DNA of 64,000 bases, taken from Tubiluchus corallicola. Taxonomy: Eukaryota; Priapulida; Priapulimorpha; Priapulimorphida; Tubiluchidae. The DNA lies in the NCBI GenBank assembly GCA_030141605.1, contig JAQGDQ010000178.1:374628-438627 (forward strand). Reading direction: 5' to 3'. Shown one piece after another: positions 1 through 64,000 of this stretch. The first letter of the stretch is position 1; every line of letters begins with the position of its first letter. The notes beneath the pieces are model-generated. The model saw only the letters and a list, made by a program, of their open reading frames with translations, searched no databases and had not been told where the DNA came from. The translations under genes and the position numbers were made by a program.

Positions 1-59
1 AATTGTTTGAATGATGTTACGTATTCATTACCTAATAATGTTTCTTGTCTTTGCTTCTG

Positions 60-1357
60 TTAAATACCAAGAAATGCCTTTCGCTTTAAAGCAGATGTAC
101 TTGGTTCTTTGGCGAGAGAACTTGGCGTATGATCTGAAACTAACTCATCCTGTTTTAAAGCAGCTGCTCTTTGCCGTTTAACTGTGCGAGCCTGAACTAA
201 CTTATCTCGCCTTAATGCAGCTGCTCTTTGCCGTCTAACTGTGCGAGAACTTCGCTTGCTTTCTTCAGCCATTTTACAACTTCGTAAAATGTCCTCTAGG
301 CACTCCGCCTCTGTGGATTTTTTAATCTCTCTCAGGTCTGTGTTTTCATAGATGTCTTTTGCTCTAGTTATGAGTTTAACTGTGTGGTCAAGTACCTCAT
401 AGTCATTGGCTCTTTCATCCAAGTTTTTTACAGCCATATGAAATGCTCTCATGATGATCATTCGAAACATATTCAGCAGGTAAATTGCTGCGGAAAAATT
501 GAAAATGAAGAAAAATGCAGGTCCAAACAGAGAGTGCGCATTTTCATAATTATAAAACTTGCCTCCACTCAGTAACATGTCCATCAGTGATCCCATAGAT
601 ATTAAAAACGTATTGAACTCGTAGAGAATGTAGCTAAACACAAGCATGCCAAACAATGCAAACGGCAACAGTACTAATAACAAAATAATCGTGTAGTTAA
701 ATAGGGCATCTACAGAAAAAGCAATTGTATCCGGAAAGAGAAACATCATCTTATTAAATGACAGTATCTTCCACAGTTTGATAGTTACCAAGACGACCAG
801 AAAACCCAAAACATACGTTAGTGTAAAATCCCAAAATGCAGCTGTGTAAAAACTCAAGAATTTTGATTGTTCTGCCCGCTTGTTTTCTTCTAACAAATTG
901 TCAGTGAGTTTTGCCTTTTTCACAAACAGGATGAATCCCGTTAGGGAAAGGACAATAATGCTAAACTCGACACAATTCCAGGTCTTTTTAAAATAGCTGA
1001 ACTTCAGTTTGTTAAGTTGTTTTCCTTCTCTATAGATAAACACTCCAAGTAGCACAAGGTAAAAAATTTGGCTTGATATTATTGTTCCATCTACTGCACT
1101 TGCAAATGTAACCAGGTTCAAAGTAAAAATCTGATACAATGGAAAAATGCCGCCGGTATTACTAAATTCCAAAATCATTAGCACAATGCTGAACAAGTTT
1201 GTGTTGGAATTGAATAGAGTCATCTCGATCATCACGGCTCGAGTGCGATCATCAATCCAACGCGAATCAATCAATGAATCTATAATCAATTCATTCTGTG
1301 AGCGATTGCGAGTCAATTCCATCACATAGCCACCACCGCTGTAGAAAGCTAAATGTC
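60..1357 (-). CDS. Last exon: polycystin domain end, TM7-TM11, cytoplasmic tail
   Basis: 1,298 bp, phase 1, acceptor TTATTACAG; stop codon TAA at 60-62. It starts [11 protein letters not shown] (conserved Y.gGGY), finishes the TOP domain with [14 protein letters not shown], and then has five membrane segments: [12 protein letters not shown] (S2), [18 protein letters not shown] (S3), [20 protein letters not shown] (S4), [20 protein letters not shown] (S5) and [20 protein letters not shown] (S6). S4 has few basic residues, as in PKD1-type proteins rather than voltage-gated channels. The tail carries a duplicated 19-residue basic motif ([11 protein letters not shown] / [11 protein letters not shown]). 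No polyadenylation signal is seen in the 59 bases left below the stop. Confidence 0.93.
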
Positions 1358-4300
1358 CTGTAATAAAAAATGTAAATTCAGAGGACTTATTACAATGCAA
1401 AACAACTAACTTTATGCCAGTGTACAGAAAACTTTGTATACCAGTGTAGAGTAAGTTTTACCAATTATCAGTACTAGTAATGAACACACATCGACAAACT
1501 GATGAATGCAGACCAACTACTACAAGCGCTCATACAGCGGATTAACCAAAATTCAGCCGACCACAACGTTCCACTAATTAAGCGCTCAGTTATAAATCAA
1601 AATGATCGTGATTGCTTAATATAATAAGAGTAACATTTTGTATGTTTCGTCATTAATATCTGCCGTTTAATTACTCAGGGCAAAAAACCTGCAATGCCAT
1701 GTAGAGGTAAAACAACATAAGAGCTTAATGTTCTAAAGTCACTCAACACAACCAAATATTACGTTCGCATTTTAAGAGAATTATAAGCCTGTGACTGGGG
1801 TAGTCACATAAACATTAACAATGGCATTGTTCGTTTGAGAAACTAGCAAGAAGAAGCCGTGTGCACGAGTGCTATGTTTTTACAACAGAAACTTTTGAGT
1901 GAGTAAACAGGAGAACTGGTTGCACCATTAAGTTTAGTAGATCAATGACGTGATGTCCCTCCATTTTAATTAACCTCTTTATTGCTGTATTCCAGCTGAT
2001 GCTCTGGAATATTTTATAGAAAATGAAAAGTTGCTGCTGCTTCTGTCACTGCTGTGTTATCGTGCTGCTGTTTCCCACCCTACAGCCACTGCCACCGCTG
2101 TCACGAACTACTGCTTTTTTGTAAAATATGTAAGCCCAGTGATTCATATTCAAATTGTGTCATTTATCAACCACACAATGTTGAACCAGCCACATCATAT
2201 TATATGCACGAACTGGCTTGACCTATTATCTACTGTTGCCTGATGACATGACTAAAAATCTGGCAAGATAGTTTCTAATTTGTTCTACACTGTTCTATTT
2301 CTGAGCCATTTGAATAGACAAACATTGATAAAAAGCAGAAAAAAGCTACACAGAAGGCAGCAGTCACAATTTAGGCAGACGATACAGCAATAACAGCAAT
2401 CTTTTTTGCAACTTTATCCAACTGAGTAAACAGAAGAAATGATCATTGCAGCATTAAATTCATTGGATAAAAGATGGCTGCTATTTCAAGCTTCAGCTAA
2501 ATATAACTTTCGCAAGTACCTGCATAAGGTAATGTCCGCAATTCCAATGTTGAGCGAAATGTCCAGTGGTCAGTAGGAAAAGAAGGAAACTGACGTTCAC
2601 GCCATCCTGGCGAATACGGGGCGATATCCTCCCAGGGCCAAGAATAAGCAGAGACACACTTCCTTCCAAATGGTTCCATAAGATGATGTATTGAACACAA
2701 ACCTAAAATGTTAAAAAAACAGGCAGTGCAAGTCAATGGAATGCATGGAAGTCACCAAGACAAACTTTTCAAATCACACAGAGAATTTATCAAGCCCTGA
2801 ACAGTACAAAGCTGTGCCTAGCTTCCACCTAGTTTTGACATTACCAACCTGGCTTTATGCGTAATTGTCTCAGTCTCACAACACCAACTAACATCGTAGT
2901 CATATCTGCAGCATATCCGTATGGTGCCTCTTCTCCATTGTACAGTGTATCTGGATGTAAGCTAGGTTGCAAAGTGTTCCGGATGTAATCCCACATGGAA
3001 CTCACAGTTGATATCTATAAACAAAAGAGTATGACGGTGTGATATACAAACCAAAACGAAACTAAAGTTTATTTGAATCAAAGAAGAGCTCTCAACAAGA
3101 AAACAACAACAATCAAACAAAATTACAAACTGCTTTTTGTAATTTTTTGACCAATTTGAGCTTAATAACTTATGACTGGTACCTAAATAATTATTATTAT
3201 TAATTATAATAATTATTAACAATTTATACTGCCATAAACCATATGACAGGTTGAATGTTGAAGCAAATTCCTCTCACTTTACCTTGCAGCATAGGAGAAA
3301 TTAGGTACAACATTCAATCTGTCACAGAAAAAGTTGCATTTGCAGGAATAGGTTTACATATTGTCTCAATGTATAAGGATAGAAACAAACACGGAAAATT
3401 ATCGCCAAAATCATAGCAAAACTATTAGGCATTTTTTAAAAGAAATGTACTTGCCAAGAAAAAGTTATACTTATAAACTGCTAATTAAAAACGCATATAT
3501 TGTCAACTGAAACAATATTTCAGATGGCATAGGAAAACATAAATAAATATTGTTCTGCAGTAAGGTTTTTACTGCCAGCGATGTCACTCGCAGGGACTCA
3601 CATCTCATCCTGGAGGTTAGCAGAACCAGGAGAGAAATCGATTAGCACACAAATTCACGAAAGAGAAAGTTTGGCTCAAACCAGCAGAAGTAGGAGAGGC
3701 ATGGATTCACACACAAATTCACAAAAGAGAAAAGTTTGCCTCAAACTAGCAGAAGCAGGAGAGGCATGGATTCACACACAAATTCACAAAAGAGAAACTT
3801 TGGCTCAACTAGCAGAATCAGGAGAGGCACTCGCTAAACTTAGTTAACCAGTTAAATCACATGCAAATTCACAACAATTAGTCCAAGATTGTTTTTAAAA
3901 AGACAGGAAGACCGCATTTCGGCTGAACGGGCATCTCGCTAACACAAAACACGAAGAAGTTACCCTTGAAAGGTTACTGGACTGTCATATGAATGCCTAA
4001 AACAAATGAACTCTAAAACCTTTGATGATCTGGACAGACTTATGCTGTTTTGTGTTCAACTAGCAACTACCATACTCAAGGATTCAACTGTAGCACATGT
4101 ATTTATCAACTTTGTAGTTTTAGACAGGCAAGAATTCGAATTTGACCAATCACAGAGTTCAGGATATGTGAATTACAAGTAGGTAGGTTAAGGGGCCTTA
4201 AATTAGAAAGGGTGATTTATTTTGTTGTAGTACTAAAGTAACCTACAGAACAGTCACTGTAGCATTGATCACGAAGGTAGAGGGACTAGAAAAGAGATGT

Positions 4301-7300
4301 CAAATGCAGATTGGCCGAAACACCTCCCTCCAACATTTATTTATGTAAAAGCTTAATGAAAGATACCTACATCGGTAAAGTTCGTACTTCTCACATAAGA
4401 TGCATTGATGACTACATCCTCTACAGTTCTAGTCACCATGTACGACCTAGAAAATGTAAAAGTACAGTGAATCCTCGCTTTATGCCCCCCAAATTAGCGA
4501 CGTTTCATTTTAACAATACTAAACATTTGAATGACTTAACAACTCTTGTTTCATTTTAACGACAACTTTTTTACTTTGCTCACATCCATTTTTTACCTTA
4601 TCAACAACATTACTACCTAATTTATAGCAATACAACGGTACACATTGCATTATTATGTTCTAAAAATGCACTAATAATAGAAAACAGAACAATTATTGTT
4701 ATTATGTCTTTGCTTTGCGACTGACTGCTAAATGCTAGCCATATGTATAAAACGTTTTTTAACATTTTATTACAAAGTTTTAATAAAAGTTGAATCTGTT
4801 AAGTTTTTTGGTATTTCAAAGTATTGGTCTTCTCATATGCCAATAAAACTTCAAAGAAGCCTATGAAATGTATTATCAAAAGACTGTTTGTCATAAACTG
4901 CTTAAAGAAGTGTATGACTTGTGAAGGGTCAGTTTAAATCACAATTACAAAATAACTTCCAAAAGAAGTTGTATCGTGTTTTATGAAACACCGTTCAACA
5001 CATTTTTATTTTTGTGAACAGATTAAACCTTCATATTAGGCAGGTGTAATTAAAAAAAGTTTAAAAACGACACTACATCTGTTGCATCTCTATTATCATA
5101 AAGGCCAAGTAGGGGTACTTTGCCAGAATTATTTACCCACCTTGCATCACGGAAATTATAGACAATAACAGACAAACTTGCTATGAAACATAGGAAGAGA
5201 ATAATCTCTTTAAGAATCGCATTAATTTCGTTGGTGTAATTCTTATTCTCCCGTGCAACCACTACAAACTTTTTATCAGGAGGCATGTACATGTAATGCT
5301 TTTGTCTGTATCTCGAGTTCCTATGCAAAAAATATGTTTGAATTAGGCTAATTAACAAAACCATTATAATCTAGTCTGTTACCAAAAATGGGGGACTGAC
5401 TGGACATAGCTGCCAAACTTTCAAGAAGGCCTGATTCTTAGCCCTTTCTTACAGCATTTTGGACATGGACAGTTTTATAAAATTTCGCATTTTGGCCCGC
5501 TGTCCCGGGACACTAAAAAGTAAAAAAATGATCCTGCACTTTGGAGGTTTATAACTCCAAAACGTTCACAGATAGACACTTGGTTGCTATTAGGGACGAA
5601 TAGGAGCTTACATGTGAGCTGTTCTTTAGTAATATTATTAGTGTTTTGGAACACACAAAGTGGCCAGATTACATCATCAATGCCCTTGAATCCATTTCAC
5701 AAAATCAATAGTCCGGTCTGTTACCCAAAAAACGAGCTCTTAGCTTCGTACTAGATGACAAAATGCTATATATTAGGTATGTTGCATGAATAGTGGCTCA
5801 CAGATAATTAACTACATTGACATTCCAGAAGTTTAAACATGGGCACTCTCACTCATGTTTAACACGGGATGGACAGGAACGATTAAGACAACGCCGGCCC
5901 TAACTCTAATTCAGCACACCTCAAAAATATAAAGAAAAATACCATGATGGAAAAACTACTCATTGGAAAACTTTGTCCCGGAGGTCAATCTGCTCCCGGA
6001 TCGGGGAATGAGCCCCAGCCATGGCAGGGATGACAGGCAAGTTTTACAATAAATACAAATTATACAATTTTGTTAAACTAAACTGCAGTGCTTACATAAA
6101 TATGATACTGCCCAAGTTTGAAATGAAAATAGCTTTACAAACCTTTTATAAGCATCAAGCCATTCTTTTTGCAGATAAGTATTTAAATTCAATAGTGATG
6201 TGTCAAAATGTCTTTCCTCAACCTCAACTGATGGCTTTTTGAAAATAAGTGCCGTTAAAGCAGCAACAACAAGAACTTTACCAGGTTGAAGTACAAAAAT
6301 ACTTTGAAATATCCCAGTTATCATAGAGATCAGCCAGTCTACACTTTTCCTGTATCCGTACTTCAGACCATAGAGCATAACCAGGTATGAACAGATAAGA
6401 CAGGTGCTAATTACAAGAAACCATCCAATGTATAAACACCACCAGGGGAGTTGAAATGTTCTCTGGGGCTTTGGCTGAAGTTCAGAACGAGCTTTTCCCA
6501 CATCTTGATAACTTATATGTGAAAAACTTTTCATCATTGAAGCAAATTGTTTAGAATTGACTTCCGAATTTTTCAGGTTACTCGCACAGTCTTTTATGCT
6601 TGTTACCTAAATTATACCAACAAATATTTGAATAAATTACACCAATCTCCCATTTTCTGGAAACAGATAGTAACTCCACTTCACCTAGCTTTAAAAAAAA
6701 CGATAAATGCCAAGAAGCAACGGTTTAATTCTTACAGTACCTAGTTGACTTTTTGGCTGGGCCGTATTGTGTTTTTCACATTTCACAATAGCTTTTTGTT
6801 GTGTGTTACTAAAACAGAATCTTGTAAATAAACAAATAGTCATATTAATCAAATAGTGTTAATAAACACTAATATTGAATATGAGTTTTATTTGTATGCG
6901 CGCACACACATACGTGCACATCTGCATGCACTCAAGAACCTTGACAAATAAGCAAGGTTATATTTAGAAACCAATTTTCACAGCAGTCATAATATTAATC
7001 CATGTTATGTGATCATTTTATATGAAATGCAGAACAAGCTGCTAAACATACGTTTCACCATGCCTGGTGAATGTTACTTGTTGCAAAGCCATTGGAATCC
7101 CAAGGCTGTTAAACATTTCTACATGTTTTTGCACGGCTGTAGCAGCAAAATAAACAGACCTGAGTGACTGCGCTTAGAGCTGAGCTGAGCTTTGGCAGCA
7201 GTCTACTGCCTTCCGTCCCTTATACGAAAAATATAGGCAGCAGTGTGCCACCTTCTGTAGTGAAAGGGTTAACGAAGTACCTTTAAATGTGAAATGAATA

Positions 7301-10300
7301 CCCACTAAAAGGTATCTCATTAATTTGTAAAAATAAATAAATAAATATTTAAAGTAATTTTCAAATTGCAGACTTGCTAGGTCGCATTTGCAAATAGCGT
7401 ACTGCACATGTTGCTTGTTTTCAAAAAGCGGGAAATGCTAGCTTCCCTCATGCGCTCAAGCGAGACAGGGTTGTCAAACGCCGCAGATATGCAGCATTGC
7501 AAACATTTCCGATCTGTCGTGATTAACCCTCTAAAGGGTTGAACAGCCTAGCCATTAACCTGGTGCATGATTGCAAAGCGTGTTGTGATTGGCTGAAATG
7601 GATGCTTCTGTGGAGTTAGCCAGTGCCCGATTTACAGGGGACATAGAGGGCAATTGCCCCGGTGGTAACATGCAAAAACTTGTATGTGGTGTGGTTAAAT
7701 TGCGTTTGCTCTCGCTTTTATTGAGGTGCGATATATAAACGTATCTGCTAGGTTGCTAGTTAGGTACCGACTACGTTGGCATCTCAGGTCAGACGGCTAG
7801 TTTTGATAATGAACTAAATTCCAGATCTAGTGCAAGTGCAAAACTGTAAAAAATCTTAATTAACCATTTTCGTTGGTTTTTAATCATACGCAAAAGGTCA
7901 TCGCAAGTTTACCTGCATCACATACTTCAGTCCAAACATTTTTTCTAGGAACGTCTCTTCTTTCTGTTTAAATATGCGCCTATACGTTCTAACGATTGTC
8001 CTTATAATATCGCTAAATGTAAAAAAATCAGATATCAATGTTACTCGCAATCGAATTCAGACTACAAAACTTGCCTGACAATTTTAATTTATAGCAGTGG
8101 TGACAAAATATGTTTTAAGTGAAGCAGGATGGTTTTGACACACATGAAAAAGGCCACTGAACTGATTAGAATCCCCAAATCCAAATATGAAATTTCTTCG
8201 TACTTCTTAAAATAGACTTGAAATATTAACGACACAGCGACAATTATCGTCAAAAGTCTACCACTTCAATGATTATTTATCCTACAGTCAAATTCCTGTA
8301 ACACGATTTGGCTTATGACGAAACTCTCAGCAGTATGATAATTTTATTATGCCCCAAGGTTATAATAAAACCTATGTAATCACTTATGCTTAATACAAAA
8401 CTCGTTACCCCGCAACCCCATTTTATACGATGATTTCTCAAAGCCTGCCAATATGAGTTCAATATAAAAACGGTTGTAATAAGATTTCTGCTGCAAGTTA
8501 AACAAGCGTAAGTTATGTTCATCGATCAGAAGATAAACAATATAGAGACTATCAGCATCATAATATAAGCCATTTCACATTAGAAATGACATTAGGAGTT
8601 AATAAAAGTGTACAATGGATAGTACAAAACACGCTTAATATGAAAAATCCTGGATCTGATGAAAAAACGCATTTGACTGCATATTTAAAAATACTTAAGC
8701 AGCTAATTATCTAGTTAATTACACGATTCTTTCCAGTTATAAGTTTTATAACAGTATTGCTACATTAAATGCCATGATTTACATTGCTCTGATTACAAAA
8801 GAAAATCCTGTCTCTAGCTATATCATTATTCCATAGCAATGCACACTTCTTCTTCTGTTGGTCTAAACAGCTTGGACATTGAGCCTCTATCCTTTATTAG
8901 AGCACCCCACTATTTCCTACAGCTCCTTTCTGCAGCTACAATTTTCAACTCCTGTGATGCTATTGTCACGTTTAGTCTTAGCTGTTGTAAATCTTTATTA
9001 ATTCTTGATATCCAAGTTGTTCTTGGTTTTGCCTGGATGTCGTTTAGCAGGTTTCAGTGCCTCGTTTAATGCTAATCTTACTGGTATTATGCTATTGTCA
9101 CATTTGTTCTCAGAGGCTGTAAATCTTTATTAATTCTTGATATCCAAGTTGTTCTTGGTTTTGCCTGGATGTCGTTTAACATTAGCAATTTAAAATAGTA
9201 AAGATTAACTGTTACGTGTCATTAAGAACTAATAATCAAAATACCTCCTTATTTCTTCTATACAAGGTTATAAGAAATAATTATTAACAATTACCTCCAC
9301 AGTGTACTCTCATCTGAAACACTGCCAGCCAAATATAATCCCTCGTAATCTAGCTGCCTTCTGCTGAGCCGAAATATATAAACGATAATGAGGTTAATGG
9401 GAAGTACCACCAAGCTACTGGTTAAACCTACAAAAAATCAATAAAAACATTCATGGAAACCATAACCGAGCAGCCCATCAGATGTAGTACTACATGAATC
9501 ACGGAGCATGTAAAAACATTTACAAATTAATGTTCGTATTATTTAATAATAATACCCGAGCAAAAGAAATAATAATGGAAGCAATTTTTACATAAAAACA
9601 AAGTATTTAATTACAGTCAAACCTTGTTGCAATGCCAACCTCACATTATGTCAAAATTTTTAGCAAGACACAATATCTATATTTGCCCATAAAAACAACG
9701 TATTTAATTACAGTCAAACCTTGCTGCAATGCCAACCTCACTTTATGTAAAAATTTTTAGCAAGACACAATATCTATATTTGCATAGACGTGTATGTATT
9801 AATGCATCTCATTTCATGCAAGTACACTTTTTGGTGAACCAAGTGGTGCACACTGGGATGGTGGTGCTCTGCTGTTTTATCATGTGGTGCAAGTATTTCA
9901 AATTATGAAGAATTTGTCTAGTTATGCAAGTCTTTCAAACAGGAACGTAAGCATAATGCCAAGTAAAATAACTTTATATGGGAAGTTTTTTTGAGACATC
10001 CTTTAAAATTTCGTTTTTTTCTCCCTTAAAGTTCATTATGTTTACAATACAGCAGTTGTATGGCAGTAACAGTCCACTTTAGGTAGCGACTGAGTTATAT
10101 AACATGTTTATTTTAGATACAAAAATTGCATTGGCAGATGGTGGTATTTTCTGTGGTACTTGAATTTTCTGTGATACATTACGAATACTAGGCATAACCA
10201 CCAAAAATGCATTATGGTGCAACTGGTATTACAATGATGTACAATAAGGTTTGATTGTAAGACTATTCGTAACTAATAACAATCAAAGGTTACTTAGTAG

Positions 10301-13300
10301 ATTATAGGCAAAATTAATAGCTTAAAAGCAGGATAACTACCTATAGACAATTGTACCCAGGAAAACCTGAATACTTTTCCAACTACTAGTTGATCTTCAG
10401 GATTATCTGTAGGAATCCCATAAAACATGATATTCGCCAACATTGTAGTTAAAAGCAACGTCAAGACACAAGCTAGTCTCTGAAATATAAAAACTAATGT
10501 AAAAATTCTAAGTCCAAGTCTTAAAAAATGACTTATCAACAAGAAAAAGCAGTATTATGCTAAAGCTGGCATTATAACCAAGAAGCCTCTCATTATATTA
10601 AACAGCCATGTTGTACAACTTGACCACTGTACCTGGTCGTCCAATGTTGCATGCTCGGAAATGTTTAATGTTCGAAAATATTGAAGCAATATGTTTGAGA
10701 CTTTTGGAAAAAGCACATTTTGAGCAAAATTTTGTATGTTCTATTGTTTCAACATTTGAGACAGCTTCACAGAAAAATATTTATTAGCGTGAGGCATAAG
10801 GTCAATCCAATAACCAGTACAGTGCACAATTGTTTGTAATGATCCACTAATGTTACCTGAAGTGTGTTGGAGCTCACACAGTAAAAACACGGGCCTTCAA
10901 GCACTATCTTTTTTACAAAAAACGTAAAGAATAGATAGATGATAATTCTAAAGTTACTGAGATAGTTTACATTATACTTGGAGTGTCATAGTTCATCAGT
11001 GTAGTTTGTATTCTACTGAAAATAATAAAAGTTATCAATAGGTTCCATTATGTTGAAAGTTATGGCTGAAATTTACATTTCCCACACACAAGAAATTAGT
11101 TTGTGAAGCAGAAGAGTTAGAATTAGGGTTGGAGTTAGGGTTAGGGTATTTATATTTTGCAGGGAAGTAAAAGCTCCTTCAAAAGTTATCAATATCTTAA
11201 GTATCAAAAACTTCAACAAAAAGTACCTGCACTCTAGTAAAATTGCTGTTTGCAGGCCTCAAGAATATGCTGGCCCAAAGATGGTTATCCTTCATGTCAC
11301 GACGTGTATTATTCTTGAACAAGTTAGAAAACATCTGTAAATAATTAACATTTTAGGTAAAGTTAGACAGAAATGTACCAATATATAGTTTTAGAGTAAA
11401 TGTAGACAATGAAACTAGACTTATTAATCTAATAAATAATCCATAATCAACAATAAACATTTTAAAGTCAGAACAAGCAGTTTTCTAGGAAAAGTGTCAT
11501 TCACTTACAACTTATTAAGAATAAGTAAATATATAAGTAGATGTGCTGAATTAATCCATGCTTAAATTTAACTCACATTTGAAACACATTTTTAAGTCTC
11601 TAAATAACAACAGCTGCCATTTTTTCTTCTGCATTCTCCCAGAGAAGCTAAAGAAGAGTTTGGTTGTTGGTTTAATATGAAAATCTCTCACAAATGTGAC
11701 AATCATTTATCAACAAATCGTTTAAAATTGGCTAAAAAGCAGCATAAAATACAATGGAGGCTGCGCAGACTCACAGTTAATAGAATTAGTCACCTAATTG
11801 ACTTGAAATGCGAATGACTTCATCTGGTGTGGCAAATGTGCTTTAAAACTTAGGCAGCCGACACAAATAAATCTACATAATTGACTCAACGGTTTTGCTA
11901 AAGGTACAAGAATAACTGGAAGCTAAACATTTAATCACTTGTCTAGTGGTTTCCTCTGAAAGCTCCCACTGCTTTTCATTGAATGCATAATCAGTTAACT
12001 GTTGCTATTATACCACTGATACAGCACCAGTAATTTGCCAGTATTCCTTGTGACTTTAGAAGTGTAGACATCACACAACAACTAAGGACATAGAGGTTAA
12101 TTTTGAAAAAAAGAGCATACATATAAAGACTTAACATTTAACGCTCTCGCAGCTCTTGCGCTGCATAATATGCTGAAGACTAATAACTCATACTTCTGTA
12201 CTAGTAATACTGACACCAATCGCCTAATAGATTCAGTTCGTTAATGGGATCAAAACACTTGCATTCCAAAGTGAATCTATTAAACTGTGCCTACTGTATT
12301 CAAATCCCAACAGAATTCTAACACACACAAAATGTAACAACTGCCATGAATGAAACTGGTTACTTATGAAATGATTAGGGATAGTAATTGAAACAGTGTT
12401 AATCTAATGAAGCACAAACAATAACCACAATGTCTGCAAACTTCAAGAAATATATATAATTAGACTTAAATTAAATTAAATGACACTAAATGTGTGGTAA
12501 ACATTTTTCTTAAGTTATAAAAAGTTCTTGAAATGTCACCTGGAGTTGGGTACTAGTGGCTGCAGGAATAGAACAATAGACAGTTTTGTTGCCTCGGTCA
12601 ATAGCTAACCAATTTTGGTAATTAAAAAACCAGGTCTCATTCGTCTGACCGTCTCGAATCACAACTTGATTAAGAAACCTGTAAAATTAACCAACTGATG
12701 AATCACACAGTCAATCAGACAATCATTAAAGAAATTAATTAAAGGAAAACAGGGTGACTTTTCCTGTCACATCCCATTTTAAAGTATGGTAAAAAGTGTT
12801 CATTTTAACATTGTATAATAATGACAAAACGTTTCTGATAAAAAATTAATAGATTAAAAACTTATTAATAGATTAATTAACGGTGTACGAGCCTAAACCC
12901 AACAGATTTTAAATTTAGCTGTGCTCACATGTGACCTCTTACTTCAACACTGGACACTTGTGAACTGAGAGATACAGCACCTGTTTTCTGTGCAACACCT
13001 TTCCGAGATGCAGGTGCTAGCACCCATCTAATTAGCAAATGGCAAAATGCATGTAACAGGGTGGAACTAGACATGCGAACGTGAAATTAAGTTTCTATGG
13101 TAATAATTCTTACAGCCATTCTTGAAAATATAGTATATTCCCTTTCAATATTTCATAGAGTAGACTGTTCCCGGTTTTCCTTCAAGCAAATATCATTCAA
13201 TCAACTAGCCAACTCATAAGAAACAAATCTTTGATAATCTAATTATAATGGATTTACAAAGTATGAAGCAAACGGAACAATTTTGTTTAGATTTATTACA

Positions 13301-16300
13301 TTCAACAGATAAACCTCTAGTATTTCATACATCAACATATCAGAAGACTGCATAACAGGATTAAAAAACATGAATACTTTGACTTGATTAGCAGAGTTCA
13401 ATTAACTTGCCATTCAGGGTGGCTTCCAGCATTATCATGCCATAGCTCAATAGCTGTCAAGTCACCAAGACATTTGTTTGTGGTCAGCATGAACCAGTCT
13501 TCTGCACCTCTGTGCATGATGGTTCTTGTCTTGTCCTCCAAAATGACCGGGTTGCTGGACATGTTCTTACCTAATACATTTAAATAGTAAATTAATCAAG
13601 CTGTGTTCTTAAAGCAAGTATCTATACACAAGTCGATCAAAAGGTTTAGTAAATTAGTCTTTCTTACAATATTCTAATCCTTGGCTGCTTATGACTCAAC
13701 AAATCACCAAATTGGTAAAAAGAGCATAAAAAACTAAAGTGCAAATGCAACACAAAACAACCCTAACCAAAGCATACTGAACTCCTACTTTAATACCATA
13801 GAAAGTCCTTTAGTTACAAACAACTTTCAGTACTGCTTTGCCAAAAGAACAATTTATTTGATAAAAACTTTTTAATGGTAGTACCTATAAGAACAATGGC
13901 AACGTGAGCTGAGGTGCCGGCACCATTCATTATCCCAGTGTATGTCGTAATCAAGTAAACATAAGTATCATTTGGACTATTGTCTTCTAATAAAGTCACA
14001 CCCAACTAAGAACAAATTACAGTTAAATTAATAATAACCACTAAACAGTTCGACTTTTCTTATCCCATAAAAACAAAATCTATAGTAGACCAAATGCAAA
14101 TTTAGCAGTAATGGCGGAACAAGAGAAGCTTTCTTTGACGTAAAAGTCCTTCATCGTAGTACAGCAGCAACAATGTCAACAAACAAAACGAAACTGCAAG
14201 CACACTATTTGCCAACATTTGAAAAAGCTCACTATACATTTACGATGCATTGCTTCTTAAACTTTAAAATTTGTTTTAATAAGATTTCATTGTTATTTTT
14301 CAGATAAAATGCTGCTTGTTCTAAGAAGTCTTTCGTAAACTATTGGCATCATTACATTGTAACACTGACAGTCCATGAGCACTGTTCATTTTGAGCCAGA
14401 CGTCAATCAGAGAAGTAGAAATATCCATATTTGTCAAATAAATGTAACTACATCAAAATGCAATTTATTGCCGACCGGTTTCAAACAAAACAGAATTATG
14501 AAATTCTGTTCTGTTGCTACTAACATAATGGCTTGTTGGTTTGTGGAGTGTTAAACAGTTTCTTACTAATCAATATATGTAGTATGTAAGATAAATTGCT
14601 AAATTATCTATATAATATTATACCATATATCTTTTGGCTATTAACAACTGAATTGTATTTTGACGTTGCTTCTAAATTCTGGTAAATTTCTTTATTTTAG
14701 ATGTCCTAATATTGAACAGTTTTGTTCAAAACTGGTTGGCAACAAATTCCATTTTAATCTAAAAGTGTTGTAAAATGCATTGTGTTATTAAATATAAAGT
14801 TTATTTACACTATACACTGACATAGAAGACATTCAATAAACTGTACACAAATGTCTCAGAATAAACTGTTTAACAAATTTGTTGTACAATCACTTTATTT
14901 TACTAACCCGAAGCTCGTCCACTTTATCTTCTCTCCTAGCATATAAGAAAAACACGAAGCAAGTTATCCAAATGAGCACAACAAAAACCACCACAACCGG
15001 ATTATCAAAAAATGTAAGAAACAAAGCAGCATCTTTGAACGGATGAATCTCATTCGGTGTTGCAAGAAGACTTCCACCAAATATTGACATGTGTGAACAC
15101 TGGCAGTGTATCTGCTGTGGAGAGGTGAAAGGGCCAACCTGAAATTAAAACTCCAACTTGAATTCAGTAAAAATTTTAAAGGCTAGGAAGTAATAGGTAG
15201 CACAGCTAGTTATCTTTGATACGCGTTTTGAACATTTCTGCAAAAATAAACGTGCATTACCTCAATTTCAAATTCTATGCTGGTCTAACACATTAGTTCA
15301 GAAAATCAGTGACCAGATACTATAGATCATAACTACAGATTATATATTTATAAGATAGAATTGGCTAAATTTGTATGTAATGACTAGAGGCTATAGATCA
15401 TAAGTAGGGGTTATTTACAAAACAGAATTAGCTAAATTTGAAAAAAAAATAACAGGCTTAATGTCAGAACTTATTCTTGGAAGGACCGGGTTTTTACCCT
15501 GTCATAATCACTTGTTACCCTCTCATTATGCAGGTCCTGCCATTGAAGGCATATTTTTGTGCCGGTTACAGCTTGCAAAAAATGCATCATCTCTTAATTA
15601 AAAAAACTACCTGACACCCGTCATCAGACCATTCATCCAGCGTTTCATTCCAATAAAGACATCGTACTGATTGAAAAGACAAGTTGAAGTTGATGTAGAA
15701 CAGCTCAACGGGTGCTGAAATAAACAGTTACATTTATACAAGGCAAGTAAGCTGTAAAAGCCAGTACTGAATATAATGTATAAGATGATAAAATTAAAAT
15801 TTAACTTCCATCTTTACATTGATTTACTGAGATTACAATGAGTTTCTCTCTTTTTATTTGGTGCAGTAAAAATGTTTAATCACTTCTTCGTATTATTAAC
15901 GGACATGGGACACCTATACATTGAACTAATGACCCATGGCTAACAAGCACTCTTTAGCATTAAAATTACCTAGCAATACGATGTGCTACAAAATGCAAAT
16001 GACCAAGTACGCATCTAAATATATGCAAGTAAAACATGTTATAAGAAATCATTTAACAATCATTTAACAACTGCCCCTGCCATCCCAGCCCCCTTTGACC
16101 ATGTACACACATTGCTTTGTCCAGTTCACAAGAAAAGAGTCAGCCATTGGAATTGGAGGATTAACTAACCTTGCAGTGAAGATATGATAAAACATCATTA
16201 TTTGGAAAGCGCCATTTTGAGAATCCAAGATGGCCACCAAGTTGATTATTGTAAAAAATGGAAAGATAATTTTTAGGTTAAAGCAGATCCTTAGCTCTCC

Positions 16301-19300
16301 AAAACCCTATAGGATATCTAACCTCCAAAATTTTTTAAGGAACATTATGTATGAGGGAGGCTAAATGCTTGATTTGGACTCAAAATATCATTTAAGTAAA
16401 AACATTTTTACCTGGTGTGTCATTTGCAGATAAGTAACAAGGAAACTCTACTCTTTCATCCGAAATCGTAAACCACTTCATGCAAGGACAAGTAAATGTG
16501 AGATAGCTTGTTGTTATTACTACCTAAGTAAACGTGAAAACAACTTGATACAACATAGGTAAAGATTGTAACTATTAGCACGAGTTATTTCAGCTAATTC
16601 TGGTCTTAGTGTACTCATCAGTTTAAACACGTATTTATTTTACAACCTTTGGACATTCTGTAAAACTGATACAAAAGTCCACTGGATTACAGAGATAATA
16701 CAAAACTCGAAAGATAAAGTGCATAATTAGTATCTACATAACAATTAAACAAGCGTATTAATTAATGAAAAAGCCAGTGGCAATCTAGCAAGTATTAAAC
16801 AAACGAATGTAAAACATGTAATGTTATCAACGGAAAGTATTGAATTTAGCTTAAGTTTAGGTTTAATATAATTACACACAACAGTTAATATACTACAATT
16901 TACCAAGATACTAGTTGTCATGTATTGATAATACTGCGTATGAATAGCATAGTAGTGCGGATGGTTAGGAGTTGTTCGGTTTATGGCCGCGAGGCATAAT
17001 AGATTAAACTTGTTTCTTATTAGATAAATGAAGCCCATTTCGTGTTTAAAATAATAAAGAATTACAAATATAACAGTGGCGAAGAGTTTATGAAGAAACC
17101 GAGACTTGTCTGCTGTAAACCACAGAAACCGTAAGTTAGTCATCTATTGTTAAAATGGAAAAAACTGTTATTCCAAAATTTGATTGCCTGTCTGACCCAG
17201 CAACTTTGGGCACGCGCTGGCAAAGGTGGCTGACGTCATTTGAACTGTATGCAGACGGCAAAGGTCACATCGTTGGAGAAAACGCTGCTGCAGCAGTATG
17301 ACAGCAGAGACGTGTGCTTTTGTTCACTTAGCTGGCACCGATGTGCAAGAGATCTTTCGCACATTGCCAAACACTGGTGAAGCCAACGATTACATTGCGG
17401 CAGTGAATGCTTTAAACACATATTTTGTACCGCAAATTAATCCAGTATTCGCTCGACAAACTTTTCATCAGTTAAACCAGAAACAAGGAGAGACTGTACT
17501 ACAGTTTGTTACTCGTCTACGGACTGCCGCATGTGATTGCGAATTTGGCGGTGATTCAGACAATCAGATTTGTGACGCTGTGCTGTGTAAGTGTAATTCG
17601 GATTACATTCGTCGTAAGTTATTAGAATCTGACCAAGACTTAACGCTTGCTAATGTGTTAGATATTGCAAATAAATGTGAGAAAGTTGAATCTCAGATGA
17701 CATCGTTAGTGGGAACTCCAAATTCCGCTGAAAAAGACAGTTGCAATCTAGTGCACAGCAAAAAGCATAATTATGCAAAGTCGCGAAAATTTGCACAACT
17801 TAACTCCCCAGGAAAAAAGAAAAATTCTGGAGCCTGCTACAGATGTGGATCGCTAGATCATTACGGACGTGACCCAAATTGCCCAGCCAAAGGTCAAACG
17901 TGCAAAAAGTGTGGTGGCAGAGATCATTTTGCCAAGGTATGCAAGACCAAATTAAATAAGTTGAATAAAACTGGGACCAAATATGCTAATGTTAATCAAG
18001 TGAAAAATGGTTCGGATGATGAAAACTGTCACTATGTTTTTGTAAGAAAAGATCGCCTGAAAACAAACATGATAACTGTCAATGCAGGTGGTGTAGATAT
18101 GGAGGCAATGGTGGACTCTGGTGCTACTTGCAATCTTATTGATGAAAAGATGTGGGAAAACTTAAAGCGAAATAAAATAACATGCAAATCATGCGTGGCT
18201 TCATCTGGAAGAAAGCTGTATACTTATGCTTCAAAGGAGCCTCTATCGATTAAAGGTACATTCACATGTGAAGTTAAAACTGGTCAAAAATGGACAGATG
18301 CTGAATTTGTTGTAATCCATGGTGAAGGTGTTCCATTGTTGGGTGAGGAAACTGCGACAACATTGGGAGTACTGAAAATTGGCACCGAAGTTGCTGCTGT
18401 GAGTACTGAGGAATTAACACTTAACAGTTTAAAAACGAAATTTCCAGAAGTGTTTCAAGGCGTTGGCAAGCTCAAAACCAGGCAGGTGGAGTTGCACATT
18501 GATGAAGCAGTAACACCTGTAGCACAACCGTTAAGGAGAACTCCCTTCGATTTAAGGGGCAAAGTTGAGGAGAACATACAGGAACTTTTAAATCTAGATA
18601 TCATTGAACCGGTAGATGGTCCAACCCCTTGGGTCAACCCTGTAGTGGTTGCACCAAAGGACAAAGGTCACATCCGGTTATGTGTTGATATGCGCTGTGC
18701 AAATGAGGCAATTATCAGAGAACGTCATCCGATTCCGACAGTTGATGAAGTACTGCAAAACATGAATGGTTCAAAGGTATTTAGCAAACTAGACCTAAAA
18801 TGGGGGTATCACCAACTTGAATTATCTGAAAAATCGCGTGAGATAACAACCTTTGTGGTACACTCAGGACTATATCGAAACAAACGACTTCTGTTTGGGG
18901 TCAATTCTGCAAGCGAACACTACCAGTATATGATAAGTTCTGCCCTGGCTGGACTCGAGGGTGTACAGAATATTTCTGATGACATAGCAGTATATGGTCC
19001 AGATGAAGACACACACTATGTATGATTATTAGCTGTCATGCAGAAATTATCTGAAATTGGCTTGACCTTTAACCCAGACAAATGTATCGTCGGTATGAAT
19101 CGGTTAGTTTTCATGGGGATACTTCTATCTGAGAAAGGTATAGGTCCAACTGAAGAGCGAGTAAGAGCCATCGAAGATGCATGAGAGCCGGAAACTGTAT
19201 TGGAAGTTCGTAGCTTCTTAGGACTCGTTGGATTCAGTAGCCGATTTATCCCAGATTTCGCTACTATATCGGAGCTGCTTCGCAAGCTAACTCGAAAAGG

Positions 19301-22300
19301 AGAACCATTTAAATTTGAACCAGAACAGAAGGAAGCATTCAACTTGCTGAAACAGTATGTGAGAGAAGATACTCGCAAACGGAGAAAGAGGCTTTAGCAC
19401 TGGTTTGGGCATGCGAACGATTTCATGCATACATGTATGGACGCAAGTTTGAACTGTTAACTGACCATAAAGTTTTCCAAATATTTACGGACCTAGATCA
19501 AAACCATGTGCACAAATAGAACGTTGGGTACTACAATTGCAACCGTATGACTATAAAGTAGTTTACGTACAAGGACAACAGAACATTGCTGACCCACTAT
19601 CATGTCTTTTAAGAGTAGAGGATACCAGCAATCATGAACATGGTGCAGAGGAGTATGTACAGTTCATTGCAGTTGAAGCAACTCCTAATGCATTAACAAC
19701 TAAGGAAGTGGAACAATTGTCAGGTTCTGATGAAAAACTGAAGTGTGTTAGAAAAGCTATAAAGACTGGCAAATTTGAAAACTGTAAAAACTATGCACCC
19801 ATAGCGAGAGAATTGTGCATAGTTGGACAATTAATCTTACGGGGAACACGTATTATTCTACCTACTAAGTTGAGAATGTAAGCTTTCAATCTGGCACATG
19901 AAGGACACTTAGGAATTGTTGGCACAAAACAAAACCTTCGAACCAAGGTGTGGTGGCCTGGCATGGATAAAGCAGCGGAGAAATTTTGCAAGTCATGTCA
20001 TGGATGTCAGATTGTTGCTCGTCCTGATCCGCCAGAACCATTGAGGCCTACGGTATTGCCAGATGGACCATGGCAGGACCTTGCCATTGATTTACTTGGT
20101 CCATTACCTTCTGGTCATTCTATATTAGTAATCATTGATTATTACAGTCGATACTACGAGTATGCAGTGATGATGTCAACGACAGTGGATAAAGTCATAG
20201 AGTGCTGTGAAGAGGTGTTTGCTCGTCACAGGTTACCTGAAACAATGAAATCCGGCAATGGACCACAGTTTCGATCCAGGGAATTCCACCAATTTTGTCT
20301 ACAAAATGGAATCTCTCATTTAAAAGTTACTGCTCGATGGGCACAAGCTAATGGAGAATGGAGAAGTTGAGCGTCAGAATCACTCTACTATGAAGCGCAT
20401 CAGAATTGCACAAGCTGAAGGCCGTGATTGGAAACGAGACTTAAGAAAATATGTTGCCAAGTACCGAATGTTAGAACATCAGACAACTGGGAGAAGCCCG
20501 GCTAAATTATTGTTTAATAGGAAACTGCGAGGAAAGATTCCAAGTTTTGAGTTAATCAATGAAAATTTAGAAATAGTTGATCGTGATGCAGTAGAAAAGG
20601 GGAAATCTAAGATTTACGCAGACTCAAGACGTAATGCTGAATATTCCTCGGTGGAACCAGGTGACAAAGTCTTGATGAAAAAAGATCAGACAAACAAATT
20701 TTCGACACCATTCAATCCAGAACCACATACGGTTATTGACAAGACAGGAAACAGTCTTGTAGCGTAATCTCCAACTGGAGTTCAATACTCGCGAAATACG
20801 AGCCATGTAAAGAGATTCAGGAGTAGGAGAGATGAGACAAGCACGCAATCATCGAGTTCCACGACTCCTTCTGACATATCTATTACTACTGATATGGAAG
20901 CTGAGAATGAAAGTTCTGAAATTTCGATCAGAAGATCACAGAGGATTAAAAAGAGACCCATAAAGTTTAATGATTATGTACTTAATTAAACTAGTTTACA
21001 GTGTGTATTTTTGTTCAATTACAATTTACATTAACAGCTTACAGGATTTAAATTTAGACATATCAAGTCATTAGTTTCAAGTGTGATGTTCACTTATTTG
21101 TTAGCTTATTCTACTTATAATATTGTGTTGGTAAGATATCGCCAAAATTGTGTTATTTCTACAACAGACTTTTCATTAGCAATTTAAGTTTCTGTCTAAA
21201 TGGGAAAGAGAAGTCATGTATTGATAATACTGCGTATGAATACCATAGTAGTGCAGATGGTTAGAGGTGGTTCGGTTTATGGCCGAGAGGCATAATAGAT
21301 TAAACTTGTTTCTTATTAGATAAATGAAACCCATTTCGTGTTTAAAATAATAAGGAAGTACAAATATAACATTAGTGATCTGGAGTAAATTATGTAAAAT
21401 GTATGCTTGCTTTAACATTATTATTCAAGTTTTCGTAATTTCCAAGATCTTCATTGACAAATAGATTTGACATTGATAACATCATACAAAGTGTAGTAGC
21501 AATAGACAGCTGTGTATTCATTGCTGTGCCATGCTTAGTGACACAAGAGTTATGCTGTAAAAGGAAAAATAACTTCCCGTGTGTACATGTATTTTTTATT
21601 TTTTACTGCAGGAAAACATTAAAGGATCCTGAGTTATCAGCAACTTGCACTATTTTCTGCAGCTATCACTAAGCTACCATTACTTGAAATTTCAGCTAAT
21701 ATCAGATCTAGTAGTTGTAATCATCAAATCACTGGTCTCAAGATATTTTACTGCTTACAAAATTATTTTGCAATTTACTTGAGAAAGTGTCATACCTTTT
21801 CTAGCAGCCAACCTGTCTGGAAAAATGATTTCTGAATCCACATTGTAACACTTTGCAAAAGTTTTACAGTTCTTGTGGAATACATGAACCTATCAATCCT
21901 ATAAAAATAGATAAAATTAACAGTAAGGTACAGACTAACCTATAACGTGCCTGCTTTACATCTGTAACTCTGTGTGCTTTATACAAAAGACTTTAAAAAC
22001 CTTTAAATAATTTCTGTCATGTAATTTTACCCTGTTGTTCAGTTACAGTCAATGATAAAAGCCTCATAGCAGGTTTCTGTTGAAGTTATAGTCATTTTTA
22101 AATATGCCCCCAGAAATTTATAGAAGCACCTTTTTTTATAATTTTCTTTTAGCTTATGATGAGCATGCATGTCTCTTAGTAAAATTTCAACCAACAGACA
22201 ATAGCGCCATCTTCATTTTAGAACATAACGGTATAAAACATTAATGAAACATACAAACGTATGAAAAACAGCTGTTAAGCACAATTGATGATTCTTTTAA

Positions 22301-25300
22301 GTAATTGTCGCCTGCAGATTCTTCAAAATAATAAATCTATAGCAACCGTTAACCCTTTCACTATGCAATTGCATCTTAACTGGGCTGCATTGACTTTTTG
22401 CACGTTTGACAATAGCTTCTTGTAGTGCGTTACTAAAATAGAATCTGGTAAATAAACAAATATGAGTTTGTTATTAAACACTAATATTGAATATTAGTTC
22501 TATTTGTATATATGTACACAAAAACGTGCATGCAAGTACTCACTTAATTACTCATGCACGCACTTGCACACATACACACGTTAAAAGAAGACTTAAAAAT
22601 GAGTGTTCACAAAAGTCACACGACTAATTTAAAGCATACAATCATTTTATAAAAAATGCAGAAAAAGTGACTAAACATAAGTTTCATTAAACATCAACAA
22701 GTGATTTTGGGTGAGAACTCATCATGCAGTAGAGTATCGTAAAATGCACGTGGCTTCAGATGGTGAAAGGCTGGTTAGTGTTATTCCTAATCCCAAGATT
22801 GTTAAACTGTTTTACAATGTTCTTGCATGGATGTATCAACAAAATAAACAGGTCCGAGCAATTGGGCTTAGTGCTGAGTTCTGGCGACAGTCTGACGCCG
22901 TCCGTCCCACACACAAAAAACGTAGGCAGCACTGTGCCGCCTTCTATAGTGTAAGGGTTGAGCGACCACACAATTTTTTTTCTTTGTAGAAATAGATGTC
23001 AAATGGAATATGCATGCAATCCTGCTCGTTGTATTAGAATCAAATCACATAATAAATAAAAAATAAATAAAATACTGTGTAGTAGGCCTACAATATAAAA
23101 TGTTCAAAGCTCAACGTAAACTTTTACCAAAAGGCAATGAAGGTAGCACCAACTTACTGTGCACGTCCAAAATTATTGTTCCCACCAGCTAGCTCAAAAA
23201 TGGGTGATATACCACCAGTTCCATGGAGTTCAATAAACACCCTAGCGCCAGTGCCGCTATAATCCGTATCAGCCGTGTATGTTTTTATGTAGTAAGTTGA
23301 ATCATCTGACAAAAACAAAAAAACACAAACTTACTATCTTTAGTTTTGCTGACAGAAACTACTATATTGTCTTGTACTTGTTACAAGCCTGGGAACCTAC
23401 ACAGGACTTTCTAAATAGCTACCATTTTGAAAAATGCAAATGAAAAACAAAAAAAATCATACAATGTGTTTACTTCATCACAGTACCACAATATGAAAAA
23501 GACTTGACAGGGTTTACGTACTTATAATATATGCTCTATATACTGTATAGCCAATGAGACGCTTGGGTGACTCACCGTGTGGGGAAAGTACTTTTCCGTA
23601 TCACTGCCTGAAGAGTCTAGACACCCACTGCCTGAAGCATCTAGACACCCGAGGGAATAGAGGGATGCAGTCCTTGCTTTGTCCAAGTAAATTGGTGAAT
23701 AGGTTATAAGATTAGGGTTGTAAGTGAACAAATACGAAAAGATGGATATAGAAGATAAACATTAGAAAAAAATTCTTATGCAATATCTCACCAAATTTCT
23801 TTTTCACTTCAAGCTACAAAATTGAAATATAAGAAAAAGCCAAGCAACTCACCTGTATAAAATTTCTCGGCGATATCAGCATCATACATAATAGGAGGAT
23901 CCTTTGTCCACCAATTTTTCGCACAAAACGTTTTCTTCTTTTTGGTAAAATTTGTGCAATTGACTGAAGCATTGAAATTGCATATATTCAAATTTAATGA
24001 ACATTCATCAAGGCAGTCCTGACGCAGTGCAGAATCGCAAGGAGGTTCACACAAATGACACTGCTTGACACACTCAATAACACTGACATTGCAATGTTCT
24101 GTGACATATGCACTGCACTCACCATAAATATTCCTACAATGTTGCCTGTCCACATCTAGCTGTATTGTTTGAACACAAGCAGAGTCGTACTGATAGATGC
24201 ATTCAGTGGTGCCTTCACAGTATCTGCTTTTTTGATCTAAACAAGTTGATCTCAGATTTACACATGTAAGCTGACACTCTTTAAATTCATACTTACAATA
24301 ATCAATGCAGGAAGAAACTTTTCTATCACAATTTGCGTTGCACTTGCTAAGTTCATTTGTGCACTTATCAACACAAGCAGTATCAGTTGTTGTACAATTG
24401 CTTACACATGCATCTTGGTTAGTACTACATTCTTCAGAACAAGTATCTTTCTCCACTTGACAGTCACCTCTACGTTTGTTCAAAAACTCTTTGCAGTTGA
24501 AGTCACAATTCATGTAAATGCCATGACAAGTCTCATTCACAACCTCAAGACAGTCTTTCAAACTGTTCTCACATTTTTGAGAAACATTTTTACAATAATC
24601 AATCCACTCATTGTAGCAGCGATATTTCTGCAAACAAGCATCAACACTGCAGCTTCTAGATTTTTTATTGTTTTTACACTCAGAAGAAACTCTCTTGCAT
24701 TCTTGTGATGGATCAAAACAAGGAGGAGTCAAATATTCATTGAACATTATGCCAATGTAGTAGTGAATTGAACTGCTGCGATTGTTGTATAATACTACAC
24801 TGTTATCTGGTTGGTCACTTGTAAAAAATGACTTAGCATTAGGAACGGGAATGTCATAGACGGATGAAAAATTTGAAAAATCTTCAAGAACTGGCCTTAC
24901 ATCCTCTTTAAAAATGACCTGAAAATTAGAACAGTTTTATAACAAACTCATCAAGAAGCATACCAAGTCAAATATCACATGCATTCGCTTAAGTATCAAG
25001 TGACATCAACGGGACGTCAGACGTTACCTGGGGCCCAGGAAAAAGTACTCCATAACCGTGATACTCTATAAGCATACACTGATAATAATATGTATATGAC
25101 TACTTAATAGATAGACATGCATGTAATAATAATAAGTGTACAAATAATGTACAATCTGTGGCTTCATAGAGAACTTAAATATACTTTTCAAAGATGTTGA
25201 CAAGTATCAACTACTTTACAGTATATTCAGATTCTAAGAAATACACTTCATGTGATTTCAACAAACAAAAATTGATGAACGTTTCATATCAAATTTTGTG

Positions 25301-28300
25301 TACCCATTCTGCTGTAAATTTACGTGACAGGTTCAATAAAGTCAAGTGGGATTCAAAACAGCTGGTCAATTTCGTTTATGCAAAATTTTCGTTTGATACT
25401 TGAGTTTTTGTCACATAAAAAGTTTTTGCAGCAAAGTAACTGCAGTAGGATTCATCACTTGAAACTGTTAGCTCATTAGCATGCTGTCAGTGTAGGTACA
25501 TAGATAAAACAGCTGGTGCTACACTAGTATGAGATCTTTGGACACATGTTAACAGCTTCGCATACTCCATAGCCAACAACTTTTTGCAGCTCCAGGTGTG
25601 GCGCGTTAAATTTAACCGTAAATTAATTTGCAAACGACTGGCAAAGTTAAAGTACGAAATAAAAACCAATAAATATATAGTTATACAGGCAATCTGGCCC
25701 CATAAAAAGTCCACAATATGCAATAACAAAGTGTGCAATAATGTAGTAATAATAACGATGACAGTTTTTTAGTTTTTGTGAGTTTGCATTACTGATGCGC
25801 AAGCAATAAACCATGTCTGCTATAATAGTGTTATACTGCATCTATTATACAATCAACTATAAGCTGTCCAAGTTTTACCACAGGACTGACCATACGTCTA
25901 ATTGTAAGTTTTATCACTGACAATCATAAGGAAGCCTGGTACAATGTCTGGTACATAATCTTGTAATGTAGTCAGTAACAAACATAATACTTGCTAACTC
26001 CATCAATATAATATTTTAGAAAATAAAATAATCACTAATTCAACTTAAGCAAGTGGCTAAACTTAATTAAACAAGATTCGTCATTCTTCTTATTTTTCCA
26101 AAAAATAATTTACAAAAATGGCAACCAAAGTTTTTTTTTAATAAAAACAAACAATATTTTACGTACTTTTAAAGTTGCATTCTTTTGCAAGCCCTCAAAA
26201 CCCAAAATGAAGAAACTGTAAGAACTGACAGTGAAATTGTAAACAGTGATATCTTTGTCAGTATAATTTCCATAATGCTGGACCACAAAAGATGCAACCA
26301 ATGAATCACTTGTTGCTGTAAATATTCAAAAAAATTAAAAAATCATTACTGCTTCATTACTCAATCTTTCTTAGTTTACTCTTCATAACTTAAAATTGAC
26401 AATGATAGCTTGTTAACACTGCCTTTTAATTTAGTTTGGTTTAAATATAGTTAATTTATTGTAATATGACAGGGATTACAATATGGCTTGAACAAAACAG
26501 TTTTACAACTGATAGACATTCTTACCAATGGAACATAACACTTAGAAGAGTGCAGACAATAAATGAACAGTAGAAGCATTAAATTCAAATTCAGTTTATT
26601 TCACCAGCAGACAAGCAAACTACAATAATACACATTATAAATGTACAACTTTTTTGTATAATTCAAAAAACAACAACAACAAAAATAATTTCTGATTCCA
26701 TAAACATAGCAATTATAGTGTTGAAACTTGTCGCATGGGAGCTATAAAGATGACCTTACTAAGCCAAAATGAAATGTGAAACGAAGAATGAAGATAATGA
26801 GGAGAATAAAGAAGAGCTATGCTGCAGTTAGTAGAAAGAAAACAGAAGAAAAGAAGTCAAACGAAAACATGTTCAGAATAGCTGCAGCTGATTTTTGACA
26901 AGAAATCATCGCTGGATGCCGTAAGACTGACAGGAAAAACCACCCAAGTGAATTATTCACTATTAGAAATAAGACAGAAATGTACGCTATTTCAAACACT
27001 TTTTAAAAGTATTTATAGATTTGCTGTTGTTAATGTTTGGACGAATATTGTTCCAATATAAAGAGGCTGTGAATTTAAGAAAATGTCTATGAATATTCAT
27101 TCTACAGTACAATAGGGTACAAAATACTCATTAAGACAGGTATTATTGTGTTTAATCACATAAGATTGGATAAAAAAGTAGTTGGAAATAAACTGAAATG
27201 TGTTTTGTACATATATGTAGAGAAGTTAAATGAAATTAAATCTTCTAAAATTGAAATACTACAGTTTCGAAGTAAGTAGTGATTTAGTTAGTTGTCTATT
27301 TTCTTTGATATCTATTTAAGATAACCAAGTCTGTAGGATAAGTTCTGCCCCATAACACAAAACAATGTTAAGCAAGGAAAAATTAATGTATTATATAATG
27401 ATAATAAATAAAATTTACATGGTTTATATTTGATATATGAAATTATTCAAGGCTTTTGCAATTTTTGACTTATCGTGTTTACATGAGGCTGCTTCCAATC
27501 TAAGTTTTCATGAATGACAATTCCCAGAGATTTGAATGTACTCACACGCTCGATCAAACAGCCATCGGTATACATATTTATATCATTTGGAAGTGTTTTG
27601 TTTTTGTTATGAAAAATCATGCATTTTGTTTTGTAGGGATTAAGAGATAATGTTATATGAGAACAATCTGTAATTACAGGTAGCGTCTCATTTATCTGTT
27701 TTATGGAGTAAGAAGATGGACTGAGAAATAAGGTTGTGTCATTAGCAAACTGAAGTAGGTTCAAGTTGTGTAATAAGTTACTTAAATCATTTATGTAAAG
27801 CAAGAACAACATGGGTCCCAATATGGAACCCTGAGGAACGCCACATTTCATACCCGACAACAATTCTAACTTCTTACTTGTTGAGTATGACTGGCTAAGT
27901 AACTGACAAACAAGGTATTGGTTGTGCCTCGAATTCTATAATGAGTCAGTTTTTGAAGAAGAATTGAGTGGTCTATAGTTTCGAATGCTTTTCATAGGAC
28001 ACAGAAAATGTCTGCTGCTAGAGAGTTATTTTCAATAGTGGCTACAATAGTGGTTATAGTGCATCACTATTTTTGAAAAGGGGTATCATTACAGCTTGTT
28101 TTAAATTTGTTGGGAACATATCCACACTAGGTGATGCATTTATTATATATGACTAATAGGTGTAGCAATGGATGGCATTGGCATGGTGTCATGAAATACC
28201 TTGGGAGAAAAATTGTCTATTCCTGGACTTTTACTTGAGTTTAACGTTTTACAGATGCTTATTACCTCGGCAGGACTAATTGGTTTAAAAAAAGATCTTA

Positions 28301-31300
28301 AAACAATTTCCCATTAAATGATCCGCTTAATGCTTGTTTGAATTTCAAATTTTATTTGCAAGAGATGGTGCTATATTTGCGAAATATTCATTGAATTTAT
28401 TTGGGGTACAGTAAATTAACATACTGTCTTTACAAATATATTGTTTGAGATTCTCAGTTTCTGCAGCTTGGCTGGCTACTTTAGATGCAGTGGTTTTCAC
28501 TAAGGCTGTAAGATCATTGTTCTCTTGTTCAGTATTTTCTAATCTTGTCACACATCGCACAAAGATTATCATATTTAGTTTCCAAAGATGTTTGTCCTGC
28601 CTCAAGTTTTTTCAAACCAATTTGGATTTTGCCCATTTCAGACATCATTTCTCCTCTAAATTTTTACAGTTCAGATGAAAGGTTTTCGTCAGTATTAGAT
28701 TTCATATTACCTTCAATATAGTGTCACATTACAGTATGATTGCTAGCAGTGTAGATCCTGCTACAACAATACCTAGCGTAATGTTGAGAATGACATGTGT
28801 AAACAATGTAAACTAGTACAATGGTTAGAAGTGCTTAGTTAAAAATATAAATATCTGTACAAGCTTAATACTTGAGTATTAACAGTTATAAGTAGATATT
28901 GATGGCCAAGAAGAAGTAGATAAATGACTTCATTTGTCGACAGATTAATATCCTAATATTATACGTAATTAACAGAGTACAGAGTTTGTTTAATATCTCA
29001 GGTCTGGTGATATAAGGGGCAGCTATTTAGAAAATGACCAGTGGTTTCAAAAGAGGCACCGCATCTATAAGTAGGTAAAATGGGGTTCCCTGACTTTCTT
29101 TTTCGTTACAAGGATAATAGAAACGAGAATTCTACTAATACGTTCACATTCAGTAAAAAAACTTGATTCAAACGTCTACCATACATTTCTAAAAAGCTTA
29201 AACATGCTCAGCAGCAAACCAAAATCAATTAACAGTACCTTGTGTATCAATAAAGAAATCCAAAGGTCGTGAAATTGGTTCCTCTTCACGTTTCGATGGG
29301 TCAGTCATACTAAAACTCAATACTGGGGTATTCACAAGCAAGGCAGATTCATCCCAGACAAATGGGTTTTCAGAAACAACATACATCTAGCAAGCACAAC
29401 ATAATGATAAACACTATCTGTTAATTGACCAAAAATACGAACCTACATAATAAGAATTTGTTAAGGTATTTGGTAAAATGGCAAACTATAAGAATTTGTT
29501 GAGCTTTTTGATAAAACAGAAAACTAATTGCTTCAAAGCCTCACTCTGAAACACTTCAAACATTAACTAGTGTGTAAATAAATTATTAAACTTACCACTG
29601 CATCCACGGTTTTGTAATCGTCAGCCACAGCATCTGTGTTTTTATCGTCCAGTGAAGGTTCTAATGGAGGGAGAAATACACGTCCAGAAGCTTCTAGATC
29701 AAATTGAAAACCTAGAAATAGGTGAACATATATGACAGGAAAATTAAAAATGATATTATCAGTAAATGGCACTTATTAGACTCACTGTTAATAGAATCAG
29801 TCACCTAATTGACTCACTAATGTCTGGTTACCCACTCCAATGTTAGTAATGGAAAAATGGTGAAGTAAACTTACTAGTGCAGTGAGATTTAGTTTGTACT
29901 CAGACAACATACAGATAACATATTGACAACAAACAAAAAAATTTACTTGTTGTAACCATTTGAAAGCTAATATATTAGTCATAAAAATTTACATATGGGT
30001 ACAGGTGGCGCTGTTGTATTGTGAGCTACATGGAAGAAATCTCAGCCCTTCTCTGTCATGCTGGGCTAATAGCTTAGGTGGTAGAGCCTGTGAGTACTAA
30101 TACTATCAGCTTCAGGTTCAAATCCCAGCTATTCAACAATTTTTCAGTGTCTCCTTTGTCTAACTCATTAGCCTCAGAGTAACAGCTGATAAAATAAGCC
30201 GTTCTGGTTTACAATAAAATTCTGGCAATCATAATTAATTAACAATGAAACTTGTTTTACCCTCAGAGCTTTTGGTGCGTTTTTTGTCCACTATAAGTTT
30301 AAGCGATTCGGTAATGATAGTACTAGGTTCTTCACCAAGAATTTTATAATCAAGAACAACTTTTGCAACACTGTCGACGATCTTCAACGTTTTCAAGGAT
30401 GTGTCTTCTGCCTGTTTGAAAATACATAGTTACTGTAAGTACAGAAAATGTCAGGAAATGTGTCGTTTCAGGAAAAGTCCACTAAAAAAATTAAGTACTT
30501 CACAATGAAATTAGAATATAGAAAGGGCAACCTACAAAAAATAGTCAGATTAGTGTGGACATAAATAAACTAACTCAACTTACTTTGTTTAAATGGAAAT
30601 GATACTGAAAATTTCTACCAGGAAGAGGTTTAATTGTGTCCAAAAACATTAAAGGATAACTAGCCATAACATAGAAATCACAAATGCCATTAGGCATACA
30701 CAGGCATTTTTGAAAATTATCCATTTGTATAATCCACTTATAGCGAGTTTCAAGGGACCATGAAAATTTGCTCCCCACAACCGACTCTCATTTTTGATGA
30801 GGTGAACTGCTTGAGTAAACAAGATACAAATGAAGATTATACAAAGTGGATGAAACAAGGATGAAAAGGGCACTTTCTTTTGGGACTGGCACAAGTTTCT
30901 CAATGAGTGCCATTCTTAAGCAACTAATTAATCACAAGAGTAAACCCTTAGTGTTTAAATTTTCTTTTTATATAGGATTAAGGCGGTATTTTATGCAATA
31001 AATAAAACTGTCATGCAAGTTTCTTTTCTCTAAGTTAAAACTGCTGTGATTCATTGTGATTTCTGTTGATAGTTGAGTGTGTTTTGCCTGATCGTGCATG
31101 GTTATTCATGATCATATAAATGCGTTGGATGTATTTTGCACTGAACGCGGTTAGATCTGTGTGGGCGGAAAACAAACCTGATTTTTATTTAAATCTGTAC
31201 AGGACAGTTTGTTTTATAATTATAAAGCATTTTCAACATGGACCAATGTCAGCTAATATCTAATTACCCATGTGTAACTTAACGTAAAATCACTGTATTT

Positions 31301-34300
31301 ATTTAAAACAACATCTTTATTAGAAATTCAACTTTGAAAAGTCACAGAATTACTTATTATGCAACAAAGGCCAATTTATTTTTTAAAAAAACTCAGTTAT
31401 TTTGCCAACTTTACATAAAATTGCCTCACAGGAGGCGCTGTCAAGTTTTGATAGGAATGAGAACAGATTCAGTTGCTGGTGATGACTTAAAAACTGCTTA
31501 AGTTTAGCAATGACTTCAATGGTGTCATTCAATGTAACGCATTCACAAACTGGTTCTTTTTCTGCATCTGCATCATGTCATTGATTCGTTCCGACTGTAA
31601 GTTACAATTACAGCAGGGCCAGTAGCTGCAAACCTATTTGAATATCTGCATCTTCTGTACTTGATCTACCTTGTTTTATGCACCAGTAGTAAACTAATCC
31701 TCATGGTGATCTCTTTGCTCTTGTTGAATGGTGCCAATTTGCCCTTTGTTTTATTATTTGCACTCATTATATGCACAGGAAATACAATCACAGGGCCATA
31801 AAATTCACACGTAAGAAGCAAAATATCGGATCTCTCTGTAAGCAAGGTTCAAAGATATTATTTAAGCCTAATAATTGACATGTCTTTGAAATTTACTCGC
31901 AATAACCAGAAACTCTTTATAACAGAACTCGCTATAAGTGGATTATACTGTATAATAAAAGAAAACAAGCGAAAGCTACGTCTTCTATTATTTTGTCTTT
32001 GCTTCGATTTTCCTCTAGTGACACTTTATCTTCCACGATTTCATATCCCTCATCTTCATCAAGCAAAATTTGTTTTTTAGCAGATTTAACACTGCCACCA
32101 AATATGCTTGACGTGCCAATCATCATGAATCTGCAACAAGATAAACAATAAACAAAAATAAAATAAACAGTGTGCAAATATACAGCGTGCTGCCAGATTG
32201 ATTGATAACATGCAGAGTATGCAAAATACTAAATAAGTAAGACAAACAATTTTCCCAAGTGGAATTTAATTTTAATGAAAAGATTGTCACAATTTCTTGT
32301 AGAACTATAAGAATTGTAAAAGTTCATACTTTGCAGCATTTTCCAGTTCAGCATCGATAGTTTTTTCTAAAACATGCTTGTCCATTTGGCTTCCTATTTC
32401 AGTGAACTTTGTCATGGCATTTTGCTGAAAATTATGACACATGAATAAACCCAATACACAAATGAATACAAACACAACAAACGAATAACAGCAAAGTTCA
32501 CACGTTTATTCACCGCAAAAGGTATAGAGATTCTTTATGATAAATAAATGCCAATAATAACCAAAAAAGTAGATAAATTAATACCATTGCTTGTGGTGAT
32601 AGTTCCTCAGCAACCAGAGAGTTTTGGCTAAGAAGTACTGCAACTTGTTGTACAGATTTGGTGTTATAAAGTGGAGTCTTAGCCAAAACATCCATAATAG
32701 AGGACCGAACCTACCAAATCAAGTTATCAGTAAAGTTAGCATACAGATATTATTCCTGAAAAGCGGGTTTCTTTAATCACTTCATGTAAATACTAAACTA
32801 TTATGATTACAGATATGCATACTATTGACACTGCAGCCATTTTGTAAATATAGTGTGAAACAATGCATAAGATTTTGCACAAAAAAATAAACATCCATAA
32901 TAAAATACCGTATATTATCCAAAATGCTAAAAGTTTTGCAAAATAAACACTATAATCTAATATGCGATTATTATAATGGATGAACAGCATTCCAAAATTG
33001 TAAGTGTAATCAATACACTTCAAAACATCGAGCTTGATTTTGCCTAAAAAACCTTAATAACATCAAAAAATGGAATCTATAAACAATAGAAGAGCATACT
33101 AGCCCTTTGTATCATTTGATGTCATGTCACACCATTGTACATGTGCAGTATCGATTTCAGATGTGAATACGATACACAATAATGTGTGAAAAATACTTTT
33201 CATATAATTCAGAGAATTCATACAAATGGGTGGAAATATATACAGTCTGATTTGTTGTTTTTATAGAAAGAAATGCATAACGCTTACGTCTACGAGTTGT
33301 TGCTTCAAATGTTTTGCTGTTATTGAAATATGTAGTTTAAATTAATTCATGACTTTGTAAGAAAAACCGCACAACTATATGATTAAAAGAGTGGGCACCC
33401 AAAATATAATTCATTGTAACTTACAAGATTTGGAGCATATACATTATTAATTTTTATCACAACTCTAACATTAAATAAAACACAGGCAGGATAACCAATC
33501 ATATATAATTAATCACTAATTGTTACATTATAAATATGCAATAAGCACAATGCACTAATCTTAGATATAGGACGCGTGAATTAGCATATAACTATTCAAA
33601 AAAATGTTAGGGAAAAAAATAACCTAATGAGCTAGACGGATAATTTGACGTCTGCTTATAGGAATAGCAAGCAGCAAATGGTCACCTGTACAGAGGTGAC
33701 AATAAATATTGTAACTTAAAATTAAGCCGGTATAACTGATTCAAGGTTAACCTAATCTAAAAGACTCTAGGTAGATTTGCAAAAATTGTAGCAGCTGAAA
33801 TAAACTAGTTAGCAATACTATAAATAAAAAGTCTTGCAGCAGAGTTGAACTCAATCACGGATATATGTGACATAATAATTATAATGATAATAATAATAAC
33901 TAGCAAAGGCCCCACAAAAGGTTTTGCGTAAAAAACCACGTATAATCAATAACACGCGAAAGTCCTACACAGTCCTCATTTATAACACAAAGCCCGTAAC
34001 ATCCTGCCTACTTACCTAACGCAAAGCCAGCAGCGTTTACTCCTGCCTACTGTATGTTTATCTAATGCAAAGCAGCTTTTTGCTGAATTAAAGCTATAAG
34101 CAATAATGGATGACGTCAGCACAATGGAATGCGGTCAGCACAGTTTTCTAAGCGAAAATTGTCGAAATTTGCGGAAAATAGAACATGTAATTAACTCGTC
34201 GATACTCCTCTCGGTGGACCTGCCCTAAAATATAGCCCACATCATCGTGTAGCCTTGTCCTTCCTCTTTGTAAAGAGCTATATATCTCCTTCCGAGAGTC

Positions 34301-35536
34301 CAACCAGGCACCGCTAGAACGTTTTTCCCGCAGGCTGTTTGGTCAAAATTTCGAAAAAATCGCGAGTTGGGTCCGGGAAAACACCCGCTGTGGGACCCCG
34401 TGGCCCTCTCGCGAATTCTAAATATGCCTACTACACCCACCGCTGAACGGGCTATCTATCCATACCCAGTACCACCCTCGACCTGTTCCCGTTCTCTACA
34501 TCTCAGCCGTATAACTTTTGCAAAAAACGGCCGAAAAATGGCCATTTTTGGGGGGTTTTCGCCCCCACTCCTCCTGGTGGGCCCGATTCGAAAAATAAAC
34601 CATCAATGGCACAACACTAGATCGATACCTTTCGTTTGATGTATAGATCGCCGCAAATGGTGCCCTCGTCGAAGCTGTAGCCTCGAATCTTATATATATA
34701 TATATATATATAACATACCAAGAATATTAATATAAGAGACTAGCAAACGCCCCGCAAAAGATTCTGTGTATAAATACACGTATAATCAATAATACGCAAA
34801 CATCCTACCTAGTCCTCATGTATAACATAAAGCCCGTAGCATCCTGCCTACTTTTTGCTGAATTAAAGCTATAAGATTATAGGCAGAGTACAATGGATGA
34901 TGTCACTACAATGCCTTTGCGTCACCAGTTTTCTAAGCGAAAATTGTCTAAATTTGCGGAAAATAGAACACGTAATTAACTCCTCGGTACTCCTTTCGGT
35001 GGACCTGCCCTAATATATAGCCCACATCATTGTGTAGCCCCGTTCTTCCTCTCTCTAAAGAGCTGTATATCTCCTTCCGAGAGTCCCACCGGGCGCCACA
35101 AGAACGTTTTTTCCGCAGGCTGTTTGGTCAAAATTTCGAAAAAATCGCGAGTTGGGTCCGGGAAAATGCCTGTTGCGGGGCGCCGTGGCCCTCTCGCGAA
35201 TTCTAAATATGCCTACTACACCCACCACTGAACGGGCTATCTATCCATAGCCAACACCACCCTCGGCCCATTCCCGTTCTCTACATCTCAGCCATATAAC
35301 TTTTGCAATTTTTGCAAAAAACGGCCAAAAAATGGCCATTTTTGGAGGTTTTTTGCCTCCCCTTCCTTCCGGTGGGCCCAATTCGAAAAATAAACCATTA
35401 ATGGCACGACAATAGATCGAAACCTTTCATTTGATATATAGATCGCCGCAAATGGTGCCCTCGTCGGAGCTGTAGCCTCAAATCTTATATATATATATAT
35501 TAAGATACCAAGAATATTAATATAAGAGAATAGATG

Positions 35537-35600
<64 letters not shown>

Positions 35601-38600
35601 CAACAACAAAAACAACAATAATAATAATGATAATGATAATATTAATAATATTAACAATAATAATAATCATAATAATAGAAGTGCAAATTACCTCTGCCTT
35701 TGCATTTAACAGAGCTTCGCGTTTTTCATTTCTTTTTTTGTCGTCTGTTAACTGAATAAACCTAGTTTTGTTATCATTTAGCAATGCAGTAGCGGCTCCC
35801 ACAAGCTTGGCAACACCTAAGAAAGTAACCATGCACTTAAATTCTGTAACAAAACTTTTAATTGAAAATGATATGGCAGACTTTAAAACCAAAACAACCG
35901 CTGACAGTGTAAAAGCTACAAATCAACAGAAACACTGTCCACATACAGTATGAATTTTTTTTGAAAAACGTAGAACAACTAGATGACCTGTAAAGAGACG
36001 CTCTGCTTGTCTATGATGACTAATAAGCGGTTTAGGCAAGAACATGGTGACCTCATTGAAGTCTGGAAAATTTTGCATGGCTGCTATGATACCTCTCTAT
36101 CCCTTCATTGTTGTTGGAGTTCAATAAGACTGGTGATGTTCAGCGACCTATCACTTCAAGTTCGGTTTTCAAGTTAGCCAAAAAGCAGATGCAATAAAGT
36201 ACAGAGAGTTTGGTTTATTGGAAATCGCATGGTGAACCCCTGAAATCCATTACCAAGCACAAGTGGTTTTCGTTCAGAGTGCAGAGAGTTTCAAAAATTG
36301 ATTCATAACCACAGTGCTGCCAATCATTACTCTACATCCTATGGACTTCTTTACTTACTATAACATCTATGACTAAGTTTGCTGCCACTGTTCCCGCCAA
36401 CTTGGTGTTTTTTTTAACTTATGTTTGATAGTTGATGATACTGATGCTTTTTTGGTGAAATGTTAAAATCAGCCTAAAGTCCCAAGGACTAACCCTACAG
36501 CTGCAAAGTGGTATTTGATAACTTGTAAATGACTCATTAAAAGCACACAAAAAACATTTACTAACAAAGAAAACATGGGAGTGTGAATGCTATAGCGTAC
36601 AGACAAAAACTTGCTCCAAAGAATAAATAAAAACATAATCAGACATACCTTGGACATTACCGGTATTAAAATACGTTTCTAACTTACTGGGTGCAGTACC
36701 ATTAGAAACGATTAATTTTTTTAAGATATTAACAATTCGGACTGCTCGCTCAAAGGCTGTCATAGTTGGTGCACCTGGTTCATATCCTACTGGAAAAACC
36801 TAAAAATTAAAAAAACATTGTCATTGTTCTTAATAAGCCTTTTCACAGTTTTTGTTATGTGTTCACGCAGTTGCTGTAAGGTTAAGTGTAAAACAGCAAC
36901 GCGTCTTAACAACAACTTCACGTAACATGTTGGTAAAGCAAAGCTGTCTACCACATCAGGTCACTAGCATAAGTTGTTTACGTGGGCTTTACTTAATTCT
37001 GCATTAGTCTGTGGATAGAGGGATTTAGTGGTAGGATCTTGCTTGGGAAGTAGAAAAAATGAATAGGCAAGGTTCTAGCTAGTTGTCAAAACATGTTAAA
37101 TCTGTTACTATTACAATAACATGGGCTGCAAGGCATTGTCACTAGCACACTTAACTTTTGCCTTTTCTTGCTGGAACTGTTAATTATTCATATTACATAA
37201 TCCTTTAACTGTTAGTTATGCACAATAGTCTGTTATTATTACCTCTGTTCATAGAACTTAATTATACCTATATTATAGTTATATTTCTAGTTATATTTAT
37301 GCCCATACTTTGAAATGTTACTCAGCAAATTTGTAAACTCAAAAAAATATTTTTATAAAATCTGCACTCAACAAATTTACAGTGTAATTTTACAAAATAC
37401 AGTCTAATTGTAAACTAGATTATAAGCCTTTTACAGTAGACGCTGTTTATTAGACGCACTGTTAATAGAATAAGTTGCCTAGTTGACTCAAAAACATCTG
37501 GCACTGGCTTTTGTTCAAATGTATTTAAAAAATTTCGGCACTTGACTACTCTGCATAATTGACTCAATTTTTTGCTTCAGGTAATTAAAAGAAAACACTA
37601 TGAGTGATCAAAGAGCTTTTACTACTTTTACGTCACCTTTACTTCACATTTGTCCACTATAACGTAATAACATACATAGAAACAATCATGTTTAGTACTG
37701 CTTGGTTTGAAAACAGGCACGCTTTCTAATGCACTAATTTGCTAGCCAGCAGCTTTGCTTTGAGTCACCAGCTCAACCACTGCAATTAAATTCACTGCCC
37801 AAGAATGTATTGGAAACTAAACTTTAAATCACATGCCTAACGATTTGTTTTTAAAGTGGTTAATTTTGAAAAACACAAAAGAACATAAGCATAAACATGT
37901 AATATTTAAAGCTTTCACAGCCTTGGTGCATACTAAGCTGGAAAGTGATGACAGGTTCTTCTCTATTAGTAATACTACACAAGTCGGTTAATTAGGTAAA
38001 AAAATACTTCTATCCCAAAATGAATAAACTAGCCGGTGTCTACCGTATCATTTTATAAGTTGGTTTTGTATACACTCTCTGCTGAAAATACAAAGTATTC
38101 AAATAATTTTGTTTTATTCCACAAAGTGCAGTGCCAATAGCACCTTACCTTTATTGGCAAACGTACTCGAGCAGCACACTTATAAACATCCGAGACAACC
38201 ACAAGAATGTGTGCTGAATAATTTCTCTCGGGTAGGCCGGGAGAAAGAATACATGGGGGTAAAAAAGGATCAATACTGTAGTGCACTAATGTTCCTGAAA
38301 ATAGATTTTATATAATAAACAATATTGTATACAAACAATAATTAAAATGTGAAGGCAAAACTATATTCATAATAAAAATAATAAAGATTAATATTTTGAT
38401 AGATGTGCTTATTTCTATAATCAGAATACTGTAATTCTAAAATCGACATAGTTCTAGTACCATTAAAAACAATTTAAAACAGACAAGCATGTTCAGCGAC
38501 CCCAGCCATCCATTACAGGATTATTTAAAACTCTCAATTTTACAATTTAGAGTTGTCGAAATGGAGATTTGTATACAACATGTTTCATTACTCAAGTTTT

Positions 38601-41600
38601 GATTGAGCTGCATTAATGACCACAAAAATCTTCATAATGCATTAAGATGATGCAGTTTTCCCATGTTCAGTTGAGAACAAACTACTAGCATTCAAATGGC
38701 GATGCACCAGATAGCATATATTTCTCTTAGTCTGCCTTTAGTCTGGCACAAAAACTTATGAACTACATTGGCAGGACAAAGAACAGACACGACTTTCTCT
38801 TCACTCACCCAAAAGCGAACAAATACAAAGTGATTATTCACAAATGGGACACACAAAGATTTCTCGGTGTATTCAGAATAAAGGTTTGAGAGTGTTGCAA
38901 AATTATTAAGAAGGCATTGTGTCTGCTCTTGGTACCATCAATGTGATTTATAAGTATTTTGCAGTACCACTGTGGCAATTCTTACATAGGGCAGACTAAG
39001 AGAAATCTAGACTATCGAGTACATCAGCATTTGAATGATAAAAGACTGATCTCAAATGAACATTTGCGAAAATGCATCAGCTTAATAAGAAGATTTTACA
39101 TATTGCATTAAGCTGATGCAGTTTAGCTGATGTTCAGTTGAGACCAAGCTATTAGCATTCAAATTATCATTCACAATAGCATGCACCAGTTAGCCTAGAT
39201 TTGTCTTAGTATGCCCTATGTAAAAATTACCACAGTTGTGCTGCAAAAATTTATAAACAAAATTACATGGCTTAAGTCAAAATTTGATCTGAGGAGGCAC
39301 ATTACATATATATCCTTCAGCCAAAGTCAAATCAGCAATTTGGAGAATTTTAATACATAATTTAGTCTCACAATGAATGGCTGGAGTTGTAAGGGATGCC
39401 ATTTTCCTGAATTGTCATGTATTGGGACTCCTTGGAGATTTTAATTCTAGAATTATTCTGACTTTGAAAATGATATAGGTACCCATCGAAACAATTTTAG
39501 ATAATTTCATACTTTTTTATAGTATTGAAATCAACCTGTGACAATGTATTGAATTATTTTATAATGAAATTTGATCTCAGTTCTGTACTTTTTAATCTAT
39601 ATTGCACTAGTCTTTCAGACTAACTTACACCTTCTGTTTTATATAGTGCTTGTCAGATTACGTTTTGATTACGTGTTAATGTGTACATTCTTTTCAATTC
39701 AATTCAAAATTTTTTATTTATCCACCTCCTTATGTTACAAAGCGTTTGAAACTGTAGTCAGTAAATTATGTTTACGAACTAGAAATTGGAGTGGCAAAGG
39801 ACCAGGGGTTATCGAGCAGCCACCCCTACATTAATAAATTATTTTTAGATACCACAGCTTTCTAAATTTAATGTATACGAATATGTTGTGTCGATTAATT
39901 GTGCTACTATGTGTTGTGAATTTAATATATTGTCTGACGAGACAATAACTAGATTTGCACAAATGAGATTAATCAATTTACTGATATTTTGAAGTTCATT
40001 GTTGGGCAAAATGAACAAAATAAAGCAGCATAACAGAATTCATAGAAATACAGTTGCATGACATGCAATAACAATTAACCATGCAATGTAAACTAAATTA
40101 AATAAACTAAAATAAAAAAGAAATAAACTGAAACCATACGTTACAATAACCTATAGTTAGAACCAAAAACAATAACAAGACCAGAATAAAAAGAAAAACA
40201 AACCAGAATCAGATTGTAATTAGAACGTCAGTTAATTCGATGAAACAAAAATATGCAGATATAGCCTTGCATATTAACTTAATGAGACAAGCTAAAATTT
40301 GCATGCTTAATATTGTTACCATGCAATAATGATGATGATGAACATGATGATGGTGATGATGATGATGTGATGATGATGATGATGATGATGATGATAATAA
40401 TAATAATAATAATAATAATAGTAGTAGTAACAGTATTAATAATAACAAATGCAACAGGAATGAAAGCACAGTAAATTTACCACCAGAATGATCATATGCT
40501 GTCCAGTTTGTTAAATATTCATCTTATATCTGATAATTATGTAAATTAAATAAGGAGTAGTGATACCTATATATGAGTATCTATATTTCTTTTTGTGTGT
40601 ATAATTCCTGTGCTGGGACTAAAAGTCTAACGACTGGAATGTATGCATTTCTTTTATTTATAATAATCAAAATAATTTTATACTATTTTTCCTATTTTGT
40701 TACGCATACTGTGTGCTATGCCATTTTTAGACTAAATTCAAAATTGATAATTTAACACTCTACATTACCTTTGATGTTAAAAGTGTCAGCTCTGCTTTCA
40801 TAAAAAAATGAATAAGTCAGCGGTTCATCTTCGTCTTCAAATCTTTCACATGTTATTTCAAATTCTGTTTCCAAAGCATTTCCTTGACACAGACAAAGGT
40901 AAAACTCATCAATGCCATCACAAGTTTTGCAGATAATAAAATGTGCAAACGATTACGTAATAGCAAAACAATTTCTCACCAAGATTTTTCCACATTTTTT
41001 AGTTAGACGCAAATATAAAACTTCATTGGGTTTTTTGCACAGAATTTAATTTTTAACTAAAGTTGGAAAATAGTACACCATTACAAGTATAGTATAAAAA
41101 CTGCTTACCTCCATCTGGCTTAACAACACAAGTTTTTTTAGTAGGAGGACCGTTTACAACAAACTTGTACCCAGCAAACACTCCACTTACATCAACTCTT
41201 CTTCCTAAAAACAATATCAGAATTTACAGGTCTAGTTTTTATTTTTGAATACTGTCAAATAAATTGTATAAAGTACAATGCTACAAGTAATGCTGATAAT
41301 ATCTCATAATATCTCAGTGTTACTGCCATTAATGTTACGCATTAGTACCCAATTGACACATGTAAGCGCTCATTAAAAGAACAATCAAGCCTTCTGGAAA
41401 GTTAGGCTTATTTCAATGTTTGAAAAAATGTTAGAAGGACAGTAATAAAAGAGTGATAAGCGCCCCACGTTGTTAGTAAAATCACTTTTCACGTTTGGGC
41501 GCTCTCATTTTTCTACCAATGACGTCATTTGTCGACTGAAGAAAAGCTTGTAAATTTCTGCAAAAATTATAGTATTTGCAAAAACCTAAATAACTAATTC

Positions 41601-43019
41601 TGTGATACTTTTGCAAGAACATTAGGTAAGTTAGTTAAGCACTACACTATGCAAAAAATCACAAGGTCAACCAGTTACGCCATAATGTGCAAGTAAATGG
41701 CGGCTGTCAACGTGGCTGAAACTTTCTTTACAGCAGTGGTATAAATTAACTTCATGCTTTATAAACACTCTTTGTTATACTTTCTAAGTTTAAATAATAA
41801 GAATAAAGTAAATCCAACATGATGAGTGACTTGTCCTTTCCTTTAAGACGTTAACATAATAATTATTCAATTATGGTTAACATTTGCGTGCAAAGTAGGT
41901 TTTAATCAGTGTTTATTTTCTTCCTTGTGTTCAAAATAAAGTGGATTATTCAGCAGGTCTTTTCCTTAATGTTAGAGTAACTGGTGAAAAAATTGCTGTT
42001 TTGCCTTTACTCTTAAAATGGAAAATAAAAATCAATATTTCGATACATAGAATTACTATGTGCTAAATGGAAAGTAAAAATCAATATTTCGATATATGGA
42101 ATTACTATGTGCTAAATGGAAAGTAAAAATCAATATTTCGATATACGGAATTAATACGCACTACAACAATTGGGTACAACGAAGTTCACGAACCTTCAGC
42201 TTTAACCTTATAAACAAAATCCTCGACAAAAACATTTTCTTTCGGGATAATGAAGACTTGTGTGTCAGCAGATGCTGTTGTATAAAACTCATCAGAGACG
42301 TCTCTACTTTCAGTTACCGAATAGATGGTCCAGGTAAAATGAAATGGCTCATCATCATTCTTGCAGTTTGTGCAAACAGCTTGTAGAGCTAACTTTTCTC
42401 CCGTATTCACTTTGCGTAAGCAGTTCCTCAAACATCTTTATAATAACAGGCCAGATAAAAACAAAAGAAAAGAGATTATATCAAAACAAGAAGCACTCAA
42501 CTTTGCCCACACACAAATAATTAATATAAAACTAAAGTAAACATTTTCACCGTACTAGTCACCAATCATCATTGAGTACAGTTTCCTATATCACACAATT
42601 TACATGTTAATTAGCCAGAGAATTTTTAAAATAAACTTTGAATTAACAAAAATATTCTCAAAAGATTGGTGCCATTAGAATACCTAATTTCAATAGTTGG
42701 TCTTTCTCCTGGTAAAGCTATTATTTCTTGCTTGGCTATGACAGCAGTTCTGCCTTTTCTTCCAAATGACAGCGCAAAAGTCAATGTTATGTCCTGAGGT
42801 AAAGATCTAGGAGGAATGGTAATAGCTGATTCTGAAAAAATGGCAAAGTGTACTATTAACAACAACAACTTAAAAGTTCAAAAATATAATTCATGCTACC
42901 GCCAAATACGTTTTCCGCCTGAAAAGTGGCCAGGAAAGAAACAGCTCAGCTGTATTGAACTGCATATAAAAATAACCCGTTATACTGCCATCTGTTACCT
43001 GTCATAAGCCACGGAAATA

Positions 43020-43051
<32 letters not shown>

Positions 43052-46000
43052 TCAATAGGAAACACTAAAAGCAGTCTCAACTAACACCAGAGACTTCTTG
43101 GTATAATGCCAACTGTACGAGGCTGATATACGCTCCGCTGAGTCAGAGACACTAGTCAGATATCATGTGTAGAATAATGCCAGTTATCATGTTTGCAAGC
43201 TGTACCGTACAATGTACATCGCTCATGTAAACAAAAACTCCTTAAAGAAGATGAGTGAGTCGTTAATTCACAGATGATTAATTTAATAATTTTTTTTTAA
43301 TTCATTAACTCTTAGAGTGAAAATTGAGGACACTAACCTGTGTAAATTGGACTGGCTGTTGTGATTTATCTATGGGAAAATTTAACACACCTCGTTATAA
43401 TTCAGACTTTTTTCTGATCAAAAAGCGGGCAGTATAAAGAGTATTGACTATATGCATAGATCGTCATTATCACTTCATAATTTTAATTAAACACTGTTAA
43501 TTGTACGCAATTAAAAAACACAGACTAAATTATGTTTTAAACTTGTGTAAATTATTGACATTGAAAATAGTTGTTGCGAGGGCAGCTAAAAAGACGTGAT
43601 AAACAAAATACTTAGCTATAAAAATGTATGTAACATTTGAGATGCAAAAAACCTAATATATTAATAGTAGCTTAAAGGCAGAAATTTCGTTACTTTTTAG
43701 GCACTGCTACTGTAGCATTTTCAGATTGACATGCAATGCTAAATGACAAACCAGAAATAGATATCGTTGTATGATAACGTACAGCGCTCGCTTGTTAAAC
43801 TCCGCTAGCCAATTCATGTACATGATGTGCAAATACATAAAGAGCAGTGAAAATGAAACACATCACCACAATTTCAGAATCACAATCAATTCATAATTTC
43901 AGTTCATAATAGTTGTAAAAATTTAAATGGTTTAATTACTCATACCGTTAAAAGGAAGGAGAGTCACACTATTATCAAAACATCCTGGGACATTAGGATC
44001 AGGAATGCGGCCTGTACCAACATAGCAGTACCATGTATACCTTAAATAAATAGTCATTAGTGTTATTTATTTATAAATTGCTAACTTAATCAAATTTATA
44101 CATTGCTAAGAAATCAGTCTGCAAGTAAATAGACAGTTTCGTTTCCATTGTTACATTATTTTACAAGTTTATAGTGATTCTATTACATTTTGTTTTTGCT
44201 TTGAAATCAGATATAATTCCCAATAGTTATACGATACTTACAATCATTGTGAAATTCATATTTAAATGATTGTTTAACAAAAATCCAACAAATAGTGAAA
44301 ATTGTTTATTTGTTCTTACATGTAAGGAGGATCAACATGATTGGTGTGATTTATACCGTAAACAAATTCGTGATACGTATATTGATCAAGCTGCTTGTTG
44401 TTTGCTTCATTTACAGTTTTGCTAGCATAGTATTCATCACTCTCATGTCCAAAACCAAACTCGTCATCGTTGTCCATAGTTAGATAAGTCCAGTGTTCAT
44501 GCCCAGGGTCGCTGTATGGAGGATAGTCAGGATCATACGACGCAGAACCATTTATCACAAAGCTTTGATTCCAATTGATATACCTGACGTCACCTCCTTG
44601 CAAAATTGGCATTAATTCTGAGGGATATATAATGATCCAACCCTAGATAATACAAGTATAGGCACAAATTAATATGTTTTGTATCAATTTAAAACAGTAA
44701 CATGCTTTTTTGTAATTAAGATATGTATCTTTTTACACCTAGAATGGAGAAACTAACACAGAGTTTTCTACTAATAAAATTTAGTAATTGCATTATTGTA
44801 TTACCGAAGATATTAAATTACTCAAAGTGGAGTTTAATATTTCTTAGAAAAGGGTGAGAAAATCTGTGCAATTCCTAAAAGATACATGTACTGCTTCAAC
44901 ATGGAAATATGTCACATGCCAAAGACTACATGAATAAAATTAACATGAATTAAATCACCTGGTACGTATTTTTCACAACATTTTCTGTCTGTTCAGATAA
45001 CACTGCCAAACGTATGACATATGTCCCTGGTCGTAGAAGCTTGGAAGGTACTATAAAATAGTGGAGAGACGCATTAACACTTTTAGGCAGTTTAATTAAA
45101 TTTGCCCAAGATGGAACAGGGTAATCTTCAGATATGCGAAAGATGTGCCATTCATACCGCAGCTGAACTTTCCTGGTGCAAGTGTCATATACTATTGAGG
45201 ACACTATGAATTCGTCACGAACTCTAAACTTTGGTGCTTCGCTACGACTATAACCAACATTAACAAGATCGATGTTAGGCAAGCAATCATCTGGATTGTC
45301 AAAAACGTTAAAGGTGAGAGATGCATTCCAGTAAACCCAGCCTTCGATAGAGCTATGTGCAGTAACCATATACGTTCCTTTTTTAGCATAAGAGTGACTG
45401 TATTCACACGCCACTCCAGGGATGGTTTCACTAACAGCAATACCTAAAATTTTGTGAGCGCATACAGATGTTTCTTTAATAGGAATAAACTTTTCATGAT
45501 CATAAGTGAATGTGAATTGATCACCCATGTCCCACTCAAACACGACATCTCCAAAAGTTCTGGAGTCATTTGAATATATGAGAAAACAAATGGCATCACC
45601 AGTGTCATATGCAGGCAGATGCTCATCCTCTTCTTTCTTCTCCTGGAGTAGGACCAAATTTCGAAATTTATCTGAAATAGTTGCATTTAATAAACTGGAG
45701 ATTACAAACTGTCCTTATAAGGCACAACAGTTGTACTTGATGGTTTAATCTATAACAGTATAACAACGTAATTTAATCTTATAATACAGGACAGTTGTAT
45801 CTTTACCAAGCAGAAAATGCTACTAAGATGTGACCAGCACCTTAATTTGGATATGGATCTTTCACGTTTCTAAGCAATGACATAAGTCCTCACCATTGCA
45901 TCATCAAACGTGTCTTCTTGTATTGCACAAGTTTTTGTATACATTGTTCTACACATAGTTTATTTAATATAAACTCATTCTAAACACATGGTCATTATAA

Positions 46001-49000
46001 ACGTATTTGTACATCATGAACTCATTGTCAAATGTTTAATATGTAGAAGCTCTATCTCTGTTGGATTGCCAGCGACTAAAGTTTAAACACAGCATACAAT
46101 TTTGGGTATTTAAAATTTTACGAAGCACTGTACATCAAAAACTACATGATAATAGTAATCGGCGCTACTAAGTTATATCTTTCCTGTAAAACCAAATGCT
46201 CAAGGACAGGAAAACACACAAAAAAAAATCAGTTAATTTGGACACAATGTGCAGAAAAGCAAAAAAACAGAGAATGCTTCAGGAAACAAAAATGAATAAT
46301 TCAACAAATTTGACATTACTTGAGCGTTACTGATTTCACGTAACAAGTTTGACAAAACAGCCGATCAGCGACCGAAAATGAATCAAGTGGTACAGTTAGA
46401 ATTCTGTTTCACATGCGTCTTTTGTTTCTTGTCTGCGAGATACATACCATCTGTGTGTGTGCATTCAGTAGAAAAACCATTCAGTAGGAAAATGATACAA
46501 AACAACTGGAAACAAAATTGTTTATCGTTTCTCATTTTCTACCCTCCATGTAAGAGTGGCTCAAGATATTACTACAATTATGTCAAATTATGAGATAAAC
46601 TGAATGAAAATCTTTGCTTAGTTGAAACAAAGTTTAAAAAGTCAACAATTTCATGCTTACATACCAACATCACATAAAAAGCCCATGAAGTCTGTGCTGC
46701 ATGTACAGTTGTAGCCACCAGGGAAGTTAACACAAGCACCACCATTTTTGCAGGGATCATCCACACATTCATCTATGTCTGCAAAAATAGATAAATTTAC
46801 TAAGATGTGGATTTATATTAAATCAATTACCACCTACACAAACAGCGCAATAGTTTTTTATTCATTCAGGTTCCTTCGCTATTGACAGCAAAAATGAGAA
46901 GTTACAATTATTTAACTTTTCTTAAATTTTATAATTTGATTATAAGCGATTATAAAAAAAACTATTACTAGCCACTACCTAAATATACAAATTTATTTCA
47001 CATTGCACTTCCAATTATGCAGCTGCTGACAAAATATTTGTCAATTGTTACATATCGTGTTAATTTCCTAATTACAATAATTTTAATTATACTGTATGAC
47101 TGCCATATAAAACAGAAACTAGATAAGCTTTGGTTACAACTGTCATAATTAATGACGAGGAAGCATTAGCTACTTCAGCACATAAGATATATTAATAATG
47201 AGACAAAATATTTTTCTAAAACTCCCCTTTGTCATCATTGCCGTCTTTTTTCTACTTTGTTGTAACTTTATTGGTGGAGCACACACCCTTGTAAAAATCA
47301 ATCCAATGCACACCTGAAAATATGTTTTCCAAATGTGCACGTATGAAAATTCATTTACAAGTATGAGCAAATTAAGAAAACATTACCCTCACTGCAGTTC
47401 CTTCCTATATAGCCAATTGAGCATTTACACGTATAGTTATTTAAATGGTCAGTACATAAACCATTGATGCATGGACCATCAGAACAATCATCAATATCTA
47501 AAAACCAAGGTGTACAATAAGTGATTCATATAATAATAAATAACCCTTATTTTCATTCTATATTATCAATAAAATTCAACATATTGAGTCTTTTTTCTTT
47601 AATTCTTTCTTTATACTTGTAGATTCTTTAAGCTTAACGTCAGTAACCATCCTCTAGTTCAAGAAAAGATCACAAATATCCTTACCTTAAATGGAAACTG
47701 TGTGGTGTTTGGCTGTTGTGCGCATGCGGCCATGCGTACATGTCCACGACAAGAAGCTGTTCGCTAGGTGAGAAAACACTGTTGCTCACACAGTGCCAAC
47801 CCTGCTGTACAAGTACGGTAGTTTTTCTTTTCGACTAAATTTTCTTTTTATATGTTTGTTTCATTTTACACAATATTAAAACATTTTTCTCAAGTAACAC
47901 CCCTCTAATTTTAACTATGAGATGCCACTGATGCTGACAAAATGTCAGTGATGTAGTAATTTACTATAATGCGTGTCAAAGTTCAAAAAGTTATGTAAAT
48001 CATATCTATTGTCTGTCTACAGGCTAGAACCCTGGTCTCTGCTACAGAATACAATTTTGCACTAGTGTGTCGCAAATGCGAGCATTTAATTTACAGTTTA
48101 TTATTAATTTTCATTTGTAGTTTTAAATTTAGTTTTTTATTACCACTAAATCAGTGCTGACATCTGTTTGTACACTTGGAAATTTCCAACATATATATAG
48201 ATGTACTTGCTACTGCTATATGTTTGTATGGAACTGGGTTACTGGGCTTCTCTGCGAATGTACTAGTTTTTCACACTTGGTAGCAAGATTAGAAGACAAG
48301 CAATAGGCTTAAGCAGTTGTGTGGTTATAATAACGTTTTGACTCAGGTGCCATGATGTATTGGCTGATGGATTTACTTTAACTTTTGTTTACTACTGTTG
48401 ATTATGTTTACCATTTTCGTGTATATGTGGACTGACTATGAGACTATGATTTTGAGTAAAATACAGAATGCAAAGTTAAACCATGTTTTCATCCAGTGAT
48501 TTCATCTGTTTAACACGAACGTCGCAACTACAAAAGCAGTCTGATAAACTTGCCAGGTTGTTGGCTCTTCCCAAAACAACCCAGCGACAACTTTAGCGTC
48601 ACAACATAGTGTACTGCTCACGTGAAATGACCACCGGTGGAGTCACTTGCCAGATGTGGCATACTCAAGGACCCCTTTACCCATACATCCCTCAGTAGTA
48701 GGTCCTACAGGGACACAACTAGGTATTAGCAATGTAACTGTAATTGCTGTAAATTCCATTGCCTTAACTGCAATCATTGCTTAACAGAATCTATATTAAC
48801 CGAACCATCACATTAAATTTTTGATTCAGTAATTAAGGTTTCTTCTATTAACCCTGAACATACATACCAATAATGCTTAAACGTAAAAAGAAAACCAATT
48901 ACCTATTTCACAGTGACGCCCTGTGTAACCAGGTATGCAAGTACAGGTAAAGTTATTAACAGCATCTATGCAGGTACCTCCGTGCATACAATAAATATTC

Positions 49001-52000
49001 TCACATTCATCAATGTCTGAAAGTATTTCCAAGCAATTATAATCAACCAAATTGGTGTTAAGACAACATTCAACCCAGCGATTAAATGTTGAAAAGAATT
49101 GTCAATTATGCCTTTTATCTACTCATATGACACAGGAACTTTTAGTGTTTAAAATCAGGAGATTTTCAAACCGAGATGCAAATCCTTGTTATTAGTAACT
49201 GCTTTTATTAAAACAAAGAATGTAATTATTACCGTAAATCAAATTTACTAGTTGTGTGGATGCAAATGCAAATATAAACTAGAACCTATTTGATTGTGAA
49301 AAGCACACATGCATTTAATTACTAAACTATATTTATTTGAAAAATGTGCTTATTTTATTCATATATCAAACTTTGTTGATTTACTGCTAAATCTTTTACA
49401 TCATTGTAAATTGAATTACCTTGTGTGCCTTGAAATTACAAAAAATATGTAATACAAAACAAAATATACTTGTGTGGCAATCGTGTCCCTCATATCCAAG
49501 CACACACGTGCACTTATAAAAATTAGGATGGTTAACGCAAGTCCCATTATTTTGACATGGTTGATTCTCGCACCAATCAGTCTCTAAAATTTTATAAAAA
49601 AATTGACAGAGGTGCATAAGCACATGCAAGTATACTCAACTGTAATGATTTTCGAATTAATGATTTTTTTTACTTTAAATTCGATTCCAATCTAAAATTT
49701 ATAGATTCCAATAATTTCATCACTTCAACTACATTTCATCATTAAAATATTTGAATCAGCATGCAATCAGCACAATTTAGCTGTGATTTCTATGCAGAAT
49801 CTTTAACCATATCAACTTTTATAAATTATTTCTGAAAATTCATGATAACACTGAACTGCCTAATGTCATTCTGAAATTCTTAGTATACTTTTACTTTAAC
49901 TAATTAACAATGTACATTTGCTGTAGTCACTATACATCCAAAAAATTTTCTGTACATAATGGTGTCAGCCAGGGAAGGATTTAATCAATAAAGTTTTTCA
50001 ATCATTACTTCAAAGATCTTAGTGTATCTCTAATGACTAGTATGGTTAGTTCTATGCAAAGTCTAATTGATATTTATCAATGCTTCGCTTCTCACTTTAA
50101 CGTCATCATTAACATTGAAACAATTACACAGCTCACTATTAAACCACAAGTATGAGCAGCATTCCTAATGGTAGTGTGCATTGCAATAATTGTATTATCA
50201 AATCGGCCTGTACAGAAAAATATATTGGATATATTATCCACATCATTGGCAACAAAAATGATGATATTAGCTGACAGAAATGTATACCTAGCAGTTACAG
50301 CTAATATTCATCTAAGAAATTTCAGTCACTCTATCTTGGAAGTCAAAATTTTGCTCTTTTAAACTTATTGTACAAGTTTTTATGAAGCGAATTTGTGGAT
50401 AAAGTTCCTTGCATATACTCTCTATGAATTTAAAGGCACATATAACAAACAGATAAAGAAATTGTTTTCTCTGTCTTATCATTGCAGTGGAAGGGAAATG
50501 ACACTGAATCTTGTTATCACTGTTATTTTGATGCATTAGTAAGGAAATGTTAATTTTATTTAAAATCATACATTGAAATGTGATAACATTTATCTGAAAG
50601 GTTGTCTGATGTGTATCGCACCTCTAAACTTCACAGCAGGTGGAAGGACATTTTATATGTATAATTCTTGTATTTCACAACTCTCAGACATACTTAAATG
50701 TAAACATGCAATGTTTCATCCATGAACATAATTTTTTTTAAAAAAAGGATTTTTTAATTTTTTAATTAGTTTTATCTACAAACTCTCATTTATCATATCG
50801 TTCATTTACTGTGTGCAAATAATTAAATAAATGCTTTTTATCTCTGAAATAAAGTTGACATTGAAAACTCATAATATCAGCATGCAAATGGATTATGAAT
50901 ATTAATATGATATTTTATTCTTTGCTGTTTCTGTATTCCTTAGCTGTTTCACTTTATTTTTAAATTTATTGTACTTTGTGATTTTACAAACTTATTTATG
51001 AACTGAAAAGCTACCTATTTATTCACAGTATATACTAACCTGAGCAGTCTACATCTGAGAAACCCGGCGCACAGGTGCAATTAAAAGAACCAGGAAGATT
51101 ATTACATGTTCCTCCATTATAACAAGGGTTTTGAGCTGCAGCACATTCATCAACATCTAGATGCACAAACATTAAAACATATAGTGCACTTGCAGTAATG
51201 CAGATTTTTTTCTGTGGCTAATGTAAATATTTCAAGCAAATGCTACAAATGAACAATATGGATGTAGACAACACACAAACAACTTTTACAACATGTCGCT
51301 TACATGCCAGTCCACTTCAGACTTTTCCTAACAGTTTTTTTATTATTATTAAATTGTTTTGCAAGTCAAGGCTATAGCGGCATGCAAATGGATTATGAAT
51401 ATTAATATGATACTTTATTCTTTGCTGTCGCTGTATTCCTTAGTTGTTTCATTTTGTTGTTAAATTTATTGTACTTTGTGATTTTACAAACTTATTTATG
51501 AACTGAAAAACTACCTATTTATTCACAGTATATACTAACCTGAGCAGTCTACATCTGCAAAACCCCGCGCACAGGTGCAATTAAAAGAACCAGGAAGATT
51601 ATTACATGTTCCTCCATTATAACAAGGGTTTTGAGCTGCAGCACATTCATCAACATCTAGATTCACAAACATTAAAACATATAGTGCACTTGCAGTAATG
51701 CAGATTTTTTTCTGTGGCTAATGTAAATATTTCAAGCAAATGCTACAAATGAGCAATATGGATGTAGACAACACACAAACAACTTTTACAACATGTCGCT
51801 TACATGCCAGTCCACTTCAGATTTTTCTGAACAGTTTTTTTATTATTATTAAATTGTTTTGCAAGTCAAGGCTATAGCGGCATGCAAATGGATTATGAAT
51901 ATTAATATGATACTTTATTCTTTGCTGTCGCTGTATTCCTTAGCTGTTTCATTTTGTTGTTAAATTTATTGTACTTTGTGATTTTACAAACTTATTTATG

Positions 52001-55000
52001 AACTGAAAAACTACCTATTTATTCACAGTATATACTAACCTGAGCAGTCTACATCTGCGAAACCCCGCGCACAGGTGCAATTAAAAGAACCAGGAAGATT
52101 ATTACATGTTCCTCCATTATAACAAGGGTTTTGAGCTGCAGCACATTCATCAACATCTAGATTCACAAACATTAAAACATATAGTGCACTTGCAGTAATG
52201 CAGATTTTTTTCTGTGGCTAATGTAAATATTTCAAGCAAATGCTACAAATGAGCAATATGGATGTAGACAACACACAAACAACTTTTACAACATGTCGCT
52301 TACATGCCAGTCCACTTCAGATTTTTCTGAACAGTTTTTTTATTATTATTAAATTGTTTTGCAAGTCAAGGCTATAGCGGCATGCAAATGGATTATGAAT
52401 ATTAATATGATACTTTATTCTTTGCTGTCGCTGTATTCCTTAGCTGTTTCATTTTGTTGTTAAATTTATTGTACTTTGTGATTTTACAAACTTATTTATG
52501 AACTGAAAAACTACCTATTTATTCACAGTATATACTAACCTGAGCAGTCTACATCTGCAAAACCCCGCGCACAGGTGCAATTAAAAGAACCAGGAAGATT
52601 ATTACATGTTCCTCCATTATAACAAGGGTTTTGAGCTGCAGCACATTCATCAACATCTAGATTCACAAACATTAAAACATATAGTGCACTTGCAGTAATG
52701 CAGATTTTTTTCTGTGGCTAATGTAAATATTTCAAGCAAATGCTACAAATGAACAATATGGATGTAGACAACACACAAACAACTTTTACAACATGTCGCT
52801 TACATGCCAGTCCACTTCAGACTTTTCCTAACAGTTTTTTTATTATTATTATATTGTTTTGCAAGTCAAGGCTATAGCGGCATGCAAATGGATTATGAAT
52901 ATTAATATGATACTTTATTCTTTGCTGTCGCTGTATTCCTTAGTTGTCTCATTTTGTTGTTAAATTTATTGTACTTTGTGATTTTACAAACTTATTTATG
53001 AACTGAAAAGCTACCTATTTATTCACAGTATATACTAACCTGAGCAGTCTACATCTGTGAAACCCGGCGCACAGGTGCAATTAAAAGAACCAGGAAGATT
53101 ATTACATGTTCCTCCATTATAACAAGGGTTTTGAGCTGCAGCACATTCATCAACATCTAGATTCACAAACATTAAAACATATAGTGCACTTGCAGTAATG
53201 CAGATTTTTTTCTGTGGCTAATGTAAATATTTCAAGCAAATGCTACAAATGAACAATATGGATGTAGACAACACACAAACAACTTTTACAACATGTCGCT
53301 TACATGCCAGTCCACTTCAGACTTTTCCTAACAGTTTTTTTATTATTATTATATTGTTTTGCAAGTCAAGGCTATAGCGGCATGCAAATGGATTATGAAT
53401 ATTAATATGATACTTTATTCTTTGCTGTCGCTGTATTCCTTAGTTGTCTCATTTTGTTGTTAAATTTATTGTACTTTGTGATTTTACAAACTTATTTATG
53501 AACTGAAAAGCTACCTATTTATTCACAGTATATACTAACCTGAGCAGTCTACATCTGAGAAACCCGGCGCACAGGTGCAATTAAAAGAACCAGGAAGATT
53601 ATTACATGTTCCTCCATTATAACAAGGGTTTTGAGCTGCAGCACATTCATCAACATCTAGATTCACAAACATTAAAACATATAGTGCACTTGCAGTAATG
53701 CAGATTTTTTTCTGTGGCTAATGTAAATATTTCAAGCAAATGCTACAAATGAGCAATATGGATGTAGACAACACACAAACAACTTTTACAACATGTCGCT
53801 TACATGCCAGTCCACTTCAGATTTTTCTGAACAGTTTTTTTATTATTATTAAATTGTTTTGCAAGTCAAGGCTATAGCGGCATGCAAATGGATTATGAAT
53901 ATTAATATGATACTTTATTCTTTGCTGTCGCTGTATTCCTTAGCTGTTTCATTTTGTTGTTAAATTTATTGTACTTTGTGATTTTACAAACTTATTTATG
54001 AACTGAAAAACTACCTATTTATTCACAGTATATACTAACCTGAGCAGTCTACATCTGCGAAACCCCGCGCACAGGTGCAATTAAAAGAACCAGGAAGATT
54101 ATTACATGTTCCTCCATTATAACAAGGGTTTTGAGCTGCAGCACATTCATCAATATCTACAACAAAAGAACCAAAATTCAGAAAATTATTGATGATTTTT
54201 TTACGAAATAATTTAACTGGCTAAGAAAAAAATCAGATTACTTACTGACAATATAGTTATGTCGTGTTTAATGACTAGTATAGCAATTCTGACCCGAGTA
54301 TTTGATGTCATTTATGTATCTACTCTATGCACTAAAATAGACAATTTATCACGAAACACTTCAACAGAATATACAAGTGATTTATAACAAATGGAGTGCT
54401 TAAGAAAATTTAACATGAGATGATAGTCTACAGATGAAAATTAAAACACAGTCGGGGAATTATATTCTGCCTAAATTGGGACTGCGAAAAAGTTGGAGTT
54501 ACAGCCACTTTGGTGTTATGCATTAATACATACATGCCTATGCAAACATTTTGCATTGTGAAAAATTAGGGCATTATGCGAGGTTGGTGTTATTAAATTG
54601 GGGGCATTATAACGAAGTTTGTCTGTATTTATTATACAACCTAATAGCCTCTTCAATTAAATGCTTTAGCAGACATGCTCACAAGAATTAAAAGCACCAA
54701 ATTCAAACCACGATCTAGCGGGTGATTGCTGAAATATTCAAAGTCAATTTTCAAGAATGAAATTTTAATTGAGCATCAATTGTCAAAAAGTAAAAAAATG
54801 ACACCACCAGGGGTTTCAGGTATAATTATAAATATCACTCTTTCCTCTCCGTTATCGTAACTTGTGCAAACATTGAAGTTGGGTCTACAAAAACACTATG
54901 AATTGTAAAATTTGAAGGCAAGTGTCAGAAAGTATAAGCCTAAGCACTAAAGCACAGGAATGCATCAGTATTAAGTGGATAAATACTGATTGTTTTAGTG

Positions 55001-56070
55001 CCATTCTGAGTTCTCTTAACCTGCTAGCTGCATCTAATGAGGTCACAGCATAAACACAGAGCTTTTGCAGGAAGTGAAAGATGCAGTTACGGTTGTTTGC
55101 AGAAAAAAATATTGTGAGCCTTGTGAACAGGTTGTGGCGGTGTGATCAGTGTTTATTGCACAGGAACATGTACAGACAAAATGAAAGCTCGCCCTATACA
55201 GCACACTTACAGTAATGCAGACCTTTTCCTGTGGCTAACGTAAGAATTTGAAGCAAATGCTACAAACGAACAATATGGATGTAGACAACACACAAACAAC
55301 TTTTACAACATTTTCCTTACACGCCAGTCCACTTCAGGTCTTAACAATTTTTTTTATTATTATTAAATTGTTTTGCAAGTCAAGGCTGTATAAAGTAAAC
55401 GTGTTCATGCCAAACATCACAGACATGTTGGGAAATACAAAGACAATACATACCAACATCACAATTAATTCCAGCATAACCTTGTTCACATGAACAGTTG
55501 TAAAAATCATAATGATCCACATAGGTGCCATTTGCGCAAGGATTTGATACACATTCATCAAAAGTTCTTAAATCTGAAAAGTTGAACATCAAACACGAAG
55601 CATGCATTACCGGGTCTTTAAGTGCCCTACTGTTCATATGACAAAGTATCTATTTTTTCTCTTTGCATACATTTATTGCCCACATTTATCAGCTTATTAT
55701 TTGTATTATAACAATGTAAAAACTAACCTATTGAACACAATCCTCCGGTCCATCCATCAGCACATTCACAAATATGAAATCCATAATCCATAATGCAGGT
55801 CCCTCCATTAAGACAGGGATCATAAGCACATTCATCTATACCTAATAAAAGATTTGCAAATGTTTCCCATCAATATTATATGTTAAATTAAAACTTGTAC
55901 AAGGGCAACCTTCCCATATCTACATTTTCAAACAAATCCTTTTTACACAAGGTTTTTTTGTTAAAAGCTTGTGGATGTGGGAAAGTTGCCTGCGTCTACG
56001 TAGTAGAATGAAAGTAAAGTAGTGCTAGCACTATAAAAAGTGTTAAATAATATACAATGATATATGAATA

Positions 56071-56101
<31 letters not shown>

Positions 56102-59100
56102 TATCAAAAGTGTTACACAATTGATAAAACCTCAGTTAGTGCCAAAATGCACTTAAAATGACTATGAAGGAAGAAATGACCATTCAAAAACATCTTAACG
56201 AATTCTCTTTGAGTTTTGTAAAATTCCATGAAATTACTCTAAAGACTTGCAGTTTATTTTCTACGAGGAACTTTCAGTCTCATGATCTTCAAAAGACAGA
56301 AAAACATAAGAAAGCCATCTTCTAGCAAATCAGAATAAAAATTGATACTGTTTTGTTGAAAGTTGGGTCTCACGTATTTTTCAAGCTGATGAAGATGGTG
56401 AAACTGACAGCTCCTAATAGAAAATAAACTGTAAGACTTCAAAGCAATTGATATTTTAAATGTGTCAAATCTGTCCCGTGCCTTAACATACAGAGACAGA
56501 AGTGGCATTCTTGGTATTATATTACTGATGAGAGCTACACTTTACTGCTATAACCTAAATTTAGAAAAACATAATAAAGAAATTTTCAAAATTTGCTTGG
56601 CCTTACCTTTAAGAATTACTAACATTAAAAAAGTAGTTCCTTCACATAAACCTAGATGACCGATGATGTATATTTCTCAAAAATGTGATGTAAAGAAGAG
56701 AGGCTGTGGTAGGTGGCCAGGTATAGGTAACAACTCAACTCAGGCGGGGTTAGTTAAGTTTCTAAATTTATACTAATATTTAAACATTAGAATTATTTTG
56801 GCACATATAAGCTGTCTATATTTTGAATCATTAATTTAACTGATATATTGTTTAAAAAGCTGCTTGTTTTTTTTAAACTTGTCTAATATCAGTTACATGA
56901 TTAATTCACAAAAAAATTAACTGTTTTGATAAAAAATCAAAATAACAAAAAACACAAAACTTAAGCAGATACACAATAAAATCTTAATTTTTGAAAATAT
57001 GAACAAAAAAACAGATAGATACTGTATGTTGTGTTGTGTTAATCTACTTTTTAATGTATGACTAAATAATAAATAAATAATACTACATACTAATGTCACA
57101 ATTAGTTCCAGTGAATCCGTGCTCACATGAACAAGTGTAATTGTCCTTATGATCAACACAAGTTCCATTAAGACAAGGATTAGCAGCACAGTCATCAAAA
57201 TCTGAAAAAAATTATTTCCTTCATTTATCCTCTAGATCTACCATTTCATGAAAACACAAGGTAAGATTTCTATTTGTAATAATTCAATATTCTTAATGAG
57301 CAGCTCCAATTGAAGAACATTAACATTACACTTACATTACCTTACTTTAGATTAATCATCTGAATAAATTTAATAAATTTAAAGTCCAGATTCTTCATGC
57401 TTTGCTTTTACGAAAAAATGATTAGAGGTAGGTTTGGTAAAATAGGCTGTTTGGTAAATGCCTATTTAGGCTGTCTGCATGTCCTACTTAAACTGGAAAT
57501 TTTCACATCTTACTTTTTCAAGCATTAGCTAATATAGTTCACATTTTTGTCTATCTAGCCGGCAACTGTCTATGCAACTGATACAATGTTTTTTAATCTG
57601 CTGTTCTTTTGTCTGCTACTGAAAACACATTTATAAGCTTGCTTACCTATTTGACACTTCTTCCTTCTTTATCTATACAGACTTTTAGTATTTACAGTTT
57701 TGTTTACCTCTGGGCTTTTCAGTTTGTCGTTTAAACAATTAATGGTTGGTAGGCAATGGTTCATAATGCAAATGAAGACTACTTTAGTCAAGTTGTCAAC
57801 AGCAACATTAAATAAAGTAAATTTATTGTAAATATCAGTAAAAAACTTGAGGTTTCATAGCACAGCGTTTATAAGAAAGGCACACCTTTTTCGCAGAACT
57901 CCCCAGGAGCATAAGCAGGACAGGCACAGTTGAATCCGTACCGAATAAGAGTGCAAGTACCGCCATGTTGACAGGGATTGGGAGAACAAGCATGAGTACC
58001 TGCAACGAGAGTAAATACGGTACAACTGATTCTTTGTATAAACATATTTAAATCATTTCAGAATTAACAATAAAGCATTACAAATGCTTAACTAAAGTTT
58101 CTTCTGAGGTGATAAATTGAACTTGACACACACAGAAAAGAAGGTCACAAATATATCATAATGATGCGGTGACAAAATTTAACAGCTAAAGATGAAATGT
58201 CATAGGTAGCTATAGCATTTTACAAATCATTACAACATAGAATATCAAAGTGGTCTCTTAGTTCCTGCAGGGCTTGTACTCAGGAGATTATTCTAAAAAA
58301 ATATAGGACATTTTTTGAAAGAAGTATAGGAATTATAGGGCCTTTTTCCTTAAAAACAAAAGTTTCTAACCTTAAACTACGGCGATTTTCACAATTTCTT
58401 TGCAAAGATAACAGATTTTTGAGAATACCAACTCTGTAAAAACATACATACTTGGCTAGAGACAAATGTTATTTACATTAGCTAAAATGCCCAAATCATG
58501 AAGATATGAACTTATAATATCTAATTGTGGTTATGCGCGCCAAATGCGTGCGAAAAATACCAATAACATTCACATTTCATTGAGAATTCATGATTTCATA
58601 GGAATTATAGGACATTTCTAAAAATATAGGAATTATAGGACGAGTACAAGCCCTGTTCCTGTAATAAAATTTTTTGTTTGAGTCAGTAGAGCTTCATTAA
58701 TAGATACTGGTAAGGCATCCGAACCATATATGTTTAACTATATATAACATTAAAGTTAAAAAAACAGCTGAAATAAAGAAAATACATTATCAATATAATT
58801 GATTCTAAGATTGGCAAATGACAATCTTATAAAACAGTATATAAATTTGAGAATATATTTGTGAACATACCTTCTGTCGTGAGTACGCTCCCATGAAAGA
58901 TCATTAAGCAACTTATTACTACTCCTACCAAATACTGCTCCAGTAACAATAAGAGAGGCATGATACTGGATATGCTCAATAGCAGAAGCGCTAACATCAC
59001 TGCAGTCTGCTCAATTAACGTCACAATATTCCAGTAAAGGCAGAACATAAGATTTACACAAATTATCAAGTGAACTTCTGTCTAAAAGATCTTATGCAGC

Positions 59101-59836
59101 AGATTCCAACGTTTTGAGGTTTTGGATGGTAATTCATTAATGTGAGTAGTCCAAGCAAGAGTGTTGATAAGAATTAGGCCTAAATGTTTGTACTGCAAAT
59201 AGTTATCAATTTTGACATCGCCCAGAAACAAATGTGAATGGAAAGGTGACTTAATTTTACAGGAAAATATCAGTTTTCTGAATGTGATCTAGATCATCTT
59301 GTAAAATATTACATGAAGCAACTGGATCGTCAACAATTTGCTTTGTGCAGGCATCATTGGCAAATTGCATTTCAGATTTTTCAGGCCTTTTTCTGAGACA
59401 AACCCTACATTTGTGACTGAAAGTAGCAAATTTTCTAACATAGCATTATACTCACCCAGACAGTAAAATTGAAGCCGCATAATCCGGCGCACTACATAAG
59501 GTTTTGGTGATTCGCAATCTGATACATTGACATTAACCTTGAAAGTGATGTTACAAGATTGCTCCCCGATACAGTGATGAAAAGCATTCATAACAATGTC
59601 TCGGTCTGGCCTAAATGTTCCATGATAAGGAGGGCAGGTAGAGAGAGTTGATGGTGGCTCACCACACACTATATCATAGTCATTTCTTCCATAAGAAAGT
59701 ACTGGGTAACGAGCTGTACTTTGTGCATAGCGGGTTGCACCAGGGCACAGAAGTTCATGTGATTCATTATCACAATAAACTTGGCTAGAATCTGCTTTGT
59801 TTTCATAAACTTCTGACGTGAACTCATATGTAGTAC
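60..59836 (-). CDS. Polycystin-1-family receptor/channel-like protein, multi-exon gene (51 exons found; 5' end not found)
   Basis: Exons in transcript order (high to low): 59836-59456, 57999-57886, 57201-57091, 55841-55728, 55573-55454, seven 117-bp exons 54156-54040 to 51156-51040 spaced by 500, 49583-49470, 49016-48903, 47497-47387, 46778-46665, 45671-44959, 44642-44320, 44040-43946, 42831-42684, 42435-42194, 41204-41109, 40882-40769, 38294-38149, 36799-36649, 35816-35692, 32710-32585, 32424-32330, 32130-31980, 30411-30261, 29711-29596, 29386-29239, 26315-26167, 24918-23853, 23305-23158, 21898-21796, 16523-16412, 15714-15611, 15138-14908, 14005-13885, 13570-13411, 12678-12540, 11334-11227, 10479-10341, 9427-9295, 8012-7913, 6606-6143, 5320-5137, 3014-2849, 2702-2520, 1357-60. 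Phases agree throughout; one short exon is probably missing between 5137 and 3014. Seen: SUEL lectin, 15 EGF, PKD/REJ, GAIN-like, Cys-rich, PLAT, GPS, TM1, PLAT, TM2-11 with polycystin domain. Family knowledge: polycystin-1 relatives are cell-surface or ciliary receptors, often autoproteolysed at the GPS and paired with polycystin-2 channels. Ligand and partner here are unknown. Confidence 0.9.
139..252 (-). repeat. 57-bp in-frame tandem duplication in the cytoplasmic tail
   Basis: Units 139-195 and 196-252 are 57 bp each and similar. They encode two copies of a 19-residue basic motif with cores [16 protein letters not shown] and [16 protein letters not shown]. Confidence 0.85.
1358..2519. 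other. Intron before the last exon
   Basis: Plain AT-rich intron sequence between exons 2520-2702 and 60-1357. Nothing recognised on either strand. Confidence 0.7.
2520..2702 (-). CDS. Exon: polycystin (TOP) domain, second part
   Basis: 183 bp, phase 1-1, acceptor CATTTTAG, donor GTACTT. Reads [20 protein letters not shown] with PGWRE, then [16 protein letters not shown]......Y......Y..gW and W.y.s..el...p..G are typical. Confidence 0.9.
2849..3014 (-). CDS. Exon: polycystin (TOP) domain, first part
   Basis: 166 bp, phase 0 to 1, acceptor TGTTTATAG, donor GTTGGT. Reads [20 protein letters not shown] then [14 protein letters not shown]. The W.wi...l and lvG..RlRQlR motifs are diagnostic for polycystin-1 proteins. 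Confidence 0.92.
3617..3840 (+). repeat. Minisatellite of about 66 bp, 3.3 copies
   Basis: Repeats the text cacacaaattcacaaaagag, then ctagcagaagcaggagaggc with a few differences; intronic. The open plus-strand frame over it is a by-product of the repeat. Confidence 0.8.
4463..4620 (+). mobile_element. Possible mariner-type MITE left end
   Basis: TACAGTGAATCCTCGCTTTA at 4463 looks like a Tc1/mariner terminus (TA-CAGT...), with internal direct motifs tttcattttaac at 4504 and 4547. No right terminus identified. Confidence 0.3.
5137..5320 (-). CDS. Exon: loop and TM6 (S1 of the channel-like module)
   Basis: 184 bp, phase 2 to 0, acceptor TTTGCATAG, donor GTAAAT. Loop with [17 protein letters not shown], then TM6 [20 protein letters not shown] ending DARW. 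Relatives have about 20 more residues before the polycystin domain, so a short exon is likely missed between here and 3014. Confidence 0.85.
6143..6606 (-). CDS. Exon: loop, TM4 and TM5
   Basis: 464 bp, phase 0 to 2, acceptor ATAATTTAG, donor GTTTGT. After about 60 loop residues come the hallmark [20 protein letters not shown] (TM4) and [20 protein letters not shown] then [12 protein letters not shown] (TM5), with the conserved Q.P.K.l motif. Confidence 0.92.
6741..7268 (+). mobile_element. piggyBac-like MITE (copy 1, left end degraded)
   Basis: Same family and orientation as 22353-22957: shared blocks include gttgactttttggctggg-like start, cacaatagctttttgttg, taataaacactaatattgaa and ggcagcagtgtgccacc. 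The right end GTAGTGAAAGGG is followed by TTAA (7269-7272). The left terminal repeat is not recognisable. Confidence 0.7.
7913..8012 (-). CDS. Exon: cytoplasmic loop between TM3 and TM4
   Basis: 100 bp, phase 2 to 0, acceptor TACATTTAG, donor GTAAAC. Basic amphipathic segment [19 protein letters not shown] then [14 protein letters not shown]. Phases match both neighbours. Confidence 0.8.
8830..9185 (-). mobile_element. LINE-type 3' coding fragment with a local 132-bp-step duplication
   Basis: 8959-9048 and 9091-9180 are near-identical 90-bp segments. On the minus strand they read [19 protein letters not shown], which resembles the C-terminal end of many LINE proteins (RP.trW...v..Dl..L). The second part, toward 8830, reads on as [17 protein letters not shown]. 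Fragment in the intron between exons 9295-9427 and 7913-8012. Confidence 0.6.
9295..9427 (-). CDS. Exon: TM3
   Basis: 133 bp, phase 1 to 2, acceptor TTTTGTAG, donor GTAATT. Reads [22 protein letters not shown]3 with the conserved P.n.liv.lFr pattern, followed by a cytoplasmic loop. Confidence 0.9.
9614..10257 (+). mobile_element. Tc1/mariner-type MITE, family B, left end duplicated
   Basis: TA-flanked. Left end CAGTCAAACCTTGTTGCAAT; inverted right end CAATCAAACCTTATTGTACA. The left 97 bp are tandemly duplicated (9591-9687 and 9688-9784 approximately). A related reverse-oriented fragment is at 54460-54631. Confidence 0.7.
10341..10479 (-). CDS. Exon: TM2
   Basis: 139 bp, phase 0 to 1, acceptor TATTTCAG, donor GTAGTT. 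Reads [20 protein letters not shown], i.e. TM2 with the conserved R..C.l.lLl..m..n.mfyg pattern. Confidence 0.92.
11123..11152 (+). repeat. Short interstitial telomere-like tract
   Basis: Reads ttagggttggagttagggtt then agggt: three or four TTAGGG-like units in an intron. Confidence 0.6.
11227..11334 (-). CDS. Exon: cytoplasmic [10 protein letters not shown] segment
   Basis: 108 bp, phase 0-0, acceptor ATTTACAG, donor GTACTT. Reads [20 protein letters not shown], a strongly conserved polycystin-1 signature between PLAT and TM2. Confidence 0.92.
11752..12296 (+). mobile_element. Tc1/mariner-type MITE, family A (second copy)
   Basis: TA flanks at 11750-11751 and 12297-12298. Shares agttaatagaattagtcacc and acataattgactcaa with 37434-38045. 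The inverted right end CAGTAGGCACAGTTTAATAG matches the family terminus; the left end is more diverged. Confidence 0.68.
12540..12678 (-). CDS. Exon: intracellular PLAT domain, end
   Basis: 139 bp, phase 2 to 0, acceptor ACAG, donor GTGACA. Reads [20 protein letters not shown] then [14 protein letters not shown], the final PLAT strands (w.L..V.v.D.....w.F....WLa....). Confidence 0.89.
13411..13570 (-). CDS. Exon: intracellular PLAT domain, middle part (GC donor)
   Basis: 160 bp, phase 1 to 2, acceptor TGTATTAG. Includes [20 protein letters not shown] then [10 protein letters not shown], the core PLAT strands. Only a GC donor (TG/GCAAGT) keeps the frame and restores the Trp-Phe-Leu motif across the junction with the next exon; a GT two bases later in CAAGTTAAT would miss it. 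Confidence 0.87.
13885..14005 (-). CDS. Exon: intracellular PLAT domain, first part
   Basis: 121 bp, phase 0 to 1, acceptor GTTCTTAG, donor GTACTA. Reads [20 protein letters not shown] then [20 protein letters not shown], the canonical polycystin PLAT following TM1. Confidence 0.9.
14908..15138 (-). CDS. Exon: GPS motif second half, cleavage site and TM1
   Basis: 231 bp, phase 0-0, acceptor AATTTCAG, donor [18 protein letters not shown] completes the GPS; the expected cleavage is within His-Met-Ser, between Met and Ser (the family uses His-Leu/x-Thr/Ser). TM1 follows: [20 protein letters not shown], then the positively charged [12 protein letters not shown], consistent with a cytoplasmic continuation. 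Confidence 0.92.
15611..15714 (-). CDS. Exon: GPS motif, first half
   Basis: 104 bp, phase 1 to 0, acceptor ATTTCAG, donor GTAGTT. Reads [18 protein letters not shown], the first half of the GPS consensus (C.yW....g.Ws..GC). Confidence 0.92.
16412..16523 (-). CDS. Exon: extracellular PLAT domain, end, and link to GPS
   Basis: 112 bp, phase 0 to 1, acceptor TACTTAG-type (CTTAG at the border), donor GTAAAA. Reads [18 protein letters not shown], the last PLAT strands (V.V......y.F.c..W), then [15 protein letters not shown]. Confidence 0.83.
16916..17076 (+). repeat. 5' LTR of the Ty3/gypsy-type element
   Basis: Aligns with 21212-21372 without gaps. Starts TGTCATGTATTG and ends AAATATAACAG. The primer-binding candidate follows directly. 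Confidence 0.88.
17155..19180 (+). pseudogene. Retrotransposon gag-protease-RT, frameshifted
   Basis: An ATG at 17155 opens the gag (start [12 protein letters not shown]) but this frame stops near 17300; coding continues in the frame open from 17298 to 19025. Two zinc knuckles occur near residues 180-215 of that frame ([16 protein letters not shown] and [14 protein letters not shown]), a retropepsin motif MVDSGATCN at about residue 273, and the RT with [12 protein letters not shown] and the ISDDI catalytic pair at about residues 561-562. A stop TGA at 19022 and another at about 19182 interrupt the RT thumb region. Confidence 0.88.
19200..20767 (+). pseudogene. Retrotransposon RNase H (deleted) and integrase (inactivated)
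   Basis: RT tail [15 protein letters not shown] at 19212. Around 19360 the N-terminal half of RNase H is missing: sequence jumps to a tract that reads, in another frame, [16 protein letters not shown] further frameshift lies near 19490 and a stop at about 19879. The integrase has an HHCC zinc region (HEGHLG...CKSCHGC, 19900-20010), a first catalytic Asp in AIDLLGPL, but Gly (GGC, 20254-20256) in place of the second catalytic Asp (SGNGPQF). A short duplication of tggagaa near 20352 shifts the frame at the third catalytic position. Confidence 0.87.
21212..21372 (+). repeat. 3' LTR of the Ty3/gypsy-type element
   Basis: Same sequence as the 5' LTR with about nine substitutions. It is preceded by a purine-rich tract and followed by TAGT, which also precedes the 5' LTR. 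Confidence 0.88.
21796..21898 (-). CDS. Exon: extracellular PLAT domain, middle part
   Basis: 103 bp, phase 2 to 0; acceptor TTTTTATAG at 21899-21907 chosen over a later AG (GATTGATAG) because it yields [20 protein letters not shown], which fits the PLAT consensus (d.F.l.....LG.L..i.iw.D), then GWLLEK. Donor GTATG. The LTR retrotransposon lies in the following intron. Confidence 0.83.
22353..22957 (+). mobile_element. piggyBac-like MITE (copy 2)
   Basis: 605 bp, starting TTAA-CCCTTTCACTAT and ending ATAGTGTAAGGG-TTGA. The 12-bp inverted termini differ at one base, and TTAA (TTGA at the right) flanks fit piggyBac-type insertion. A subterminal palindrome-like GGCAGCACTGTGCCGCC lies near the right end. 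No transposase. Confidence 0.75.
23158..23305 (-). CDS. Exon: extracellular PLAT/LH2 domain, first part
   Basis: 148 bp, phase 1 to 2, acceptor TTTTGTCAG, donor GTAAGT. Reads [20 protein letters not shown] then IELHGTGG, the PLAT start (Y.i.v.TgD...aGT.a.V.i.L.G). It follows the Cys-rich exon directly in phase, with no transmembrane segment between, and lies before the GPS, so this PLAT is on the outside of the membrane. Confidence 0.87.
23853..24918 (-). CDS. Large exon: GAIN-like strands followed by a novel-looking Cys-rich domain
   Basis: 1,066 bp, phase 0 to 1, acceptor ATTTTCAG, donor GTGAGT. The first 65 or so residues are GAIN-like ([13 protein letters not shown], then SIHYYIGI). A stretch of about 260 residues with about 41 Cys follows. 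Its middle repeats C-x3-C-x6 with an 11-residue period, for example [32 protein letters not shown] and [16 protein letters not shown]; Cys fall at i, i+4, i+11, i+15. Such a hendecad places all Cys on one face of a helix, which suggests disulfide-stapled helices. The exon ends with an aromatic CAKNWW and [10 protein letters not shown], then joins in phase to a PLAT domain. No membrane segment lies in it, so it is extracellular. I do not recognise the domain. It is the longest internal exon, uninterrupted by introns, unlike the rest of the ectodomain. Confidence 0.88.
24919..26166. other. Intron above the Cys-rich exon
   Basis: AT-rich, nothing recognised on either strand. Confidence 0.6.
26167..26315 (-). 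CDS. Exon: GAIN-like region
   Basis: 149 bp, phase 1 to 0, acceptor TATTTACAG, donor GTACGT. Beta-rich segment with two N-x-T sites: [19 protein letters not shown], then [16 protein letters not shown]. Confidence 0.8.
26575..28730 (-). mobile_element. Non-LTR retrotransposon (LINE), internally deleted copy
   Basis: In the intron between exons 29239-29386 and 26167-26315, same strand as the gene. 27447-27863 encodes an RT core: [20 protein letters not shown], a catalytic-region [10 protein letters not shown] in which the usual first Asp is Asn, and [16 protein letters not shown]. About 28345-28600 holds a piece reading [20 protein letters not shown], usual just before RT. 28500-28700 looks like the coiled-coil of a first ORF ([18 protein letters not shown]). 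Endonuclease and much sequence between are missing, so it is dead. Ends are approximate. Confidence 0.8.
29239..29386 (-). CDS. Exon: GAIN-like region (NPFVWD segment)
   Basis: 148 bp, phase 0 to 1, acceptor CTTGCTAG, donor GTACTG. Contains [20 protein letters not shown] then [12 protein letters not shown]. The NP(F/Y).W......v.tpV.sl pattern is characteristic of polycystin GAIN domains. Confidence 0.84.
29596..29711 (-). CDS. Exon: GAIN-like region
   Basis: 116 bp, phase 1 to 0, acceptor ATTTCTAG, donor GTAAG. Translates to [17 protein letters not shown] and then an acidic stretch. The F.lp.l strand fits the beta subdomain of GAIN. Confidence 0.78.
29773..29830 (+). repeat. Fragment of Tc1/mariner-type family A
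   Basis: About 55 bp, ttattagactcactgttaat then agaatcagtcacctaattga, matching the left part of family A elements. No right end found. Confidence 0.55.
30005..30230 (+). mobile_element. tRNA-derived SINE fragment
   Basis: Contains a pol III A box (TAGCTTAGGTGGTAGAGC, 30070-30087) and a consensus B box (GGTTCAAATCC, 30115-30125) at tRNA spacing, but acceptor and T stems do not pair, so it is not a working tRNA. It sits in the intron between exons 29711 and 30261. Ends are uncertain. Confidence 0.6.
30261..30411 (-). CDS. Exon: helical linker / GAIN-like
   Basis: 151 bp, phase 0 to 1, acceptor TCAAACAG, donor GTAAAA. Contains [20 protein letters not shown] and [18 protein letters not shown]. 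It resembles the GAIN-A helix bundle. Confidence 0.78.
30727..31950 (+). mobile_element. MITE with pogo/mariner-like ends, family C
   Basis: About 1.2 kb. Left end GTATAATCCACTTATAGCGA and right end gattatactg preceded by ctcgctataagtg: inverted termini of about 22 bp. TA-type ends suggest the Tc1/mariner superfamily. No transposase frame seen. It ends about 30 bp below the exon at 31980. Confidence 0.65.
31980..32130 (-). CDS. Exon: low-complexity acidic linker
   Basis: 151 bp, phase 2 to 0, acceptor TTGTTGCAG, donor GTAGCT (weak). Contains [14 protein letters not shown] then [20 protein letters not shown]. The right end of a mariner/pogo-type MITE lies only about 30 bp below the donor. Confidence 0.74.
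32330..32424 (-). CDS. Exon: helical linker / GAIN-A-like
   Basis: 95 bp, phase 0 to 2, acceptor ATTTTCAG, donor GTATGA. Helix reading [20 protein letters not shown]; no Cys. Confidence 0.77.
32585..32710 (-). CDS. Exon: helical linker / GAIN-A-like
   Basis: 126 bp, phase 0-0, acceptor TTTGGTAG, donor GTATTA. Includes [20 protein letters not shown] and [10 protein letters not shown], matching the polycystin pattern in which helices precede ...L...T..p.els...q. Confidence 0.8.
33897..35505. repeat. Two tandem copies of a GC-richer unit of about 0.8 kb
   Basis: Copy 1 is about 33897-34735, copy 2 about 34739-35520. Both start ctagcaaa-ggcccc/gcccc, share ctccttccgagagtcc, gcaggctgtttggtcaaaat and atcgcgagttgggtccggga, and end in agatcgccgcaaatggtgcc, a (TA)n run and accaagaatattaatataag. 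Base composition differs clearly from the AT-rich surroundings. No protein recognised on either strand; possibly a transposon or its terminal segment. In the intron between exons 35692 and 32710. Confidence 0.75.
35533..35680 (+). repeat. (AAT)n / (AAC)n microsatellite
   Basis: Trinucleotide run of aat with some aac, gat and att variants, ending about 10 bp from the splice donor of the exon 35692-35816. Confidence 0.9.
35692..35816 (-). CDS. Exon: helical linker / GAIN-A-like
   Basis: 125 bp, phase 1 to 0, acceptor TTTCTTAG, donor GTAATT. Charged helix including [20 protein letters not shown]. The donor lies about 40 bp from a long (AAT)n microsatellite. Confidence 0.78.
36649..36799 (-). 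CDS. Exon: helical linker after REJ
   Basis: 151 bp, phase 0 to 1, acceptor AATTTTTAG, donor GTATGT. Contains [20 protein letters not shown], a predicted helix, as expected for the helical GAIN subdomain A and linker of polycystin-1 proteins. Confidence 0.8.
37434..38045 (+). mobile_element. Tc1/mariner-type MITE, family A
   Basis: TA-flanked, 612 bp. Left end CAGTAGACGCTGTTTATTAG and right end, read inverted, CGGTAGACACCGGCTAGTTT. Internal text gttaatagaataagttgcct and gcataattgactca is shared with 11752-12296. Non-coding. Confidence 0.75.
38149..38294 (-). CDS. Exon: end of REJ region
   Basis: 146 bp, phase 1 to 0, acceptor ATTTTCAG, donor GTAAGG. Includes [19 protein letters not shown] then [20 protein letters not shown]; the I.V.V.D.Y.......LP strand closes the REJ Ig-like fold. 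Confidence 0.84.
38660..39250. mobile_element. Penelope-like element fragments with GIY-YIG-type motif, in inverted arrangement
   Basis: On the plus strand, 38965-39060 reads [20 protein letters not shown] then QHLND, like the GIY-YIG endonuclease of Penelope-like elements (C..C...YIGqT.r.l..R..eH). The same sequence lies on the minus strand at 39126-39250, forming an imperfect inverted repeat with about 40 bp between the arms, and a third, minus-strand partial copy lies at 38660-38760. All are decayed. Confidence 0.65.
40327..40445 (+). repeat. (GAT)n(AAT)n(AGT)n compound microsatellite
   Basis: Runs of gat, then aat, then agt. It gives a false reading frame with poly-Ser and poly-His on the minus strand. 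Intronic. Confidence 0.9.
40769..40882 (-). CDS. Exon: REJ region ([10 protein letters not shown] segment)
   Basis: 114 bp, phase 1-1, acceptor GTGTCAAG, donor GTAATG. Translates to [20 protein letters not shown] then TYSFFYES, the highly typical REJ motif al.T.F...C..W.D.d.PL.Y.F. Confidence 0.87.
41109..41204 (-). CDS. Exon: REJ region (NGPPTKKTC segment)
   Basis: 96 bp, phase 1-1, acceptor TTTTTAG, donor GTAAGC. Translates to [18 protein letters not shown] then VVKPDG, the REJ motif N.PP..G.C.V.P..G. Confidence 0.87.
41459..41510 (+). other. Inverted repeat (possible hairpin)
   Basis: Arms agcgccccacgtt and acgtttgggcgct, about 12 bp pairing imperfectly, separated by about 25 bp, in the intron between exons 41204 and 42194. 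Function unknown; may be the end of a small transposon. Confidence 0.4.
42016..42155 (+). repeat. 49-bp tandem repeat, about 2.8 copies
   Basis: Units start at 42016, 42065 and 42114, consensus beginning aaatggaaagtaaaaatcaa and ending aattactatgtgct. It lies immediately below the REJ exon 42194-42435. Confidence 0.88.
42194..42435 (-). CDS. Exon: REJ region
   Basis: 242 bp, phase 2 to 1, acceptor ATAAAG, donor GTTCGT. Contains [16 protein letters not shown] then HFTWTIYSV, the N..ekL.L.a.C.......W.iy pattern of REJ, and ends KVKAEG. The 49-bp tandem repeat lies just downstream of its donor. Confidence 0.83.
42684..42831 (-). CDS. Exon: REJ region
   Basis: 148 bp, phase 1 to 2, acceptor TTTTTTCAG, donor GTATTC. 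Beta-strand-rich segment [18 protein letters not shown] then [14 protein letters not shown], ending RPTIEI. This matches the REJ strand that reads L..G..Y.F.L.....GR.....Q.I. Confidence 0.82.
43019..43046 (+). repeat. (TA)n microsatellite
   Basis: Uninterrupted ta run, intronic. Confidence 0.9.
43946..44040 (-). CDS. Exon: REJ region (YTWYC segment)
   Basis: 95 bp, phase 2 to 1, acceptor TATTTAAG, donor GTATG. Translates to [10 protein letters not shown] then [17 protein letters not shown]. The Tyr-x-Trp-x-Cys core follows the DPD exon as in other REJ proteins. Confidence 0.85.
44320..44642 (-). CDS. Exon: REJ region, core segment
   Basis: 323 bp, phase 0 to 2, acceptor TTATCTAG, donor GTAAG. 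It shows the REJ hallmark: [13 protein letters not shown] followed by [12 protein letters not shown] (spL..I.GG..R and D.S.S.DPD in the family). It ends with acidic residues and N-x-T (NHTN). Extracellular. Confidence 0.87.
44959..45671 (-). CDS. Exon: PKD-like Ig fold and start of REJ region
   Basis: 713-bp exon, phase 1 to 0. The first half looks like a PKD-type beta-sandwich: a FEWDMGD core strand, then [18 protein letters not shown], the usual Y-x-K-x-G-x-Y-x-V-x-x end pattern. The second half starts the receptor-for-egg-jelly region ([11 protein letters not shown], later [10 protein letters not shown] and [13 protein letters not shown]). Polycystin-1 proteins carry PKD repeats followed by REJ; here only about one PKD-like unit is visible, far fewer than in vertebrate PKD1. 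Extracellular. Confidence 0.85.
45672..46664. other. Intron between EGF 15 and the PKD/REJ exon
   Basis: AT-rich, no repeats or frames recognised. Confidence 0.65.
46665..46778 (-). CDS. Exon: EGF-like domain 15 (calcium-binding type)
   Basis: 114 bp, phase 1-1, acceptor TTTTGCAG, donor GTATGT. Starts [16 protein letters not shown], then [14 protein letters not shown]. It is the last EGF; its split Asp codon joins to the PKD/REJ exon at 45671. Confidence 0.86.
47387..47497 (-). CDS. Exon: EGF-like domain 14 (calcium-binding type)
   Basis: 111 bp, phase 1-1, acceptor GTTTTTAG, donor GTAATG. Starts [15 protein letters not shown], then [14 protein letters not shown]. Confidence 0.86.
47498..48902. 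other. Intron between EGF 13 and EGF 14
   Basis: Nothing coding recognised. The part 47690-48700 is less AT-rich and may be an unidentified transposon fragment; a perfect palindrome ccaccggtgg lies near 48630. Confidence 0.5.
48903..49016 (-). CDS. Exon: EGF-like domain 13 (calcium-binding type)
   Basis: 114 bp, phase 1-1, acceptor ACTTTCAG, donor GTAATT. Starts [16 protein letters not shown], then [14 protein letters not shown]. Six Cys with the calcium-binding start. Confidence 0.87.
49470..49583 (-). CDS. Exon: EGF-like domain 12
   Basis: 114 bp, phase 1-1, acceptor AATTTTAG, donor GTATAT. Starts [16 protein letters not shown], then [14 protein letters not shown]. Six Cys are present; the calcium-binding start is degenerate (TDW instead of DxDE). 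Confidence 0.85.
49584..51039. other. Intron between the EGF array and EGF 12
   Basis: The stretch next to the array (about 50880-51039) is the same text as the low-coordinate end of each array intron, from catgcaaatggattatgaat onward; the rest is unique AT-rich sequence. Confidence 0.65.
51030..54160 (-). repeat. Tandem array of 500-bp EGF exon + intron units, 7 exons
   Basis: The motif at the exon's low end (tgagcagtct) recurs at 51041, 51541, 52041, 52541, 53041, 53541 and 54041, exactly 500 bp apart. Both the 117-bp exons and the 383-bp introns are almost identical, differing at only a handful of sites. Introns fall into two main types. Type one reads gagcaatatgg / atttttctga / tagctgtttc (51657-52039, 52157-52539, 53657-54039). 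Type two reads gaacaatatgg / cttttccta / attatattg / tagttgtctc (52657-53039, 53157-53539). Intron 51157-51539 is intermediate. This pattern implies duplication of multi-unit blocks or gene conversion. Neighbouring EGF exons share no such intron identity. Confidence 0.95.
51040..54156 (-). CDS. Seven near-identical calcium-binding EGF exons (EGF 5-11)
   Basis: Exons 54040-54156, 53540-53656, 53040-53156, 52540-52656, 52040-52156, 51540-51656 and 51040-51156, each 117 bp, phase 1-1, donor GTTAGTATA. Each starts [18 protein letters not shown], continues [12 protein letters not shown], and ends DVDC-S. The acidic start and C-x-N-x4-F-x-C match calcium-binding EGF with a hydroxylation consensus. 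Protein differences are confined to the loop between Cys5 and Cys6: ARGFAD in 54040, 52540, 52040 and 51540; APGFSD in 53540 and 51040; APGFTD in 53040. The most upstream exon has a different acceptor flank (Asp-Ile start, ATATTG) because its upstream intron is not part of the repeat. Symmetric phase means any number of copies keeps the frame. Confidence 0.9.
54460..54631 (-). mobile_element. Fragment of Tc1/mariner-type family B
   Basis: Read on the minus strand it begins CAGACAAACTTCGTTATAAT and continues with accaacctcgcataatg and atgtatgtattaatgcat, all shared with the left part of 9614-10257. Confidence 0.6.
55195..55390 (-). repeat. Diverged relic of the EGF-array intron unit
   Basis: Within the intron just upstream of the array, about 190 bp match the array intron from gcacacttacagtaatgcag through ggatgtagacaacacacaaa to ttgttttgcaagtcaaggct. 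Differences are clearly more numerous than between array units (gacctttt for gatttttt, acgccagtcc for atgccagtcc, a deletion near 55340). The next exon in the transcript direction after this segment is array EGF 5; EGF 4 lies immediately on its high-coordinate side. It probably marks the older copy from which the array grew. Confidence 0.8.
55454..55573 (-). CDS. Exon: EGF-like domain 4, third Cys replaced by Tyr
   Basis: 120 bp, phase 1-1, acceptor CTTTTCAG, donor GTATG. Reads [20 protein letters not shown], then [15 protein letters not shown]. The residue after NGT, Cys in the neighbouring EGFs, is Tyr (codon TAT). This leaves five Cys and breaks the expected Cys1-Cys3 disulfide. The reading frame is intact and the splice sites are good, so the exon is probably used, but the fold may be altered. 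Confidence 0.8.
55728..55841 (-). CDS. Exon: EGF-like domain 3 (calcium-binding type)
   Basis: 114 bp, phase 1-1, acceptor TTATTAG, donor GTTAG. Starts [16 protein letters not shown], then [13 protein letters not shown]. All six Cys are present. Confidence 0.85.
55842..57090. other. Intron between EGF 2 and EGF 3
   Basis: Contains the (AAT)n run at 56075 and short open frames on both strands at 56254-56660 that I could not relate to any protein. Confidence 0.5.
56075..56101 (+). repeat. (AAT)n microsatellite
   Basis: Short aat run in the intron between EGF 2 and EGF 3. Confidence 0.85.
57091..57201 (-). CDS. Exon: EGF-like domain 2
   Basis: 111 bp, phase 1-1, acceptor TTTTTTCAG, donor GTATGT. 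Starts [15 protein letters not shown] and continues with [11 protein letters not shown] and a final NCD. The acidic start and the C-x-D-x4-Y-x-C pattern fit a calcium-binding EGF with a possible Asp/Asn hydroxylation site. Confidence 0.85.
57886..57999 (-). CDS. Exon: EGF-like domain 1
   Basis: 114 bp, phase 1-1, acceptor after TTGCAG, donor GTGTGC. Six Cys in EGF order: [12 protein letters not shown], then FNCAC and a closing EFC. It lacks the D-x-D/N-E calcium-binding start (it reads GTHAC), so it is probably not calcium binding, unlike most of the following domains. It joins directly to the SUEL exon through a split glycine codon. Confidence 0.85.
58855..59375 (-). mobile_element. Non-LTR retrotransposon RT C-terminal fragment
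   Basis: In the first recognised intron. Pieces in shifting frames read [20 protein letters not shown] then [30 protein letters not shown], and [18 protein letters not shown], the order seen after the RT catalytic site in LINEs (D..RI..W; KhLGl.......W..HI; l..iQ..A.livTGa). Several frameshifts; it is a fossil. Confidence 0.78.
59456..59836 (-). CDS. Exon: SUEL / galactose-binding lectin domain
   Basis: One phase-1/phase-1 exon of 381 bp; acceptor TTTTTAG at 59837-59843, donor GTGAGT at 59450-59455. The translation has the rhamnose/galactose-binding lectin layout: an early Cys in [13 protein letters not shown], then [11 protein letters not shown], a central pair of Cys around [11 protein letters not shown], and a closing LQFYC. 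The same domain sits in the ectodomain of several polycystin-1-like proteins and of latrophilins, where it binds carbohydrate or partner receptors. The exon begins in phase 1, so at least one further exon, carrying the signal peptide, must lie upstream of 59836. None was recognised before the minisatellite begins. Confidence 0.85.
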
Positions 59837-60481
59837 CTAAAAACCAATGAAAATAAATTTTGCATAAGGGCTACCGAAACAATAACAAACATCATTTGTA
59901 ATCTTTAAAATTGACAATTAAAATTATTATAAAATAAAATTAAGGTAAAATAGGCTACTTAAATGATCACATCTATTACATACCAATTCAACCATAAAAT
60001 TATAACTTGCCCACCAAATGCTATATAAAGTCTGCTAAGTTCCTCTCTCACAAATAGCTTCGGAACAGTGGTATGCAAAATAAGTTTTTCGTATAACGTC
60101 ATATGACGTGGCACATTATCTGCTGGTTTGGCTACAGCACTGAAAATGTGATAACTCCCAAATATTTGATATTTTGCATACAGCTGCTACATTCTACCAT
60201 TCACTGTACAACTAAAGTAGATTTACCTTTTTTTCAATAATTTATTGAAAACCTGGAACTACAAGATAAAAAATAAAATTAAACATCTGATTGCTTTTTG
60301 TTTTAAGTTTATAAAAAAAAAGCAAGAGAAGGTGTCCCTCAAATGAGAAGTTGAGAAAAGCGCTGACGCAGTAAGTGTAAATGAATAAAAATTTCAACCA
60401 CCAAAAAATGTTCGAATCGGCGAAAAACAGATTTGCCCTCAGAGACGTCAGACTTGTTTCATTATATGTATCATTTACTTC
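59837..60481. other. Stretch upstream of the SUEL exon, no gene recognised
   Basis: The preceding exon (phase-1 donor, signal peptide) should be upstream of 59836. I looked on the minus strand for an ATG, a hydrophobic stretch and a phase-1 GT donor and found no convincing candidate. No promoter motif stands out. Confidence 0.5.
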
Positions 60482-63400
60482 TTGAACACGACCATCCTAA
60501 AAACCTTGTTTCACCTGAACACGACCATCTTAAAAATCTTGTTTCACCTAAACACGACCGTCCTAAAAATTTTGTTTCACCTGAACATGACCGTCCTAAA
60601 TATCTTGTTTCACCTGAACACGACCGTCCTAAAAATCTTGTTTCACCTAAACATGACCGTCCTAAAAATTTTGTTTCATCTGAATATGACCGTCCTAAAA
60701 ATCTTGTTTCTCCTGAACATGACTGTCCTAAAAATCTTGTTTCACCTGAACATGACTGTCCTAAAAATCTTGTTTCACCTGACCACGACCGTCCTAAAAA
60801 TCTTGTTTCACCTGAACACGACCGTCCTAAAAATCTTGTTTTATCTGAATATGACCGTCCTAAAAATCTTGTTTCACCTGAAAATGACCGTCCTAAAAAT
60901 CTTGTTTCACCTGAATATGACCGTCCTAAAAATCTTGTTTCACCTGAACACGACCATCCTAAAAATCTCGTTCTTCCTGAACACGACAGTCCTAAAAACC
61001 TTGTTTCACCTGAACATGACTGTCCTAAAAATCTTGTTTCTCCTGAACATGACTGTCCAAAAAATCTTGTTTCACCTGAACACAAACGTCCTAAAAATCT
61101 TGTTTCACCTGAGACCGTCCTAAAAATCTTGTTTCATCTGAATATGACGGTCCTAAAAATCTTGTTTCACCTGAACACGACCGTCCTAAAAATCTTGTTT
61201 CACCTGAACATGACTGTCCTAAAAATCTTGTTTCACCTGAGCACGACCGTCCTAAAAATCTTGTTTCATCTGAATATGACCGTCCCAGAAATCTTGTTTC
61301 ACCTGAACACGAACGTCCTAAAAAATATTGTTTCTCCTGAACATGACAGTCCTAAAAATCTTGTTTTCCTGAACACGACTGTCATAAAAATCTTGTTTCT
61401 CCTGAACATGACCGTCCTAAAAATCTTGTCTCACCTGAACACGACTGTCCTAAAAATTTTGTTTCACCTGAACACGACTGTCCCAAAAATCTTGTTTCAC
61501 CTGAACATGACCGTCCTAAAAATCTTGTTTCTCCCAAACACGACTGTCCTAAAAATCTTGTTTCACCTGAACACGACTGTCCTAAAAATCTTGTTTCTCC
61601 TGAACATGACCATCCTAAAAGTCTTGTTTCATCTGAATATGACCGTCCTAAAAATTTTGTTTCACCTGAACACGACTGTCCCAAAAATCTTGTTTCACCT
61701 GAACATGACCGTCCTAAAAATCTTGTTTCCTGAACACGACAGTCCTAAAAATCTTGTTTCTCCTGAATATGACCATGCTAAAAATCTTGTTTCTCCTGAA
61801 CATGACCGTCCTAAAAATCTGGTTTTCCTGAACATGACTGTCCTAAAAATCTTGTTTCACCTGAACATGACTGTCCTAAAAATCTTGTTTCACCTGAATA
61901 CAACCGTCCTAAAAATCTTGTTTCACCTGAACACGACCGTCCTAAAAATCTTGTTTCACCTGAATATGACCGTCCTAAAAGACTCGTTCCACCTGAATAC
62001 AACCGTCCTAAAAATCTTGTTTTACCTGAACACGACCGTCCTAAAAATCTTGTTCACCTGAAAATGACCGTCCGAAAAGTCTTGTTTCCCCTGAATACAA
62101 CCATCCTGAAAATCTTGCTTCTCCTGAACATGACTGTCCTAAAAATCTTGTTTCACCTGAACACAACTGCACTAAAAATCTTGTTTCACCTGAACATGAC
62201 TGTCCTAAAAATCTTGTTTCACCTGAGACCGTCCAAAAAATCTTTTTTATCTGAATATGACCGTCCTAAAAATCTTATTTCACCTGAACACGACCGTCCT
62301 AAAAATCTTGTTTCATCTGAATATGACCGTCCTAAAAATCTTGTTTCACCTGAACACGACCGTCCTAAAAATCTTGTTTCACCTGAACACGACTGTCCTA
62401 AAAATCTTGTTTCACCTGAACACGACCGTCCTAAAAATCTTGTTTTATCTGAATATGACCGTCCTAAAAATCTTGTTTCATCTGAACACGACCGTCCTAA
62501 AAATCTTGTTTCACCTGAATATGACCGTCCTAAAAGACTTGTTCCACCTCAATACAACCGTCCTACGAATCTCGTTTTTCCTGAACACGACAGCCCTAAA
62601 AATCTAGTTTCTCCTGAATACGACCATCCTGAAAATCTTGTTTCTCCTGAACATGACAGACCTAGAAATCTTGTTTCACCTGAAAATGACCGTCTGAAAA
62701 GTCTTTTTTCTCCTGAATACGACCATCCTAAAAATCTTATTTCACCTGAACATGACCGTCCTAAAAATCTTGTTTCACCTGAATATGACCATCCTAAAAA
62801 TCTTGTTTCTCCTGAACACGACCGTCCTAAAAATCTTATTTTATCTGAATACGACCATCCTAAAAATCTTATTTCACCTGAACATGAGTGTCCTAAAAAT
62901 CTTGTTTCACCTGAATATGACCATCCTAAAAATCTTGTTTCTCCTGAACACGACCGTCCTAAAAATCTCGTTTCACCTGAATATGACCGTCCTAAAATCT
63001 TGTTTCCTGAACACGACAGTCCTAAAAATCTTGTTTCTCCTGAATATGACCATGCTAAAAATCTTGTTTCTCCTGAACATGACCGTCCTAAAAATCTGGT
63101 TTCATCTGAATATGACCGTCCTAAAAATCTTGTTTCACCTGAACACAACCGTCCTAAAAATCTTGTTTCATCTGAATATGACCATCCTAAAAATCTCATT
63201 TTTCCTGAACACGACAGACCTAAAAATCTTGTTTCTCCTGAATACGACCATCCTGAAAATCTTGTTTCTCCTGAACATGACAGACCTAGAAATCTTGTTT
63301 CACCTGAACACGAACGTCCTAAAAAATATTGTTTCTCCTGAACATGACAAACCTAAAAATCTGGTTTCACCTGAATACGACCATCCTAAAAATCTTGGTT

Positions 63401-64000
63401 CACCTGAACATGACTGTCCTAAAACTCTTGTTTTTCCTGAACACGACTGTCATAAAAATCTTGTTTCTCCTGAACATGACCATCCTAAAAATCTTGTTTC
63501 ACCTGAACACGACCGTCCTAAAAATCTTGTTTCACCTGAACACGACTGTCCCAAAAATCTTGTTTCACCTGAACATGACCGTCCTAAAAATCTTGTTTCT
63601 CCCGAACACGACTGTCCTAAAAATCTTGTTTCACCTGAACACGACTGTCCTAAAAATCTTGTTTCTCCTGAACATGACCATCCTAAAAATCTTGTTTCAC
63701 CTGAACACGACCGTCCTAAAAATCTTGTTTCACCTGAACACGACTGTCCCAAAAATCTTGTTTCACCTGAACATGACCGTCCTAAAAATCTTGTTTCTCC
63801 CGAACACGACTGTCCTAAAAATCTTGTTTCACCTGAACACGACTGTCCTAAAAATCTTGTTTCTCCTGAACATGACCATCCTAAAAATCTTGTTTCACCT
63901 GAACACGACCGTCCTAAAAATCTTGTTTCACCTGAACACGACCGTCCTAAAAATCTTGTTTCACCTGAATATGACCGTCCTAAAAGACTTGTTTCACCTT
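60482..64000 (+). repeat. 33-bp minisatellite, at least 106 units, running off the window end
   Basis: Unit: ctaaaaatcttgtttcacct then gaacacgaccgtc. Variation is mainly ac/at in gaacac/gaatat, gt/at in cgtcct/catcct and tttcacct/tttctcct. Since 33 is a multiple of 3 and the unit lacks stops in several frames, long frames appear on both strands (plus: HDRPKNLVSPE; minus: GETRFLGRSCS). Small deletions (about 61110, 61325, 61365, 61725, 62055, 62225, 62995, 63330) shift each frame, arguing against coding. In 63481-63960 a 198-bp higher-order unit (6 x 33) repeats (63481, 63679, 63877). It begins about 0.65 kb upstream of the SUEL exon, so it lies in a 5' intron or upstream of the gene. Confidence 0.92.

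Follow-up and report, generated by a model that had tools for sequence, protein, structure and literature searches.

A cysteine-rich ectodomain module with a predicted disulfide-ladder hairpin in an expanded family of polycystin-1-like receptors

Introduction

Polycystin-1, the PKD1-like proteins and the sea-urchin REJ receptors share an arrangement in which REJ, GPS, an intracellular PLAT, the polycystin domain and the PKD channel follow one another in the usual order. Polycystin-1 receptors are thought to be activated by the stalk behind the GPS, which acts as a tethered agonist (PMC11458180), and both sea urchin and Ciona use polycystin-1-like proteins when sperm and egg recognize each other (PMC1934368, PMC7018956). 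According to the sea-urchin REJ paper the PLAT domain is always intracellular, and the word cysteine is absent from the main text of that paper (PMC1934368) and from that of the Nematostella polycystin 1 paper (PMC8846589). Outside the receptors, the alpha-hairpinins of plants are peptides with the motif C-x3-C-Xn-C-x3-C, in which Cys1 pairs with Cys4 and Cys2 with Cys3 between antiparallel helices (PMC7191063).

Here, we analyze a stretch of 64,000 nt (the window) from contig C2157 of a 343.5-Mb animal genome, which carries a polycystin-1-like receptor gene on its - strand. The gene keeps the domains of the known receptors in their usual order, but its upstream strands and GPS are separated by two additions, a Cys-rich domain and an extracellular PLAT. 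Because PLAT has been stated to be always intracellular (PMC1934368), the extracellular placement is itself unusual.

Exon structure and receptor architecture

The Cys-rich exon is 1066 nt long and is bounded by an AG acceptor at 24920-24919 and a GT donor at 23852-23851. Its 24747-23853 translation is open and contains 41 Cys within a span of 266 residues, first and last Cys included, in agreement with a preliminary description of the window that had counted about 41 Cys in about 260 residues. Together with six neighboring exons of 103-231 nt, it gives one uninterrupted reading frame of 637 codons, in which the phases agree and all borders are AG/GT (Table 1, from 26315-26167 to 15138-14908). 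The exon is real, and it is, as first described, one uninterrupted exon within a finely split gene. Skipping it would shift the frame, because 1066 is not divisible by three.

We then compared the gene with an intronless paralogue on contig C1882 (a 2739-codon ORF), which matches the window gene exon by exon in a tblastn search that spans the REJ region (near 45 kb) through the channel (63-1457). Pfam recognizes the REJ, PLAT, polycystin and channel domains, with the REJ scoring 155.6 bits in the paralogue and close to its cut-off in the window; a scan of 30 kb read in a single frame, its stop codons masked, gave no matches. The spliced stretch 3' of the Cys-rich exon matches Pfam PLAT (26.6 bits, cut-off 23) and then GPS, which precedes the first transmembrane segment and has H-M-S at its predicted cut site. 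The domain order is upstream strands, Cys-rich domain, extracellular PLAT, GPS and first transmembrane segment, followed by the intracellular PLAT, further segments and the channel. Both PLAT stretches that Pfam detects in the paralogue have exon-by-exon counterparts in the window by tblastn, from which the edges of the intracellular PLAT exons were taken. By its domain content, with channel and polycystin domain, GPS, REJ and intracellular PLAT all present, the window gene is a member of the polycystin-1-like (PKD1) family. No GAIN match is listed by Pfam for the C1882 ORF, and the GAIN-like strands of the window are assigned from their position. The Cys-rich stretch had been placed between these strands and the GPS; it does precede the GPS in the polycystin ectodomain, but the three exons of the extracellular PLAT, missed earlier, intervene.

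Several other features accompany the gene. The intron between PLAT exons 2 and 3 holds retrotransposon-like ORF pieces (17244-20764, + strand), with zinc knuckles, reverse transcriptase and integrase recognized by eye, and the alignment of the window to a near-identical copy on contig C1409 breaks between 16588 and 21373. Just past window position 1 lies a second copy of the gene's last two exons, channel included (L034, C2157:371190-373871), on the same strand and a few kb downstream; it could be a partial tandem duplication, an alternative 3' end or an assembly artefact. At the other edge, 60385-64000 is a long repetitive, satellite-like stretch in which several frames are open on both strands.

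Table 1. Features of the receptor gene in the window, listed from 5' to 3' of the gene
Feature	Position (strand)	Basis or remark
REJ domain start, far upstream; open frame holding the exon	44953..45714 (-)	Pfam 25.2 bits, cut-off 25
Upstream exon, beta-strand-like, GAIN-like by position; 3' end in phase 0 before the Cys-rich exon	26167..26315 (-)	tblastn to C1882, splice sites, frame
Cys-rich exon, 41 Cys	23853..24918 (-)	translation, splice sites
Cys-rich domain, first to last Cys; core common to ~36 loci	23923..24720 (-)	23-member alignment, Cys spacing
Predicted hairpin A, arm 1 (Cys 52-118 of translation)	24394..24594 (-)	AlphaFold helix 43-116, mirror pairs summing to 243
Hendecad C-x3-C-x6 array, ~66 residues added relative to most paralogues	24241..24462 (-)	alignment, spacing
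Predicted hairpin A, tip (6 residues between Cys118 and Cys125)	24376..24393 (-)	model helix break 117-122, center of Cys mirror
N-C-T sequon (N117) at the edge of the hairpin A tip		
Predicted hairpin A, arm 2 (Cys 125-191)	24175..24375 (-)	AlphaFold helix 123-190, Cys mirror
Module B (second Cys-rich half)	23923..24138 (-)	4-7-8 Cys steps as in hairpin A; fold without confident prediction
Extracellular PLAT, exon 1	23158..23305 (-)	Pfam PLAT on spliced translation
Extracellular PLAT, exon 2	21796..21898 (-)	tblastn to C1882, Pfam on spliced translation, splice sites
Extracellular PLAT, exon 3, and link to GPS	16412..16523 (-)	tblastn to C1882, Pfam on spliced translation, splice sites
GPS exon 1 (CLYWN...W...GC)	15611..15714 (-)	Pfam GPS 34.4 bits, cut-off 22.5
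GPS exon 2 (C-x-C-S-H-M-S, with the cut predicted at M/S), also holding the first transmembrane segment	14908..15138 (-)	
Intracellular PLAT	13410..14005 (-)	exons near 13883-14005 and 13410-13571, continuing near 12519-12677
End of the polycystin domain, with the PKD cation channel; coordinates of the exon's open frame	63..1457 (-)	PKD_channel 1.4e-36, Polycystin_dom 9.6e-24

The domain family

Genome searches seeded by the window exon and by two distant members recovered the Cys-rich domain, with an open frame, at a minimum of 36 loci, a count that contains evident duplicate contigs (e.g. C225/C2061 and C1442/C1633), so that distinct genes are fewer. Most of these loci have a polycystin channel exon either within their own ORF or, on the same strand, 15-40 kb downstream; the other channel exons of the genome have no detected Cys-rich neighbor. 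The preliminary description had noted that no polycystin is known to carry such an insert, and had named homologous inserts in relatives as support. Such inserts exist as paralogues within the same genome, and what stays limited, to four loci, is a ~66-residue array. From these comparisons, the Cys-rich domain is a module common to ~36 loci, with only its middle ~66 residues special to the group of the window gene.

Five loci carry the domain within intronless polycystin ORFs of 2437-2748 codons, already in frame with its neighbor domains. These ORFs, on contigs C1882, C198, C1930, C1923 and C2172 (L016-L019 and L031-L033), have broken pieces with stops nearby, and apparently form a retroposed and re-expanded receptor subfamily. 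As they look like retrocopies, a spliced germ-line transcript containing the Cys-rich domain would have existed. A further locus (L030, C2295:12501-16500), recovered through its rhythm only, repeats 11-residue units (DRCLMNCTDWL, for example) over a long tandem array whose Cys likewise show C-x3-C spacing.

We compared the domain with known families. The window exon has no Pfam family match, including to EGF, follistatin, LDL-A and the GDNF receptor, in keeping with the original remark that its pattern differs from the first three. The 23 aligned members gave four single Pfam matches only, with E 0.08 or worse and none of them Cys-rich. A profile search of PDB sequences returned no match, collections of viral and prokaryote sequences contained no relative of the domain, and a literature search by title or abstract for the Cys spacing pattern or for disulfide ladders found nothing similar. 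Glycerotoxin, raised by a text match, was dropped, since its paper brings up polycystin solely in connection with a WSC domain that both have. The gene encodes a polycystin-1-like receptor whose ectodomain module, for which these searches found no Pfam or PDB sequence relative, is probably new.

Cysteine spacing and predicted fold

The alignment of 23 members has 31 invariant columns, of which 27 are Cys. The numbers of residues between successive Cys are nearly fixed, at 6-6-7-x-7-4-5-7-6-6-7-6-3-(loop 5-12)-3-6-7-5-7-12-6-7-6-3-2-3-7-3-6-7-10. The aligned members keep a C-x3-C-Xn-C-x3-C core around this loop, which is 5-12 residues long, has extra Cys in L014, and is extended into the array in four loci. 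In these four (the window gene, L002, L003 and L004), ~66 extra residues with a C-x3-C-x6 rhythm occupy the variable loop, and the domain outside the array is ordinary for the family. The array Cys of the window translation are residues 96, 103, 107, 114, 118, 125, 129, 136, 140, 147, 151, 158, 162 and 169. The i, i+4, i+11 rule proposed for them is exact for residues 103-169. No tandem repeat is detectable in the DNA of the array, and the 11-residue rhythm therefore survives only in the protein, mainly in its Cys.

The same Cys had been predicted to lie along one face of a helix, and their directions at 98.2 degrees per residue agree, with a resultant length of 0.96 that was equalled in none of 20,000 random placements. 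An AlphaFold model of the window sequence, run as a single sequence (mean pLDDT 57, pTM 0.36), contains two long helices at residues 43-116 and 123-190 that turn at a break at 117-122; pLDDT is 75-94 at residues 81-170 and poor elsewhere. VIA-align comparison of this model found antiparallel hairpins such as PI3K iSH2, a common shape, and among the families listed only generic helical hairpins. The iSH2 and the dynein stalk resemble the model in overall shape as antiparallel two-helix hairpins, but have no sequence relation to it (4-11% identity), and their Z of 8-10 is within what long helices alone give.

In a compact, non-helical module, be it a beta solenoid or a cluster of Cys that binds metal, the 11-residue rhythm would set a loop length instead of a helix face. 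That AlphaFold without an alignment tends toward long helices favors such a module for the so far only predicted hairpin; we nevertheless consider it quite unlikely, as the hendecad spacing and its helix-like angles speak for a helix, and the extracellular placement argues for oxidised Cys.

For the helical hairpin, we examined how its two arms would be paired. Around position 121.5, ten pairs of Cys within residues 50-195 sum to 243, three of which (74-169, 66-177 and 52-191) use Cys outside the C-x3-C part. With a free center, the mirror symmetry of single sequences is not significant (P 0.17-0.76), L004 being the exception (P 0.0025), and the mirror score of the whole domain is 12 for a sum of 221 as against 13 for 243. 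Because a periodic array mirrors itself and 221 scores nearly equally, the weight of the symmetry argument falls on the core with its center fixed at the variable loop, where five rungs of the consensus match within one residue (P 0.007, shuffling).

Members carry 30-42 Cys, and the number is even in most paralogues. L004 has 42 Cys and an unbroken ladder, whereas the window copy has 41, lacking the Cys at position 92 and keeping its predicted partner, Cys151, so that one Cys is unpaired or bonded elsewhere. One free Cys or more, and Cys on one helix face, would also suit bonds between chains: a disulfide zipper along which a polycystin lies beside a second polycystin or another partner. We regard this arrangement as unlikely: the extra residues at the variable loop lengthen both of its sides, as a hairpin tip would, the AlphaFold model turns at this loop, and the even Cys counts of most paralogues count against it.

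Overall, the model and the spacing support, short of proof, a first half (hairpin A) that is more probably than otherwise an antiparallel helical hairpin stapled by disulfides. The rod or hairpin stack first suggested survives to this extent: its helical hendecad stripe holds, and its ladder pairing is deduced from Cys positions and a single-sequence model. Some paralogues have indels inside a predicted arm, such as nine Asp-rich residues in L005 and L007, which argues against a strictly continuous helix in every member. The second half (module B) alone gave an unusable AlphaFold model (pLDDT 38). However the halves fold, their four arms start with the same 4-7-8 steps (2e-6 in shuffles, for arms picked after the pattern was seen), and their half-profiles align with an hhalign probability of 83%; the domain may therefore stem from duplication of one hairpin.

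Selection and exchange between loci

Relative to L004, a 60% paralogue, dN/dS is 0.12-0.20, with 0.19 in the Cys-rich exon and 0.12 in the array, where synonymous divergence is near saturation and the ratio is rough. In the array, 14 of 14 Cys are kept in L004, as against 28 of 60 other residues. By these ratios, the Cys-rich exon is clearly under purifying selection. This bears on whether the array is a decaying repeat expansion without a role, as its presence in four loci only and the absence of one ladder Cys in three of them might suggest. We find such decay very improbable, since the frame is open in all four loci, all array Cys persist at a synonymous divergence of ~1 or more while the DNA repeat has gone, and the low array dN/dS disfavors it.

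L002 is collinear with most of the window's first 47 kb, where 4.6% of the sites outside the listed exons mismatch. It probably represents the second haplotype of this locus, or may instead be a recent duplicate. Of the coding segments compared between the two copies, none is as divergent as the array (19/222 sites, 8.6%, versus 170/6157, 2.8%, in the other listed exons; Fisher P 3e-5). At 16 array sites, the window agrees with L003 and L002 differs; in its outer introns, L003 is far diverged from the window and from L002. Array matches to the diverged L003 against the near-identical L002 are the mark of gene conversion between loci, and we read 24241-24462 as a conversion tract with this paralogue.

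The array's divergence and its matches to L003, together with the known part of polycystin-1-like proteins in sperm-egg recognition, would fit a diversifying recognition surface, for gametes or self/non-self, in which a fixed Cys scaffold carries a tip rewritten by gene conversion between paralogues. As the main account of the domain this is rather unlikely: array dN/dS is below one in five of six pairs, the comparison rests on two near-identical copies only, and the tip is only modestly more variable in other close pairs (27% versus 11-24%).

Discussion

Our preferred explanation is a disulfide-ladder hairpin, lengthened by the array, that would act as a stiff, tip-presenting arm beside the GPS; as a whole, we give it about an even chance. 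The exon encodes a domain of two tandem Cys-rich halves, probably rich in disulfides, that belongs to an expanded polycystin-1-like receptor family. In the first half, two antiparallel alpha helices would form a hairpin held together by a disulfide ladder, with Cys i of the translation bonded to Cys 243-i (118-125, 114-129, 107-136, 103-140, 96-147 and 85-158, then 81-162, 74-169, 66-177 and 52-191). In the window gene group, ~66 residues would have lengthened the hairpin at its tip in 11-residue steps that added rungs, taking each arm from ~33 to ~66 residues (~100 A if fully helical). The domain sits with PLAT between the GAIN-like strands and the GPS, where a stiff, protease-resistant arm would most likely show a changeable tip to a ligand, the matrix or another cell, and contact or force at the tip would pass to the cleaved GPS region and the tethered agonist. 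Given what polycystin-1-like proteins do between sperm and egg, the tip may itself have a part in recognition, but array dN/dS, below one in five of six pairs, speaks against it.

The core of hairpin A has the same C-x3-C-loop-C-x3-C form as the alpha-hairpinins, a likeness that we note without claiming common descent. The alpha-hairpinins are short secreted peptides with four Cys and two rungs; here, the domain is part of a receptor ectodomain with 30-42 Cys and up to about ten predicted rungs. The module may be a new helical disulfide-ladder fold. More tentatively, the receptors might be a family in which a two-part ladder hairpin and an extracellular PLAT precede the GPS, with length changing in 11-residue steps and tips being exchanged between paralogues, so that length and specificity evolve separately.

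If a rigid, length-variable arm does stand by the tethered agonist, the family would offer a natural test of how the agonist is reached by force or binding, and it provides some three dozen loci that either have or lack the added arm length. The possible disulfide-ladder fold may also be useful as a design template, because its rungs seem to be added in 11-residue steps.
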